This document shows positions 1-64,000 of a DNA stretch of 64,000 bases, in pieces. Numbering within the stretch: position 1 is the stretch's first letter; each line of letters starts with the position of its first letter. A program made the position numbers and the translations under genes. The stretch spans positions 5,270,001 through 5,334,000 of the forward strand of contig NC_003552.1 of assembly GCF_000007345.1 (NCBI RefSeq), in the 5' to 3' direction. Origin of the DNA: Methanosarcina acetivorans C2A. Lineage in GTDB: Archaea; Halobacteriota; Methanosarcinia; Methanosarcinales; Methanosarcinaceae. Under the pieces are notes generated by a model. The model had not been told where the DNA came from. It saw only the letters and a program-made list of their open reading frames with translations, and did not search any database.

Positions 1-2
1 CC

Positions 3-2654
3 ACTGAAGCATCAAGTATTAAGGTTCAGGGTTCTTCAACTCTGCCTGTCGCCAAATTCACTGCAACTCCTACTTCCGGAGATTCCCCCCTGACTGTCCA
101 GTTCACTGATGAGTCTACCGGCTCGCCTACTGCCTGGGCATGGGACTTTGACAATGACGGAAATGTGGACTCTACAGAGCAGAACCCGAGTTACACTTAT
201 TCCGATGCAGGCATCTATACCGTTAAACTGACTGTCAGCAACGAAAACGGTAGTGATGTCCTGGAAATTCTGGAAATGATCACAGTTAAAGAAACTGTAG
301 TTTCCGAGGATGCCTGGTACCAGTTCCACAAAGACGCACAGCACAGCGGATATAGTAGCTCTGATGCTCCTGACAGCGCTAACCTTGCCTGGATTGCCGA
401 GCCTCTTAATAATACGTATTCCCTTGTTCCGAGTTCAAGCGTGGTTATTGCCGAAGGAATGGTCTTCGGACTCTGCAACGGCCCTGTCGACGAATATGGT
501 AACCCTCTGACTTCAGAAGGCCAGCTTGTTGCCTTTGACGAGGAAACAGGAGAAGAAATCTGGAATGTAACCGTAATGGCGCCAGAATGGGGTTCATGGT
601 CATGTCCTGCTTACGATGATGGAAAGGTTTTCGCATCTGCAGGGAAAAACACTTACTGTGTAAATGCTTCCACCGGAGATATCATCTGGACATTCCAGAA
701 CCCGAGTGAACTTGCATCATGTAACGGCGGCCCTTCAATAGGAGATGGAAAGGTATTTGCCAGCGACTGGGACGGAGGAAATTATTACTGTCTTGATGAA
801 AACACGGGAGAACTTCTGTGGACTTTCAAGATAGATGGGCTCTATGCACAGTCTACTCCTGCTTACAAAGATGACAGGGTATATCTTTCAGGATGGACTA
901 CCGTAAATGCAGTCTACTGCGTAAATGCAACCACTGGAGAACTGATATGGGAAAATGAAGAGTTATCAAGCAACCCGTGCGGGTCCATAACAGTTACCGA
1001 GGAAGGGCTCTACCTTTCTATTTACAGTTTCGGGACAGAGGATGGGTTCTACAAGCTTGACCTGACCGACGGACATGAAATATGGGGAAGACCCGATATA
1101 CCCCCTACGGATTCAACACCAGCTGTGGTAAATGGAAAAGTCTATTTGTCGGCGGGTACGGCAGGATACAGTGACCTCAATACCTATTGCCTGAATGCCT
1201 CTGACGGGAAAACAATATGGGTAACTGATTCTTCTGAGAATATAGGAGACTGGGTATGTTCACCTGCTGTTGCGGATGGAAAAGTCTTTACAGGAGGGGC
1301 AGCTGAAGGACTCTTTACTGGCTCTTCAACACTCTATGCTTTTGATGCAGAAACAGGAGCAGTGATCTGGAGTTATAAAGGCTGTGGAGGCTCACCGGCA
1401 GTTGCAGACGATATGGTATTCAGTACAGGAAGCGGAAAACTTTACGCTTTCAAGGAAGCAGAAGTACTTCTCCCTGAAGCAAAATTCAGCTCCAATGTAA
1501 GTTCAGGAGAAGCACCCCTGACTGTCGGCTTCACCGACGAATCAACTGGAGAAGGCATCACAGCCTGGGAATGGGACTTTGACAACGACGGAAACGTGGA
1601 TTCCACAGAGCAGAACCCGGTCCATACTTATGACAATGCAGGCAGTTACACTGTCAACCTCACCGTGACCAGTGCAGAGGGAAGCGACTCTGAAGTAAAG
1701 ATGGACTATATCAATGTTTCTGAGTCCTCAACACCTGGAGAGCCTGAACCAGTTGCTGCTTTCATTGCAAATGTGACTAGTGGCACTGCTCCTCTAACCG
1801 TTAATTTCACGGACCAGTCCACAGGTTCACCTACTTCATGGGAATGGGACTTTGACAACGACGGAAATGTGGATTCCACAGAGCAGAACCCGGTCCATAC
1901 TTACACTGCCGCAGGTAATTACACCGTTAGCCTCACGGTTACAAACGCAGAGGGAAGCGACTCTGAAGTAAAAGCTGATTATATCACTGTTTCTGAGGCC
2001 TCAACACCTGTAGAACCTGAACCAGTTGCTGCTTTCACTGCGGATGTAACGAGTGGTACTGCTCCTCTAACCGTTAATTTCACGGACCAATCCACAGGTT
2101 CACCTACTGCCTGGGCATGGGACTTTGACAACGACGGAAATGTGGATTCCACAGAGCAGAACCCGAGCTACACTTATAACGATGCAGGCAGCTACACCGT
2201 GAACCTCACAGTTACAAACGCAGAGGGAAGCAATTCCGAAGTGAAGACTGAGTATATCACGGTTGAGGAAGCTTCTTCAGGGAGCCAGAACGGGTCATCA
2301 AGTGTGTCCCTGAATGTAACCATTGTTCCAGTGATTTCCCTTGAGGTCTCTCCTTCAGCCCTGGATTTCGGGGAACTGTACCCTGGAAAAACCAGTGAGC
2401 TCCAGTATCTAACTCTCAAAAACAGAGGGAGCTGTGACATAAATGTTACAGCCGTAGTCTGCGACTGCTCTGCTGAAGATGAGCTTTTCAGCCAGGGACT
2501 GCTACTGGACTCTCAGCTATGGAATAATTACTGGAAAGTAGTAGGAAAGAACAGTCAGGAAAACACTTCAGTAGCTCTGCAGGTTCCGGCTGATTATGCC
2601 GGTTCCGGAAACAAAAAAGGGAGTATAACCTTCTGGGCGGAAGCAGCCGAATAA
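3..2654 (+). CDS. PKD / PQQ-propeller cell-surface protein, 5' end outside window
   Basis: Large extracellular protein whose N-terminus lies before the window; the frame is open from base 3 and leaves 883 residues. Counting from base 3: a PKD domain (about 17-95), a PQQ-type beta-propeller (about 103-486, starting with a WYQFHKDAQHSGYS motif and carrying repeated 'xYCLNAxTGExxW' blades), three PKD domains (about 493-576, 581-667, 671-756) and a C-terminal beta-sandwich of about 120 residues (VSLNVTIVPVISLEVSPSAL...) shared with the next gene. The WDFDNDGNVDSTEQNP motif marks each PKD. No C-terminal membrane span or sorting motif is seen. NFT and NLT sequons recur in each PKD strand pair, so it is probably heavily N-glycosylated. 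Function is inferred only: adhesion or surface-layer structure. The internal GTG at 165 is not the start, because PKD homology continues upstream. Confidence 0.9.
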   Translation, partial: TEASSIKVQGSSTLPVAKFTATPTSGDSPLTVQFTDESTGSPTAWAWDFDNDGNVDSTEQNPSYTYSDAGIYTVKLTVSNENGSDVLEILEMITVKETVVSEDAWYQFHKDAQHSGYSSSDAPDSANLAWIAEPLNNTYSLVPSSSVVIAEGMVFGLCNGPVDEYGNPLTSEGQLVAFDEETGEEIWNVTVMAPEWGSWSCPAYDDGKVFASAGKNTYCVNASTGDIIWTFQNPSELASCNGGPSIGDGKVFASDWDGGNYYCLDENTGELLWTFKIDGLYAQSTPAYKDDRVYLSGWTTVNAVYCVNATTGELIWENEELSSNPCGSITVTEEGLYLSIYSFGTEDGFYKLDLTDGHEIWGRPDIPPTDSTPAVVNGKVYLSAGTAGYSDLNTYCLNASDGKTIWVTDSSENIGDWVCSPAVADGKVFTGGAAEGLFTGSSTLYAFDAETGAVIWSYKGCGGSPAVADDMVFSTGSGKLYAFKEAEVLLPEAKFSSNVSSGEAPLTVGFTDESTGEGITAWEWDFDNDGNVDSTEQNPVHTYDNAGSYTVNLTVTSAEGSDSEVKMDYINVSESSTPGEPEPVAAFIANVTSGTAPLTVNFTDQSTGSPTSWEWDFDNDGNVDSTEQNPVHTYTAAGNYTVSLTVTNAEGSDSEVKADYITVSEASTPVEPEPVAAFTADVTSGTAPLTVNFTDQSTGSPTAWAWDFDNDGNVDSTEQNPSYTYNDAGSYTVNLTVTNAEGSNSEVKTEYITVEEASSGSQNGSSSVSLNVTIVPVISLEVSPSALDFGELYPGKTSELQYLTLKNRGSCDINVTAVVCDCSAEDELFSQGLLLDSQLWNNYWKVVGKNSQENTSVALQVPADYAGSGNKKGSITFWAEAAE

Positions 2655-2670
2655 GGCTGTTTTCTCCCAT

Positions 2671-3284
2671 TTAAATATTTTTAAACATACTTCCAATAAA
2701 CCTTCAAAAAATCCGGTTGGTCTGACGTTTCAAAAGGTCCGAAGCCTGATCTGCCTTTTTTACTAAACTTGAAATGCAGACAGACTCTTCCGCTCAGACC
2801 AACCGGCAACCCCATAAAAACATAGGAGGTCTTCAAAAAATTAGATAGAAAAAGCACTTATTTTTTTACACGGCTTGATTCCTGAAATTTTTGTTATATG
2901 AACTAAAAGTCAGGTATCCCTTCAGCAAAAATCTAGACGAGGTATAGAATTACCTTTTACTTAAAGCTCATTTTCAATTTTCAATTCGAACCGTGTTTTT
3001 CATTCAGCATTTTTCCGGATTTTTAAATGCTGTCATCGTCTGTTTGATCCCCGGAATTTTAAATTCACATCCTTCAAAACCGGCTGATCCCGAAATCCGC
3101 GAAAATAAAAAAACAGAAAAAACAAATTTTAGCCCCGTTCTGCTCTCTTCAAAGGTCCGAAAATTCTTGCACCAAAAACAAACCCTGTTCTCCGATCCAA
3201 AACACTTCTTTCAACCTCCCAGGTGATCGAAAATTACCCAGCAGGACGGCCCGAACCCTATGTAAAGCGCAGGAGAAATAAATA
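2671..3284 (+). repeat. Repeated leader element, copy 1 (candidate structured RNA upstream of the 3285 gene)
   Basis: A 600-nt non-coding leader seen, complete or truncated, at seven places in the window. A TATA-like TTTAAATA lies at 2671-2678. A perfect 13-bp inverted repeat CCGGTTGGTCTGA (2713-2725) / TCAGACCAACCGG (2794-2806) encloses a conserved TTTCAAAAGGTCCGAA box and a small inner stem (TCTGC 2750-2754 / GCAGA 2776-2780); it is followed by a GGAGGT at 2825 with no reading frame behind it. A second long-range pair is ACACGG (2868-2873) / CCGTGT (2991-2996). A second, related module starts near 3149 (CAAAGGTCCGAAAA) and ends in the GGAG that serves the start codon at 3285. It probably acts in cis on the gene downstream. 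I do not recognise it as a known riboswitch. Confidence 0.7.
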
Positions 3285-6200
3285 ATGAAAAAAATGAAAA
3301 GTAAAATACCCGTTCTTTGCACAATACTTCTTCTGATGATGGCAATAACCCCGGCATCTGCAACGACTTCCGACTGGCTATTAGACGGAGGCTCATCAGG
3401 AGGGGAAGTCACCCCGGTTGCTAATTTCAGTGCAGAAGTTATTTCCGGTACCGTCCCACTGACTGTAAATTTCACCGACGAGTCCACAGGGGCTGAAAGC
3501 TGGGCCTGGGACTTAGATGGCGACGGAATCTTAGACTCCACGGAACAGAACCCTGTCCACACCTATACAACCGCCGGGGAATATTCGGTAAACCTGACGG
3601 TGACCAGCTTCAACAGCAGCGATTCGGAGATTAAAACCGGTTATATCACTGTGATGGCCGACGGATCTTCCGGTGGAGAAAGTGGTGAAACACCTGTTGC
3701 AGTCGCACCTGTGCCTGATTCATCTGATACGGCGATGTTCAAGAACAACCTCTATCACACCGGGGTTACATCGCAGGCGGGTCCTATTGATGACCCTGAC
3801 CTGGTATGGTCTGCGCACACGGGGTACATGAATACGGACCCCCTTGTCTTAGATGATCTTTTAGTATCCGTGTGTAGCCACAATATAAGTGTCCATAACC
3901 GCACGACGGGAGAATATATCTGGAACACCGTTACATCCGGAGAGAATCTTGGGCCTGCGTGCTACGGTAACGGGAAGATATTCTACCCTGAAAGTTCCAG
4001 GGGAAAACTCTCTGCATATGATATTAGAAACGGGGAGCTTTTATGGAATATAACAGGACTTGGGGGTTCTTATTCACAGTTAAACACCCCCGTGGTATAC
4101 GAAGACCACCGGATCTATTTTGGAACATGTTATGGGAACCCATCCGCTTATTATTGTTACTATGACAACGGAACCCAGTGCTGGAGTTATGAAGGAGGCG
4201 GGTATTACTGGGCAGGAGCTGCAGTAATCGGCGATTACCTTGTATTCGGAGGGGAGGATATGAACCTGACATCCCTCAACAAGAATACGGGTGAGCTTGT
4301 GGATGAGATTAACGTCTCCGCTGTCTTCTCGATACCGAATAGCGGAAGCCAGATCCAGTCGTCGGTGTCATATGATGAAAACAGCAGTCGCTGTTACTTC
4401 ACGACGACTTCCGGATCTTGCTGTGTGATAGGGTTTGATAAAAGCACAGGGAAATTTGTCAGGACCGATAAGGCTTCACATAGTATAGGGCCAAGCACTT
4501 CGACTCCAGCCATATATAATGGACGGCTCTATGTTGGAGTCGGCAAGATGTTCAAATCTGGTGGGGAGCCCTGTCTTTTCTGCCTGAATGCATCAGACCT
4601 GTCGGAAATATGGAAGTACACTGCAAACGGCATCATCCAGTCTTCGCCCACAGTGTCCACCTACTATGAGAATTCAACAGGGGACATTTACATCTACTTT
4701 ACAACAAATGTCAAAAACGGAACGGTGTACTGTCTGAGGGACAATGCAAGTAACACCGATGCCATGGAGGTCTGGCACTGGACTCCTCCTGAGAGTATGC
4801 AGCAATATGTTCTTGGTGGGGCTGTAATTAAGCAGGGATATCTATTTTTTGGAAACAATGAGTGGAAAGGAGTAGCGGGTTGTACTTTCGCCCTCAAAAG
4901 AAGCGATTTCGGTCCTGTTGTTGCAGACTTTTCCGCTGAAAACACCTTCGGAAAGGCCCCGCTCAACGTATCGTTCACTGATGAATCCACAGGCTATGGT
5001 ATAAACGAGTGGCTCTGGGACTTCGGGGACAATACCACTTCGAATGAGACGAACCCCTATCATATCTACGAAAAGAACGGCTTATATACGGTAAGCCTCA
5101 CTGTTACGGGTTCTGGCGAGTCCAACACCTCCACAAGAACAGGACTTGTCAATGTCACGGATCAGATAACTCCGGTAGCGGACTTTTCATATAGTGTTTC
5201 CGGCACTCAAAGTCCCGTTTCAGTTGAATTCACCGATACCTCTGATAACATCAACTCTGCGACCACCTGGTCCTGGGACTTTGGGGACAATACGACCTCA
5301 AACCTTCAGAATCCTACCCATCAGTATGCCGAAGAGGGCACGTACAGCGTAACCTTCACCGTTTCGAGCCAGTACGAAAATAATACTGTTAAAAAATCCG
5401 GTATTATAGTAGTCGAGCCCTGGAATGTTCCCGAATGGGCTACAAACGATTCCTGGCCGCAGTTCCAGAAAGATGCACAGCACAGTGGCTTTTCCGAAGG
5501 ATCTGCCCCGTCAACAGCCACCAGACTCTGGGTAAGTGACGACATCGGTGCTGTCAGAAGTTCTTCGGTTGCAGTAGCAGGGGGCAGGATCTTTGTAAAC
5601 TGCAATGACAACGATACCGGAATATCTGTTATCCGCAGTCTCAGCCAGCAGACAGGTGCCATCCTTGCCGACCACGGGAAAGCGGATGGCGGTGGTTTTT
5701 ATGGTTCCTGGTCTTCACCTGTTTATGACGACGGGAAAGTGTGGTGTGGCCTGAACAACTACCCCGAAGGTACCACCTACAACTCGGTAAACGGGGGCAC
5801 GATGGTTGCAGACGGGAAGGTATTCTCATCTAACTGGAACGGTAACCAGTATTTCTGCTTCGAGGAGTCCACCGGAGAAGAATTATGGAATTTCAGTGCA
5901 CCTGTTTCATCTTATGCACAGTCATGTCCCGCGTATAAAGACGGCAAAATTTATGTTCTCTATTGGCATGGCTTCAGTGGTGACGGTGAAAATTTGGTCT
6001 ACTGCCTCAATGCGAGTACCGGAGAGGCGATCTGGAAACATGCCAATATAAGCAGCAACCCCTGCGGATCTCCGATGATATCCGATGATGCTGTCTACTT
6101 TACGACCTATAACCCGGAAGGAGAAAGTGCACAGCTTTATGCACTGAGTATCACTGACGGTTCAGTATTGTGGTCCAACACCTCTATCACAGGTACAGAT

Positions 6201-7154
6201 TCGACCCCGGCCTATGCTTATGGGAATATATATGTAAGCAGTGGCTATTCTCGTTATATCACATATTGCTTCAATGCCACAACTGGAGAGCCGGTCTGGG
6301 AGACAGATCCCGAAGACAATATCGGGTTTTGGACCTGCTCGCCTGCGGTTGCCGACGGCAAGGTTTACGTAGGGACTGGAGGTTCCGGGATCGTCTGCCT
6401 TGATGCCTCCACCGGAGAGCTAATCTGGCAGGACGAAGGGGGTGGCAGTACACCTGCAATCGTCGATGGAGTTGTATACTCAGTCGGTAAAGACGGCAAG
6501 GTCTATGCATACTCTTCAAGTCAGTCCGTCGCTGATTTCACAGCCAATCCAATTTCTGGTGAAGCTCCCCTGACTGTTAATTTCACCGACCAGTCCAATG
6601 GTGCTGAAAGCTGGGCCTGGGATTTTGACAGCGACGGAAACGTGGATTCCACCGAGCAAAACCCGGTCCATACTTACACTGCTGCAGGTAATTACACCGT
6701 GAACCTCACAGTTACAAACGCGGAGGGAAGCGATTCCGAGGTGAAGACTGAGTATATCACGGTTGAGGAAGCTTCTTCAGGGAGCCAGAACGGGTCATCA
6801 AGTGTGTCCCTGAATGTCACCATTGTCCCGGTGATTTCCCTTGAGGTCTCCCCTTCAGCCCTTGAATTTGGGGAACTGTACCCTGGAAAAACCAGTGAGC
6901 TCCAGTACCTAACTCTCAAAAACAGAGGAAGCTGCGACGTAAATGTTACAGCCGTAGTCTGTGACTCCTCTGCCGGAGATGAGCTTTTCAGCCAGGGATT
7001 GCTGCTGGACTCTCAGCTATGGAATAATTACTGGAAAGTAGTAGGAGGGAACAGTCAGGAAAACACTTCAGTAGCTCTGCAGGTTCCGGCTGATTATGCC
7101 GGTTCAGGAAACAAAAAAGGGACAATAACCTTCTGGGCGGAGGCAGCCAAATAA
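3285..7154 (+). CDS. Secreted PKD / double PQQ-propeller surface protein
   Basis: A 1289-residue secreted protein. The signal peptide (about 1-26, ending PASA-TTSDW) follows an ATG with GGAG ten bases upstream. Domains in order: PKD (about 44-122), PQQ-type propeller 1 (about 145-540), two PKD domains (about 545-625 and 632-712), PQQ-type propeller 2 (about 725-1080, starting WPQFQKDAQHSGFS), PKD (about 1085-1165) and the C-terminal beta-sandwich (about 1175-1289) found also at the end of the upstream gene, to which the last 500 bp are nearly identical. Propellers of this kind bind partners or form rigid scaffolds; no quinone-enzyme active-site residues can be claimed, so an enzymatic role is not supported. 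It is preceded by leader copy 1. No transmembrane anchor is visible, so attachment is probably non-covalent or through glycans. Confidence 0.92.
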   Translation: MKKMKSKIPVLCTILLLMMAITPASATTSDWLLDGGSSGGEVTPVANFSAEVISGTVPLTVNFTDESTGAESWAWDLDGDGILDSTEQNPVHTYTTAGEYSVNLTVTSFNSSDSEIKTGYITVMADGSSGGESGETPVAVAPVPDSSDTAMFKNNLYHTGVTSQAGPIDDPDLVWSAHTGYMNTDPLVLDDLLVSVCSHNISVHNRTTGEYIWNTVTSGENLGPACYGNGKIFYPESSRGKLSAYDIRNGELLWNITGLGGSYSQLNTPVVYEDHRIYFGTCYGNPSAYYCYYDNGTQCWSYEGGGYYWAGAAVIGDYLVFGGEDMNLTSLNKNTGELVDEINVSAVFSIPNSGSQIQSSVSYDENSSRCYFTTTSGSCCVIGFDKSTGKFVRTDKASHSIGPSTSTPAIYNGRLYVGVGKMFKSGGEPCLFCLNASDLSEIWKYTANGIIQSSPTVSTYYENSTGDIYIYFTTNVKNGTVYCLRDNASNTDAMEVWHWTPPESMQQYVLGGAVIKQGYLFFGNNEWKGVAGCTFALKRSDFGPVVADFSAENTFGKAPLNVSFTDESTGYGINEWLWDFGDNTTSNETNPYHIYEKNGLYTVSLTVTGSGESNTSTRTGLVNVTDQITPVADFSYSVSGTQSPVSVEFTDTSDNINSATTWSWDFGDNTTSNLQNPTHQYAEEGTYSVTFTVSSQYENNTVKKSGIIVVEPWNVPEWATNDSWPQFQKDAQHSGFSEGSAPSTATRLWVSDDIGAVRSSSVAVAGGRIFVNCNDNDTGISVIRSLSQQTGAILADHGKADGGGFYGSWSSPVYDDGKVWCGLNNYPEGTTYNSVNGGTMVADGKVFSSNWNGNQYFCFEESTGEELWNFSAPVSSYAQSCPAYKDGKIYVLYWHGFSGDGENLVYCLNASTGEAIWKHANISSNPCGSPMISDDAVYFTTYNPEGESAQLYALSITDGSVLWSNTSITGTDSTPAYAYGNIYVSSGYSRYITYCFNATTGEPVWETDPEDNIGFWTCSPAVADGKVYVGTGGSGIVCLDASTGELIWQDEGGGSTPAIVDGVVYSVGKDGKVYAYSSSQSVADFTANPISGEAPLTVNFTDQSNGAESWAWDFDSDGNVDSTEQNPVHTYTAAGNYTVNLTVTNAEGSDSEVKTEYITVEEASSGSQNGSSSVSLNVTIVPVISLEVSPSALEFGELYPGKTSELQYLTLKNRGSCDVNVTAVVCDSSAGDELFSQGLLLDSQLWNNYWKVVGGNSQENTSVALQVPADYAGSGNKKGTITFWAEAAK

Positions 7155-7416
7155 GGCTGTTTTCCTCCTTTCTTTTTTGAATTAAAATTCAGGATTTTTT
7201 ACCGAGGAAAGGAGGGAACTTACCGAGAACAGTTCAATTATTGTGTATATCAGAACTATTGTGTACCTGGGGACTTATGCAGTTGAACTGAAAGCCAGTG
7301 TCATTAAGCATCGACAATTTGTACCCACATAGGTTTATTATCCAACTTATTTTCTTTTTTGGGCATGTTATTCCAAGAATTTCATGTGTGTTTTTTGTTT
7401 AACTGTCAAAGTCAGG

Positions 7417-7690
7417 TTAAAAACCGTATCGAAGAACTTGGAATTAAACCAATACTTGCAGGGGGTAATTCCTCCTCAGACAAACGGAAAAATAGAGAAA
7501 TGGTTCGATACGTATCAAAGGTTTAAGAGGAGAGTTTGAATCGTTCGAATAATTCATACGATGGTATAGACCTCATGGAGCTTTGAAACTTGAACAGTTA
7601 GAATCGCCACAAGATACATTCTGGAATAGACTACCATTCGAGGCAAAATTCAGAATAGGGGGTGAGATTGTTTGGGTTGTGAAAAGATGG
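7417..7690 (+). pseudogene. Decayed IS transposase fragment (integrase-core C-terminus)
   Basis: Three reading-frame pieces in order recall the end of an rve/DDE integrase-type transposase: KNRIEELGIKPILAGG, then VIPPQTNGKIEKWFDTYQRF, then (after an in-frame TAA) FIRWYRPHGALKLEQLESP followed by FRIGGEIVW. The NGKIEKW and Y-R-PHGAL motifs are typical of IS3/IS481-like integrase C-terminal regions. At least two frameshifts and one stop separate the pieces, so the gene is dead. The N-terminal DDE residues are not present nearby. It lies in the 650-bp gap between the convergent surface genes ending at 7154 and 7805; the rest of that gap (7155-7400) holds only a T-rich stretch after the stop codon and no gene. 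Confidence 0.65.
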
Positions 7691-7804
7691 ACAAAAAGCA
7701 AAAAGTTTCAAAGCGAAATTATTTCAGGACAAAACGCAGTTCTGTGTGAAATGAGTTCAATAAAAAAATAGTATGCAAAAGTTTGCACCTTTGCATAAAC
7801 CTCT

Positions 7805-9088
7805 TTACTTAACCTGGTAAAGGTAGCCATTGTCATTTCCGAAGTATGCATAGTCGCCGGATACTGCAACTCCCGGAAGACTATACGTATTATTTGGGGG
7901 AGATACAGACTCAACATCACAGCTGCTGCCGCAGTCTTCTATGCGGTATACATTCCCATCGGCATCATTACCTGTTACAAATATCAGCGGGTTGTTAGTA
8001 CTGTTATAGGCTACCGCGGGAGAAGACTGGATCTTGTGTCCGAGACTTACAACCCAGATTTCGTCCTCATCATCCTCAAACGAGGTGGCGTTCAGACAGT
8101 ACACATGGCCAGCGTTGTAAGCACCCGATGCCACATAAATCCTGTGATCAACCGCATTGTAGGCGGGAGTTGAAGTGCTACCCTCATCCATATGATAGCT
8201 TTGGGATGCTCCGAATACACCGGTGGCCGGATTTATCTCAACAGAACGCACATATTTGTCCTTGCCAGCTACGTATATAAGGTGATCATCCGTATTGTAG
8301 GTAGCAGATGACCGTATCTCCTGTGAAGACAGGTCTGTCTCATTAGCTCTTGTTCCGTTGCAGATATAGACAGATGTCAATGTCCCCGCATCGTCAGGAT
8401 ACACTATAAAGTTTCCCACAACTGCGGCGCCTGCCCAGTAGTAGCCTTTATTGGTAGTGGTTGGTCGATTCCATATCTCAGTACCATTTTCTGCGTAGAG
8501 GGCATAGTATGTACCATCATCGCTCAGGTTGACCGGATCGGTCGTGCTCATGTTGACAGTTCCTACAAAAAGCTTACCCACACCGCCATCATTGTAATAT
8601 GTGACAGGGCAAGAACATTGATGTGTTGCCGGAGCAAAGCTTGTAGTCCACTTTGCAGTCATATTGTTGCCGTAAACAGCTGTAATCTTTGGTTGTTTAC
8701 TACCACCGTAAGCGGTGTCAACAACATAGATAATGTTATCACCATCTGAAGCAGGGCATGCATTCTGGAACGGGAACCCCCCGCTTTCTGCCACTGTAAG
8801 AGTGTCTTCAAGAACACCACTATATTTGTTATATTTGGAGAGATCAGTCATTCCTTCCACATATATGTAGTCACCCAGCATAACAGGAACTGTATCAATC
8901 ATTCCATTACCGACAGGGATGCTCCAGTTTATAGAAATAGTAGCGTCATCAGGTCCGTAATCGGTTGTTACACCTGTATGCTTTTCATCTTTCTGGAACT
9001 GTGCCCAGTTACTTGCGGCTGCTAACGATGCAAATGTCACAAGCATTATCATTACACTTATTAACAGTGGAAAATGTTTACTTTTCAT
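7805..9088 (-). CDS. Secreted single PQQ-propeller protein
   Basis: A 427-residue protein with a clear signal peptide (MKSKHFPLLISVMIMLVTFA..., cleavage near LAAA-SN) followed directly by NWAQFQKDEKHTGVT, the characteristic first strand of this propeller family, and about seven blades with 'YYALYAENGTEIWNR'-type repeats. It ends soon after the last blade (YFGNDNGYLYQVK), so it has no PKD, cohesin, dockerin or extra C-terminal domain: it is the minimal member of the family here. A GAGAGG ribosome-binding site sits just upstream of the ATG. It is the only PQQ-type gene in the island on the minus strand and lacks the repeated leader, so its regulation probably differs from that of its relatives. 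Confidence 0.9.
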   Translation of the reverse strand: MKSKHFPLLISVMIMLVTFASLAAASNWAQFQKDEKHTGVTTDYGPDDATISINWSIPVGNGMIDTVPVMLGDYIYVEGMTDLSKYNKYSGVLEDTLTVAESGGFPFQNACPASDGDNIIYVVDTAYGGSKQPKITAVYGNNMTAKWTTSFAPATHQCSCPVTYYNDGGVGKLFVGTVNMSTTDPVNLSDDGTYYALYAENGTEIWNRPTTTNKGYYWAGAAVVGNFIVYPDDAGTLTSVYICNGTRANETDLSSQEIRSSATYNTDDHLIYVAGKDKYVRSVEINPATGVFGASQSYHMDEGSTSTPAYNAVDHRIYVASGAYNAGHVYCLNATSFEDDEDEIWVVSLGHKIQSSPAVAYNSTNNPLIFVTGNDADGNVYRIEDCGSSCDVESVSPPNNTYSLPGVAVSGDYAYFGNDNGYLYQVK

Positions 9089-9540
9089 TCGTTTATTCCT
9101 CTCTTTTTTTCTTTATAGGATCCAGGATCTGTAGAATAGCTATTCCAACTATGACCTTCTCCTCCCCGGGGAAGTCTTACTGATTCATACCCTATGTTTT
9201 TGAAACGTCCCACATTTTTCGACTTCGCGCCTTTATTGAAAGCTTTCAGCTCCCATTTTTCGACTATCCGGTTAAGATAAAAATTGCGGCTTATTGAGCA
9301 ATTATCCAAAAAAGATAGTAAGTAAATTGTTATTCACTTGAGGACATTTGCGGAAAGACCAATATTAGAAGGCCATATTTTTTATACTCTTCTAAAGTAT
9401 ATAGTCCATTTTTTTCGGGTGATATATGTTATTCAAAAGAGTAATACTGTGTTTCCAATTCCGTTTTTGATCTTACCCTTAGAGTTTACACTTATTATCT
9501 AAATTAAAAGAGCTATTAGTATTAAAGTTCAAATATGTAA

Positions 9541-9619
9541 ATATGTGTGGGCTGGAGTATGGGGATAAAACATTCAAAACATCTTAACTTATTCCACACA
9601 TATATTTTGGAAGAGGTGA
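9541..9619 (+). promoter_or_regulatory. Inverted repeat and ribosome-binding site ahead of the 9626 gene
   Basis: A perfect 10-bp inverted repeat, ATATGTGTGG (9541-9550) and CCACACATAT (9594-9603), lies just before the GAGGTGA ribosome-binding site (9613-9619) of the gene at 9626. It could be an operator or a 5' UTR hairpin. The rest of the 9089-9625 spacer is AT-rich, presumably carries divergent promoters, and holds no supported gene. Confidence 0.4.
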
Positions 9620-9625
9620 TTATAC

Positions 9626-10378
9626 ATGAAGAATAAAATAACAGGTGTAGTCATAATTGCATTCCTCAGTGCAATAATGATTGGTACAGTAGCAGCACAA
9701 CCTGCTGAAATCTTTAATGGAACTGTCACGTTGGAAGACGGTACGTTTACCTTCATTCCGTCAAACAATCTTTCCGGCAGTTATCAGGTAGAGGTTCAGA
9801 CAGACCATGGTGCACTCGAAGCGGCTTCAAATGATGAAACCAGTGGATTCACATATAATGCATCTGATGAGTACTATGAGGACTACGGCTCTTTTTACCT
9901 TACCGATATTAACGGAGTCGAAGACGATCCTGTAGCAAGCACATCATGGTTCATCTACATAAATGATGAGCTTGCCCCACTGGGCCTCAGCCAGAACGTA
10001 ATTGAGGATGAAGATCAGGTGACATTCCTGTATTCTCCTTATGAAATCACAGAGAACTGGGAAATCGTTGTAGACACAGCAAATGCATCATACATTGTTG
10101 ATATCGGAGTGGAAGTCGAAGATGCATTAACATCTATTGAAGACCTCCAAGAACACATTGATAGTCTTGCCGCTCCTCCTCTAACAAAATGTATTCTCAT
10201 AGCAAGCCTTGACAGTGTAATTTACTCACTGGAAAATGGCCGGGATCAGATAGCCATTTTTAAGCTCCAGTGCTTTAAGAATATTGTCCAGAGGCAGGAA
10301 TATCGGGGCAATCTTTCTCACGAAGAAGCGGAGTACATTATTGATGAAGCAGACCACATAATTGAACTGATACAGTAA
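9626..10378 (+). CDS. Secreted DUF4430-like protein with C-terminal helical (FIMAH-like) domain
   Basis: A 250-residue protein with a signal peptide (MKNKITGVVIIAFLSAIMIG..., cleavage near VAA-QP). Residues about 30-150 resemble the DUF4430/transcobalamin-like beta domain: a short extension, then STSWFIYINDELAPLGLSQN and EDEDQVTFLYSPYE, matching the family's 'W-x-Y-x-N ... GD-x-v-x-f-x-Y' pattern. Residues about 165-250 form a helical module (EDALTSIEDLQEHIDSL ... SLENGRDQIAIFKLQCFKNIV ... EEAEYIIDEADHIIELI) resembling the FIMAH domain of secreted enzymes and surface proteins. The combination suggests a cell-surface ligand-binding protein; the ligand is unknown. GAGGTGA precedes the ATG with good spacing. 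It is monocistronic, with a strong terminator directly after the stop. Confidence 0.8.
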   Translation: MKNKITGVVIIAFLSAIMIGTVAAQPAEIFNGTVTLEDGTFTFIPSNNLSGSYQVEVQTDHGALEAASNDETSGFTYNASDEYYEDYGSFYLTDINGVEDDPVASTSWFIYINDELAPLGLSQNVIEDEDQVTFLYSPYEITENWEIVVDTANASYIVDIGVEVEDALTSIEDLQEHIDSLAAPPLTKCILIASLDSVIYSLENGRDQIAIFKLQCFKNIVQRQEYRGNLSHEEAEYIIDEADHIIELIQ

Positions 10379-10381
10379 TTC

Positions 10382-10411
10382 AGAGGGGCATGCCCCCTCT
10401 TTAACTTTTTT
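10382..10411 (+). terminator. Hairpin plus T-tract terminator
   Basis: AGAGGGGC (10382-10389) and GCCCCCTCT (10392-10400) form a GC-rich hairpin, with one bulged C, starting four bases after the stop codon of the 9626 gene. It is followed by TTTAACTTTTTT. Confidence 0.7.
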
Positions 10412-10417
10412 GTAAAC

Positions 10418-10829
10418 TGAGGTTCTGCCAAAATTGATAAAAATGCTTTAAAATAAAAAAAATAGGTCAAAATCACGTATTTTGACAAAAAATTACCTTT
10501 AAAGCCTCTAAAATAATACTTCAAAATGCCTTTGAATACGAATTAAGCTCAAAAACTGATATAGTATTACATTTACTTTAAAAATTAGAATTTATTGCAA
10601 CTTATTTCAATAAATCACATAAAAACATAAATATTTATTATGTTTTGAAAGTTCAAAAGAAGTTTATTTCCAAATTAATGAATTATTTCTTACTCCAATA
10701 TTAATTATAGATAAAAATAACGAATTAAATAGATTTTAAGTTGTTATGAGGTAAATTTTTCACGAAATAAGCTACGCTGTCAAGTATTAGCGGAAATAAA
10801 GGGATTATGTGAAAAATGGCAAAACCTCA
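10418..10829. mobile_element. MITE-like element, copy 1 (412 bp)
   Basis: A non-coding AT-rich element bounded by TGAGGTTCTGCCA and TGGCAAAACCTCA, which are imperfect terminal inverted repeats (12 of 13 positions). A second copy of exactly the same length, highly similar throughout, lies at 18207-18618. No transposase frame is present, so it would need a transposase in trans. The flanks show a possible 2-bp duplication (AC before and after here; AA before and after in the other copy), which may be chance. The next 800 bp (10830-11629) are AT-rich and hold no recognisable gene; from about 11250 they match the sequence found upstream of other leader copies. Confidence 0.7.
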
Positions 10830-11629
10830 ACTAATCTGAAAAGTTTCTGCAAATACTGTGCTCTATCGTAATTTGTGTATGTATTGCCATATTTTCAGGG
10901 TCTGATGATGAATTTCTGACAATCATATTATTCTTCTACTACCAATGAAAGTATGTGAGCTTACTATTAGTTTTGTTTCAATTAACAATTAAAGGTTGAG
11001 ATATATTCTTCAGAAAGTTTTGCACATAATAGAGCCACAATATTATTTTGATGGTAAGACTTGATAACTAATTGCTTATTTAAAGTATTTTTATGATTAA
11101 AAGTTCTTTTTTGATATGATTACTCATTTGAAAAAGTAACCTCAGACTAAAGGTTCTAAGAGACTTATAAAAAAGAAAAGTATGGAATCGACTCTGAAAA
11201 TGTTTATTTGGAAAAGTTTCACATTCATTTTTTGAGGCAAAGATGGAAGTTGTTAGCCAACCGGCTAAGAACAATTAGCCAAACATTTTTATTTGTAGAA
11301 GTAACAAATAATTAATCTGTTTAATCATATATAAATAGTTTAATCAGATATTCCTGATAAACTTCTAACTTTCAGAAAAAAAGTATACCATAGATTGCAA
11401 ATTTGTATCCAGCTAAGATACAAATATCTCATACAACATGATTTTTATGACAACATTTATATTTAAGTCTAAAAAAGTTAAAAAATCACCAGAGAAATCA
11501 GGAATATATACAGAAGGCATCCAAGTATGTTAAAAATTGTTTATTAATCATAATATATATTTATAGATACAACACTATACTGAAATTTCGGTAAACTGCA
11601 AATATTGTTTCAGATAGTTCCTTAGTAAT

Positions 11630-11935
11630 CCGGTTGGTCTGACGCTTCAAAAGGGTCCGAAACCTGATCTCGCCGCCCCACCAGACACAAAATGCGGCCC
11701 GATTCTTCCGCCCAGAACAACCACCAACCCCAAAAAAACATAGGAGGGTCTCAAAAAAAGAAACTAAAAGACTTATTTTCTATACACGGCTCTTGCCCTA
11801 AATTTGTTTTAAACGACCTGAAAATCAGTTTTGCTTTTCAGCAAAAAATTTTGATGAGTATTGAAGTATCTTTACTTGAGGGTGTATTTTTAGTTCTTAA
11901 TTCTAGCCGTGTGGAAGTACTGGAATCACTGTAAT
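11630..11935 (+). repeat. Repeated leader element, copy 2 (5' part only)
   Basis: Left arm CCGGTTGGTCTGA at 11630-11642, then the TTCAAAAGGGTCCGAAACC box. The inner stem is GCCGC (11672-11676) / GCGGC (11694-11698), different in sequence from copy 1 but still paired. The right arm near 11713 is degraded, and a TAGGAGGG follows. The second helix is ACACGGCT (11784-11791) / AGCCGTGT (11905-11912), a perfect 8-bp pairing. After about 11935 the copy ends and an unrelated 240-bp segment runs to the start of the 12175 gene; the second leader module is missing here. Confidence 0.6.
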
Positions 11936-12174
11936 GATGTCAACTCCATAAGTGGCAGGTATATTTCCATGAATGAAGTCATGCTTGCCTATAATTGCTG
12001 GAGGTACTCATCAGCAACACCGGGTACGGATAGACCTGTTTCTATAGCTAATATCATTGCTGCGTAAATGTCTGGAGGTTACCGGCTCGGTGGACTGAAC
12101 CGGGAGGTATGGAGGCAGTAAATAGGCCCCTGCTCCCTGATTAAACAACATTAAAAAATAGTGGAGTCGAAAAT

Positions 12175-15100
12175 ATGACAAAAAATATGACAAAAAATGA
12201 GATACAAAACAGGATACAAAATATTGCCAAACACGGCTTCTTGTTAAGTATATTTCTGATCCTGTTGTTAGTCTTTGCCGGGTCCGCGTCGGCACAAACT
12301 ATTGAAGTCAACCCAGGGGATGATGTCATCTCCATCATTGAGGATGAAGCACAGGCTGGAGATGTCATATACTTCAACCCTGGAACTTATAATATGGGTG
12401 GCAGTTGGAATATATACGACAAACCTGTATCATTAATAGGTGCAGGTGCAGATGAGGTAACTATTCTTGGGGGTAAAAGAGTACGCCTTAACTACTATGA
12501 TTATGCAGGTGCTTCCGATATCCGGGTTGAGAATATCACTTTTTCAACGGATATTATTATCTATGGGACGGATTCTTATGACAGCAATCTTGTAATCAGA
12601 AACTGTGTCATGAATCAATATACAGATCTAGATTACCTGAAGAACCTTGAAGTTTCGAATAACGTTTTTGCATCTGCCTCTAACCAAAGAAACACTATTA
12701 TAACCGTTAAGCAGCTGGACTTTTCCGGAAATCGGATGGATAAGGTTTATTGGAATATACTTTGGATTGATAGCGGTAAGATCACAGGCAACACCTTTAC
12801 AAACGTTACTGCACACTATGCAATTGAAATTGAGGGAGGCGATGACCTAACATTCAGTGATAATATTATTTCAAACTGCACCGAAAATGGAGGAGGTTTC
12901 TTGATAGATTATAAAAACGATCGCAATATTATTACCGGGAACACCTTTGACTCCAATTCTGTGGGAATTACTGTTGAAGTGGTAAATGGAGAAACCGGCA
13001 CCGGTAATAAGATCTACCACAACAACTTCATTAACAACACCATTAACATCGACGACGGTTCACCGGCCGGCTCAGTCCAGTATGTCAGCGATACTGTAAA
13101 TTACAACTACAAGGGCAAGTCTTACACGTCAGCCCTTGGAAATTACTACGACAACTACACAGGCGCAGATGCTGATATAGATGGCATTGGTGACATTCCT
13201 TATACAATTGGCTTGGGGAGTGACACTGCACCCCTTATGGGTAAAGTCACAGTCAGCGGGGAGAATATAACAATTACAGCAGCATCGGGTTCTTCCGTTC
13301 CAATCGCTGATTTCACAGCAGCACCGACTTATGGAAATGCGCCTCTTAAGGTCAACTTTACAGATACTTCTACTGATGATGTCTCTTCCTATTCATGGGA
13401 TTTTGACAACGACGGAACTGTGGACTCAACTGAGCAGAACCCCTCACATACCTACGAAACTGCAGGTACCTACTCTGTCAACCTTACGGTTGCCAATTCA
13501 GCCGGGAGTGATACAAAAACACAGACAGACTATATCAAGGTAATAGACACAGAAAATCTCGAATCCGAATGGCCGGAGTTCCAGAAAGACAGCTCCAATA
13601 CCGGCTACGGCTTCAGCTATGCCCCAACAAGGAACCCGAAACTCCTCTGGCAGAACCTGACTTCTCCTGAACAGGAACCCTGCGGGAGCGGAGGCATCAA
13701 TGTCCCGCCAGTGATTTCCGGAAACACGGTTTTCGTAACTGCCGGAAACGCCTCTGTCTGGGCCTTTGATAAAGATACAGGAAACCTTCTCTGGTCAAAG
13801 GAACTTGGCGGGGACCTGACACAGACTTCCACTCCTACCCTCGGGAACGGAACACTTTTTGTCCCTACCATGGAAGGAGACCTCTATGCTTTTGACCCGG
13901 AAACCGGAAACGAGCTCTGGAACATACACGTAACCGACGGCAACCTGGAGTGTCCCATCACCTATTCTGACCATAAGCTCTACATCGGAGACGGGCTTGA
14001 AGGAGGAACCGGGACAAAATATTATTACTGTTATGACGACAGCGGGAACCTTGTCTGGAAACACGAAAACACAAACAGTTCCGGCTTTATATGGAGCGGC
14101 TCGGTAGTTGTCGGAAATTACCTGGTCTACCCTGTCTTCGAAGGCAAGATGGTTTGTCTCGAAAAAGATACCGGAACCTTTGTAGATGAGGTTGATTTCA
14201 GTAAGAGTTCGGATGTCTCTTTTGCACTTTCCGACCCCGGGATGTTCAGAAGTTCGGTAACCTATGCTGATGGTGCATTGTATACATCCTCGGAAAGAGG
14301 CCAGGAAACAGGATACTGCTTCAAAGTAGGGTTCAACCCTGATACAGGCCAGTTCCTGGATACCGGCTGGACAGCTTCAATAGGGTTTTCAACCTCGACT
14401 CCCGTAGTGTATAACGGAAGGGTCTATGTGGGACATGGAGAACACGGCGAGACCGGGTCAATGTTCTGCCTGAACGATTCCGACGGATCGGTCATCTGGG
14501 AGACCCCGGTCAGCGGCGGAGTAAAATCCTCTCCTGTCGTTTCGGTTGAAAACAACAAACCTTACATCTACTTCACCGAAGCCATCGTGGACGGCTCTAT
14601 CTACTGTCTGAACCCTGACGGGTCTCTTGCCTGGCACTACAACCCTGCTGATGACGATGCATATACCCTGCAGGGTGCAGCTCTTTCCGGCGGCAAAGTC
14701 TACTACGGAACCGATAACGGATACCTATACTGCATCGGACAGGGAGAAGCTCTTCCTCCAGAGGTAGACTTCAGTTCGGACAAACAGACAGGTTCCTTCC
14801 CATTGACTGTTTCCTTCAAAGACAGGTCCTTTAATGCAAACAAATTCCTCTGGGACTTCGGGGACGGAAACACTTCAACTGAGGTAAACCCTGTCCACAC
14901 GTATACTTCCGCGGGCAGCTACACCGTAACCCTTACCGTTGCAAATAACCACGGAGAGGATACCAAAGTTGTCGAAAACTACATTTACGCGGTCAAAACC
15001 CCTACTACCTGGCCTGTCAAAAGCGGGGAGTCCATCCAGGCAGCTATTAATTCAGCGGATTCCGGAGACATTATCAAGGTCTATCCCGGGGAATACCACG

Positions 15101-18021
15101 AAGTCCTGACCATCGACAAGGCTCTGACCCTAAAAGGCATCAGGGACCCTGTCCTGAATGCTTCGGGTTTCACAGGCTCTTCAGGAATAACCATAAGTGC
15201 TGACGATGTCGAGATCAACGGCTTTGAAATTACAGGAACCGAAGAGATGTGCTTTGCGATTACCGTCAATGCAAAGAACGCACTGATAGAGGACAACCTT
15301 ATAGATAACTGCGCTGAAGGCGTGATGTTCACAGGGACCGGAAACACTCTCCGGCAGAATAATATTTCCAACTGCTGGGACTTTGCAGCCGTGCTTGACA
15401 GCACGGGAGACAACCGGATCTATCAGAACACCTTCATCAACAACAATGGCAGGAAAATGGGCGGTTCAAGCGACCATATTTCAGGCGGGTCAGGTTCGTT
15501 CTTCCAGAGCCCGGAGCCCGTAGAATACCTGTGGGAAGGAGAAAAACTGACAGGGTACATGGGTAATTATTACGATGACTACACCGGAAATAACTCTGAC
15601 GGGGATGGAATCGGGGATGTATCTTACACTGCTGACGGAGGGACCGACCAGTACCCGCTTGTGATGCCGTATTCATACTACGTTGAAGAGCAGGAAAACG
15701 AGTCCGTTCCTGAGGATTCCTGGTACCAGTTCCACGGAAAGGTTGACCACCTTGGCTACTCCGAAAGCGGGCCAAAGACCAACCGGACTGAGTGGGTAAG
15801 TGAGGACATTGATGCAATCAGCAGTTCCTCCCCTGTTGTGGCCGGAGGAAAAGTCTTTGTGATATGCGGGGCCGGAGGAATGGAAGAGAGCACGGATGAT
15901 ATTCCCCAGCTAGTAGCCCTGGACGAATTTAACGGAGACATAATCTGGAACGTCAGCATTCCGAAAGCCGTATACGGTTCCTGGGCTTCCCCTGCTTATG
16001 ATAACGGCATGGTCTTTACGGCCACAGGCCCCGAACTTGGATGTTACGACGCCGAAACAGGAGAAAAAATCTGGTGTTTCAATGATACTGTGGGAAGTCA
16101 GGGTGCGGTTAACAGCGGACCTGCTATTGCGGATGGTATGGTAATATTTAGCGATTGGGACGGAAGCCATTACTACTGTCTTGACGAGGACACAGGGTAC
16201 CTGCTCTGGAGTTTTGAAGTTGTAGGAGACGGCCAGTCCGTACCCGCCTACGCGGACGGAAAGTTCTACCTGACAAGCTGGGGCTATGGGTCATCTTATG
16301 CAGGCCATGCTTACTGCGTGGACGCAGTAACAGGGGAGCAGGTCTGGCACATTAATAATATCGAACAGAACTTCTGCGGGTCCCCTGCTTATAAAGACGG
16401 GGTTCTCTACCTGACAACCTACAACTTCTACGGAGACGGAGACCTTCTTGCCCTGGACGCCGCTGACGGGAGCATAATCTGGCAGCAGACCATCCAGAGG
16501 ACGGATTCAACTCCTGCTTTTGCCTACGGAAATGTCTATGTTTGCGGAGGATGCGCTGGTTTTTCCAATGTGCAGACATACTGTTTCAATGCAACTACAG
16601 GCACACCTGTCTGGTCAACCCCTTCAAAAACAGGTGATAACGGAGGGATCGGAGACTGGACCTGTTCAGTAGCTGTTGCAGACGGGCTCGTTTATGTGGG
16701 AACCGCAGGAGACGGGTACTTCGGCTATGCCAATATTTATGCACTGGACGCCTTTACGGGAGAAGTAGCCTGGCACACCCCTCATGCGGGATCGACCCCG
16801 GCAATTTCGGATGGTATGCTTTTCAGTATAGGAGGAGACCAGAAAGTCTATGCCTTCAAGGACTCCCTCACTTCACCTGTTGCCAACTTCTCTGCAGACA
16901 TAACATCAGGCAATGCACCATTGACAGTCAACTTCACGGACGAGTCAACAGGCACTGTTTCGTCCTATTCATGGGACTTTGATAATGACGGAACTGTGGA
17001 CTCAACTGAGCAGAACCCCTCGAATACGTATGCATCGGCAGGTAACTACACTGTCAACCTTACGGTTACAAATGCAGAAGGAAGTGATTCCGATCTAAAG
17101 ACCGATTACATCACTGTATCTTCTACACCTGTAGAACCTGAACCAGTTGCTGCTTTCATTGCTGATGTAACTGGCGGGACTGCTCCTCTCATTGTGAATT
17201 TCACAGACCAGTCCACAGGTTCACCTACTGCCTGGGCATGGGACTTCGGGGATGGGGCAAACTCAACTGAGCAGAACCCCTCTCACACATACGTTTCAGC
17301 CGGAAATTACACCGTAAACCTGACTGTGGAAAATGCTGCTGGGATGGACTTTGAGTTAAAAACGAATTACATAGAAGTTTCCGAAACTTCCGGGTCAACC
17401 GTTACTCTCTATTTCGACCCTGAAAGTTCCTCAGTTTCAGAAAACGAATCTACTGAAATAAATATCGTTGCCAGTAATTTCCCTGCAGGTTTCTCGGGAT
17501 ACAACCTGACCGTTGCTATTGACGACCCGGCTGTTGCCGAGATAGTCAATATAGAATACCCTTCCTGGGCTCTGATTACTGAGAACTCTACCCTGCCAGG
17601 GACTTCTATCTACATGAAGACTGTTGACCTGGAAGATTCCGTTAAGGAAGGGGCAGCAGATGTTGTGCTTGCTACTCTCACTGTTTCTGGAAAGGAGAAA
17701 GGATCTGCAAACCTTTCGATAGGGGTTAAACGTCTGGAGGAAGATTCGGGAGACTCTATCGAACCAGCTCTTTTGACAGGAAAAATTGAGGTGACCCTTC
17801 TGTCTCCCCTACCTGATCAGGAATATGCTCCTAAGGACCTTGACGGAGACGGACTCTATGAAGACCTCACCGGAAATGGAGAGTTCAGTTTCGTGGATAT
17901 AGTGGCATACTTCCACAACATGGACTGGATAGAGGAAAACATGCCGGTGGAGTACTTCGACTTCAACGGAAACGGAAGGATAGACTTTGATGATGTAGTG
18001 GATATGTTTGCAATGATATGA
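12175..18021 (+). CDS. Giant NosD / PQQ / PKD surface protein with cohesin and dockerin domains
   Basis: A 1948-residue secreted protein. A long n-region precedes the hydrophobic signal core (about 22-40, GFLLSIFLILLLVFAGSASA). Domains: NosD/CASH-type right-handed beta-helix (about 42-350), PKD (375-458), PQQ-type propeller 1 (465-858), PKD (863-937), second beta-helix (944-1169), PQQ-type propeller 2 (1181-1561), two PKD domains (1567-1649 and 1654-1732), a cohesin-like beta-sandwich (about 1741-1872, VTLYFDPESSSVSENEST...) and a dockerin-like pair of calcium loops (about 1879-1948, DLDGDGLYEDLTGNG and DFNGNGRIDFDDVV). It is probably a surface scaffold or carbohydrate-binding protein. The start is supported by GTGGAG ten bases upstream. 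About 1.39 kb in the middle is nearly identical to the 30960 gene. Confidence 0.92.
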   Translation: MTKNMTKNEIQNRIQNIAKHGFLLSIFLILLLVFAGSASAQTIEVNPGDDVISIIEDEAQAGDVIYFNPGTYNMGGSWNIYDKPVSLIGAGADEVTILGGKRVRLNYYDYAGASDIRVENITFSTDIIIYGTDSYDSNLVIRNCVMNQYTDLDYLKNLEVSNNVFASASNQRNTIITVKQLDFSGNRMDKVYWNILWIDSGKITGNTFTNVTAHYAIEIEGGDDLTFSDNIISNCTENGGGFLIDYKNDRNIITGNTFDSNSVGITVEVVNGETGTGNKIYHNNFINNTINIDDGSPAGSVQYVSDTVNYNYKGKSYTSALGNYYDNYTGADADIDGIGDIPYTIGLGSDTAPLMGKVTVSGENITITAASGSSVPIADFTAAPTYGNAPLKVNFTDTSTDDVSSYSWDFDNDGTVDSTEQNPSHTYETAGTYSVNLTVANSAGSDTKTQTDYIKVIDTENLESEWPEFQKDSSNTGYGFSYAPTRNPKLLWQNLTSPEQEPCGSGGINVPPVISGNTVFVTAGNASVWAFDKDTGNLLWSKELGGDLTQTSTPTLGNGTLFVPTMEGDLYAFDPETGNELWNIHVTDGNLECPITYSDHKLYIGDGLEGGTGTKYYYCYDDSGNLVWKHENTNSSGFIWSGSVVVGNYLVYPVFEGKMVCLEKDTGTFVDEVDFSKSSDVSFALSDPGMFRSSVTYADGALYTSSERGQETGYCFKVGFNPDTGQFLDTGWTASIGFSTSTPVVYNGRVYVGHGEHGETGSMFCLNDSDGSVIWETPVSGGVKSSPVVSVENNKPYIYFTEAIVDGSIYCLNPDGSLAWHYNPADDDAYTLQGAALSGGKVYYGTDNGYLYCIGQGEALPPEVDFSSDKQTGSFPLTVSFKDRSFNANKFLWDFGDGNTSTEVNPVHTYTSAGSYTVTLTVANNHGEDTKVVENYIYAVKTPTTWPVKSGESIQAAINSADSGDIIKVYPGEYHEVLTIDKALTLKGIRDPVLNASGFTGSSGITISADDVEINGFEITGTEEMCFAITVNAKNALIEDNLIDNCAEGVMFTGTGNTLRQNNISNCWDFAAVLDSTGDNRIYQNTFINNNGRKMGGSSDHISGGSGSFFQSPEPVEYLWEGEKLTGYMGNYYDDYTGNNSDGDGIGDVSYTADGGTDQYPLVMPYSYYVEEQENESVPEDSWYQFHGKVDHLGYSESGPKTNRTEWVSEDIDAISSSSPVVAGGKVFVICGAGGMEESTDDIPQLVALDEFNGDIIWNVSIPKAVYGSWASPAYDNGMVFTATGPELGCYDAETGEKIWCFNDTVGSQGAVNSGPAIADGMVIFSDWDGSHYYCLDEDTGYLLWSFEVVGDGQSVPAYADGKFYLTSWGYGSSYAGHAYCVDAVTGEQVWHINNIEQNFCGSPAYKDGVLYLTTYNFYGDGDLLALDAADGSIIWQQTIQRTDSTPAFAYGNVYVCGGCAGFSNVQTYCFNATTGTPVWSTPSKTGDNGGIGDWTCSVAVADGLVYVGTAGDGYFGYANIYALDAFTGEVAWHTPHAGSTPAISDGMLFSIGGDQKVYAFKDSLTSPVANFSADITSGNAPLTVNFTDESTGTVSSYSWDFDNDGTVDSTEQNPSNTYASAGNYTVNLTVTNAEGSDSDLKTDYITVSSTPVEPEPVAAFIADVTGGTAPLIVNFTDQSTGSPTAWAWDFGDGANSTEQNPSHTYVSAGNYTVNLTVENAAGMDFELKTNYIEVSETSGSTVTLYFDPESSSVSENESTEINIVASNFPAGFSGYNLTVAIDDPAVAEIVNIEYPSWALITENSTLPGTSIYMKTVDLEDSVKEGAADVVLATLTVSGKEKGSANLSIGVKRLEEDSGDSIEPALLTGKIEVTLLSPLPDQEYAPKDLDGDGLYEDLTGNGEFSFVDIVAYFHNMDWIEENMPVEYFDFNGNGRIDFDDVVDMFAMI

Positions 18022-18063
18022 TTAAGGAGAACAAAAGAGAATGAAAAAACAAAAAGGGGAATT

Positions 18064-18079
18064 GAGAAAAACTTTTCTC
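18064..18079 (+). terminator. Small hairpin after the 12175 gene
   Basis: GAGAAAA / TTTTCTC pair perfectly around a 2-base spacer. Diverged versions (GAGAA...TTCTC) occur after the 30960 and 39826 genes, so the hairpin belongs to the conserved 3' flank of this gene type. A terminator or mRNA-end role is inferred. Confidence 0.35.
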
Positions 18080-18206
18080 AAATTTCCCACAACTTTTTTC
18101 TTGTAATTATGGCATTTGAGCCCATTTTTCTTTCATACAAAATTTCACATTAGAAAAGGACTAAGCAGCATTTAAAACATAAATTGAGATAAAAGATTTA
18201 TTTAAA

Positions 18207-18618
18207 TGAGGTTCTGCCAAAATTGATAAAAATGTTTTAAAATAAAAAAAATCGGTTAAAATTACATATTTTGACAAAAAATTATCTTTAAAGCCTCCGA
18301 AATAATACTTCAAAATGTCTTTGAATACGAATTAAGCTCAAAAATTGATATAATATTACATTCAATTTAAAAATTAAAATTTATTGCAACTTATTTCCAT
18401 AAATTACATAAAAACATAAATAATTATTATGTTTAGAAAGTTCAAATGAAGTTTATTTCCTGATTAATGAATTATTTATTGCTCCAATTTTAATTATAGA
18501 TAAGAATAACGAATTAAATAGATTTTAAGTCGTTATTAGATAAATTTTTCACAAAATAAGCTATGCTGTTAAATATTAGCGGAAATAAAGGGATTATGTG
18601 AAAAATGGCAAAACCTCA
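18207..18618. mobile_element. MITE-like element, copy 2 (412 bp)
   Basis: Same length and ends as the element at 10418-10829 (TGAGGTTCTGCCA ... TGGCAAAACCTCA) and alignable with it without obvious gaps. It contains no coding potential. It sits in the 1.1-kb spacer between the 12175 gene and the TPR gene; the remaining spacer (18619-19130) is AT-rich and shows no supported gene. Confidence 0.7.
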
Positions 18619-19130
18619 AATACAAAAAAAATTATTTTGCACATGTATTTTTCTCTGGGAAACAATAAAACAATAATTAATCTCAGAAATAAAGCTCATT
18701 AATCCTTAAAAATCTGACCAATTTTTAAGGACCCTAAAACGATATTGTGCTGATAGGCCGAAAAAAGCCAGCAGACTAATATCACAAAAAACACAATCAG
18801 AGTCTTTATTAGAGAAACCGAGACAGTGGGAAGATAACCGGTTATCGGTTAGCTGAGAGGCCAATCGGAGAGCATGAAAAAAACGTATCCTCTTCAAATT
18901 AACTAAGAATCTACTGTAGAATTATAGGAAAGAAATCCGGTTTAAACTGGATAAAATATCTTGGTGTGGAGCAAAGAGAATTTAGGCAGTTAGAGGATTT
19001 AAATAGTTATATTAATCTCGATGTTCTTGTTTATAACATTCAAAAATACCAGAGCGACTTAAAAGGATACTGATGGGACTGCTTATGAAAATATACCACA
19101 GGAACTCATTAGAATAAATCGGGGAATTTA

Positions 19131-22100
19131 ATGAGCCCAATTAAAAAAATTTACTTGATTGTTTGTTCTTTCATTCTTCTGACCTGTAGTTTATATGCCA
19201 GTACAGGTTTTTTACATGTAGCAGGAGCAGTGGAGGACCAGAAGGATACTGTAGGAGACGGCGAGCCTGTTGCTCCTCCCTCGCTTGAAGAGGTACTTGC
19301 GCAGAGCCCTGTTTCTGTAGAAGGCCTGATAAAGAAAGGCAACGATCTCTATTCTCTTAAAAAGTATGAGCTTTCCATAGAATGCTTTGATGACGCACTT
19401 GAGATGGATTCGAATTCTTCAATGGCATGCTATGGAAAGGGCTGTGCTCTGACATCACTGAAAAGATATGAAGAAGCTATTGATTGCTATGATAAAGCTC
19501 TTGAAAGCTTTCCAACTTCTTCCTGGAGCTGGTATCAAAAAGGCGATGAATATATTCAGACACAAAATTATGTAGAGGCTATCAACTGCTACGAGAAAAG
19601 TTTCTCTATGGATAGCTATCTTTCCAGAGTCTGGTTCCAGAAAGCCCTTGCTTCTGAGAAACTGGGCATGGAGCAGGAGGCATTAGCTTCCTATGATAGT
19701 TCAATTGGCCTGGGCTCTAACGTGTCCAAAACTCTGCAAATGAAAGGGAAAGCTTACACCGGGCTTGAAAATTACGATGAAGCAATGAGGTGTTTTAACG
19801 GAGCACTTAATATTACTCCTGATGACTTTGAACTCTGGACTCAGAAAGGTATAATGTATGATATGTCCGGAGATTATGAAGCTGCAATACAGTGCTACGA
19901 CGAGGCAATTTCCCTCAATCCTGACCTTACTGAGGCCTGGTATAATAAAGGCGTAGACCTTGAGGGAATGGGGCTGTATCAGGAAGCTCTGACCTGCTAC
20001 GAATTTGTCCTCCTTTCAGAGCCTGAAAACCTCAATACCCTGCAGAAAAAAGGTTTCTGTCTCGAGCAGCTTGGTAGAAATGAAGAGGCTCTGCAGTGCT
20101 ATGAAGAGATTCTTACTTACAGTCCTGATGACGCTGATGCATGGTATAGTAAAGGTTCCGTGCTTAATGCTATGGGAGATTACGACGCTGCAATAGCCTG
20201 CTATGACAGAGCCCTTAATCCAGATGCAGGAATTGAAGTGGAAGAGATTGGAGAAGCTCTTCTCGAAAAGTTTAATGCCTATGATTCTGCACTTCCCGGG
20301 TATTCTGAAGTGCCCGAGTTTAAATCTTCTGCAGTTAAAATCTGGTACGACAAAGGACTGGCTTTTGATAAACTCGAAAACTACGAGTCTGCTCTTGAAT
20401 GTTATGATAGTGTACTGGAGACAGAATCAGGACACGCAGTGGTCTGGTACATGAAAGCCCTGGACTTGGACAGACTTGACAGGTATGAAGAAGCTGCTGG
20501 CTGTTATGATAAAGCCCTGAAACTGAACTCAGAATATGCAAAAGTCTGGTACAGGAAAGGATACGATTCTTCAAAATTTGGGCAGTACAAAGATGCCGCA
20601 AAAAGTTTTGATAAAGCTGTAAACCTTGATGATAATTACACCCTTGCATGGTATGGCAAAGCTTTTGCCCTGGCAAAAACAGGAGACTATGAAGAGGCTC
20701 TTGTATGCTACGAAAAAGTTCTTGCCGCTGCCCCTGATAGTGCTGAAATCTGGTACAACAAGGGTCTTCTCCTTGACCAGCTCGAAAGGCACCAGGAAGC
20801 TTCAGACTGTTACAGTAAGGCTCTCCAGATAAATCCAGGGTATTCTGTTGCTCGATTCAGATTAAACAAGAATACGGAAGAGCTGTATGGGGGGTTGACT
20901 CCCAATTCATCGGAAGGGAAAAAAACGGAGGTCAGTCCTAAAAGTGCAATTTCAGGAGGCTTCTGGTCTTACCTTCTGAACTACAAATATACACTTACTG
21001 AGGAGAGCTCGGACATTTCAGAGAACTTTGATGACCTGAGCCCGGAATTCAGTTACGATGCAGCCTGGTACGGCAAAGCTTCAGCATACAGCAAACTTAA
21101 CATGCATGAGGATGCCCTGGATGCTTACGATACGGCTCTTTCGATTAACCCCTTACGCACCGAAGCCTGGTATGAGAAGGGCTCTGCCCTTGACAAACTC
21201 GGAAGAAGTGAGGAAGCTCTGGAGTGTTACAAAAAAGCTCTTGAGATTAACCCGCAGTCGAGCGATGCCTTGTACGGGATGGCTTCTATCTCGAACACCC
21301 TTGGAAGATCGGAAGAAGCTATTGCTTACTATGACCAGTTACTTGCTGCCAATGCCAGTGACCCTGAAGCCCTGCAGGGAAAATCGCAGGCCCTTGTAAA
21401 TCTTGGCAGGTACGAAGAAGCAGTTGAATGTTTCAACCCTCTGCTCGAACTTGAATCGGAAAACATAGAGGCCCTGGATGGCCGGGCTTTTTCCCTGACA
21501 AAATCCGGAAGGCAAGAAGAAGCCCTGGAAGACTACGACAGAATCTTGCAGCTTGAACCTTCCAATTCAAAGGCAATGACTGAGAAAGCTTCTTTGTTTG
21601 AAGAACTCGGCAGGTATGAAGAAGCTGCTTCAACCTATGGAGAGATTCTCCGGATTACACCTGAGAACAGAGAGATAATGTACCGCCAGGGTAAGGCACT
21701 TGAAGCGATGGGAGATTTCGAAGCCGCAATCGCCTGTTATGATCAGATTCTTGCGCTTGACCCGAAAAATATCGATGCGATAAATAACAAGGGTTTTGCT
21801 TACGCTAAAATGGAGAAATATCAGGAAGCAATTGCCAGCTATGACAAAGCCATTGAGTATGCCCCAAATAATGCCACCGCCTGGTACTTCAAAGGATGCG
21901 CTAACTTCGCGATAAGCAGCAACATTGCTGCCGTTGAAAGCTTTGATAAAGTGGTGACGCTAAAACCAGACTGTATAACGGCGTGGTACAATAGGGGGTA
22001 TCTATACAATGTAATGGGAGAGGTTAATGAGTCAATCAATTCTTATAACAGCGCTCTTGCAATCAACCCCAATGAACCGTCTGTCCTTTATAACAAGCGT

Positions 22101-22370
22101 TTTGCACACTACCGCATAAAGGAATACGAAGATGCTTCGGCATGTAAAACAAAACTTGATTCTATCGACCCTGGCTTTGTTACAGCTCTTCAGAACAGGG
22201 GAACCCGCATCTTTATCCCCGAAACATACAGAAGTGACCTTAACTACTCTCTGCCTGTAAGATGGTACGAAGAAGAAGGAAACTATTCTAACAATACCAG
22301 CATAAACGTAACCGAAACTCCTCAGCAGGTAACCAATACATCCTCCAGAGAGGGGCAGAAGGAACACTGA
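19131..22370 (+). CDS. Secreted giant tetratricopeptide-repeat protein
   Basis: A 1079-residue protein with a signal-like N-terminus (IYLIVCSFILLTCSLYASTG) followed by a long superhelix of TPR units from about residue 60 to 1030, roughly 25-28 by eye. Typical units read 'AWYNKGVDLEGMGLYQEALTC' and 'NAIDNKGFAYAKMEKYQEAI'. Two non-TPR linkers interrupt the array near residues 370-400 and 580-640. TPR solenoids bind other proteins; an extracytoplasmic array of this size would be a large interaction scaffold on the outer face of the membrane, next to the cohesin/dockerin surface proteins. That link is inferred from position only. A GGGG stretch precedes the ATG. The tail is rich in NxT/NxS sequons. 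Directly after the stop, another frame (22347-22450) continues with acidic coding-like sequence (DETNEDTDWYVPESEEN), so the gene may have lost its last 30 or so residues by frameshift. Confidence 0.88.
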   Translation: MSPIKKIYLIVCSFILLTCSLYASTGFLHVAGAVEDQKDTVGDGEPVAPPSLEEVLAQSPVSVEGLIKKGNDLYSLKKYELSIECFDDALEMDSNSSMACYGKGCALTSLKRYEEAIDCYDKALESFPTSSWSWYQKGDEYIQTQNYVEAINCYEKSFSMDSYLSRVWFQKALASEKLGMEQEALASYDSSIGLGSNVSKTLQMKGKAYTGLENYDEAMRCFNGALNITPDDFELWTQKGIMYDMSGDYEAAIQCYDEAISLNPDLTEAWYNKGVDLEGMGLYQEALTCYEFVLLSEPENLNTLQKKGFCLEQLGRNEEALQCYEEILTYSPDDADAWYSKGSVLNAMGDYDAAIACYDRALNPDAGIEVEEIGEALLEKFNAYDSALPGYSEVPEFKSSAVKIWYDKGLAFDKLENYESALECYDSVLETESGHAVVWYMKALDLDRLDRYEEAAGCYDKALKLNSEYAKVWYRKGYDSSKFGQYKDAAKSFDKAVNLDDNYTLAWYGKAFALAKTGDYEEALVCYEKVLAAAPDSAEIWYNKGLLLDQLERHQEASDCYSKALQINPGYSVARFRLNKNTEELYGGLTPNSSEGKKTEVSPKSAISGGFWSYLLNYKYTLTEESSDISENFDDLSPEFSYDAAWYGKASAYSKLNMHEDALDAYDTALSINPLRTEAWYEKGSALDKLGRSEEALECYKKALEINPQSSDALYGMASISNTLGRSEEAIAYYDQLLAANASDPEALQGKSQALVNLGRYEEAVECFNPLLELESENIEALDGRAFSLTKSGRQEEALEDYDRILQLEPSNSKAMTEKASLFEELGRYEEAASTYGEILRITPENREIMYRQGKALEAMGDFEAAIACYDQILALDPKNIDAINNKGFAYAKMEKYQEAIASYDKAIEYAPNNATAWYFKGCANFAISSNIAAVESFDKVVTLKPDCITAWYNRGYLYNVMGEVNESINSYNSALAINPNEPSVLYNKRFAHYRIKEYEDASACKTKLDSIDPGFVTALQNRGTRIFIPETYRSDLNYSLPVRWYEEEGNYSNNTSINVTETPQQVTNTSSREGQKEH

Positions 22371-22617
22371 TGAAACTAATGAAGACACAGACTGGTACGT
22401 TCCAGAATCTGAAGAAAACCAGAAAAATAAAACAGACGTTGAAAACTGATATGTCCAGAGCCAGATGAGGTTTAAAAGAGCTTGAGAGCCAAAAAGAAGA
22501 ATTAATGCCGGTATGCGTATTAAGATTCCAGGCATATCGGCAAACTTTTTCTAAGGAAAAAAAGACAGAAACTCTTAAACGATTTTTCTTTCCCGTTCTT
22601 TTTTATATAATTTTATA

Positions 22618-22875
22618 CTGGAGTTTTTAACCGGAAAAATTGAAGTGACCCTTCTGTCGCCCCAGCCTGATCAGGAATATACCCCTAGAGATCTCGACGG
22701 AGAAGGCTTCTATGAAGACCTCACCGGAAACGGGGAGTTCAGTTTCGTAGATATAGTAGCTTACTTCCACAACATGGACTGGATAGAGGAAAACATGCCA
22801 GTGGAGTACTTCGACTTCAATGGAAACGGAAGGATCGATTTTGATGATGTAGTGCGGATGTTTGCAATGATATAA
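22618..22875 (+). pseudogene. Orphan dockerin remnant of a surface-protein gene
   Basis: About 86 codons matching only the end of the large surface proteins: the cohesin tail (EFLTGKIEVTLLSP) and a full dockerin-like domain (DLDGEGFYEDLTGNG ... DFNGNGRIDFDDVVRMF) ending FAMI. There is no signal peptide, ribosome-binding site or upstream domain; homology begins abruptly at about 22618. The 3' flank (22876-23140) is almost the same as that after the 23762 gene (27551-27815), so this is the 3' end of a lost or converted gene copy. An open frame from 22645 could in principle express a free dockerin of 76 residues, but an export signal is lacking. Confidence 0.75.
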
Positions 22876-23142
22876 GAAAAGGAAGAAAAAAGAAAGCCGA
22901 ATAGAGCTGTTTTCCTCCTTTCTTTTTTTGAAATAAACTTCAGGACAAAAAAGTCAAAGATATATATTAAAATAGGTAACAAGGGAATTGTTAGTCAATA
23001 AACTAAGAATAATTAGCCAAAGATTTTTATCTGTAGAAGTTAAAATAATCAATTAGTTCAATCAGATACAATTAGTTCAATCAATTAGGTCAGGAAATAT
23101 CAAAATTTCCGCAGGCATATGTTCTAGATAAACTTTAAAACT

Positions 23143-23560
23143 CCAGTTGTCCTGACACTTCAAAAAGGTCCGAAACCTGATCTGACTGTAGTATCGAATT
23201 CGAAATGCAGACAGATTCTTCCGCTCAGACCAACCGGCAACCCTATGAAAATACAGGAGGTCTTCAAAAAGATAAGAAATTGAAAGCACTTATTTTTCTT
23301 TACACAGCTCTAGCCTGAATTTTTCCAGAATTCCGGAAAGTTAGGTATGCCCTTCAGCAAAAATTTTGATGAGTAACATAAAAATTTTACCTAAAGAGTA
23401 TGCTAGATTTTTAATTGGGGCTGTGTTTTCAAATCAGTACTTTTTCCGGATTTTGAATGCTGTTATCTTCTGTTTGATCCACGGAATTTTAAAGCCAAAT
23501 ACTTCAAAACCGGCTGATCCTGGAAGCTCAAAAATCCGTGAGCATAAAAAACAGAAAAAA
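23143..23560 (+). repeat. Repeated leader element, copy 3 (truncated at 3' end)
   Basis: Left arm CCAGTTGTCCTGA (23143-23155) and right arm TCAGACCAACCGG (23225-23237) pair only partly here. The conserved CAAAAAGGTCCGAAACCTGATCT box and CAGGAGG are present. The second helix has changed on both sides to ACACAG (23302-23307) / CTGTGT (23421-23426), extended by a C-G pair. The copy is intact to about 23560 and then gives way to about 200 bp of unrelated sequence before the 23762 gene, so the second module (CAAAGGTCCGAAAA ... GGAG) is missing. Confidence 0.6.
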
Positions 23561-23761
23561 CAAAATCCAACCCTTATTCGGCATGTCGACATAATAATTT
23601 AAACATTTTTCTTGATTCTGTTTTTGAATTAATAATCTCTAACTGAAATCAGTTGATAACGTTTACATATACTTGAAATTTTGGCTATACCAGCAACCAA
23701 TATGCTGGGACTCGTACCAAATTATATGATGTTAGAAGAAATAAAAGTGAGGAAGTAAGGT

Positions 23762-26700
23762 ATGAAAAAAATACATTATGTTTGTATGGTTGCACTGTTG
23801 AGCACAATGATGCTGGCGGTTGCACCGGCATCGGCGACGACCTGGAATGTAAGCACGGTTTCTGAATTGCAGAATGCAGCGGCAAATGCGGGTGAAGGTG
23901 ACACAATTTTTGTGCATAATGGAAACTATACGCTTACAAGCACCCTTTATCTTTACAAGTCAAATATCACATTCACAGGAGAGAGCAAAGAAGGAGTAGT
24001 CCTCCTTAGAGACAATGATTTCATTACTATAGGTAGCAATGGTGGACCAGCACCCGGATGCATAGTTGAGAATATGACCTTACTAGGCGATATAACATCT
24101 ACTAGTGGTGTGTTTGGTATCAGTGTGCGTTCTCCTGACTGTACATTAAGAAACTTAATTTTACGCGATATTCGCGATTGTGCAGTTATATCCTCTAACT
24201 CCGAAGATTGTAGTGGCCTTATTATAAGCAACTGCACATTTGACAACTCCGGGACCGAAAATTTTGCGATCAGTATTCTAGCCACCAATTCGATCATCGA
24301 GAATAATGTTATAAAAAATAATCAGTATGCTTATGGCCCCCTTTGTGTTCAAGCTCAAAACGTAACGGTTTCAAACAACCTTTTCATGAATAATCCATAT
24401 GCCTTTTATCTGGTTTACGCAGATAACTCATTAGTCTCTGGAAATGACATGGTGTCAACTGGAAATATTCTCATATATGACCCCGGGGAAGCTATAGTAT
24501 GGCAGCTCAATAATTTCAGTGAAAGTATTGTGTCAAACGAATGGGCCGGGCCATTACCATCCGTAAGCTACTGGAACTCCACCGAGCCAATAGAGTACAC
24601 CTACAACGGTGCGACCTACACCGGTTACCCAGGCAACTACTGGGGTGCTGCTTACACAGGCACCGACGCTGACGGCAACGGGATAGGGGATACGCCTTAC
24701 GAAGTACCCGGCGGTTTAGGCACTGACTATTCCCCACTAATATCTCCAAAAGAGAACTACGAGATCCTGGAAACCCCTGTCGCCAACTTCAATGCAGCCC
24801 CACTTTCCGGAAATGTACCCCTGGAAGTCCGGTTCACGGACCAGTCCACAGGCAGTGGGATTTCAAGCTGGGCCTGGGACTTTGACGGGGACGGAAACGT
24901 GGACTCAACCGAGCAGAACCCGAGCCACACTTACAACAGCACAGGGGCTTACACCGTCAGCCTGTCGGTCACTGGCCAACTGGGTTCGGACAGCAAAACA
25001 AAGGCTGACTATATCACCGTAAGAGAACCGGCAGAGCCTCCCATCGCTGACTTCAGCGCAGAACCCCTTTCCGGACCTGTACCCCTGGAAGTCCGGTTCA
25101 CTGACCTTTCCACAGGCGAAGGGATAGACAGCTGGAGCTGGGACTTTGATTCCGACGGGACTGTGGATTCCACAGAGCAGAACCCCACCTTTACTTACAG
25201 TGAAATCGGCAACTACACCGTAACCCTGACCGTTACCGGAACAGGCGGAAGCGACAGCAAAGTAAAGACGGATTACATCGTAAGCGAAGAAGCCGAACCC
25301 GCGTTCCCGACCGCAGGCTTTTCGGCCAGCTCCAGAGACGGAGCAGTACCTTTCACGGTCAAATTCACTGACAGTTCAGAAAACACCATTGACTGGGCCT
25401 GGGACTTTGACAACGACGGAAACGTGGACTCAACCGAGCAGAACCCGCTTTATACCTACTACACGGAAGGAAACTACACCGTCAAATTGACCGCAAGCAA
25501 TGGAAACGGCAGTGATGTCCTGGAAATTCCGGACATGATCACGGTTGCTCCGGAAAGACCCGCCTCTCCTGAGGACTCCTGGTACCAGTTCCACGGAAAG
25601 GTTGGCCATCTCGGTTACTCCGAAAACGGGCCCAAGGCCAACCGTACAGAGTGGATAAGTGAGGATGTTACTGATGCTATCGGCAGTTCCTCGCCTGTAG
25701 TTGCCGAAGGGAAGGTCTTTGTGATCTGCGGCGGAGCAGGAATGGAAGAAGAAACGACAGGCATCGTTCAGTTAGTAGCCCTGAACGAGTCTACCGGAGA
25801 CATAACCTGGAATGCCAGTATCCCGGAAACCGTATACGGTTCATGGGCTTCCCCTGCTTATGATGACGGCATGGTCTTTACAGCAACCGGCCCTGAACTT
25901 GGCTGTTACAACGCCGAAACAGGAGAAAAAATCTGGTGCTTCAATGATACTGTGGGAACACTGGGTGCGGTTAATGGCGGGCCTGCTATCGCGGACGGGA
26001 TGGTTATCTTCAGTGACTGGGACGGGCACCATTATTACTGCCTTGACGAGGACACCGGATACCTGCTCTGGAGTTTTGTAGTGGTAGGAGACGCTCAGTC
26101 CGTACCTGCCTATGCAGACGGGAAGTTCTACCTGACAGGCTGGACTTACACGCAGGGGTATGCTTACTGCGTGGACGCGACAACCGGGGAACAGCTCTGG
26201 AACATTAATGTCGAACGCAGCTTCTGCGGGTCCCCTGCCTATAAAGACGGAGTCCTCTACCTGACAACCTACAACTTCTCTGGAGACGGTGACCTCTTTG
26301 CCCTGAACGCTACGGACGGGAGCATAATCTGGCAGCAGACCGTCCAGAGGACGGACTCGACCCCGGCTCTTGCATATGGAAATGTTTATGTTAGCGGAGG
26401 ATGCAGTGGCTTTAGTGACAAGGAAACCTACTGTTTTAATGCGACTACAGGCGAACCTGTCTGGTCAATCCCCTCAATCGGAGACTGGACCTGGTCGGTA
26501 GCTGTCGCCGATGGGCTCGCTTATGTGGGAGGTTATGCTCTGGACGCCTTTACGGGGGATGTCGTCTGGAATTCTCCTTATGGCGGCGGTACTCCCGCAC
26601 TTTCGGACGGTATGCTTTTCAGTATAGGGAGCAATAAGAAAGTCTATGCCTTCAAGGACTCACTCTCTTCACCTGTTGCCAACTTCTCTGCAGACATAAC

Positions 26701-27550
26701 ATCAGGCAATGCACCATTGACAGTCAACTTCACCGATCAGTCCGCAGGTTCCCCTACTTCGTGGCTCTGGGACTTAGGAGATGGAGAAAACTCAACTGAG
26801 CAGAACCCTTCACATACGTACACATCAGCCGGAAATTACACCGTAAATCTGACTGTGGAAAATTCCGCTGGCACGGACTTCGAGTTAAAAACGGATTACA
26901 TAGAAGTTTCCGAGGATTCCGTGGCAACCATTACTCTCTATTTCGATCCGGAAAGTTCCTCAGTTTCAGAAAACGAATCTACTGAAGTAAATATCGTTGC
27001 CAGTAATTTCCCTGCAGGGTTCTCAGGCTATAACCTGACCGTTGCTCTCGACGATCCGGCTGTTGCCGAGATAGTCGACATAGAGTACCCTTCCTGGGCT
27101 CTGATTACTCAGAACTCTTCCTTGCCCGGGACTTCTATCTACCTGAAGACTGTTGACCTGGAAGATTCCATTAAGGAAGGGGCAGCAGATGTTGTGCTTG
27201 CCACTCTCACTGTTTCTGGAAAGGAATCTGGTTCAGCGAATCTTTCTATAGGGGTTGAACGTCTGGAGGACGATTCCGGAGACTCTATAGAGCCAGAGTT
27301 TTTAACCGGAAAAATTGAAGTGGCCCTTCTGTCTCTCCTGCCTGATCAGGAATATGCTCCTAAGGACCTTGACGGAGACGGGCTCTATGAAGACCTCACC
27401 GGAAACGGGGAGTTCAGTTTTGTGGATATAGTGGCTTACTTCCACAACATGGACTGGATAGAGGAAAACATGCCGGTGGAGTACTTCGACTTCAACGGGA
27501 ATGAAAGGATAGACTTTGATGATGTAGTGCGGATGTTTGCAATGATATAA
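23762..27550 (+). CDS. NosD / PKD / PQQ surface protein with cohesin and dockerin domains
   Basis: A 1262-residue secreted protein. A signal peptide (about 1-28, ending APASA-TTWN) follows a GAGG ribosome-binding site. Domains: one right-handed beta-helix (about 30-335, closing with the family block NSTEPIEYTYNGATYTG), three PKD domains (339-423, 425-507, 513-595), one PQQ-type propeller (603-967, starting SWYQFHGKVGHLGYSE), a PKD (973-1049), a cohesin-like domain (1055-1187) and a dockerin-like domain (1190-1262). The second calcium loop reads DFNGNERIDFDD, with Glu replacing the usual Gly, which may weaken calcium binding relative to the paralogues. The propeller is most like propeller 2 of the 12175 and 30960 proteins. 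No membrane anchor is seen; surface retention through cohesin-dockerin pairing is inferred. Confidence 0.92.
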   Translation: MKKIHYVCMVALLSTMMLAVAPASATTWNVSTVSELQNAAANAGEGDTIFVHNGNYTLTSTLYLYKSNITFTGESKEGVVLLRDNDFITIGSNGGPAPGCIVENMTLLGDITSTSGVFGISVRSPDCTLRNLILRDIRDCAVISSNSEDCSGLIISNCTFDNSGTENFAISILATNSIIENNVIKNNQYAYGPLCVQAQNVTVSNNLFMNNPYAFYLVYADNSLVSGNDMVSTGNILIYDPGEAIVWQLNNFSESIVSNEWAGPLPSVSYWNSTEPIEYTYNGATYTGYPGNYWGAAYTGTDADGNGIGDTPYEVPGGLGTDYSPLISPKENYEILETPVANFNAAPLSGNVPLEVRFTDQSTGSGISSWAWDFDGDGNVDSTEQNPSHTYNSTGAYTVSLSVTGQLGSDSKTKADYITVREPAEPPIADFSAEPLSGPVPLEVRFTDLSTGEGIDSWSWDFDSDGTVDSTEQNPTFTYSEIGNYTVTLTVTGTGGSDSKVKTDYIVSEEAEPAFPTAGFSASSRDGAVPFTVKFTDSSENTIDWAWDFDNDGNVDSTEQNPLYTYYTEGNYTVKLTASNGNGSDVLEIPDMITVAPERPASPEDSWYQFHGKVGHLGYSENGPKANRTEWISEDVTDAIGSSSPVVAEGKVFVICGGAGMEEETTGIVQLVALNESTGDITWNASIPETVYGSWASPAYDDGMVFTATGPELGCYNAETGEKIWCFNDTVGTLGAVNGGPAIADGMVIFSDWDGHHYYCLDEDTGYLLWSFVVVGDAQSVPAYADGKFYLTGWTYTQGYAYCVDATTGEQLWNINVERSFCGSPAYKDGVLYLTTYNFSGDGDLFALNATDGSIIWQQTVQRTDSTPALAYGNVYVSGGCSGFSDKETYCFNATTGEPVWSIPSIGDWTWSVAVADGLAYVGGYALDAFTGDVVWNSPYGGGTPALSDGMLFSIGSNKKVYAFKDSLSSPVANFSADITSGNAPLTVNFTDQSAGSPTSWLWDLGDGENSTEQNPSHTYTSAGNYTVNLTVENSAGTDFELKTDYIEVSEDSVATITLYFDPESSSVSENESTEVNIVASNFPAGFSGYNLTVALDDPAVAEIVDIEYPSWALITQNSSLPGTSIYLKTVDLEDSIKEGAADVVLATLTVSGKESGSANLSIGVERLEDDSGDSIEPEFLTGKIEVALLSLLPDQEYAPKDLDGDGLYEDLTGNGEFSFVDIVAYFHNMDWIEENMPVEYFDFNGNERIDFDDVVRMFAMI

Positions 27551-27816
27551 GAAAAAGAAAAAAAGAAAGCCGAATAGAGCTGTTTTCCTCCTTTCTTTTT
27601 TTGAAATAAACTTCAGGACAAAAAAGTCAAGGATTTATATTAAAATAGGTAACAAGGGAATCGTTAGTCAATAAGCTAAGAATAATTAGCCAAAGATTTT
27701 TATTTGTAGAAGTCAAAAAGAATCAATCAGTTCAATCAGATACAATTAGTTCAATCAATTATTTCAGGAAATATCAAAATTTCCGCAGCATATGTTCCGG
27801 ATAAACTTTAAAAACT

Positions 27817-28392
27817 CCAGTTGCTCTGACACTTCAAAAAGGTCCGAAACCTGATCTTTCTGCAATACGGAATTCGAAATGCAGACAGATTCTTCCGCTC
27901 AGACCAACCGACAAAACCCCCATAAAAACATCGGAGGCCTTCAAAAGGATCAGAAATTGAAAGCACTTATTTTTCTTTACACAGCTTTAGTCTGGATTTT
28001 TTTCTGGATTCCGAAAAGTCAGGCATGTCCTTCAGCAAAATTTTTATGTTATTCATCAAAATTTTACCTAAAGAGTGTGCTAGATTTTTAATTCGGGCTG
28101 TGTTTTCAAATAAGTATTTTTTCCGGATTTTGAATGCTGTTATCTTCTGTTTGATCCCCGGAATATTAAAGCCAAATACTTCAAAACCGGCTGATCCCGG
28201 AAGCTCAAAAATCCGTGAGAATAAAAAACAGAAAAACAAAATCCAGTCGCTTCCTGCTCTTCAAAGGTCCGAAAACCCTTAAACCAAAAACAACTTCCTG
28301 TCCGGTCAAACCGCTTTTCAAATATTCGGGAGTCCGGACATTTCCGCGCAGGACGACAAGACCCATATGAAACAGATAGGAGAAATGAAAAT
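27817..28392 (+). repeat. Repeated leader element, copy 4 (full length, upstream of the 28393 gene)
   Basis: Left arm CCAGTTGCTCTGA (27817-27829), right arm TCAGACCAACCGA (27899-27911), then a CGGAGG. The second helix is ACACAG (27979-27984) / CTGTGT (28098-28103), the same variant as copy 3. The second module starts at about 28259 (CAAAGGTCCGAAAA) and ends with GATAGGAG a few bases before the ATG at 28393; it contains its own pair TGTCCGG / CCGGACA. The flank from 27551 to 27816 is the shared 3' flank of the dockerin genes. A short open frame at 27879-28091 has a hydrophobic stretch but is broken in all other copies, so I do not call it a gene. Confidence 0.65.
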
Positions 28393-30219
28393 ATGAAGAA
28401 ATTTACATTAGGAATATCTGTAATTTGTTTAATCTTGCTCCTGGTAGCGGCCGCTCAGCCGGCACTGGGTTCCGACTGGGCACAGTTCCAGAAAGACAAA
28501 GTAAATAGTGGAATTACAGGAGACAGTGCTCCAATAGCCACCCCGAACTCGACTATGTCCTGGCAACATGATATCTGCAGCGGATGGGTAGGAATTGATG
28601 CGAGTCCAATTGTGTACGGAGACTATGTATATGCGGTTGCGTCAGACGGTAATCTTGCCAAATACTATAAAGACGGGACTTCGGTCGGAGGCTGGTCGGT
28701 TGACATCGGAAATCCAGGTTTTCAGAATGCTGCACCGGCTGCAGGTAATGGGCATATCTTTGTGGTGAATACCGGATATGGTAGTGATCCTGACCCTGAC
28801 CTTATTGCTGTCGATGCATCTACTGGATCTATTTCTGATAGCGGGTCTGTAATTGCCTCAACCTCCATCCAGTTTTCTACGCCGATTACCTATGCAGAAG
28901 ATAGTAACGGAAACAAGCACATTCTCTTCGGTTCGGTAAACATGAGTTCTGTGGATCCTGTGAACCTGAGCGACGGAGGAAAGTACTACTGTTACAACGT
29001 AACTGACCCCACCAACATGGTAAAGGAATGGGAAAGGGACTGTTCATCCGCAAAAGGATACTACTGGGCAGGTGCGGCAATCATCGGGGACTATGCAGTC
29101 TATGGTGACGATGCCGGCCACCTTGTTTCGGTAAACTATACGAACTTCACAAACTACGAAGTAGAGACTGTTCAGGAAATCGACGCCTCAACGGTCTTTG
29201 GCTTTAACGTAAACGAGATCCGCTCCTCAATCTGTTACAGTGAAGAGACCGGCAGGATCTATTTCACCTCCCTGGCAGGATACTGCTATTCACTGGGCTT
29301 TAATGCAAACACGGGCCAGTTCGATACGGCTAACAAATGGAGCGAATCCATCGGATACAGTACCTCCACTCCTGCATACTACAACGGCAGGGTTTACGTG
29401 GGTCACAACAACGGCTTCTCTACGGGTAAACTCTGGTGCCTGAACGCATCCGATGGAACTGAAATCTGGAACAATTCCGTAGGTCCGGTACAGAGCTCTC
29501 CCGCAATATCGACCTTCTATGGCCCTGGCAATGAGTACATCTACGTCACCACGAACTCCGGGAGCGGCGGTATCTACTGCGTGAACAGCAGTGGGGTTAC
29601 AGTCTGGAGTGAAACTTCCCCGGGCACTAATTGCTACTGTCTGGCCGGAGCCATAATTTCAGGCGGCTGGGTCTTCTACGGTAACGACGGTGGATACCTC
29701 TGCGGCTGTGCCAACTATACTCGCTACGACTTTAACGGAAGTGCGGATATGTGGGCTTACAAGTACCAAGTAGATGACAAACCTCCCAGCACTGCTACGG
29801 ATCCGGCGATAGAATTTAGTAATACTGATTATACAGCCATCAAGACCGATGATGACACAAACTACGCAGAATATTATGCTGATGATGGAGAATATGCTGC
29901 ACAGAGGTTTGTGTTCAAAATTGATGACAATGAGAAGCCATGGATTACTTCAATCAATGTAACATGGAATGGTATTGCCCAGGGAGACAATAACGGTGCC
30001 CATTTGTATATCTGGAACAATACAGCTTCGGAATATGAACAATTGGCTGATAATGATGTTGGCAGCGATGCTTTTTTGACTGGGGAAGTAACAGAAAACA
30101 TTGATAATTACATTGATAATTCGAACAATGTAACTTTGCTGGTTGTCCAGAAGAGTTCAACGGATATAGACAGTTCAGTTATTAAAACGGATTATGTTAA
30201 ACTGGTGGCAACACCATAA
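28393..30219 (+). CDS. Secreted PQQ-propeller protein with C-terminal beta-sandwich
   Basis: A 608-residue protein: a signal peptide (about 1-27, ending QPALG-SDWAQ), one PQQ-type propeller (about 28-450, beginning SDWAQFQKDKVNSGIT) and a C-terminal domain of about 150 residues (AAQRFVFKIDDNEKPWITSI ... AHLYIWNNTASEYEQL ... DYVKLVATP) that also ends the 38010 protein. That C-terminal domain looks all-beta and is unknown to me; it may bind the cell surface. There are no PKD, cohesin or dockerin domains. The ATG follows GGAGAAATGAAAAT. The gene sits directly upstream of a giant cohesin/dockerin gene, as does its paralogue at 38010, suggesting a repeating two-gene unit. Confidence 0.9.
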   Translation: MKKFTLGISVICLILLLVAAAQPALGSDWAQFQKDKVNSGITGDSAPIATPNSTMSWQHDICSGWVGIDASPIVYGDYVYAVASDGNLAKYYKDGTSVGGWSVDIGNPGFQNAAPAAGNGHIFVVNTGYGSDPDPDLIAVDASTGSISDSGSVIASTSIQFSTPITYAEDSNGNKHILFGSVNMSSVDPVNLSDGGKYYCYNVTDPTNMVKEWERDCSSAKGYYWAGAAIIGDYAVYGDDAGHLVSVNYTNFTNYEVETVQEIDASTVFGFNVNEIRSSICYSEETGRIYFTSLAGYCYSLGFNANTGQFDTANKWSESIGYSTSTPAYYNGRVYVGHNNGFSTGKLWCLNASDGTEIWNNSVGPVQSSPAISTFYGPGNEYIYVTTNSGSGGIYCVNSSGVTVWSETSPGTNCYCLAGAIISGGWVFYGNDGGYLCGCANYTRYDFNGSADMWAYKYQVDDKPPSTATDPAIEFSNTDYTAIKTDDDTNYAEYYADDGEYAAQRFVFKIDDNEKPWITSINVTWNGIAQGDNNGAHLYIWNNTASEYEQLADNDVGSDAFLTGEVTENIDNYIDNSNNVTLLVVQKSSTDIDSSVIKTDYVKLVATP

Positions 30220-30439
30220 CATAATCTTATTTCATGCGTCTTCGGTTAAGTGAAGAATCGTGATAAATTGTCTCCATTTCCGCAACTGTTACCAAAAAAT
30301 AGATGTTTTGTGGACTGGAACGTGGTATCGATTTCATGTAAAGAGGCTAAAATTTAAGGCCGGCTTCTGGTACGAAATAGATAGCTTTCAGGCAAGAAAA
30401 TCCCTTAACCGATGACCAATGAATCTTTTTTTCATTTAT

Positions 30440-30959
30440 AATTCGAGCTGATCCCAAAACTCAAAATTAGACTAACCGACAACCCTATGAAAATATAGGA
30501 GGCTTTTAAAATGACTAGAAAACGATAGTGTTCATTTTTCTTTACGCGGTTCTTTCATGAAATTTTTCCAAAAAACTGGAAATCCAGGTATGCCTTTCAG
30601 CAAAAATCTTGACAAATGTTAAACCTGTTTACCTGAAAGGTCACGATTTTTTTCAAAAAAAGATCCGCGTTTTTCATATTTTCAGCGTTTTCTTTGTGTT
30701 GAAATGCTGTTTCTTCCGTTCGATCACCGGAAACTTCCAAAGGCAGGTGCTTAAAAATCGGTTGATCCTTAAAACCAGAATCCGTGAGAATAAAACAGAT
30801 ACACAAAATCCAGTAGCGTTCTACTTGCTTCAAAGGTCTGAAAATCCCTGAACCAAAAACAATTTTCTGCCTGATTAAACATTCCTTTGAATCTTCAGGA
30901 GACCGAACAGTTCTGTGCAGGCAAGTTGAACCCCATGACAAGAAAGGAGAAATAAATAT
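30440..30959 (+). repeat. Repeated leader element, copy 5 (5' truncated, upstream of the 30960 gene)
   Basis: Only the right half of the first module is present (AGACTAACCGACAACCCTAT, then ATAGGAGG near 30493). The second helix has a third sequence version, ACGCGG (30544-30549) / CCGCGT (30665-30670), again fully paired. The second module begins near 30830 (CAAAGGTCTGAAAA) and ends in AAAGGAG just before the ATG at 30960. The preceding 220 bp (30220-30439) show nothing recognisable. Confidence 0.6.
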
Positions 30960-33900
30960 ATGAAAAAATTGACGACTGTTCCTATTATTTGCATAATATT
31001 ATTGCTGATGCTGGCAGTTGCGCCGGTATCAGCAAAGACTTTTGATATATACCCGACAGACCCTGTAGGAACTGTATATACCATAATGAAGACGCAGGCC
31101 CAACCGGGTGACACACTTTTCTTCCACGCTGGAACCTATACCTATTCTGGTGTATTAGGCACCATGGATATTGATGTGGAGAACGTTACATGGAAGGGAG
31201 AAGGTGCAGATGTTGTACTATTCGAGATATCCGCCGGTAACCCGTTGAAGTTAAAGGCACTAGGATGTATTGCCGATGGTTTTACAATTAATATATCTGA
31301 GAGTACATCAGTTTATATAACCTATCCAAACTGTATCGTCAGGGATTGTGTGTTCAAAAACATGCAAGGAGGTCGTATTTCAGTTACAGACAGCGGTATT
31401 AATTCTACTGTTGAAAATAATAGTTTTGAAGATTCAACTAGTAGTATTATAATGTACATTAATGGAGTAAATTCTGCCAAAGTTATTAACAATGAATTTG
31501 AGAGTTCAAATGCGGGATCAAATGCGGCTCTATACATCCGAAGTGCACCAATGACAACTGTTGCAGACAATACTTTCAAAAACAATACTAAAGGCAGTGC
31601 TCTTATGTTAAGAGAATCCACCAACTGTACAGTTGTCAACAACACGTTTTTGAACGACACTAATAAAGTAATAACAATTTATCAAACAACTGCTAAGAAT
31701 AATATTATAATGCAAAATAATATAGTTTCAAGTGGAATTCCAATACGTTTCGAAAATGCGGGTGATGGCAATAAAATATTCCTGAACAATTTCGCGAACA
31801 CTTCTGGTGGTATGTCCGGTACACCTCCAGCTATAACCTATTGGAATTCAACTGAACCAATGGAATACACTTACAACGGTACAACCCACACCGGATACCT
31901 GGGCAATTTCTGGGGCACTGCCTACACAGGATCTGATGGTGACGGAAACGGAATCGGTGACATCTCTTATACTGTACCCTCCAGTTTCGGCACTGACTAC
32001 GCGCCGCTAATATCTACAAATGAAAACTACGGGAGTTCAGAAACGCACGAAACGCCTTCAGCTCCAGTTGCAGGCTTTTCAGCAACACCGACTTCTGGCA
32101 ATGCTCCTCTCACGGTTAATTTTACTGACCAGTCCACAAATACACCTACATCCTGGCTATGGGACTTTGGAGACAATTCGACTGATACCGAGCAGAACCC
32201 CTCACATGTATATGCATCAGCCGGTAACTATACCGTCAACCTTACGGTTGCAAATGCAGATGGAAGCGATTCTGAAGTAAAGACAGAGTACATCGTCGTA
32301 AGCGAACCACTTTCCGGAGCTCCAGTTGCCAATTTCACAGCGAATGTGACAAGCGGTACAGCACCACTGACAGTCCAGTTCACGGACCTATCCTCAGGCG
32401 ATGGAATAACTTCCTGGGCCTGGGACTTTGATTCCGACGGAACCGTGGACTCTAACGAGCAGAACCCGATCCATGTCTATAACAGCACAGGAACTTACAC
32501 CGTCAGCCTTACAGTCACAGGTGATGAGGGTTCCGACACCGAAACAAAAACCAACTATATTACGGTAAGCGAAACGGTTACCGAATCCGGATGGTCTCAG
32601 TTCCAGAAAGACAGCTCCCACACTGGATACACATTCAGTTCTGTCCCAACCCAGGACCCGGAACTCCTCTGGCAGAAACTGACTTCTCCTGAACAGGAAC
32701 CCTGCGGGAGCGGAGGCATCAACGTTCCATCAGTGATTTCCGGAAATACGGTTTTCGTAACTGCCGGAAACGCTTCGGTCTGGGCCTTTAACAAAGAGAC
32801 CGGAGACCTTATCTGGTCAAAGGAACTTGGCGGAGACCTGACACAGACCTCGACCCCCGCTCTCGGGAACGGGACACTTTTTGTCCCTACCATGGAAGGA
32901 GACCTCTATGCTTTTGACCCGGAAAACGGAAACGAGCTCTGGAAAGCACACATAACCGACGGCAACCTGGAGTGTCCAATCACTTATTCTGACCACAAAC
33001 TCTACATCGGAGACGGGCTTGAAGGAGGAACCGGGACAAAATATTACTACTGTTACGACGACAGCGGAAACCTTGTCTGGCAGCACGAAAACGCTAACAC
33101 GTCAGGTTTTCTCTGGAGCGGTTCAGTAGTTGTTGGAGACTATCTGGTCTACCCGGTCTTTGAAGGTAAAATGGTCTGCCTGAACAAAGATACAGGAACT
33201 TTTGTAGACGAGGTTGACTTCAGTAAGAGTTCCGATGTTTCCTTTGCACTTACCGATCCAGGGATGTTCCGAGGATCCGTAACCTATGCCGATGGTGCCC
33301 TGTATACTTCTTCCGAAAGAGGGCAGGAAACAGGTTACTGCTTCAAAGTAGGGTTCAATCCTGATACAGGCCAGTTCCTTGACAGCGGCTGGGCAGCCTC
33401 AATTGGATTTTCGACATCGACCCCTGTTGTGTATGATGGAAGAGTCTATGTGGGACATGGAGAACACGGAGAATCAGGAGCCCTGTTCTGCCTGAACGAT
33501 TCCGATGGAACTGTAATCTGGGAGACTCCGGTCAGCGGGGGAGTAAAGTCCTCACCTGTTATTTCGGTCGAAGATGGCAACCCGTACATCTATTTCACAG
33601 AAGCCATAGTTGACGGCTCGATTTACTGCCTGAACCCTGACGGAACCCTTGCCTGGCACTACAATCCCCCTGAGGATTCCGCATACACCCTGCAGGGTGC
33701 AGCCCTTTCCGACGATAAAGTTTACTATGGAACCGATAACGGATACCTATACTGCATCGGACAGGGAGAAGCTCTTCCTCCGGAGGCAAACTTCAGTTCG
33801 GACAAACAGACAGGTTCCTTCCCATTGACTGTTTCTTTCAAAGACAGGTCTTTTAACGCAAACAAATTCTTCTGGGACTTCGGGGACGGAAATACTTCAA

Positions 33901-36900
33901 CTGAGGTAAATCCTGTCCACACCTATACTGCCGCAGGCAGCTACACCGTAACCCTTACCGTTGAAAACAACCATGGAGAGGACACCAAAGTTGTAGAAGA
34001 TTACATTTACGCAGTCAAAGTCCCAACCATCTGGCCGGTTAAAAGCGGAGGGTCTATCCAGGCAGCTATTAATTCGGCCGATTCAGGAGACATCATCAAG
34101 GTCTATCCAGGGGAGTACCACGAAGTCCTGACCATCGATAAGAATCTGACCCTAAAAGGCATCAGGGACCCTGTCCTGAATGCTTCGGGTTTCACAGGCT
34201 CTTCAGGAATAACCATAAGTGCTGACGATGTCGAGATCAACGGCTTTGAAATTACAGGAACCGAAGAGATGTGCTTTGCGATTACCGTCAATGCAAAGAA
34301 CGCACTGATAGAGGACAACCTTATAGATAACTGCGCTGAAGGCGTGATGTTCACAGGGACCGGAAACATTCTCCGGCAGAATAATATTTCCAACTGCTGG
34401 GACTTTGCAGCCGTGCTTGACAGCACGGGAGACAACCGGATCTATCAGAACACCTTCATCAACAACAATGGCAGGAAAATGGGCGGTTCAAGCGACCATA
34501 TTTCAGGCGGGTCAGGTTCGTTCTTCCAGAGCCCGGAGCCCGTAGAATACCTGTGGGAAGGAGAAAAACTGACAGGGTACATGGGTAATTATTACGATGA
34601 CTACACCGGAAATAACTCTGACGGGGATGGAATCGGGGATGTATCTTACACTGCTGACGGAGGGACCGACCAGTACCCGCTTGTGATGCCGTATTCATAC
34701 TACGTTGAAGAGCAGGAAAACGAGTCCATTCCTGAGGATTCCTGGTACCAGTTCCACGGAAAGGTTGACCACCTTGGCTACTCCGAAAGCGGGCCAAAGA
34801 CCAACCGGACTGAGTGGGTAAGTGAGGACATTGATGCAATCAGCAGTTCCTCCCCTGTTGTGGCCGGAGGAAAAGTCTTTGTGATATGCGGGGCCGGAGG
34901 AATGGAAGAGAGCACGGATGATATTCCCCAGCTAGTAGCCCTGGACGAATTTAACGGAGACATAATCTGGAACGTCAGCATTCCGAAAGCCGTATACGGT
35001 TCCTGGGCTTCCCCTGCTTATGATAACGGCATGGTCTTTACGGCCACAGGCCCCGAACTTGGATGTTACGACGCCGAAACAGGAGAAAAAATCTGGTGTT
35101 TCAATGATACTGTGGGAAGTCAGGGTGCGGTTAACAGCGGACCTGCTATTGCGGATGGTATGGTAATATTTAGCGATTGGGACGGAAGCCATTATTACTG
35201 TCTTGACGAGGACACAGGGTACCTGCTCTGGAGTTTTGAAGTTGTAGGAGACGGCCAGTCCGTACCCGCCTACGCGGACGGAAAGTTCTACCTGACAAGC
35301 TGGGGCTATGGGTCATCTTATGCAGGACATGCTTACTGCGTGGACGCAGTAACAGGGGAGCAGGTCTGGCACATTAATAATATCGAACAGAACTTCTGCG
35401 GGTCCCCTGCATATAAAGACGGGGTTCTCTACCTGACAACCTACAACTTCTACGGAGACGGAGACCTTCTTGCCCTGGACGCCGCTGACGGGAGCATAAT
35501 CTGGCAGCAGACCATCCAGAGGACGGATTCAACTCCGGCTTTTGCCTACGGAAACATCTATGTTTGCGGAGGCTGCGAAGGCTTTTCCAATGTGCAGACC
35601 TACTGTTTCAACGCAAGTACAGGAGAAAAAGTCTGGGAAACCCCTTCCCTGACAGGAGAGGACGGGGGAATAGGAGGCTGGACATGTTCGGTTGCGGTAG
35701 CTGACGGGCTTGCCTACGTCGGGACCGAAGGCAACGGATATTTCGGTTACAATGACCTCTATGCCCTGGACGCCTTTACGGGAGAAGTGGTCTGGCACAT
35801 CCCCCATGCGGGATCGACCCCGGCAATTTCGGAGGGTATGCTTTTCAGCATAGGAGCGGACCAGAAAGTCTATGCCTTCAAGGACTCCCTCACTTCGCCT
35901 GTTGCTAACTTCTCTGCAGACATTACTTCAGGCAATGCTCCGTTAACTGTCAACTTTACTGACATTTCCACAGGCACTGCTTCGTCCTATGCGTGGGACT
36001 TTGATTCCGACGGAACTGTGGACTCAACTGAACAGAATCCCTCGCATACCTATACTTCAGCCGGTACTTATACTGTCAACCTTACGGTTGCAAATGCAGA
36101 AGGAAGCGATTCCGAGCTAAAGACTGATTACATCACTGTATCTTCTACACCTGTAGAACCTGAACCGGTTGCTGCTTTCACTGCTGATGTAACTGGCGGG
36201 ACTGCTCCTCTCACTGTGAATTTCACTGACCAGTCAACAGGCACACCTACTGCCTGGGAATGGGACTTTGACAATGACGGAAACGTGGACTCAAGCGAAC
36301 AGAACCCGAGCTACACTTATAATGCAGCCGGAAATTACACCGTAAATCTGACTGTGGAAAATGAAGCTGGCATGGATTTCGAGTTAAAAACGGATTACAT
36401 AAAAGTTTCCGAAACTTCAGGGTCAACCGTTACTTTATACTTCGACCCTGAAAGTTCCTCAGTTGCAGAAAACGAATCTACTGAAATAAATATCGTTGCC
36501 AGTAATTTCCCTGCAGGGTTCTCAGGCTACAACCTGACCGTTGCTTTTGACGACCCGACTGTTGCCGAGATCGTGGATATTGAGTATCCTTCCTGGGCTC
36601 TGATTACTGAGAACTCTACCCTGCCAGGGACTTCTATCTACCTGAAGGCTGTTGACGGGGAAGATACCGTGCAGGCAGGAGCAGTAGATGTTGTACTTGC
36701 AACTCTTACGGTTTCTGGAAAGGAGAAAGGATCTGCGAACCTATCCATAGGAGTTGACCGTCTGGATGATGATTCAGGAAATGTCATCGGGCCAGCTCTT
36801 TTGACAGGGAAAATTGAAGTGACCCTGCTTTCTCCTCTTCCTGATCAGGAATATGCTCCTAAGGACCTTGACGGAGACGGACTCTATGAAGACCTTACCG

Positions 36901-37049
36901 GGAACGGGGAGTTCAGTTTTGTAGATATAGTGGCGTACTTCCACAACATGGACTGGATAGAGGAAAACATGCCGGTGGAGTACTTCGACTTCAACGGAAA
37001 CGGAAGGATAGACTTTGATGATGTAGTGGATATGTTTGCAATGATATGA
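30960..37049 (+). CDS. Giant NosD / PQQ / PKD surface protein with cohesin and dockerin domains (largest in window)
   Basis: A 2029-residue secreted protein. A signal peptide (about 1-25, ending APVSA-KTFD) follows AGGAG. Domains: beta-helix (28-360), two PKD domains (369-449, 452-537), PQQ-type propeller 1 (544-937), PKD (942-1017), second beta-helix (1022-1247), PQQ-type propeller 2 (1259-1641), two PKD domains (1646-1729, 1734-1816), cohesin-like (1821-1954) and dockerin-like (1960-2029). It has the architecture of the 12175 protein plus one extra PKD. From propeller 1 onward the two align along their whole length and are nearly identical over 1.39 kb, whereas their first beta-helices differ strongly. 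If, as usual for such folds, the beta-helix makes the specific contact, the N-terminal domain would be the variable binding face on a shared scaffold. Confidence 0.92.
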   Translation: MKKLTTVPIICIILLLMLAVAPVSAKTFDIYPTDPVGTVYTIMKTQAQPGDTLFFHAGTYTYSGVLGTMDIDVENVTWKGEGADVVLFEISAGNPLKLKALGCIADGFTINISESTSVYITYPNCIVRDCVFKNMQGGRISVTDSGINSTVENNSFEDSTSSIIMYINGVNSAKVINNEFESSNAGSNAALYIRSAPMTTVADNTFKNNTKGSALMLRESTNCTVVNNTFLNDTNKVITIYQTTAKNNIIMQNNIVSSGIPIRFENAGDGNKIFLNNFANTSGGMSGTPPAITYWNSTEPMEYTYNGTTHTGYLGNFWGTAYTGSDGDGNGIGDISYTVPSSFGTDYAPLISTNENYGSSETHETPSAPVAGFSATPTSGNAPLTVNFTDQSTNTPTSWLWDFGDNSTDTEQNPSHVYASAGNYTVNLTVANADGSDSEVKTEYIVVSEPLSGAPVANFTANVTSGTAPLTVQFTDLSSGDGITSWAWDFDSDGTVDSNEQNPIHVYNSTGTYTVSLTVTGDEGSDTETKTNYITVSETVTESGWSQFQKDSSHTGYTFSSVPTQDPELLWQKLTSPEQEPCGSGGINVPSVISGNTVFVTAGNASVWAFNKETGDLIWSKELGGDLTQTSTPALGNGTLFVPTMEGDLYAFDPENGNELWKAHITDGNLECPITYSDHKLYIGDGLEGGTGTKYYYCYDDSGNLVWQHENANTSGFLWSGSVVVGDYLVYPVFEGKMVCLNKDTGTFVDEVDFSKSSDVSFALTDPGMFRGSVTYADGALYTSSERGQETGYCFKVGFNPDTGQFLDSGWAASIGFSTSTPVVYDGRVYVGHGEHGESGALFCLNDSDGTVIWETPVSGGVKSSPVISVEDGNPYIYFTEAIVDGSIYCLNPDGTLAWHYNPPEDSAYTLQGAALSDDKVYYGTDNGYLYCIGQGEALPPEANFSSDKQTGSFPLTVSFKDRSFNANKFFWDFGDGNTSTEVNPVHTYTAAGSYTVTLTVENNHGEDTKVVEDYIYAVKVPTIWPVKSGGSIQAAINSADSGDIIKVYPGEYHEVLTIDKNLTLKGIRDPVLNASGFTGSSGITISADDVEINGFEITGTEEMCFAITVNAKNALIEDNLIDNCAEGVMFTGTGNILRQNNISNCWDFAAVLDSTGDNRIYQNTFINNNGRKMGGSSDHISGGSGSFFQSPEPVEYLWEGEKLTGYMGNYYDDYTGNNSDGDGIGDVSYTADGGTDQYPLVMPYSYYVEEQENESIPEDSWYQFHGKVDHLGYSESGPKTNRTEWVSEDIDAISSSSPVVAGGKVFVICGAGGMEESTDDIPQLVALDEFNGDIIWNVSIPKAVYGSWASPAYDNGMVFTATGPELGCYDAETGEKIWCFNDTVGSQGAVNSGPAIADGMVIFSDWDGSHYYCLDEDTGYLLWSFEVVGDGQSVPAYADGKFYLTSWGYGSSYAGHAYCVDAVTGEQVWHINNIEQNFCGSPAYKDGVLYLTTYNFYGDGDLLALDAADGSIIWQQTIQRTDSTPAFAYGNIYVCGGCEGFSNVQTYCFNASTGEKVWETPSLTGEDGGIGGWTCSVAVADGLAYVGTEGNGYFGYNDLYALDAFTGEVVWHIPHAGSTPAISEGMLFSIGADQKVYAFKDSLTSPVANFSADITSGNAPLTVNFTDISTGTASSYAWDFDSDGTVDSTEQNPSHTYTSAGTYTVNLTVANAEGSDSELKTDYITVSSTPVEPEPVAAFTADVTGGTAPLTVNFTDQSTGTPTAWEWDFDNDGNVDSSEQNPSYTYNAAGNYTVNLTVENEAGMDFELKTDYIKVSETSGSTVTLYFDPESSSVAENESTEINIVASNFPAGFSGYNLTVAFDDPTVAEIVDIEYPSWALITENSTLPGTSIYLKAVDGEDTVQAGAVDVVLATLTVSGKEKGSANLSIGVDRLDDDSGNVIGPALLTGKIEVTLLSPLPDQEYAPKDLDGDGLYEDLTGNGEFSFVDIVAYFHNMDWIEENMPVEYFDFNGNGRIDFDDVVDMFAMI

Positions 37050-37128
37050 GAAAAAGGAAGAAAAAAATAGTAAAGTAGAGAAAAAAGAATTAAAGAAGAC
37101 TAAATAGAGAAAAACGTTCTCATATTTA

Positions 37129-37191
37129 GCTGATTATGCTGGTTCCGGAAACAAAAAAGGGACAATAATCTTCCGGGTGGAGGCAGCCTAA
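37129..37191 (+). pseudogene. 3'-end scar of a beta-sandwich-type surface gene
   Basis: About 20 codons matching the last residues of the 3285 and 3-2654 proteins (ADYAGSGNKKGTI ... EAA, stop), stranded 80 bp after the stop of a dockerin-type gene. The following bases (AAGGCTGTTTTCCTTCC) also match the flank of the 3285 gene. It records recombination that put a dockerin-type gene in place of a beta-sandwich-type one. Confidence 0.7.
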
Positions 37192-37432
37192 TAAGGCTGT
37201 TTTCCTTCCTTCTTTTTTGGATTAAACTTCAGGACAAAAAAGTCCAGAATTTATACTAAAAGAGGGAAGAGGGGAATTGTTAGTCAATGGGATAAGAATA
37301 ATTAGCCAAAGATTTTTATCTGTAGAACTCAAAAATAATCAATTAGTTCAATCAGATACAATTAGTTCAATCAATTATTTCAGGAAATATCAAAATTTCC
37401 GCAGCATATGTTCCGGATAAACTTTTAAAACT

Positions 37433-38009
37433 CCAGTTGTTCTGACACTTCAAAAAGGTCCGAAACCTGATCTTACTGCATTATACAATTCGAAATGCAG
37501 ACAGACTCTTCCGCTCAGACCAACCGGCAACCCTATGAAAATACAGGAGGTTATAAAAAATATTAGGTCTGACAGCGCTTGTTTTTCTTTACACGGTTCG
37601 ATGCCTGAATTTGTTCCTTAAAACTGGAAACTCAGGTATGCCCTTCAGCGAAAATTTAGATGAGTATAGAAGTATCTTTACTTAAGGGCTCATTTTTAAT
37701 TTTCAATTCGAACCGTGTTTTTCATTCAGCATTTTTCCGGATTTTTGGATGCCGTTATCCTCTGTTCGATCACCGGAAACTTCCAGAGCAAATATTTCAA
37801 ACCCGGCTGATCATAGAATCTCAAAAATCCTTGAGAATAAAAAACAGAAAAACAAAATCCAGTCGTTTCCTGCCTTCTTCAAAGGTCCGAAAATCTTTGA
37901 ACCAAAAACAATTTCCAGTCCTATCAAACCGCTTCTCAAATTTTTGGGAGGCCGGACATTTCCGCGCAGGTGGACTGAACCCCTATGACAAAATAGGAGA
38001 AATGAAAAT
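37433..38009 (+). repeat. Repeated leader element, copy 6 (full length, upstream of the 38010 gene)
   Basis: Left arm CCAGTTGTTCTGA (37433-37445) pairs at 11 of 13 positions with TCAGACCAACCGG (37505-37517). The second helix is the longest of all copies, ACACGGTTCGA (37591-37601) / TCGAACCGTGT (37708-37718), perfect over 11 bp. The second module starts at about 37880 (CAAAGGTCCGAAAA) and ends with a small hairpin CCTAT / ATAGG whose 3' arm overlaps the ATAGGAG in front of the ATG at 38010. That arrangement could hide the ribosome-binding site. Confidence 0.65.
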
Positions 38010-39686
38010 ATGAATAAATATACACTGAAAATATTGTTTATTTTTATAACCTTGCTCCTGATGGCGGCTGCTCAGCCGGCGCTGGGTTCTGACTGGGCAC
38101 AGTTCCACATGAACGCTCAGCATACCGGATATTCGGACTCCACAGCTCCGGATACGAACTTTACAGCATGGATAAGCGAGTATATAGGTGCACAGCCGAG
38201 TTCATCGCTTGTGGTTGCTGATGGTCTGATCTATGTCAACTGTGGCAATGAAAATGTAACTGCCCTGAATATGTACACCGGGAAAAACGAAGGACTTAAA
38301 GTAAATGGACCCGGCGATAACGGCCTTGATTCATGGGCATCTCCGTGTTACTACAACGGAAGCGTATATCGCGCAAGAACGGACGCCTGTAACGGCGGCC
38401 CCATGGCAGCGGATGGAAAGATCTTCCAGAGCGACTGGGACGGTAATCATTATTATTGCTACAATGAAAGCGGTTATAACCATGGCGAAGATACCTCCGA
38501 CGAATTCTGGAATTTTACGGTAAGCGGGTATGCACAGGGAACACCGGCTTATTATGGCGGCGAAGTCTATCTGACGAGCTGGGGCTATGCCTACAACGGT
38601 TCAGGTAACGGTCATGTGTATTGTGTGTATGTGAACAACGGCACACAGAAATGGCATAAGGATATTCCGCTCGATTGCTGCGGCTCAGCGAGCCTTAACA
38701 CCTCTAGCGGAATCCTTTACGTGACCACCTACAACTTCGGCGACGATGGGGACCTTTACGCCCTGTACATGGACAATGGGACCGAGTACTGGAACAGGTC
38801 CATTATGAGGACGGATTCTACGCCTGCAATCGATGATAATGGATACATCTATGTTTGCGGAGGATGCCGCGGATACAGCGATATGATGACATACTGTTTC
38901 GCTCCGAACGGGACCAAGATGTGGAACACCACGGCTTCGGACCAGATCGGCGACTGGACCTGTTCAGTTGCTGTTGCAGATGGTAAGGTGTTCGTAGGAA
39001 AGCCCACTACCGAATGGGGACCGTGGGGAGCACCGTATTACGCCATGGGATGTGACGGCACATACGCCCTGAACGCATCCAACGGCAATATCATCTGGAG
39101 CTATGAAGGCGGAGGCTGTTCCCCTATCGTTGCAGACGGCATGGTCTTCACCATCGGAGACGACGGCAAAGTATACGCCTTTGGAAAGAAGACGTACGAC
39201 TTCACCATCGGGGCCGGGACCGACCACTTTGCGTATGAAGGAGAGATAGACTCTTCGCCAGACTGTACTGTCCCGACAACCAACATACCCTCAAGTTCCG
39301 CCATCACTGCTGACGACGGCTCATACGAAGACTATTCTACGACAACTTCAGGAAAATATGCAGCCCAGCGCTTCAACTTCAGCATTGATGAGACATCGCC
39401 GGGCAAGCTGAACGTTTCATGGAACGGCAAAGGATGGCATGACACCGGTTCCAATAACGGAACATACCTTTACATCTGGAATTCCAATTCCGGAGCATAT
39501 GAGGAATTGGCCAACAACAGTATCGGGACGGATGCTACCCTGAGCGGTGAGATCATCTCCAGCACGGGCAATTACATCAATTCAGGAGTCGTAACCGTAC
39601 TGGTTGTGCAGAAGGGTGAGCATAGCAGAGATGGTAAAGCATCCCATATCGCAACGGATTATGTCAAACTGGTGGTAACACCATAA
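38010..39686 (+). CDS. Secreted PQQ-propeller protein with C-terminal beta-sandwich (paralogue of the 28393 gene)
   Basis: A 558-residue protein: a signal peptide (about 1-27, ending QPALG-SDWAQ), a PQQ-type propeller (about 28-395, beginning SDWAQFHMNAQHTGYSD) and the C-terminal all-beta domain of about 145 residues (AAQRFNFSIDETSPGKLNVS ... TYLYIWNSNSGAYEEL ... DYVKLVVTP) shared with the 28393 protein. Its propeller is closer to propeller 2 of the giant proteins than to the 28393 propeller, so the two paralogues combine the same C-terminus with different propellers. It is preceded by a full leader and followed after 139 bp by another cohesin/dockerin gene with no leader of its own, so the two may be co-transcribed. 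Confidence 0.9.
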   Translation: MNKYTLKILFIFITLLLMAAAQPALGSDWAQFHMNAQHTGYSDSTAPDTNFTAWISEYIGAQPSSSLVVADGLIYVNCGNENVTALNMYTGKNEGLKVNGPGDNGLDSWASPCYYNGSVYRARTDACNGGPMAADGKIFQSDWDGNHYYCYNESGYNHGEDTSDEFWNFTVSGYAQGTPAYYGGEVYLTSWGYAYNGSGNGHVYCVYVNNGTQKWHKDIPLDCCGSASLNTSSGILYVTTYNFGDDGDLYALYMDNGTEYWNRSIMRTDSTPAIDDNGYIYVCGGCRGYSDMMTYCFAPNGTKMWNTTASDQIGDWTCSVAVADGKVFVGKPTTEWGPWGAPYYAMGCDGTYALNASNGNIIWSYEGGGCSPIVADGMVFTIGDDGKVYAFGKKTYDFTIGAGTDHFAYEGEIDSSPDCTVPTTNIPSSSAITADDGSYEDYSTTTSGKYAAQRFNFSIDETSPGKLNVSWNGKGWHDTGSNNGTYLYIWNSNSGAYEELANNSIGTDATLSGEIISSTGNYINSGVVTVLVVQKGEHSRDGKASHIATDYVKLVVTP

Positions 39687-39710
39687 CATAATCCTTTTTT
39701 CTTTTTTTTG

Positions 39711-39750
39711 GACACTTTTACGCGGGAAACCACCTGCGTGTAACGGTGTC
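39711..39750 (+). terminator. Two-tier hairpin between the 38010 and 39826 genes
   Basis: GACAC (39711-39715) / GTGTC (39746-39750) flank an inner stem ACGCGGG (39720-39726) / CCTGCGT (39733-39739). A T-rich run (CCTTTTTTCTTTTTTTT) comes just before it at 39693-39709. It could terminate or attenuate readthrough into the 39826 gene, or act as an mRNA processing site; the T-run before rather than after the hairpin argues for termination by the T-run itself. Confidence 0.4.
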
Positions 39751-39825
39751 AACAAAATATGAGATCCATATCTCCCGCAGGCGGTATGGCTAATAGCGGG
39801 TGGATAAGACAATGGTGGTATATAC

Positions 39826-42800
39826 ATGAGGAAAATAAATTATATTCTGATCGTACTGCTGAGTGCAGTACTGGTAGTGATACCGGCTTCGGCTACGACC
39901 TACTATGTTGACGATGATGGCGGCTATGACTTCACGACTATAAATGCTGCCTTACATGCTACATCAGTCGGAGACGAAGTATTTGTTTACAATGGAACAT
40001 ATAATAATGAAAGTAATGATATTGTTCAGTTTTATAAATCGAATACTATGCTGGTAGGAGAAGGGGCAGATGTTGTAACCATAGATTGCAATAACAAGAA
40101 TGCTGGAATTGCAGTGTCCATTTATACAGGATGTGTTGTTGAAGGGGTTAAAGTTGTAAACAGCAAATTCGGTATACGTTTAGATACATCAAACCATACC
40201 GTCAGGGATTGTGTGTTTGATGGGATGACTTATTCTGATGGCACCCTGATGACAGATGGCGCAGACAACTGTCTTTTTGAGAATAATCGTCTCATTAATT
40301 CAACCGGGATGTACTCTGCAATGTCCATTTATTGTCATAACAGCTCAATTCTGAATAATACATTTACAGATAATTCCGGTGCAGGGTTCACCGTGTGCGT
40401 TCAGGCTGACGGGAATATAATCGCATACAATAACTTTACCTCCAATGGTTATGCCGGTATCGAGTTCTATAGTGCAGGAGAAGGCAATAAGGTATATCTC
40501 AACAACTTCATTGGCAACGGTGTGACCGCGACAACTTCCGGCACGGCAGTCCCGGCACTTACCTACTGGAACTCCACCGAACCGATAGACTACACCTACA
40601 ACGGTGCAACCTACTCCGGTCACCTGGGCAACTTCTGGGGCTCTGCCTACACAGGCACCGACGCTGACGGCGACGGCATCGGGGACACGCCCTATACCTT
40701 ACCCGACGGCCTCGGCACTGACTACGCACCGCTGATAGCAGGCTACGAAAACTATCTGCACCCGAACGAACCGCAGGATACACCTGTAGCTAACTTCAGT
40801 GCAGTCCCACTTTCAGGACATGCGCCTCTGGCAGTCCAGTTCACCGACCTTTCTACGGGTTCACCTACAGCCTGGGACTGGGACTTTGATAACGACGGAA
40901 ACGTGGACTCTACCGAGCAGAACCCCTCGTATACCTATAATGCAGCCGGTAACTACACTGTCAACCTCACCGTGACCAATGCAGGCGGAAGCGACTCGGA
41001 AGTAAAGGACGCATATATTGTAGTTAGCGAATCACTTCCTGAAGATCCGGTTGCCAACTTCACTGCGACACCTACTTCTGGAAACGCCCCACTGACAGTG
41101 AACTTCACCGATGCATCAACCGGTACTGTCTCTTCCTATGCATGGGACTTTGATAACGACGGAAACGTGGACTCTACCGAGCAGAACCCGGTCCACACCT
41201 ATGTTGCCGAAGGAAACTATACCGTCAGCTTAACAGTTACCAGTGCCGGCGGAAGCAATTCCGAGATGAAGCCTGACTATATAACTGTATCTAAATCTTA
41301 TATACCTGCAGAACCCGGGGAAGACTGGCCCTCTTTCCAGAAAGATATCCACAATACCGGTCTGACATCCGATCGTGGACCCATCACGGCCCCGGATGAA
41401 GAAGTCTCGTGGGACGTTTATACCCATGGCACAGGGATGGCGGGCATCGATACGGTGCCTGTGGTTGTGAACGGGTCCGTTTATGTGGTCTCCACGGACG
41501 GGTATGTCAGGGCTATCAACCGGACCACGGGCGCTCTCAACTGGGAAACTCCCATACCCGATTGTTCCGGTTTCCAGCTCGGGAACCCTGCATACGGCAA
41601 CGGGAAAATATTCGTGCCCACGGCAGATTCGAGGATCTTTGCCTTTGACGCCTGGACCGGAACTGAGCTCTGGAACGACTCTGTAGAAAGCAATAAACCT
41701 TCATCCAGCAGTCTCTATCATCAGCTGAACACCCCCGTGGTCTACGACAACGGAAGGATATACTTCGGGCAGTGGATTCCTGCCAACTATGCCGGCAAGT
41801 ACTACTGCTACACAGAAGACGGAACCGAAGTCTGGAACAGGGACTGTACCAATGGTAACAAAGGCTACTACTGGGCAGGCGCAACCGTGGTAGGGGATTA
41901 TCTGGTTTTCGGAGGCGATGATGGATACCTGACCTCGCTCTATAAGGTTAACGGTACCCTAGTTGACGAGATAAATATTGGCGCAGGTGAGATCCGCTCT
42001 ACCCTTGTTTATGATGAAGAAAGCAACCGCATCTTTACCTCCACCAAGAACGGATACTGCATCAGCATCGAAATGAACCCTGAAGGCACCTTCAACGACT
42101 CTTCAAAAGTTCAAAGCGCTTCCTTTGATGCCCAGTCCACATCCACACCCGTGATATACAACGGCAGAGTTTATCTCGGCTCAGGCAATTTCCAGGCTTC
42201 ATCTCCCTTTTTCTGCCTGAACAGCACAGATCTCTCCGTGATCTGGCGCTTCACAGGTACCAACGGAGGCATCCAGTCCTCACCAGTCGTGTCCACAGCT
42301 TACGATGACGGGGACGGGGAAGTTTACATATACTTCACAACGAACGCTAGATACTCACGGCTCTACTGCCTGAAGGACAATGCAACTAACACTAATATGA
42401 CGTCCGAAGAATGGTATTTCCAGCCGGAAGATTCAAAGAACCAGTACACTCTTCAGGGTGTGGCGCTTGTCGGGGGATGGCTGTACTACGGGAACGATAA
42501 AGGATACCTTTTCGGGCTGGCAGGAGTACAAAACGGGTCCGAAATTCCCGTTGCTGATTTCAATGCAGCTCCGCTTTCCGGAAACTCACCCCTGACAGTC
42601 AATTTCACAGATGACTCTACAGGTTCCCCAACTTCCTGGTTCTGGGACTTCGGGGACGGTACCAACTCTACCGAGCAGAATCCCTCGTATACCTATACTT
42701 CAGCCGGAAATTACACGGTCAACCTTACGGTTGCCAATGCAGCTGGAAGCGATTCCGAGGTGAAGACCGATTACATATCCGTAAGTGAACCACTACCTTC

Positions 42801-44724
42801 AGCTCCGGTTGCCAATTTCTCTGCAGACATTACTTCAGGGGTCGGACCTCTGGCAGTGCAGTTCACAGAAAGCTCAACCGGCTCGCCTACTGCCTGGGAA
42901 TGGGACTTTAACAATGACGGTAACGTGGATTCCACGGAGCAGAACCCACAATTCATCTATACTGGTGAAGGCACATACTCCGTGAAACTTACGGTCACCA
43001 ACTCAGAGGGAAACGACTCCGAGCTTAAGATCGATTATATCAGTGTAGTTTACCCATCTCCGGATTTCATAGCAAATGTGACTGAAGGAACCGTTCCTCT
43101 CACTGTAGAGTTCACGGGAAACGTTTCTGGTCTGGCTCCTGATTACTGGAACATGTGGGCCTGGGATGTGGATGGTGATGGAACATATGATTACTCACCT
43201 AATTTCAACATCACCCATACCTACACCGAACCCGGCACTTACGATGTGGTTGTAGCATATGATGGCTGGACACCAAATGTGAAAGCTGGTTATATAACAG
43301 TGCTTCCGGAAATACCTGTCGCCAATTTCTCCGCAGACGTGACATCAGGTCTGGAACCGTTAACAGTCAACTTCACCGACCAGTCCGAAGGCATTGTTTC
43401 GTCTTATTCGTGGGACTTTGATAACGATGGAACTGTGGACTCAATTGAGCAGAACCCCTCGTATACATATGAATCGGCAGGTAACTACACAGTTAGCCTT
43501 ACGGTTTCAAATGCCGGAGGAAGTGATTCCGAGCTAAAGACTGATTACATTGTAGTTAGCGAACCAGTACCTGAAGCTCCGGTTGCCAACTTCACTGCGA
43601 CACCTACTGCTGGAAATGCACCTTTAACAGTCAACTTCACCGACCAGTCCGAAGGCATTGTTTCGTCCTACTCCTGGGACTTTGATAACGACGGAAACGT
43701 GGACTCTACCGAGCAGAACCCCTCGCATACATATGAATCGGCAGGTAACTACACAGTTAGCCTTACGGTTTCAAATGCCGGGGGAAGTGATTCCGAGCTA
43801 AAGACTGATTACATCACTGTATCTTCTACACCTGTAGAACCGGAACCGGTTGCTGCTTTCACTGCTGATGTAACTGGCGGGACTGCTCCTCTCACTGTGA
43901 ATTTCACTGACCAGTCCACAGGTTCACCTACTGCCTGGGCATGGGACTTCGGGGATGGAGCAAACTCAACTGAGCAGAACCCCTCTCACACATACGTTTC
44001 AGCCGGAAATTACACCGTAAACCTGACTGTGGAAAATGCTGCCGGGATGGACTTTGAGTTAAAAACGAATTACATAGAAGTTTCCGAAACTTCCGGATCA
44101 ACCGTTACTCTCTATTTCGACCCTGAAAGTTCCTCAGTTTCAGAAAACGAATCTACTGAAATAAATATCGTTGCCAGTAATTTCCCTGCAGGCCTTTCAG
44201 GCTACAACCTGACCGTTGCTATCGACGACCCGGTTGTTGCCGAAATAGTTGATATCGCGTACCCGACCTGGGCTCTGATTTCTGAGAACTCTACCCTGCC
44301 AGCGACTTCTATCTACATGAAGACTGTTGACCTGGAAGATGCCGTTAAGGAAGGGGCAACAGATGTTGTGCTTGCTACTCTCACTGTTTCTGGAAAGGAG
44401 AAAGGATCTGCAAACCTTTCGATAGGGGTTAAACGTCTGGAGGAAGATTCCGGAGACTCTATCGAACCAGCTCTCCTGGCAGGGACAATTGAAGTAACCC
44501 TGCTTTCTCCTCTTCCTGATCAGGAATATGCTCCTAAGGACCTTGACGGAGACGGACTCTATGAAGACCTCACCGGAAATGGGGAGTTCAGTTTTGTAGA
44601 CATAGTGGCGTACTTCCACAATATGGACTGGATAGAAGAAAACATGCCGGTGGAGTACTTTGACTTCAACGGGAACGGAAGAATAGACTTTGATGATGTA
44701 GTGCGGATGTTTGGAATGATCTGA
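39826..44724 (+). CDS. NosD / PQQ / eight-PKD surface protein with cohesin and dockerin domains
   Basis: A 1632-residue secreted protein. A short signal peptide (about 1-23, ending IPASA-TTYYV) starts at an ATG without a strong ribosome-binding site. Domains: beta-helix (about 30-305, closing with NSTEPIDYTYNGATYSG), two PKD domains (320-405, 408-492), a PQQ-type propeller (499-902, most like propeller 1 of the 3285 protein), six further PKD or PKD-like domains (907-1419; the one at about 1079-1162 is divergent), a cohesin-like domain (1424-1556) and a dockerin-like domain (1562-1632). PKDs 6 and 7 come from a recent 264-bp tandem duplication. The last 900 bp are almost the same as the end of the 12175 gene. 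The long PKD stalk would hold the propeller and helix away from the cell surface. Confidence 0.92.
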   Translation: MRKINYILIVLLSAVLVVIPASATTYYVDDDGGYDFTTINAALHATSVGDEVFVYNGTYNNESNDIVQFYKSNTMLVGEGADVVTIDCNNKNAGIAVSIYTGCVVEGVKVVNSKFGIRLDTSNHTVRDCVFDGMTYSDGTLMTDGADNCLFENNRLINSTGMYSAMSIYCHNSSILNNTFTDNSGAGFTVCVQADGNIIAYNNFTSNGYAGIEFYSAGEGNKVYLNNFIGNGVTATTSGTAVPALTYWNSTEPIDYTYNGATYSGHLGNFWGSAYTGTDADGDGIGDTPYTLPDGLGTDYAPLIAGYENYLHPNEPQDTPVANFSAVPLSGHAPLAVQFTDLSTGSPTAWDWDFDNDGNVDSTEQNPSYTYNAAGNYTVNLTVTNAGGSDSEVKDAYIVVSESLPEDPVANFTATPTSGNAPLTVNFTDASTGTVSSYAWDFDNDGNVDSTEQNPVHTYVAEGNYTVSLTVTSAGGSNSEMKPDYITVSKSYIPAEPGEDWPSFQKDIHNTGLTSDRGPITAPDEEVSWDVYTHGTGMAGIDTVPVVVNGSVYVVSTDGYVRAINRTTGALNWETPIPDCSGFQLGNPAYGNGKIFVPTADSRIFAFDAWTGTELWNDSVESNKPSSSSLYHQLNTPVVYDNGRIYFGQWIPANYAGKYYCYTEDGTEVWNRDCTNGNKGYYWAGATVVGDYLVFGGDDGYLTSLYKVNGTLVDEINIGAGEIRSTLVYDEESNRIFTSTKNGYCISIEMNPEGTFNDSSKVQSASFDAQSTSTPVIYNGRVYLGSGNFQASSPFFCLNSTDLSVIWRFTGTNGGIQSSPVVSTAYDDGDGEVYIYFTTNARYSRLYCLKDNATNTNMTSEEWYFQPEDSKNQYTLQGVALVGGWLYYGNDKGYLFGLAGVQNGSEIPVADFNAAPLSGNSPLTVNFTDDSTGSPTSWFWDFGDGTNSTEQNPSYTYTSAGNYTVNLTVANAAGSDSEVKTDYISVSEPLPSAPVANFSADITSGVGPLAVQFTESSTGSPTAWEWDFNNDGNVDSTEQNPQFIYTGEGTYSVKLTVTNSEGNDSELKIDYISVVYPSPDFIANVTEGTVPLTVEFTGNVSGLAPDYWNMWAWDVDGDGTYDYSPNFNITHTYTEPGTYDVVVAYDGWTPNVKAGYITVLPEIPVANFSADVTSGLEPLTVNFTDQSEGIVSSYSWDFDNDGTVDSIEQNPSYTYESAGNYTVSLTVSNAGGSDSELKTDYIVVSEPVPEAPVANFTATPTAGNAPLTVNFTDQSEGIVSSYSWDFDNDGNVDSTEQNPSHTYESAGNYTVSLTVSNAGGSDSELKTDYITVSSTPVEPEPVAAFTADVTGGTAPLTVNFTDQSTGSPTAWAWDFGDGANSTEQNPSHTYVSAGNYTVNLTVENAAGMDFELKTNYIEVSETSGSTVTLYFDPESSSVSENESTEINIVASNFPAGLSGYNLTVAIDDPVVAEIVDIAYPTWALISENSTLPATSIYMKTVDLEDAVKEGATDVVLATLTVSGKEKGSANLSIGVKRLEEDSGDSIEPALLAGTIEVTLLSPLPDQEYAPKDLDGDGLYEDLTGNGEFSFVDIVAYFHNMDWIEENMPVEYFDFNGNGRIDFDDVVRMFGMI

Positions 44725-44785
44725 GGAAAGGAAAATATGGGAAAAAGAATGAAAGAAGGCAAGATAGAGAAAAAGTTCTCGTATC

Positions 44786-44853
44786 CAGCTGATTATGCTG
44801 GCTCCGGGAACAAAAAAGAGACAATAACCTTCTTGGAGGAGGCAGCCGAATAG
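44786..44853 (+). pseudogene. 3'-end scar of a beta-sandwich-type surface gene (second copy)
   Basis: About 21 codons matching the end of the 3-2654 protein (ADYAGSGNKK ... EEAAE, stop), 60 bp after the 39826 gene. The bases after it, including TAAATATTTTTAAACATAC, match the flank at 2674-2700. The junction sequence before the scar is like that of the scar at 37129, so both descend from one recombination event. Confidence 0.7.
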
Positions 44854-44911
44854 AGCTGTTTTCTCCTATCTAAATATTTTTAAACATACTTCCAATAAAC
44901 CTTTAAAAAAT

Positions 44912-45653
44912 CCTGTTGGTCCGGCGTTTCAAAAGGTCCGAAACCTGATCTGCCTTTTCAACAAACTTGAAATGAGGCCAGATTCTACCGCCCGGGCCAA
45001 CCGGCAACCCCATAAAAATATAGGAGGTCTTCAAAAAATTAGATAGAAAAAGCACTTATTTTTCTTTAGAGGCTGTCTTAAAATTCAAATCATTTCTACA
45101 TTTGGATAGTACGCATTGTTGATCTTAAGGTCACTCAGTAAATTAATTATATCTAACATATTAGCTCGATGCATAATATCAAATGCATTAGACATCATGG
45201 TTAAAATTTAAACTTTAGACATTTAACGGTTCAATTCTACCGTTTTTTAGTCCAAATACATGAGTCCTATCCCAATTGTATAATCAAATTGAATTTTAAG
45301 ACACGCTCTTACACGGATTGATTTCGGAAATTTGTTTTATATGAACTGAAAGTCAGGTATGCCCTTCAGCAAAAATCGAGACAAGGTATAAATTACCTTT
45401 TACTTAAAGCTCATTTTCAATTTTCAATTTGAACCGTGTTTTTCATTCAACATTTTTCCGGATTATTAAATGCTGTTATCATCTGTTTGATCACCGGAAT
45501 TTTAAAGCCAAATACTTCAAACCGGCTGATCCTGGAAGCTCAAAAATCCGTGAAAATAAAATGCAGAAATAACAAAGTCCAGCCATGTTCTGCTTCCTTC
45601 AAAGGTTCGAAAATCCTCAAACCAAAAAATTCCCTGCCTGATCATACCGCTTC
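44912..45653 (+). repeat. Repeated leader element, copy 7 (interrupted by a MITE; abuts a pseudogene)
   Basis: Left arm CCTGTTGGTCCGG (44912-44924) pairs with CCGGGCCAACCGG (44992-45004); relative to copy 1, two base pairs have changed on both sides (T-A to C-G and A-T to G-C). The second helix is ACACGG (45311-45316) / CCGTGT (45434-45439). A 240-bp insertion lies at 45069-45308. The second module begins near 45598 (CAAAGGTTCGAAAA) and stops at about 45660, where an inverted pseudogene fragment takes its place, so no gene is left for this leader to control. Confidence 0.65.
45069..45308. mobile_element. MITE-like element (240 bp) with TTA target duplication
   Basis: Ends GAGGCTGTCTTAAAATTCAA and, read inward from the other side, GAGCGTGTCTTAAAATTCAA: 20-bp terminal inverted repeats with two mismatches. 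It is flanked by TTA at 45066-45068 and 45309-45311; uninterrupted leader copies at the same place have a single TTA (for example CTTTACACGG near 37588), so the empty site is known. There is no coding frame. The end sequence and a T-N-A duplication resemble IS5-group elements, so it was probably moved by an IS5-like transposase; that assignment is inferred. Confidence 0.8.
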
Positions 45654-45656
45654 TCA

Positions 45657-46046
45657 AATCTTCGGTCCCGGAATTTCAAAGCCGCTGAACTCGACATCGT
45701 CAGCACTTATGGTAATGCCTGAAAAGCCTGTGAAACCCGAAGAGTTCAGGAAAGGGTCCCTGATGCCTTTTAGTGCAGGAGATGAACCGGCATAGGGAAC
45801 ATACCAGACGACATCACCTGTGAATGCATCCAGAGAATAGAGGCTTCCGTAGCCGAAATACCCGTCATCTTCGCTTCCCGAATAAACGAGCCTGTCGGCG
45901 ACAGCTACCGAACAGGTCCAGCCTCTGATTCCTCCATCATCTGCTGTCTTTGAAGGAATTGACCAGACAGGTTCGCCTGTAGTCGCATTAAAACAGTAGG
46001 TTTGCACGTTTGTATAGCCTCTGCACCCTCCGCAAACGTAGACAAT
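45657..46046 (-). pseudogene. Scrambled PQQ/NosD surface-gene fragment
   Basis: On the minus strand, a piece of propeller 2 (VYVCGGCRGYTNVQTYCFNA ... GDVVWYVPYAGSSPA) runs straight into a piece of the second beta-helix (LKGIRDPFLNSSGFTGFSG ... GFEI). In the intact 12175 and 30960 genes the beta-helix piece lies upstream of the propeller, so the order is reversed, with a clean junction near 45773. The fragment has no signal peptide, ribosome-binding site or ends of its own, and it is inverted relative to the leader it touches at about 45660. A 140-codon frame spans it but is unlikely to make a working protein. Confidence 0.75.
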
Positions 46047-46420
46047 CAACACTCTAAAAAAGTTATTGTAATTCAATGTTATCTATAAAGTTCAAACTTG
46101 TTACCATTTTTGTTATATTTATATCAAGTGACTCAGATAAATAGAGGTTGGAAGTAAAGATGTCGTCCAGTTTAACTTACAGTAATCTCCGGTTAAATAA
46201 TGGAGCAAAAGTTAAGCTTATGTCTTCCAAAACCTCCTAAAGAATATAAGTTTATCTCCGCCTGAAAAGCGCGGAGCATAACTACCACATCAAGAGATAT
46301 ATGGAAGACATTGAAAATCGATGTCAACTTCACAAACCCAGAAACATCACCGTATGAAAAATGATTTCTTGGACTCTTCCTTGAGCATTGAAATAAATCG
46401 AACGAAGCGGAAACAAAGTA

Positions 46421-46441
46421 GGGGCTCTTTATGAGAGCCCC
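46421..46441. terminator. GC-rich hairpin in the gap downstream of the HEAT-repeat gene
   Basis: GGGGCTCT (46421-46428) and AGAGCCCC (46434-46441) pair perfectly around TTATG. It lies 150 bp beyond the stop of the minus-strand HEAT gene, without a clear T-tract on either side. The remainder of 46077-46589 shows no supported gene. Confidence 0.35.
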
Positions 46442-46589
46442 AAATCCTCCCAATTTAAGGTTTCACCGTTTTTCATAAAAGTCTTCGTTTTTCAAGGATA
46501 TTTTATATTATTTGAATTTTCAAAGCCAGATTTCTTGTTTGAAGCATTTTGCAATACTATATTAAGGGCTTTAAAAACTTTTTTCCGGT

Positions 46590-48104
46590 TTAGAGATTCC
46601 CATTGGAATCTTTCCTTAAGTCCCGTTTATCCAGCATTCTCAAAGCTTCGGCTGCAGCCCACCTTACATTCGAGTCAGGATCATCCAGATTTTTAACAAG
46701 GGGATCTGTTGCTTTTATATCCCCTATTTTTCCGAGGGCTTCAGCTGTGCATTTTCTCACCCAGGGGTTGTCGTCGTCAAGCATATTGATAAGCGGACTT
46801 ATCGCCTGCGGAGCTCGGAGGTTTCCGAGCGCGTATACGGCAGTGATCCTGAGTTCCGGGTCGGGTTCTTCAAGCATCCTGAGGAGAGGGGAAACCGCCC
46901 GTTCGTCCCCAAGATTTCCAAGGGCGTATACAGAGGCGTTTCTGACTTCAGGGCTGATATCAGCCAGTTTTTTGACCAGATGAGGAACCGCCTTTTCGTC
47001 CCTGAGGTTTCCAAGGGCTTCAGCAGCATGCTTTCGGATGTCCGGGTAGGGAGAATCCAATCTGGAGAGGATGGCGGCCAGAGCTTTTTCATCCCCGATT
47101 TTCCCGAGAGCTGTCAGGACCTGCACCTGAAATTCTGTGGGAGCGCCAGCCATCGGACTTTCTTCCAGTTTTTTGAGAAGGACGTCCATAGAATCCTGGC
47201 TTTTCAGGTTTCCGAGAGCCTCGGCTGCAGCGGCCTGGACTTCGGGGGCTTTGTCCTCCAGCTTTTTGACGAGGGGATCAACTGCCCTTTCATCCCCAAG
47301 TCTGGAAAGAGCGCGGACTGCCTGCAGCCTGAGCCCCTTATTTTTGTCTTCCAGGCATCCGATGAGTTCAGCTACAATATTTTCGTCTCCTACCCGGCCT
47401 AGAGCTTCAACTGCAGCTTCCCTGACCCGGGGATTTTTGTCGGCCAGTTTTCGCAAGAGTGCATCTACTGCCTGTTCATCTCCCAGCCAGCCAAGAAGCT
47501 GGGCTGCAGCTATCCGGACCTCAGGTTTTTCGTCTTCAAGTCCCTGAACGCAGAGTTCCATATCCCCGGGGCTGAGCTCCATTTGCCCTGAAGAGCTCCA
47601 ACCCTCAAGCTCCCGGAGGAGGTTCGTGAGGTAGGTAAATTTCTCGGAGGAGGTTTTCAGTCCGGAAACATCACTTAACATCTCCATAGACAGATAAACG
47701 ATGGCGATGAGGGAAGCTACTAACGAAAGCAGAGAGGTAAAAAGCATGAGCTCTATCTTCAATTCCGAGGGAGAATGCAGACTGAAAATGATCAGCATCA
47801 GCCCGTTGAGATATATACTCCCGACAGCCGTGTAAGAAACGATTTTCAGAGGAGGCTTCAGCCGGTTCGCAATAGAATGGATGCTGTCCAGGTTCCTCTG
47901 CAGGGACAGCGCAAAAATGGCAATAAACACGGCGTAAACTGCAGCTATCGACTGCATCACCGTTGAGGGAACCCAGAAGTAGTTATTCATACTTTCGGTC
48001 CCGGTTCCGGAATCATTCCCGGAAAAAAGAGCGTAGCTCAGAACAACCAGAATAGAAAAGAAAAATAATTCCAGTTTGTACGTTTTAAAATCAGCTAATT
48101 TCAT
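46590..48104 (-). CDS. Membrane-anchored HEAT-repeat protein
   Basis: About 504 residues from the ATG at 48104 (a TTG four codons earlier also fits; neither has a clear ribosome-binding site). The N-terminal 150 residues carry about four hydrophobic segments (LELFFFSILVVLSYALF, VMQSIAAVYAVFIAIFAL, IVSYTAVGSIYLNGLMLIIF, LMLFTSLLSLVASLIAIVYL). From about residue 195 to the end lie about ten HEAT/PBS-lyase-like repeats of 31 residues, with the pattern 'VRxAAAEALGxLGDExAVxPLxxxL'. Such repeats form a protein-binding solenoid, here probably on the cytoplasmic face of the membrane. Similarity to phycobilisome-lyase repeats is structural; no lyase activity is implied. It stands alone, with no operon partner. 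Confidence 0.85.
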   Translation of the reverse strand: MKLADFKTYKLELFFFSILVVLSYALFSGNDSGTGTESMNNYFWVPSTVMQSIAAVYAVFIAIFALSLQRNLDSIHSIANRLKPPLKIVSYTAVGSIYLNGLMLIIFSLHSPSELKIELMLFTSLLSLVASLIAIVYLSMEMLSDVSGLKTSSEKFTYLTNLLRELEGWSSSGQMELSPGDMELCVQGLEDEKPEVRIAAAQLLGWLGDEQAVDALLRKLADKNPRVREAAVEALGRVGDENIVAELIGCLEDKNKGLRLQAVRALSRLGDERAVDPLVKKLEDKAPEVQAAAAEALGNLKSQDSMDVLLKKLEESPMAGAPTEFQVQVLTALGKIGDEKALAAILSRLDSPYPDIRKHAAEALGNLRDEKAVPHLVKKLADISPEVRNASVYALGNLGDERAVSPLLRMLEEPDPELRITAVYALGNLRAPQAISPLINMLDDDNPWVRKCTAEALGKIGDIKATDPLVKNLDDPDSNVRWAAAEALRMLDKRDLRKDSNGNL

Positions 48105-48213
48105 ATGAACAGGCAATTTGTATTCAAATTGTTATATAAAATATTCGCCCGCCTGATAAGTTCGGATAATTAAATCCTGGAAATAATAACACTACCAGTT
48201 ATAAGACTGGCAG

Positions 48214-49002
48214 TTATAAGACCTTAATCACGACCTGGTCTCCGCTTTTAAGCCCGAACTGCAGAGCTGCGTTCCCCTTATTTATCGCAATTTCGAGAAA
48301 GCCATGGCTACCTATAAGGGCAAGTGCCTCTTCCTGCCCGACGAAACCGTAAGTCCGGACGAAGGAGACTTTCCGCCCGTTTACCTCGACCTTCGAGCCA
48401 AAGGTGCAGAATTTCAGAACGGCATCTTCCGGGATATTTGTGATCACGTTTCCGAAACCGTCCGAAAAAACGACTTCCCCCACAAGAAAAGGACCGTCAA
48501 CTCCGAAATTCCCGAAATCGAGATCCACGAAATCCGAGATTCTATTCCCTACAACATCTATTGGCATACCTTTTGAAAGCCGGGCTCCCACAGGTGCGAA
48601 AATATCTCTGCCGTGGAAGGTTGCCGAAACCCCCGATTTAAGCATCAAGTCCTTATTTGTGATCTCATACACCTCCATCTCCCCCAGCCTGCGGGCGGCA
48701 GGAATCAGGAGCCCGTTGTCAGGGCCCACGAAAAATTGTTCTTCTCCTTTACTGCCGGCTTTTACGGCAAGGGCCCGGCGGGAAGTCCCGACTCCGGGAT
48801 CGATAACTCCAACATGTACGCTTTTAGCCGAGAAATACGGGACAAGGGAATAGAGAGCAAAAGCGCCTTCCCTGATTCCTGCCTGCCGGATGGAATGAGT
48901 GATATCAACTATCCGTACTTCGGGATTAATTCCAAGGATTACGGCCTTCATGGATGCAGGATACAGGTCTCCAAAATCAGTGGTAAGGGAAATTACGGAC
49001 AT
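48214..49002 (-). CDS. S-adenosyl-L-methionine hydroxide adenosyltransferase (DUF62 family)
   Basis: A 262-residue cytoplasmic enzyme of the fluorinase/DUF62 superfamily, full length for the family. It uses water-derived hydroxide to split S-adenosylmethionine into adenosine and methionine. Visible motifs: TTDFG (7-11) with the catalytic Asp, VIDPGVG (about 67-73), VGPDNGLL (about 92-99), FHGRDIFAPV (about 129-138) and, in the C-terminal domain, SDGFGNVITNI and RTYGFV. There is no fluorinase-type insertion. The physiological role is unsettled in the family; control of SAM levels is usually proposed. It is monocistronic, with no obvious ribosome-binding site, suggesting a leaderless transcript. 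Confidence 0.9.
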   Translation of the reverse strand: MSVISLTTDFGDLYPASMKAVILGINPEVRIVDITHSIRQAGIREGAFALYSLVPYFSAKSVHVGVIDPGVGTSRRALAVKAGSKGEEQFFVGPDNGLLIPAARRLGEMEVYEITNKDLMLKSGVSATFHGRDIFAPVGARLSKGMPIDVVGNRISDFVDLDFGNFGVDGPFLVGEVVFSDGFGNVITNIPEDAVLKFCTFGSKVEVNGRKVSFVRTYGFVGQEEALALIGSHGFLEIAINKGNAALQFGLKSGDQVVIKVL

Positions 49003-49154
49003 GAATAATATTCGGCTTTTTTGCTATTTTACACTATGTAGAATTGAAAAATAAAATTAAGATGTTGGGGAGGATAAAGTCTAAAATCAAAAAAGATGGG
49101 AAAGCGTGGAGAAAGCATGAAAAACTGAAAATGAAAAATTAAACTCCGGCGGCT

Positions 49155-49898
49155 TCAGCGAGATCTCAACGCACAGGGTCCGGTTGCACATTTCCCACAG
49201 GCAAACTGATTAAGTTCGGGGAAAGCTTTTGAGTTTTCCCGGAGCTGCCTGTAGCACTTTTCTTTATCAAGACCTCTTATACTGAGAGCTCCGGCCGGAC
49301 ACCGGTCCACACAGACAAGGCATTTTTCTCCCTTTTTATAACGGCAGAACTCTTCGGTCGGACGCGGAGTAGGAGGAATTTCAGCCGAGATCAGAAGAGT
49401 CCCAAAGCGACCTGCACACCCGGCTTTCGTGATAAGCATCTGGTGGACCCCGAAAGTGCCCAGGCCCGCAGCATAAGCAGCGCTCTTGTGGGACCAGGCA
49501 ACGTCAAAGCCCTTACTCGTATAATCAAAAACAACACCGGGCACAACTGCCTCTATACCTTCTTCTGCCAGCGCAGCCTTCAGTTTTTCGTTGATTTTCC
49601 CTATCAGATTATCGGTCTCACTCTTGGCCTGAATCCATTCCTTTATCGGATCTGGAGACCGCCAGTTCAGTTCCACAAGTTTTTTGTCAAACGGCAGGAA
49701 AAATGATACCACGGTTTTTGCCCCGGGAAAGACCTCTTTCGGATGCAAGTGGTGAGGACCTATGATTTCTTTCATTTCATCAAAAATAGGGTCGTCAGCT
49801 GAAGCATAGCCAACAAGAGGTTCACGATATCGGATTTCAGTGCCAGGATTTGCGGCTGCTTCTTTGATAATACTCTCGATCTTGTCTTTGAACTCCAT
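49155..49898 (-). CDS. QueG-like 4Fe-4S protein
   Basis: A 247-residue protein resembling the core of epoxyqueuosine reductases and related iron-sulfur proteins of archaea. Motifs: AYAAGLGTFGVHQMLITKAG (about 142-161), the signature of the family's cobamide/substrate domain; RFGTLLISAE; then a ferredoxin-like C-x2-C-x3-CP (KCLVCVDRCPAGAL, about 191-204) and later cysteines (CYRQL, CGKCATGPC) that could complete one or two clusters. It lacks the C-terminal HEAT-like part of bacterial QueG and so is shorter. Archaea make archaeosine rather than queuosine, so an epoxyqueuosine substrate is unlikely; the reaction is unknown. GGAG precedes the ATG. Confidence 0.8.
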   Translation of the reverse strand: MEFKDKIESIIKEAAANPGTEIRYREPLVGYASADDPIFDEMKEIIGPHHLHPKEVFPGAKTVVSFFLPFDKKLVELNWRSPDPIKEWIQAKSETDNLIGKINEKLKAALAEEGIEAVVPGVVFDYTSKGFDVAWSHKSAAYAAGLGTFGVHQMLITKAGCAGRFGTLLISAEIPPTPRPTEEFCRYKKGEKCLVCVDRCPAGALSIRGLDKEKCYRQLRENSKAFPELNQFACGKCATGPCALRSR

Positions 49899-49976
49899 AC
49901 TGGTTTCTCCGATAAATTAACATTTTTACAAAGTATCAAATAGGTTTAAAATCATAGTAAAGTGAGGGGATTTGTA

Positions 49977-50156
49977 ATGATAATAGGAACTACTGAAGTA
50001 ATAATGGTCACTTTTGTGGTAATTTATATTATAATACTATTGCTGTTTTTGAAAATGGTATATAAATTGGGAAAAATTTACAACATTCAAAGCGAGCAAT
50101 CGGAAAAAATTGACAGTATTCAAAGAGAAATAAACAGGTTTTCCAGAGGGAATTGA
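49977..50156 (+). CDS. Small single-pass membrane protein
   Basis: A 59-residue protein from the ATG at 49977, chosen because GAGGGG lies seven bases upstream; an in-frame GTG at 49962 lies ahead of that site and is less likely. One transmembrane helix (VIMVTFVVIYIIILLLFLKM) is followed by a short, polar, probably coiled-coil tail (IYNIQSEQSEKIDSIQREIN). The function is unknown. It stands alone between two minus-strand genes. Confidence 0.6.
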   Translation: MIIGTTEVIMVTFVVIYIIILLLFLKMVYKLGKIYNIQSEQSEKIDSIQREINRFSRGN

Positions 50157-50319
50157 AATAGAAGCTTTGTGATTTTCTTATTTCGAATTGTTTTCTTCAA
50201 GTTTTCTATAATGATAATCTATTCTTTTCTTTTAAAGATTATATAAATTAAAGAAAAGCTGACAAAACCGGTATTTCAAGCAGGTATTACAAAAACTTTC
50301 TGTAAAACCTGACTGAAAG

Positions 50320-51363
50320 TTATATATGCATCCTGTTTTTGAGAACATGAGATGCCAGCGCGTACACCACCAGATTAAATATAACAAGAACTCCAAGCTC
50401 AGGATACAGGTCAGAGACCCCGGAATTATTCAACATGGCATCTTTTATGCCGTTAAGCACATAGGTGCTCGGTACGAGATATGAGGCATACCTTATCTCT
50501 CCAGATAAATCGGCCAGCAGGGCCGGTAAAATCAGGGGAGCCATGCAAATAGTGGAAAGCAGAGATGCCGAAGAATAATTTTCGGTATAGCTAGCAATCA
50601 GAAGCCCGAGGCCTGTGAACGCTGTAGAACCAAGGACTATGAAAAACAGGACCACAGGGAAGTTACCAGCGAATCCACCATTAATAAAAATTATAAGCAG
50701 AGATATGAATATTGTAAGGAATAAACCAAAAAAAGACTTGCCGTAAATCACATCTTTTACTGAGGCCGGGGATACAAGTATTGCATCAAGGGTTTTTTTC
50801 TCTTTCTCGATAGTCAGCGTGTTGGGCAAAACCATCATCCCAACAAATATTACCGTAAACATAACCCAGATTGGGACGTTAACCCGGGACTGCAAGTCCG
50901 AGGGGAGAGTATTTAAAGAAATATCTACCGGGTAATCCTGTCCTGCAAAATCCATAATTACATCTTTGTAAGTTTGTAAAAATACAACCGATTTTGCATC
51001 ATAAGGGTTGACCGTAATATTAAGGGAAGGAGTGAAACTATTTTCAAGATCGATACTGAAGCCTTCCGGAACAAACACCATAGCCGCAACTTTTTCAGTG
51101 TAAAGCAATTCTTCGGCTTTATCGGCAGAACCCGTAATGATTATATCATAACTCCCTGTAGAGCTGAGATACTCAACAAAATCTGTGCTGGAACCTCCAT
51201 CATACACCGCAATGGGGACTACGATGTTATCAGTCAGGGAGACTGTAGAGTTAAAAAGGATCGACAAAAAGACCGGAGTTAGTAATATTATCAATATGTT
51301 TTTGCTTTTAACCGAGGATATTAAGTCCTTTCTGAAAATAGCCAGAATAACATTAAGATTCAT
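50320..51363 (-). CDS. ABC-2 type exporter permease
   Basis: A 347-residue integral membrane protein: an N-terminal helix (IILLTPVFLSILF), a large extracellular domain (about 40-170), then five or six helices from about 165 onward (VPIWVMFTVIFVGMMVLPNT, FFGLFLTIFISLLIIFI, VLFFIVLGSTAFTGLGLLIA, MAPLILPALLADL, LGVLVIFNLVVYALA). The 'TLTIEKEKKTLDAILVSPAS' segment is a hallmark of ABC-2/NatB-like permeases. It overlaps the ATPase gene by 11 bp and is translated from a GGAGAGG inside it, so the two are coupled. The exported substrate is unknown; sodium, lipid or drug export are all possible. Confidence 0.88.
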   Translation of the reverse strand: MNLNVILAIFRKDLISSVKSKNILIILLTPVFLSILFNSTVSLTDNIVVPIAVYDGGSSTDFVEYLSSTGSYDIIITGSADKAEELLYTEKVAAMVFVPEGFSIDLENSFTPSLNITVNPYDAKSVVFLQTYKDVIMDFAGQDYPVDISLNTLPSDLQSRVNVPIWVMFTVIFVGMMVLPNTLTIEKEKKTLDAILVSPASVKDVIYGKSFFGLFLTIFISLLIIFINGGFAGNFPVVLFFIVLGSTAFTGLGLLIASYTENYSSASLLSTICMAPLILPALLADLSGEIRYASYLVPSTYVLNGIKDAMLNNSGVSDLYPELGVLVIFNLVVYALASHVLKNRMHI

Positions 51364-52183
51364 CAGTCAACCTCTCCCCGGTTAGTTTTATAAAAACGTC
51401 TTCAATTGTAGCCTCTTTTGAATGTACAAGGAATATTTGACTATCATCCGAGAGTTTTTTAAACATATCACTGCTTGCCTGCGTATTCAGCGGTGATTCG
51501 TAAATATCTCCTGTTACGGTCTCAATCCTGAGAACGTCTGCTCCATACTTCTTTTTCAGATTCCCAGGTGTATCCATAGCTATTATGGAGCCTTTATGTA
51601 TGATAGCCAGACAATCACATAAAAAATCCGCTTCCTCCATGTTATGTGTTGTAAGGAGGATCGTTTTACCCCTATTTTTAAGATCAAGAATCATTTTCCT
51701 TATTTCCCTTGCCGAATGTGGGTCCAGCCCGCTCCCGGGTTCATCCAGAAACAAAATATCGGGATCGTTAATTAAGGCCCTGGCGATCATTATCTTCTGC
51801 CTCATCCCTTTTGAAAGAGCTTTTATTTTGTGTTTCTGGTACTCTTTCATACCCACAAGTCCCAGCACCTCATAAATTATTTCCTTTGGAACCCCATATA
51901 ATTGACGGAAAAAATGAAGGTTTTCATAGACAGTCAAATCTTCATAAAGGTTCTGTGACTCAAAAACAACCCCTACTCTCTTTTTAATCTCTGCTGCATC
52001 TACCTCAGTGTTGAATCCACCAATATATACAGATCCTGAAGTAGGAGAAAACTGACAGGTAAGAATCTTAATGGTAGTGGATTTCCCTGCCCCGTTTGGG
52101 CCCAGAAGTCCGAATATGGTCCCTTTTTTGACACTGAAAGAAATATTTCTCACAGCTTCGAAATCACCATATTTTTTAGACAA
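51353..52183 (-). CDS. ABC exporter ATP-binding protein
   Basis: A full nucleotide-binding domain: Walker A GPNGAGKST (about 29-37), Q-loop FESQNL, signature LSKGMRQKI, Walker B DPDILFLDEPGSG, and the H-loop in LLTTHNMEEAD. The C-terminal extension is typical of ABC-2 partner ATPases. It pairs with the overlapping permease at 50320. The listed start is a TTG, but recognisable coding sequence continues upstream (AIVVEN before LSKKYG), open to a TAA near 52243, with no in-frame ATG or GTG; a CTG at 52210 preceded by GGTGA is the best candidate. Either an unusual start codon is used or the original start has mutated. Confidence 0.85.
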   Translation of the reverse strand: MSKKYGDFEAVRNISFSVKKGTIFGLLGPNGAGKSTTIKILTCQFSPTSGSVYIGGFNTEVDAAEIKKRVGVVFESQNLYEDLTVYENLHFFRQLYGVPKEIIYEVLGLVGMKEYQKHKIKALSKGMRQKIMIARALINDPDILFLDEPGSGLDPHSAREIRKMILDLKNRGKTILLTTHNMEEADFLCDCLAIIHKGSIIAMDTPGNLKKKYGADVLRIETVTGDIYESPLNTQASSDMFKKLSDDSQIFLVHSKEATIEDVFIKLTGERLTDES

Positions 52184-52425
52184 ATTTTCAACAACTATCG
52201 CCTTGTCCAGAGTATCACCGGCCGTCTTAAAGTGCTGGAAAAATTATACTTCCTTGGGTATCATTCGCAACCATTTTACCTTTCTGGCATCCTTTGCCTT
52301 TTTGTATTTCTTACTTTGTTTGACTTATTTGCCTTTTAGACTGTTACACTACAGGACATAATAGATGTTAAGAATATTAATTCGTTTCTTATTTATAATA
52401 CATTGTAATACCATAAAAGAAGTTT

Positions 52426-52896
52426 TCAGCAACTGCCTTCAAGTTTCAATAAAAATTCCTTGATATCCAGCCCGCTTGCATAGCCGGTAAGTTTCCCGTT
52501 TGCCCCGATGACCCTGTGACAGGGCACGATTATTGCAATCGGATTCCGGTTATTTGCAAGCCCCACAGCCCGGGAAGCCTTCGGATTTCCAATGTTTTTT
52601 GCAATCTCCCCGTAAGTCCTGGTTTCCCCATAAGGGATTTCTTTCAGGGCATTCCAGACGGATTTCTGAAACTCCGTGCCTTCAGGAGCAAGTTTTACAT
52701 CAAAGGATTTGAGTTCTCCTGCAAAATAAGCTTCAAGCTGCCTGGAAGCTTCCCTGAAAAACTCCTCATTTTCTACCCAGCTATCCGGAACTTCGATTTT
52801 CTTTTTGCCTTTCATGAAATTTACATATTTCAGCCCTTCTTCGTCTCCTGCAAGGAGTATGGGACCGATTGGGGATTCGAATATTGCGTAATACAT
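52426..52896 (-). CDS. ogt: Methylated-DNA--protein-cysteine methyltransferase
   Basis: A 156-residue suicide repair protein that moves methyl groups from O6-alkylguanine to its own cysteine. It has the catalytic PCHRVIG (about 124-130), the DNA-binding 'FQKSVWNALKEIPYGETRTYG' helix-turn-helix region with the arginine finger in ASRAVGLANNRNPI, and the closing GYASGLDIKEFLLKLE. The N-terminal domain is short (IFESPIGPILLAGDEEGL), as in archaeal Ogt. A strong GGGAGAG ribosome-binding site precedes the ATG. It is a single gene. Confidence 0.93.
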   Translation of the reverse strand: MYYAIFESPIGPILLAGDEEGLKYVNFMKGKKKIEVPDSWVENEEFFREASRQLEAYFAGELKSFDVKLAPEGTEFQKSVWNALKEIPYGETRTYGEIAKNIGNPKASRAVGLANNRNPIAIIVPCHRVIGANGKLTGYASGLDIKEFLLKLEGSC

Positions 52897-53119
52897 AGTT
52901 TTCTCTCCCTGGTTTTTCCATTAATTTTCCTTATTTCCCGGGGTTTTGTATCTTTCGGCAAAAAATCTGGCGATTCTCTCCTACTTTTTAGCAGATGGTA
53001 TTTATATATCAGATTAATGAAAAGTCCAAATTTTATGAGATTAGGATCGACAAACTCAATAAAAGATGCAACAACAAATATAACCTTTGGAACCTAACCT
53101 TTGGAACCAACTAATAATT

Positions 53120-53408
53120 ATGAGCGTGCTTCAAATTCTGAAGGAACACGAAATTTTGATTAAAGAAAAAATCGGGGTCAAAAGGATATATAGGCATATT
53201 CGGGTCTTTTGCCAGAGGGGAAGAAAAAGCCGGAAGCGATATTGACGTTCTTGTAGAATTTGATGAAACAAAAATCACTTTTGATGATTACATGGATCTC
53301 AAATTCTATCTTGAAGACTTTTTCAAAAGGGAAGTTGACCTGGTTATCGAATCCTCGATCAAGCCCGGGATAAAAGACAATATCATGGGAGACGCAGTGT
53401 ATGCCTGA
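53120..53408 (+). pseudogene. MNT-type nucleotidyltransferase antitoxin, frameshifted
   Basis: Begins MSVLQILKEHEILIKEKIGV and continues, after a frame change near 53183, as GIFGSFARGEEKAGSDIDVL, the GSxARGxxxxxSDxD nucleotidyltransferase motif, then ITFDDYMDLKFYLEDFF and a normal end at 53408. The extra bases at the shift (an additional TATA in AGGATATATAGG) put the catalytic motif out of frame with the start. The partner HEPN gene overlaps its end by eight bases (ATGCCTGA), the usual arrangement of these pairs. The module is inactive as read. Confidence 0.75.
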
Positions 53409-53734
53409 AGATTTTACTGTTTTTATCGAAGACATTCTTGTTTCCATAAAAAGATTCAAACGTATGTAGAAAGCCTTTCGTTTGAAGAATTATCTCATGA
53501 TGAAATGAGGATTGATGCCGTCCTGCGCAATCCGGAGATGATCGGGGAGGCTGCAGGTCGTATCCCCCTGATGTGAGGGAAAAATATCCAGACATTGAAT
53601 GGAGAAAAATTGTAGGTTTGAGAAATGTTCTGATCCATTAATATTCAGGAGTGAATCTCAAAATAGTCTGGGATATTATAGAGAATAAGCTTAGTCCATT
53701 GAAAACTGCGCTTTTAAAAATGGATTTTTCCTGA
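53401..53734 (+). pseudogene. HEPN (DUF86-type) toxin gene, multiply broken
   Basis: Starts MPEDFTVFIEDILVSIK, shifts frame to IQTYVESLSFEELSHDEMRI and AVLRNPEMIGEAAG, shifts again to PDVREKYPDIEWRKIVGLRN, and meets a TAA inside the RNase motif (RNVLIH, stop, YSG, where intact proteins have RNxxxHxY). It ends LLKMDFS. Three separate lesions within 330 bp, next to intact genes, indicate real decay rather than isolated sequencing error. The following 53735-53949 shows nothing recognisable. Confidence 0.75.
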
Positions 53735-53949
53735 ACTGGCAAATGAATGAAAGTTCGCTGTCTTCAAAAAGTTGAATGCCTCTTGCCAATAGAAATTGGT
53801 TTGCCCGCTTAAGTCTACCGGAACAGACAGAGGTAAAAATAGCGGAAAGAAATTGGAAGGGGAGGACAGTTAAATGTCTCAGGTACCCTGGAGTTTTTAA
53901 TTCATTGACCCTCCAATCTATAATCTCCGGTCGATCAATTTTCGATCGA

Positions 53950-54468
53950 TCAATCCCCCAGAGGTGTATTCCAGAAGGAACCTGAATAGATGTTCAGGCT
54001 TTCTACGGCAGACTCAAATTTCGGCCTGTTTCTCTCCTTTTCCAGCTCCTCAAGCTGCCGGATCCTGAGCTCCATGACAGCCATAACTTCTTCAAAGATT
54101 TGTCTGTTAATCTCAATCCCGAAATATTTCTTGAGCTTTTCTTCGGGCGTCATTGTGGAACCTGCTGAAAGGTAGGCTATGTAGTTTTCATTAAAGGTCT
54201 CCGGATCCGCCCTGTACTGCTTGAAGAGAGAAAGGGTTATTGCTTTCGAAACTGCGTAGTTGAAGGTGTAGTAGTTATTTGTCAGGAAGATGTGGTGGAT
54301 ATAGATCCATTCCGCAGAATCTTCAGCATAGTATTCGATGGAGTCGCTCCTGTAGTCTTTATACAATTCGGTCCAGAGGGCGTTGAGTTCTGCTCCGCTG
54401 ATAGTTCCGTTTTCATAGCCTTTTTCAGCACAGAGCCGATGGGCCTTATGTTCGAATTCCGTGATCAT
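53950..54468 (-). pseudogene. C-terminal fragment of a PepF-like (M3) oligoendopeptidase
   Basis: 172 residues match the last third of oligoendopeptidase F: EFEHKAHRLCAEKG, then the helix with WIYIHHIFLTNNYYTFNYAV, then AYLSAGSTMTPEEKLKKYFG. Family members are about 600 residues and carry HExxH upstream, which is absent here. In the same frame homology continues a few codons before the ATG (KYFSFQP) and then meets a TAG, so this is a remnant and not a short gene. Upstream sequence to 55190 holds no trace of the missing part that I can see. Confidence 0.65.
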
Positions 54469-55190
54469 GGGCTGGAAGGAGAAATATTTCTACGAAAGAT
54501 TTTGGGACCGAGTAATTGGAGAAATTTTTCACCAGTTGGGAGAGATGTTCTTGAAAAAACATGACTCAATGTTTTTTTGAATTGTTCTCGTATTTAGCAT
54601 TAACAATTCATTTAATCACCACGTTTCATTTTATAACACCTAGTTATAATATTTAATTTTATAATAGAGAATAAATATTCAGATTTGAAGTAAGTATAAA
54701 CCATACATATATCTTTTATGGCCAGATCATCGAACAATTCCTGAGAAAACATCGGGATTCCCCCACTTACAAAAAATATTCTCAAAAAAGCTCCAAAGAA
54801 ATTCCGGGAAGAGAAAGATATAAGTAGTCAACATTTAGATGTTTACTTACATTCCTTCCATCAGGTGGAAGTTTTAACAAAACATCGAATGCAGTTCTGG
54901 TAAGAATGCGAAGGAGAATGAGGATATTGCGAGAAGTAAAGGAAAGAAATCAGACTCCTTCGGGACTTCGCAGAAGAAATGAAGCTTAATCATGGAACAG
55001 ATACGGCAAAAGAGAGCCCTATCGAAGATTACTCATGTACAGTACACTTGAACTTATTTCATGTGAGTTTTTTGTACATTTCAACTTATTGTTTGAAGAG
55101 AACATCCCGGAAAAAGAATTCAGATCCCTGAAAGGGTAACGATAGAAACCGGAGAATTCGGAAAAATCCGGGAAATAGAGCGGTGAAAAA
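54469..55190. other. Non-coding spacer
   Basis: AT-rich sequence between the peptidase remnant and the lipoprotein cluster. I find no supported gene or repeat in it; the promoter of the lipoprotein cluster should lie in its right half. Confidence 0.5.
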
Positions 55191-56297
55191 ATGACAACCA
55201 GGAAAACACTTACAGCATTTATATTACTGGTTCTGCTGGTTCCGGTCCTTTTTGTATCGGGCTGTACCGAAGAACTCAGTGCGGAAGAAATAGCAGAACA
55301 GATGCAGGAAAAAGAAGATAGCATTCAGGATTATTCGTATACGATGCAAATGACTTCACACCTTGGAAATCAGACACAGGAAAGTGAGGTCCAGGTCCTG
55401 CAAAAGAAACCGAACAAATCAAAAACCATTTCAATAGAACCTGAAGAAGAAGCCGGCACCATTGTGGTTTCGGATGGAGAATTTATCTGGACCTATGACC
55501 CGAAAACAAATACGGTCATGAAAATGGAAATGCCGGAGACTCCGATATTGGGGGAAATAGATTACACCGAAATTATTGACGAATTCCTGAACGAAACGGA
55601 TGTTTCCCTGCTTGGTGTGAAGGAAATCGACGGAAGGCCCGCATACCTGCTTGAGACCAGCCCGAAAGAGGAGGAAGAAGGATTCAAGCTTGCAGACGGG
55701 ATGAAAATCTGGGTAGATAAAGAGACATGGATGCCTCTCAGGTATGAAATGTATGACAGCGATGGAGACCTGGTGATGGAAATCGAGCTCCGCAACCTGG
55801 AAATTAATACAGGCATCCCGGACTCCGAGTTTGTATTCGAAGTGCCGGAAGGGGCAACCGTAAAGACTGTGGACCTCGACTCGTTCGAACTTCCGGAAGA
55901 GATGACCCTTGAAGAAGCCAGAGAATCTGCGGGATTTGAAATCCTGGTCCCGGAATACATCCCCGAAGGGTATACCTTTAACTATTCGACGGTCTCCAAC
56001 AACAGCTGGATAGCTCCTGAAGGGCAGGCCTTCGAGACTGTTTCCCTGACATACGAAAACGAGGAGGAAGATAGCATTTACCTTTCGGAAACCGTATATG
56101 AAAGCCAGGCCCCGGATGCTGCAATCATGGACTCTGCAGAAGACATTGACATTAACGGAAGAGACGGAAAATACCTTGTCTTCGGGGACATGAAGATCCT
56201 GAGCTGGGAGATAGGGGATATCGACCTGAGCCTTACCGCTTCCCTTGAGAAAGACGAAATGCTGAGAATTGCGGAGTCCGTACGGGAGAATACCTGA
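55191..56297 (+). CDS. LolA-like / DUF4367-like lipoprotein, paralogue 1 of 4
   Basis: A 368-residue lipoprotein: a signal with lipobox (LFVSGC, Cys about 25), a LolA/RseB-like beta domain (about 30-220, with 'IQDYSYTMQMTSHLGN', 'GTIVVSDGEFIWTYDPKTNT' and 'KIWVDKETWMPLRYEMYDS') and a C-terminal DUF4367-like domain (about 235-368, 'FEILVPEYIPEGYTFN' and 'GRDGKYLVFGDMKILSWEI'). Bacterial LolA-like proteins carry lipoproteins or sense them; in an archaeon without an outer membrane the role is unknown, and binding of a lipid or lipoprotein at the outer membrane face is inferred. It starts a run of four same-strand paralogues. Confidence 0.88.
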   Translation: MTTRKTLTAFILLVLLVPVLFVSGCTEELSAEEIAEQMQEKEDSIQDYSYTMQMTSHLGNQTQESEVQVLQKKPNKSKTISIEPEEEAGTIVVSDGEFIWTYDPKTNTVMKMEMPETPILGEIDYTEIIDEFLNETDVSLLGVKEIDGRPAYLLETSPKEEEEGFKLADGMKIWVDKETWMPLRYEMYDSDGDLVMEIELRNLEINTGIPDSEFVFEVPEGATVKTVDLDSFELPEEMTLEEARESAGFEILVPEYIPEGYTFNYSTVSNNSWIAPEGQAFETVSLTYENEEEDSIYLSETVYESQAPDAAIMDSAEDIDINGRDGKYLVFGDMKILSWEIGDIDLSLTASLEKDEMLRIAESVRENT

Positions 56298-56340
56298 AAA
56301 ACCCGTTAAATATCAGTTGAAACCGAAAAAGGTGAGGAAT

Positions 56341-57447
56341 ATGGCAACAAAGAAAATTCTATTCCTGCTGACCTTCATAATTCTGGTTCTTTTCGCATCG
56401 GGCTGTACCGGGGACCTCAGTGCGGAAGAAATAGCAGAACAGATGCAGGAAAAAGAAGCCAACATCCAGGATTACTCGTATACGATGCAAATGACTTCAC
56501 ACTTTGGAAATCAGACACAGGAAAGTGAGATCCAGTTCCTGCAAAAGAAACCAGATAAGATGAAAACAGTTACACTAAAACCTGAAGAAGAAGCCGGCAC
56601 CATTGTGGTTTCGGATGGAGAATTTATCTGGACCTATGACCCGAAAACAAATACGGTTACAAAAATGGAAATGCCGGAAACCCCAACACAGGGGGAAACA
56701 GATTATGTAGGAATTATTAGCGATTTGCTGAACGAAACGGACGTCTCCTTGCTAGGTATGGAGGAAATAGACGGTAGGTCCGCATACCTGCTTGAGACCA
56801 GCCTGAAAGATGAGGAAGAGGGTTTCCGGTTTACAGATGGGATGAAACTATGGGTGGACAAAGAGACATGGATGCCTCTCAGGTATGAAATATATGACAG
56901 CGGCGGAGACCCGATGATGGAACTTGAAATCCGTGACCTGGAAATTAATACAGACATACCGGACTCTGAATTTGTATTAGAGGTGCCGGAAGGGGCAACC
57001 GTAAAGACCATAGACCTTGGCTCATTTGAACTCCCCGAAGAAATTACCCTCGAAGAGGCAAGAGAAGCTGCGGGATTTGAATTCCTGGTCCCGGAATACC
57101 TCCCCGAAGGTTATGCCTTCAACTATTCGATGGTCTCCAACGAAAGCTTGACAGTCCCTGAAGAGCAGACCCTGGAGACGGTCATCCTGAGATACGAAAA
57201 CGATAAGGGAAATATAATTTCCCTTTCGGAAACCGTATACGAAAAGGAGATTCCGGAAGACTCGGAAGCTGCAATCACAAATTATGCCGAAAACGTTACC
57301 ATTAACGGGATAGACGGAAAATACCTTGCCTTCGGGGACATGAAGATCCTGAGATGGGAGATAGAGGATATAGATCTGATCCTTACCACTTCCCTGGAAA
57401 AAGACGAAGTGTTGAGAATTGCTGAGTCCTTGCAGGAAACTGCCTGA
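56341..57447 (+). CDS. LolA-like / DUF4367-like lipoprotein, paralogue 2 of 4
   Basis: A 368-residue lipoprotein with lipobox LFASGC and the same two-domain plan. It is the closest relative of paralogue 1: long stretches such as LSAEEIAEQMQEKE and GTIVVSDGEFIWTYDPKTNT are unchanged, so this pair is the most recent duplication. The ATG at 56341 is chosen because GGTGAGG lies six bases before it and the signal peptide starts there (MATKKILFLLTF); the frame is open upstream to 56269 but overlaps the previous gene. The gap to the previous stop is 43 bp, so co-transcription is likely. Confidence 0.88.
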   Translation: MATKKILFLLTFIILVLFASGCTGDLSAEEIAEQMQEKEANIQDYSYTMQMTSHFGNQTQESEIQFLQKKPDKMKTVTLKPEEEAGTIVVSDGEFIWTYDPKTNTVTKMEMPETPTQGETDYVGIISDLLNETDVSLLGMEEIDGRSAYLLETSLKDEEEGFRFTDGMKLWVDKETWMPLRYEIYDSGGDPMMELEIRDLEINTDIPDSEFVLEVPEGATVKTIDLGSFELPEEITLEEAREAAGFEFLVPEYLPEGYAFNYSMVSNESLTVPEEQTLETVILRYENDKGNIISLSETVYEKEIPEDSEAAITNYAENVTINGIDGKYLAFGDMKILRWEIEDIDLILTTSLEKDEVLRIAESLQETA

Positions 57448-57490
57448 AAACCTCGTTAAATATCAGTTGAAACCGAAAAAGGTGATGAAT

Positions 57491-58585
57491 ATGGCAACAA
57501 AGAAAGTGATATTCCTGCTGGCCCTCGTAATTCTGGCTCTTTTCGCATCGGGCTGCACGGAAAAACAACCAAACGCCGAAGAGATTGCAGCCCGGATGCT
57601 GGAGAAGCAGAACAGCATTGAAGATTACTCGTACACAATGCACATGACCTACTACATCGGGGAAAAGGTTGTAGAAAACGAATTTAAGACGATTTACAAA
57701 AAACCACACATGATAAAGAACTTCATTGAAGAGCCAGGAGGGGAAGAAGAAACGCTCGTGCTCTCGGATGGGGAATTCAGGTGGACCTATGCCCCGGGGA
57801 CAAACACGGTCATGAAGACGAAGATCCCCGAAACCCCGGAGTTAACCGAGGATGACTATCTCTCCATTATAGGAATTACCCTCAACGATACGAACGTATC
57901 CCTTCTGAAAACAGAAGAGATTGAAGGAAGAGAAGCCTATCTGCTGGAAGCTACTCCGAAAGAGACGGGAGAAGATACCCCTGCATACAGCATGATAGTC
58001 CGGGTGGACAAAGAAACCTGGATGTTCCTCGGATACGAAATGTACGACAGCAACGAGACCCTGCTTTCAAAAGTAGAAATCCGGGATCTGAAAGTAAACA
58101 CCGGGATTCCGGCCTCCGAATTTGAGTTTAAAATCCCTGAGGGGGCGACTGTAAAGACCATGGACCCCGGAGAGGTCGAACTCCCTGAAGAGTTAAGCCT
58201 CGAAGAAGCTGAGGGACGTGTCGGGTTTGAAGTACTGATCCCAGAGTACCTGCCGGAAGGTTACGAGTTCAGCTATGCTACAGCCTACAACACCAGCGAA
58301 ACATCCCCTGAAGACCAGGCCGCCGAAACGGTCATCCTGACTTACGAAAAAGGAGATGAAAGCATAATTATTACGGAAACCGTATACGAAGGCCAGGCCC
58401 CGGAAGTTGCAATAATGAATACTGCAGAAGATATTACCATTAACGGGAAGGATGGAAAATACCTTGCCTTCGGGGACATGAAGACCCTGCGATGGGAGTT
58501 AGGGAATACTGACCTGAGTCTTACCGGTTCCCTGGAAAAAGCCGAATTGTTGAAAATTGCAGAATCAATACGGGAAAATGCCTGA
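57491..58585 (+). CDS. LolA-like / DUF4367-like lipoprotein, paralogue 3 of 4
   Basis: A 364-residue lipoprotein with lipobox LFASGC. The leader sequence before the start (AAAAAGGTGATGAAT) and the signal peptide are nearly the same as in paralogue 2, while the mature domains have diverged (EKQPNAEEIAARMLEKQNSI ... VRVDKETWMFLGYEMYDS ... FEVLIPEYLPEGYEFS). An in-frame ATG two codons earlier is possible. The gap to the previous stop is 43 bp, identical to that between paralogues 1 and 2, as expected from tandem duplication of a whole unit. Confidence 0.88.
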   Translation: MATKKVIFLLALVILALFASGCTEKQPNAEEIAARMLEKQNSIEDYSYTMHMTYYIGEKVVENEFKTIYKKPHMIKNFIEEPGGEEETLVLSDGEFRWTYAPGTNTVMKTKIPETPELTEDDYLSIIGITLNDTNVSLLKTEEIEGREAYLLEATPKETGEDTPAYSMIVRVDKETWMFLGYEMYDSNETLLSKVEIRDLKVNTGIPASEFEFKIPEGATVKTMDPGEVELPEELSLEEAEGRVGFEVLIPEYLPEGYEFSYATAYNTSETSPEDQAAETVILTYEKGDESIIITETVYEGQAPEVAIMNTAEDITINGKDGKYLAFGDMKTLRWELGNTDLSLTGSLEKAELLKIAESIRENA

Positions 58586-58645
58586 AAAACTCCCTGAAAA
58601 ATAAGAAAGTTAGGAAAAAATCATGAAAGTCAGGTGATGAAGAAA

Positions 58646-59812
58646 ATGAAAGGCAAAAAATCACTGGTCATAATGCTTCTCATAACTCTGACTCTTTTTG
58701 TTTCCGGATGTCAGGAACAGGAACTCGATGTAGAAGATATCGCGGAACAGATGCAGGAAAAAGACGCTGGCATTGAAGATTACTCGTATACCATGTATAT
58801 CACTTCCTGCGCCGGAGCAGAGATATGGGAAGACAAGTGGGAAGGCCAGATAGAAATTATGTATAAAAAACCGGGGATGATGAAAACCCATTCAAAAAAT
58901 ATTGGAGGGGGAGGTAGTGAACAGCTTACGGTCTCGGACGGGGAATTCAGCTGGAGTTACACGCCTGGAATAAACACGGTTTCAAAAGTAAAACTCCCGG
59001 AGTATGAAGAACAGACGAAATCCGACTACATGAGCGTCATAGAGTATTTCCTTAATCAGACAGAGGTCACGCTGCTGAGGGAAGAGGAACTTGCCGGCAG
59101 GTCTGTTTACCTCCTTGAGGCAGTCCCAAAATTGGGAGGCGGGGAAGCAACTGAAGATGATGAAGATGAAGATGAAGAGCTATCCCCTGGCCCGACAAAA
59201 ATCTGGGTGGATAAAGAACTATGGATGCCTCTAAAATATGAAACATATGACAGTAAAGGAAACCTTATTCAGAAAACCGAAATCCTCGACCTGAAAATCA
59301 ATACCGGGATTCCTGATTCCGAATTTGAATTTGAGGTCCCCGAAGGGGCAGAAGTAATAACCATGGAATCGGCCCCGGTAACGCTTCCCGGGGATTTTGA
59401 AAAACCGGGGGAAGTTCCCATAGAAGAGATTGAAGAGCATGCCGGTTTTGAACCCCTTGTCCCGGAATATCTGCCCGAAGGCTATGCCTTCAGCCATTCA
59501 ATGTCAAGGAATAAGGGGGAAGCAGCACCTGACGGGCAGGTTTACGAAATTGTCACCCTGACATATGTTAATTGGGAAGAAGAAAAACCCCTGGTACTTA
59601 CAGAAACCGTGAACGAAGGAGAACTAAGGGAATCCCTTCCGGAAGAGGGCGAAAATGTCACTATCAACGGGAAAGAAGGGAAATATTTTGAAGAGCCGAG
59701 AGATCCTGAGAGGGGGACGAAGCGGTTAAGCTGGAAAATAGGGGACATTGAACTGAACATCTTGGCCTACATCGAAAAAGACGAATTGCTGAAAATTGCA
59801 GAATCGATTTGA
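58646..59812 (+). CDS. LolA-like / DUF4367-like lipoprotein, paralogue 4 of 4
   Basis: About 388 residues, lipobox LFVSGC, the same domains but the most divergent copy, with an acidic insertion (EATEDDEDEDEELSPGP) between the strands before the 'KIWVDKELWMPLKYETYDS' motif and a longer linker before the DUF4367-like domain (FEPLVPEYLPEGYAFS). Starts at 58637 (ATG) or 58634 (GTG) are in frame; 58646 gives the best spacing to GGTGA and a compact signal peptide (MKGKKSLVIMLLITLTLFVS). The downstream 59813-60000 is a low-complexity run of ACAGGAAAAGAC-like and AACAAAAACAG-like units, without a gene. Confidence 0.86.
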   Translation: MKGKKSLVIMLLITLTLFVSGCQEQELDVEDIAEQMQEKDAGIEDYSYTMYITSCAGAEIWEDKWEGQIEIMYKKPGMMKTHSKNIGGGGSEQLTVSDGEFSWSYTPGINTVSKVKLPEYEEQTKSDYMSVIEYFLNQTEVTLLREEELAGRSVYLLEAVPKLGGGEATEDDEDEDEELSPGPTKIWVDKELWMPLKYETYDSKGNLIQKTEILDLKINTGIPDSEFEFEVPEGAEVITMESAPVTLPGDFEKPGEVPIEEIEEHAGFEPLVPEYLPEGYAFSHSMSRNKGEAAPDGQVYEIVTLTYVNWEEEKPLVLTETVNEGELRESLPEEGENVTINGKEGKYFEEPRDPERGTKRLSWKIGDIELNILAYIEKDELLKIAESI

Positions 59813-60002
59813 GAAGTATAAATCTGCATGTGCAAGGTACGCAAATTAGCGGAAAAAACATAGGAAAAGACACAGGAAAAGACACAGGAAAAAGCACAGA
59901 ATAAAAACAGAGAGTAAAAACAAGAAGCCGAACAAAAACAGAGAGTAAAACAAAAGGCCAAACAAAAACAGAAAGAGTGAAGATGAAAGAAAAGGTGAGA
60001 AA

Positions 60003-60030
60003 GTAAAGCCCTTAGGCCTTACTTCACTTT
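60003..60030 (+). terminator. Hairpin between convergent lipoprotein cluster and thiC
   Basis: GTAAAGCC (60003-60010) and GGCCTTAC (60015-60022) pair with one wobble. The plus strand continues TTCACTTTTTTAAC, so it could end the lipoprotein transcript; on the minus strand it lies 15 bp after the thiC stop. Confidence 0.45.
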
Positions 60031-60037
60031 TTTAACT

Positions 60038-61324
60038 TTATTTTGCAAGGTTGTAGTTCTGGTTGACGATCTTTAGAGCGCAGAAGTTACCGCACATTGT
60101 GCATGCGTCGGTGTCTTCGGGTGCCCTGCTGTTCCTGACTGCTCTTGCGTGTTCTGGGTCGATTGCAAGGGAGTACATCTTTTCCCAATCGAGTTCTCTC
60201 CTGGCTCTGCCCATGTCAAGATCCCACTGTCTTGCTCTTTCGGGGTATTTTATCATGTCGCCGACGTGGGCTGCAATTCTGGAGGTCTTGACCCCGGTGA
60301 TGACGTCTTCGAGGTTCGGGAGTGCAAGGTGTTCTGCAGGAGTCACGTAGCAGAGGAAGTCACAGCCGTAGGAGGCAGAAACGGATGCACCGATTGCGGT
60401 TACGATGTGGTCGTAGCCTGGGGCGATGTCGGTTACGAGAGGACCGAGCATGTAGAAGGGCTTGTGGCCGCTCATTTCCTTCATGAGCTTCACGTTGGTT
60501 GCGATCTGGTCGAGAGGGACGTGACCCGGACCTTCGACAATTACCTGAAGGCCCTGCTGGTGTGCCTTCTCAGCCACTTCGGAGTTAATGATCAATTCCT
60601 GGATCTGGGCACGGTCGGTTGCATCGTGGACCGCACCTGCACGCATTCCGTTTCCTGTAGAAAGGACGACTTCGTGTTCCTTGAGGATTTCAACGAGGTA
60701 GTCGAAGTTTGCGTAAAGAGGGTTTTCCTTTTCGTTGTGGAGCATCCAGGAGCTCATGAAAGCGCCGCCGCGGGAGCAGAGCCCGCCATACCTGCCGTGG
60801 GCTTTAAGCCTGTCAAGGGTGATGTTGTTGATTCCGGTATGAATCGCCATAAAGTTAGTCCCGAGCTTTGCCTGGGCTTCGGTTGCGTTGAAGAGCTCGT
60901 CTTCTGTCATGTGCACGATTGAACCGTACTTTCTGGCAGCTTCGATGAAGGCCTGGTAAAGAGGCACCGAACCGACTGAAAGGGAGATGCTGTCAATGAC
61001 TTTCTTCCTGATCCCGAGGAAGTCTCCGCCGGTTCCGAGCTCCATGAGAGTGTCAGCACCTGCTTTTTCTGCAGCGATTGCCTTTTGGACTTCCATATTT
61101 ACATCAACGATGTCCGAGGATACCCCGATGGAGGCGTTGACCTTGGTCCTGAGCCCTTCTCCAAGACCACAGATCTTTACCTGCCTGTAGGGGGAGGTTG
61201 GAATAACTATTCTACCGGCTGCAATACCCCTACGGATGAATTCAGGGTCAAGCCCCTCATCCTTTGCAACGATCTTCATCTCTTCGGTGATAATTCCTTT
61301 TTTTGCATCTTCTACGATTGTCAT
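60038..61324 (-). CDS. thiC: Phosphomethylpyrimidine synthase
   Basis: A 428-residue radical-SAM enzyme that rearranges aminoimidazole ribotide to hydroxymethylpyrimidine phosphate in thiamine synthesis. It has the core ThiC motifs 'NASIGVSSD', 'ADTLMELGTGGD', 'HGRYGGLCSRGGAFMSSWM', 'MRAGAVHDATDRAQ', 'EGPGHVPLDQI', 'YMLGPLVTDIAPGYDHI' and the C-terminal C-x2-C-x4-C cluster motif (CTMCGNFCALK). Archaeal ThiC lacks the long N-terminal domain of plant and bacterial forms, which fits this length. GAGGT lies eight bases before the ATG. No TPP riboswitch features are visible upstream. Confidence 0.96.
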   Translation of the reverse strand: MTIVEDAKKGIITEEMKIVAKDEGLDPEFIRRGIAAGRIVIPTSPYRQVKICGLGEGLRTKVNASIGVSSDIVDVNMEVQKAIAAEKAGADTLMELGTGGDFLGIRKKVIDSISLSVGSVPLYQAFIEAARKYGSIVHMTEDELFNATEAQAKLGTNFMAIHTGINNITLDRLKAHGRYGGLCSRGGAFMSSWMLHNEKENPLYANFDYLVEILKEHEVVLSTGNGMRAGAVHDATDRAQIQELIINSEVAEKAHQQGLQVIVEGPGHVPLDQIATNVKLMKEMSGHKPFYMLGPLVTDIAPGYDHIVTAIGASVSASYGCDFLCYVTPAEHLALPNLEDVITGVKTSRIAAHVGDMIKYPERARQWDLDMGRARRELDWEKMYSLAIDPEHARAVRNSRAPEDTDACTMCGNFCALKIVNQNYNLAK

Positions 61325-61421
61325 CTTTATTACCTCAAGCTTTCAATTTGTCTGTAAGATTATCATGCAGGATTAATACGTAAGTAAAGGGATTGTGAAT
61401 TAGAACATAAAAAGAAAGTAA

Positions 61422-61431
61422 TTATATATAA
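61422..61431 (-). promoter_or_regulatory. Candidate TATA box of thiC
   Basis: TTATATATAA about 100 bp before the thiC ATG, reading on the minus strand. It would place the transcription start near 61400 and give a 5' UTR of about 75 nt. Confidence 0.35.
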
Positions 61432-61653
61432 CACTATTTAAAAAATAAACTTTAATCTTAATCAAATTTACTTGACTTCAGTGGTTACAGATGACGAAAA
61501 TATACAACAAAGAATTAAAATATAATTTTTATAAAGAGCTTTTAAATTTGAATTGAGAAAAAGACAAGTAAAGTTGATTTAAAGAAGAGTTATTTCTGAA
61601 AAATTAGAAAAAAATGAGATGAAAAATAAGATGAAGTTTAAAATGAATAAACA

Positions 61654-61743
61654 GGACAAAAATGAATCTGGACAAAAATGAATCTGGACAAAAATGAATC
61701 TGGACAAAAATGAATCTGGACAAAAATGAATCTGGACAAAAAT
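61654..61743. repeat. 16-bp tandem repeat, five and a half units
   Basis: Unit GGACAAAAATGAATCT starts at 61654, 61670, 61686, 61702 and 61718, with a partial sixth at 61734. The units are identical. The unit is not a multiple of three and no gene covers it. It lies just past the stop of the glycosyltransferase gene, upstream of thiC. Confidence 0.9.
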
Positions 61744-61775
61744 AGCAGAGACCAGAAAAAATCTCTGATTTTAGA

Positions 61776-62693
61776 TTATTTATTCTGCCTGTTTTTCTCC
61801 TGAATCAAGCTTACAGTTTGCCTGTGGAGAGTTACTATAAGGTCGCTAAGCATCCCGAAGATAAACATCTGAAGTCCGAATATAATAAACAAGGTCGTGA
61901 GAACCGAAAGGAGAACATGGGTGATATCACTGAACCACTCAACTACCACATAGGTTCCCGTAAGCATACCTGCCAGAATAAAGACGAAACCTATGATCCC
62001 GAAATAAAACATAGGATTATGCACCTTTGCAAGCCTGTAAATGGTAGATCCGATTTTGATCCCGTCTTTTACAGGGTTTAGCTTGGTTGCGCCCTGTTTG
62101 CTTCGGGGGAGATAAGTGATAGGAACCTCTTCGACTCTCTGTTTTTTCAGGACGCATTCCACAGAGACCTCGGTCTCAATTTCAAAGCCTGTTTTGTTGA
62201 GTTCCAGTTCCCTTATACTTTCGAGAGTAAATGCCCGGTAGCCTGAGAGAATGTCCCTTAACTGTACACTATAAGCGATGTCAAAAAGAATATTTATAAG
62301 GCGGTTCCCCACAAGGTTGAGCTTTGTGAAAGCTCCGGGAGAATACTTTTCCAACCGGTTACCTATAACATGGTCAGCTCTACCTTCCAGGATAGGCTCA
62401 AGAAGAGAAGGAGCTTCTCTGGCAAGATATGTCCCGTCACCATCGACCATTATTACATAGGGGCTCTCGATAAGCTCGAAAGCCTGGATCATGGCCTGTC
62501 CTTTGCCTCTTCCGGTCTGCAGGACAACCTTTGCGCCTTCTGCCTCTGCAATCCGCGCTGTCCCATCCCTGCTGTTTCCATCGATTACGAAAATGTTGGA
62601 AAAGCCTTCTTTTTTGAAATCTTTAATGAGCTCCCCTATCGTTGCAGCCTCGTTAAGTGTGGGAATAAGAATACAAACATCTGCGTTGTTCAC
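61776..62693 (-). CDS. Polytopic family-2 glycosyltransferase (AglJ / dolichol-phosphate sugar type)
   Basis: A 305-residue protein with a GT-A catalytic domain (about 1-215): ILIPTLNEAATIGEL, FVIDGNSRDGT, the DxD-like VDGDGTYL and GNRLEKYSPGAF, then the acceptor-region LRDILSGYRAFT. Two or three C-terminal transmembrane helices follow (MFYFGIIGFVFILAGMLTGT, VLLSVLTTLFIIFGLQMFIF). This matches archaeal enzymes that load the first sugar on dolichyl phosphate for S-layer N-glycosylation (AglJ type); the sugar cannot be told from sequence. The start is a GTG. The many NxS/T sequons of the surface proteins in this window are plausible final targets. Confidence 0.85.
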   Translation of the reverse strand: MNNADVCILIPTLNEAATIGELIKDFKKEGFSNIFVIDGNSRDGTARIAEAEGAKVVLQTGRGKGQAMIQAFELIESPYVIMVDGDGTYLAREAPSLLEPILEGRADHVIGNRLEKYSPGAFTKLNLVGNRLINILFDIAYSVQLRDILSGYRAFTLESIRELELNKTGFEIETEVSVECVLKKQRVEEVPITYLPRSKQGATKLNPVKDGIKIGSTIYRLAKVHNPMFYFGIIGFVFILAGMLTGTYVVVEWFSDITHVLLSVLTTLFIIFGLQMFIFGMLSDLIVTLHRQTVSLIQEKNRQNK

Positions 62694-62822
62694 GTTTCAC
62701 ACATATCCTTTGTTGGAGCCTCTACGCATATCGCAGAATCCGTTTTTATTCGGGTACTATCCGTGCCCTTTCCGCAGGAGACAGATCACAATTGAGATAA
62801 TGGATAGAAAGATTGAGGGTTC

Positions 62823-63374
62823 TTATAAAAGTCCCATGTTATCAAGCTGCTGACGGACTACTTCCACACCCCTCTCACAGTCTTCGGGGGATTTTCCGCC
62901 TGTAACTACCAGTTTTCCGGAACTGAAAATAAGGACAACTACCTTGGGCTCATCGATCCTGTACACAAGCCCCGGGAACTGCTCGGGTTCATATTCGATA
63001 TTTTCAAGCCCAAGCCCGATGGCAATTGCATTGAGGTTAAGGATGGTGTGCAGGTCTGCTGAGGCAACTATATTCTGGACAGTAATCTGCGGGTTTTCCA
63101 TTGTCTTGATCCCGATACTGTTCAACTTTTTTGCCATATTGCCGATAACTGTGTGTACGTCAGCAACATTCTTTGCTCCTGTGCAGACAACCTTTCCGGA
63201 AGTAAAGACCAGGAAAGCAGCTTTGGGGTCCGAAACTCTATAGACGAGCCCCGGGAACTTCTGCTTGTTGTACTCGGCGCCTTCGAACTCGGATTCAATC
63301 ACAGTTAAATCAAACTCTTCAGCGAGTTTGGTGGATGCAACCACGTTTTCAATTTTAATGCTAGATTCGCTCAT
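62823..63374 (-). CDS. tbp: TATA-box-binding protein
   Basis: A 183-residue general transcription factor: two direct repeats of the saddle fold, each with a 'FPGLVYR' loop and a 'FxSGKxVxTGxK' strand (about 40-72 and 131-163), and the ALLDLN-like segment replaced by [14 protein letters not shown] between them. It recruits TFB and RNA polymerase at TATA boxes. The ends ([10 protein letters not shown] ... LDNMGLL) fit archaeal TBPs, with only a minimal acidic tail. A GAGGG ribosome-binding site lies eight bases before the ATG. The promoter region carries repeated TATA-like boxes. Confidence 0.97.
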
Positions 63375-63385
63375 TCGTCAACCCT

Positions 63386-63430
63386 CAGTATATAAAGCAA
63401 GAGTAATATCCTCTAACCAGTATATAAAGC
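63386..63430 (-). promoter_or_regulatory. Duplicated TATA-like boxes upstream of tbp
   Basis: CAGTATATAAAGC occurs twice, at 63386-63398 and 63418-63430, exactly 32 bp apart (GCTTTATATACTG on the tbp strand). The distal copy is correctly placed to start transcription near the proximal copy, about 20 nt before the ATG. More TATA-like sequence lies at 63447-63484. Confidence 0.55.
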
Positions 63431-63568
63431 TATAGTTAAATGCCTTGTATACTATATAAATACTATATATAAAGAATATAAATACAACAGAAAAGCTTAA
63501 ATTATGGGCGCCAGTAAATTCAAAAAAATTGGAATCGAATTGGGCCTCCGCATCGGCTTTAAGGCACC

Positions 63569-64000
63569 TTATTCTTCAAAGTTTTTCAAGCCTTCAAGAA
63601 TGGAATCATATTTTTTACAGATTCTTTCGAGAAGGTCTCCCTCTACAGTGCGATGGGTGGGCACCAGGATTTTTGCCCCTTTACCGATGGTCACTCCCTT
63701 ACCTGAAGTCCCGTAGTCCGGAGCAACAAGAACGCCGTCCGTAGAAATCCTTATATTGAGGTCGTTTACGATCCTTGAGACCATATCAGTTGCAGGCTTT
63801 ACCTTCCTCTCTACGAGTAAAGCCGAAGACACATACTTTTCCCGAGTCTCCCTGATCTTTTGTAGAGTTTTTTCCACGGTTTTCGGGTTTACTTCATCGG
63901 GAAGTTCCTCGGCGAGAAGAGAGACGGCTTCGATAAGGTCATCAAAGGTCGTTGACCGCACCTCAAGGATTTCGCCGTCACAGTGCTGTTTCACGGTATC
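63569..64000 (-). CDS. Unrecognised protein, C-terminal part (runs off window)
   Basis: The frame is open to the window edge, so the GTG at 63994 need not be the start. At least 143 residues are seen: an acidic helical part (DDLIEAVSLLAEELPDEVN, VEKTLQKIRETREKYVSSAL) and a possible beta part with glycine-rich loops (GVLVAPDYGTSGKGVTIGKG, then AKILVPTHRTVEGDL) ending EGLKNFEE. I do not recognise the family. It is in the same direction as tbp, 194 bp upstream of it, with separate TATA-like elements between. Confidence 0.6.
   Translation of the reverse strand, partial: DTVKQHCDGEILEVRSTTFDDLIEAVSLLAEELPDEVNPKTVEKTLQKIRETREKYVSSALLVERKVKPATDMVSRIVNDLNIRISTDGVLVAPDYGTSGKGVTIGKGAKILVPTHRTVEGDLLERICKKYDSILEGLKNFEE

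Follow-up and report, generated by a model that had tools for sequence, protein, structure and literature searches.

Leader copies and surface-protein genes in the window

The window, that is, the whole stretch of 64,000 nucleotides that was analysed, running from 5270001 to 5334000 of the Methanosarcina acetivorans C2A genome, carries several genes for secreted proteins preceded by copies of a non-coding leader. Seven leaders had been described in an earlier sequence-only reading; all of them were present, with starts within 3 nt of those first given, and BLAST with the first leader as query returned the same seven places, each with an E-value of 2e-30 or better. The leaders and the genes behind them are listed below, the bit scores being those of the covariance models R1 and R2 (see the following section).

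2710..2834, + strand: first leader, module 1 (R1 128.9 bits; MFE z-score -4.6; sequence), with stem P1 2713-2725 with 2794-2806, conserved strands TTCAAAAGGTCCGAA (2729-2743) and TCTTCCGC (2786-2793), and CCCC..AGGAGG (2810-2829)
2835..3125, + strand: first leader, middle domain (covariation of P4, P5 and P6 on 21 leaders; P4 found unaided by RNAalifold), with a U-rich stretch at ~2860-2867, long-range stem P4 2868-2877 with 2987-2996, hairpin P5 3006-3012 with 3025-3031, and stem P6 3046-3049/3051-3054 with 3080-3083/3086-3089
3126..3283, + strand: first leader, module 2, supplying the ribosome-binding site (R2 113.6 bits; sequence), with P1 3135-3144 with 3240-3249, TTCAAAGGTCCGAA (3148-3161), Shine-Dalgarno (SD) sequence AGGAG (3271-3275), start codon at 3285
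3285..7154, + strand: secreted PKD and PQQ beta-propeller protein, 1289 aa (Pfam)
11627..11912, + strand: leader consisting of module 1 (11627-11752) and a portion of the middle domain, without module 2; gene start at 12175
12175..18021, + strand: secreted NosD/beta-helix, PQQ and PKD protein, 1948 aa (Pfam), with a dockerin-like C-terminus (sequence reading)
23140..23564, + strand: leader consisting of module 1 (23140-23265) and the middle domain, without module 2; gene 200 nt downstream
23762..27550, + strand: secreted NosD/beta-helix, PQQ and PKD protein, 1262 aa (Pfam)
27814..28390, + strand: full leader, module 1 27814-27942, module 2 28240-28390
28393..30219, + strand: secreted protein with PQQ repeats only, no PKD, 608 aa (Pfam)
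30440..30957, + strand: leader truncated at its 5' end, with the 3' half of module 1 (30440-30507), the middle domain and module 2 (30807-30957)
30960..37049, + strand: secreted NosD, PKD and PQQ protein, 2029 aa (Pfam)
37430..38007, + strand: full leader, module 1 37430-37555, module 2 37856-38007 (whole-leader MFE z-score -4.6)
38010..39686, + strand: secreted PQQ protein (PQQ only), 558 aa (Pfam)
44909..45711, + strand: decayed leader that comprises module 1 (44909-45032), a mobile repeat (45064-45308), the middle domain and a partial module 2 (45576-45711), without an intact gene behind

The module 1 ranges of the copies starting at 2710, 11627, 23140, 27814, 37430 and 44909 are covariance-model matches, and copy 30440 has lost most of module 1. 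Module 2 is intact at 3126-3283, 28240-28390, 30807-30957 and 37856-38007, decayed at 45576-45711, and lost from copies 11627 and 23140. The boxes TTCAAA(A)GGTCCGAA and CCCAT..ATAGGAG were as first described. The claim that every full copy has two related modules held for the homology of the modules, but not for the presence of both in every copy, since 11627 and 23140 lack module 2 and 30440 most of module 1. In the first leader, module 2 supplies the ribosome-binding site, with its SD before the start codon.

The whole M. acetivorans genome (5,751,492 bp, single contig) yielded 18 BLAST pieces corresponding to 14 leaders; the seven outside the window lie upstream of it (5207.5-5262.5 kb, + strand), and stand-alone modules were found outside the window besides the leaders. 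We rejected the possibility that the leader is a transposable or MITE element, as all 14 copies are on the + strand inside one 110-kb surface-protein cluster and are not dispersed. In contrast, the 245-nt mobile-type repeat within the decayed leader 44909 is dispersed on both strands, with 32 matching places genome-wide, about a dozen of them near full length and 94-100% identical. Two more inserts with inverted ends were observed inside other M. acetivorans leaders (5227165-5227300 and 5233355-5233480), one of the two within the P6 loop; an intact gene follows the leader with the insert at 5227165-5227300. A group II intron D1-D4-7 match was also seen on the - strand in a surface-gene cluster of another genome, G004 (L076:7818-7951).

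The proteins encoded behind the leaders are mosaics, and no Pfam domain is common to all of them; outside the window they include LRR_5 and PKD proteins (5242439 and the N-terminal 828 aa of 5227517; Pfam). The dockerin domains proposed earlier gave no Pfam match at 1e-3, although the shared C-terminus DLDGDGLYEDLTGNGEFSFVDIVAYF...FDFNGNGRIDFDDVVDMF reads dockerin-like. Out of 28 modules 2, 26 have a signal-peptide ORF starting within a few nt of their end, the other two being located at a contig end and in the pseudogene copy of the window. Upstream of most leaders, at about 100-200 nt, lies a promoter-like block TAGCCAAAGATTTTTATCTGTA (for instance 22950-23110 and 37260-37420), and between this block and module 1 there are 19-nt repeats AATTAGTTCAATCAGATAC in variable number (up to about six in G004). 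Elsewhere in the window, we observed a 1079-aa secreted protein made almost entirely of TPR repeats and without a leader (19131-22370), and four tandem paralogous lipoprotein-like genes of 366-391 aa with an N-terminal lipobox-like ..SGCT.. (55191-59812).

Architecture and homology of the modules

Each module consists, in this order, of the stem P1, the conserved strand CUUCAAAGGUCCGAA, a variable hairpin P2, the conserved strand UUCCGC, the closing strand of P1, and CCUAUgAAAAcAUAGGAG. A profile made from the M. acetivorans module 1 alignment and run against the leader loci of other genomes also matched second modules and a third module class, M0, which occurs singly and does not precede a gene (for example AACGGTTAGCCTGCCGCTTCAAGGAGGTCCGAATTCC..TTCCGCACAGGCTAACCAAACCCCTATGAAAACATAGGAG at 5260831). 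The P1 arms differ in sequence between M0 (GGUUAGCCUG/CAGGCUAACC), module 1 or M1 (CCGGUUGGUCUGA/UCAGACCAACCGG) and one type of module 2 or M2 (CCGUUCUGCU/AGCAGGACGG), the helix and its place relative to CUUCAAAGGUCCGAA and UUCCGC being the same in the three classes. Cognate arms had mean pairing energies of -14.6 to -19.3 kcal/mol vs. -8.2 with shuffled 3' arms, and five of the six cross-class means reached only -5.3 to -11.7 kcal/mol, the exception being the 5' arm of M0 with the 3' arm of M2 (-16.2 kcal/mol). A covariance model built from M0 and M1 with module 2 left out (R1) found modules 2 at 28-41 bits, and a model built from modules 2 only (R2) found M0 and M1. Since R1 and R2 find each other's modules, M0, M1 and M2 form one family of homologous modules.

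The complementarity between M0 and M2 could also be read as a sign of action in trans, M0 and a module 1 cut at the U-rich stretch being small RNAs that would act on leader mRNAs or bind a protein, with the leaders as targets. Downstream of the SD-like end of M0 there is no long ORF, and in most species an ACGAAA..TTTCGT hairpin with a T run comes next, which fits such a role. However, complementarity between M0 and M2 equally follows from common descent, and a trans model does not call for the fusion with a start codon that 26 of the 28 modules 2 show. We consider action in trans improbable.

Covariation of the predicted stems

The shuffled and slid-partner controls used here are not tree-aware, and paralogue kinship among six related genomes inflates the covariation figures, which for the 32 M0 and M1 modules, with P1, P2 and the SD hairpin assigned by hand, amounted to 59 double-changed paired cells vs. 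28.9 in shuffled alignments and 15-28 with slid partners. For 62 modules, in an alignment that was made to the covariance model and hence leans to the structure, the same controls gave 93.7 and 40-66 vs. 222 double-changed cells. The 21 full leaders, which share the long-range stem P4 (ACACGGYUC with GRRCCGUGU), the hairpin P5 and the stem P6, had 80.1% of their cells paired and 74 double changes vs. 39.9 in shuffled and 21-36 in slid alignments, under the same inflation by kinship. The fit among the three divergent module classes is more telling than these counts.

Covariation was present in P1, P2, P4 and the P1 of module 2, and RNAalifold recovered P4 and the P1 of module 2 unprompted. Module 2 alone showed weak covariation, its 15 close sequences being too conserved for a clear signal. 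The SD hairpin exhibited none in the 32- and 62-module sets: its CC/GG pairs hardly vary, and the third and fourth pairs are often broken. The folding energy of the first leader as a whole was slightly better than that of shuffled sequences (MFE z -1.5), the region 37424-38040 reached z -4.6, and some single modules were unremarkable (z -0.8 and -1.3). We also considered a leader peptide after module 1, where some copies have a KALIFLYTA-like run (e.g., near 23280), and rejected it on reading the sequences, as the copies differ by 2-nt indels and do not keep the frame.

Distribution among genomes

The leader was recovered in six of the 31 Methanosarcina genomes and in none of the 186 genomes of the order outside the genus, and the single marginal match among 238 genomes of the class (E 0.003 per genome) is at chance level. 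Searching with the module 2 model added no carrier genomes. Over all GTDB species, the box pattern occurred only in Methanosarcina spelaei, in one euryarchaeal MAG and in three scattered bacterial matches of the kind that chance would give. Stand-alone M0 modules with the same fold are kept across the carrier genomes.

The family of downstream genes is present in four of the 31 Methanosarcina genomes, so that leader and gene family are similarly narrow. This is consistent with passive inheritance, in which an ordinary long 5' UTR or promoter would have been copied with the duplicating genes and kept alike by recent duplication or gene conversion, its stems providing little beyond an accessible ribosome-binding site. 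In agreement with such a scenario, 5' UTRs of 100-500 nt are normal in Methanosarcina (PMC11409679), and several leaders that are decayed, have lost module 2 or were invaded by mobile elements still precede intact genes. The compensatory changes in P1, P2, P4 and the P1 of module 2, as well as the conservation of the fold in gene-less M0 across the carrier genomes, argue against passive inheritance, as do the comparisons that follow, and we regard it as rather unlikely.

Near-identical leaders before unrelated genes

Leaders 5219 and 5226 share two blocks, of 98.8% and 95.1% identity, with a mobile-type insert between them, and their homology stops about 16 nt before the start codon. A PQQ-type N-terminus stands behind one of these leaders and an LRR protein behind the other, indicating that leader and gene can be recombined. 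Taken with the lack of a Pfam domain common to the downstream proteins, this pair suggests that plain duplication is not the whole story. Moreover, identity between orthologous leaders exceeded that of four-fold sites in four of five pairs (0.93/0.76, 0.93/0.83, 0.90/0.91, 0.87/0.85 and 0.81/0.75, leader first), so that in most pairs the leaders are as conserved as these sites or more so. Simple duplication with the genes, the alternative named in the sequence-only reading, is weakened by these 95-99% identical leaders before unrelated genes, the mosaic domain content and the four pairs above four-fold sites. That reading had also named hits upstream of non-paralogous genes as possible support; the support is partial, since every target, even where unrelated genes stand behind the same leader, is a secreted mosaic surface protein from a single genus.

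The same near-identity of leader and upstream DNA before different ORFs, with its limit shortly before the start codon, would be expected if the leaders were homology blocks in a DNA-level cassette for the exchange of surface genes behind one promoter, the RNA fold being secondary; the many repeated segments within the ORFs would also fit. However, homology blocks have no need of compensatory base changes, and the fold is kept in divergent leaders. We therefore hold the cassette to be highly improbable.

The Shine-Dalgarno sequence and a model of the leader

Ensemble prediction on ten whole leaders gave a mostly paired GG in the module 2 SD of every one; copy Mac27814 was left out, its values having come from a wrong AGGA site. 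A local CCU, in the CCUAU hairpin, pairs with the SD at a probability >0.9 in five of them (Mac37430, Mac5213, Mac5219, Mac5262 and G4_3564); in the others the predicted partner is more distant or lies in the coding region. RNAalifold suggested an alternative in which the conserved UUCC strand pairs with the GGAGG of module 1 (UUCC/GGAG). This pairing would tie the receptor loop to the SD and is beyond a covariation test, both strands being nearly invariant. Since the SD is usually predicted to be paired, translational control is favoured. GGAGG is the consensus of Methanosarcina ribosome-binding sites (PMC11409679) and, together with the usual long 5' UTRs and the pairing of the SD, makes translational control at the SD the best-supported reading.

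We thus lean towards a cis-acting regulatory RNA in which a bound factor would set the translation of surface proteins via the SD of module 2. The leader, of about 570 nt, would form the 5' UTR of secreted surface-protein genes in some Methanosarcina; it comprises two homologous modules linked by a third structured domain. Each module would be an internal-loop receptor whose stems P1 and P2 hold CUUCAAAGGUCCGAA and UUCCGC against each other, and the strand CCYAU directly 3' of P1 would pair with the AUAGG of the SD sequence. A factor (ligand or protein) on the conserved internal loop would decide whether the SD of module 2 stays closed or is free, and would in this way set surface-protein translation. 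Module 1, together with the U-rich stretch that follows, may act before this as a further checkpoint, by attenuation.

We regard the leader as probably a so far undescribed RNA switch or regulator of surface-protein amounts. The family-wide cis-regulatory RNA of the sequence-only reading is supported in part, as a structured cis-acting RNA, by its covariation, its lack of an Rfam match and the 26 of 28 modules at start codons; regulation, switching by a bound factor in response to a signal, and a transcript start upstream of module 1 are inferred. If true, a genetically tractable methanogen would possess an RNA family that is missing from Rfam and combines tandem modules with stand-alone copies, and the way in which a large set of silent or conditional surface genes is set would be explained. 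The leader offers stems and conserved loops ready for testing, including the UUCCGC and GGUCCGAA strands.

The CobN neighbourhood

A gene for a CobN-type chelatase (PF02514) lies beside or within a module cluster in all six carrier genomes, with two CobN subfamilies represented, an association assessed by position only. Secreted CobN-type chelatases of 1559-1580 aa stand beside the clusters of G002 and G003, with matches at the same position in G004 and on contig 379 of G028. The second type, of about 2110 aa, is found in M. acetivorans (G000) and G024, and the second cluster of G004 contains a match. In the contigs that allow it to be seen, a module is divergent from CobN, at about 1-2 kb from the CobN start. 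The cluster of G003 is flanked by CbiMNQ, and genes with DUF4430, a domain named at the C-terminus of transcobalamins (PMC4350170), lie in or beside the clusters of M. acetivorans, G002, G003 and G024. A different iron or sulfur source is accompanied in M. barkeri by changes in CobN-like chelatases and in PKD surface proteins (PMC10846266).

The case of M. acetivorans is weak and could be due to chance, as its genome contains 12 CobN genes, and orthologous synteny reduces the associations in the other genomes to about two independent cases. By guilt by association, this neighbourhood hints at a corrinoid, tetrapyrrole or cobalt signal. It is doubtful that the leaders represent a new archaeal class of tandem riboswitches that would sense a corrinoid, another tetrapyrrole or cobalt and control a surface apparatus working with the secreted CobN-type chelatases. 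As a separate observation, the 320-420 nt upstream of the 2118-aa CobN gene (- strand; L012:8900-9320) are 76-78% identical among M. acetivorans, G004 and G024, and are possibly another conserved leader, judging from this identity.

Comparison with known RNA families

Scanning the window against Rfam 15 gave no match at the family gathering cut-offs; with E-values up to 1, we obtained one chance SmY match (16 bits) for the window leader and three chance matches for three M0 loci. The Rfam search suggested in the sequence-only reading thus found no family for the leader, and the literature searched described no native riboswitch for Methanosarcina.

Archaeal ribosomal protein L1 leaders are protein-binding autoregulatory mRNA leaders. 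The present leaders resemble them in a structure that overlaps the ribosome-binding site and in their restriction to a single lineage, but no RNA-binding protein is encoded behind them, and direct product feedback is impossible because the products of the leader genes are secreted. The genes adjoining the leader clusters, for CobN-type chelatases and, in certain genomes, also CbiMNQ and DUF4430, are a point in common with cobalamin riboswitches; in contrast, neither the leaders nor five flanking loci matched RF00174 or its relatives, and no B12-box-like core was seen. The leader of the Methanosarcina S-layer gene slmA1 is likewise the 5' UTR of a surface-protein gene, with a predicted RNA structure (159 nt; PMC3361143); it is set apart here by gene family and length.

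A conserved and covarying receptor domain in a 5' UTR, as is typical of riboswitches, was found here with controls that are not tree-aware and with the 5' UTR deduced from position. Tandem riboswitches acting on the SD, such as the glycine riboswitch, are known. The leaders differ from these by modules lying about 290 nt apart with further structure between them, by gene-less stand-alone copies, by the lack of an Rfam match and by their occurrence in one archaeal genus. They resemble them in having two homologous aptamer-like modules in one presumed 5' UTR, a conserved internal loop held by covarying stems, and an SD predicted to lie in an alternative hairpin next to the start codon.
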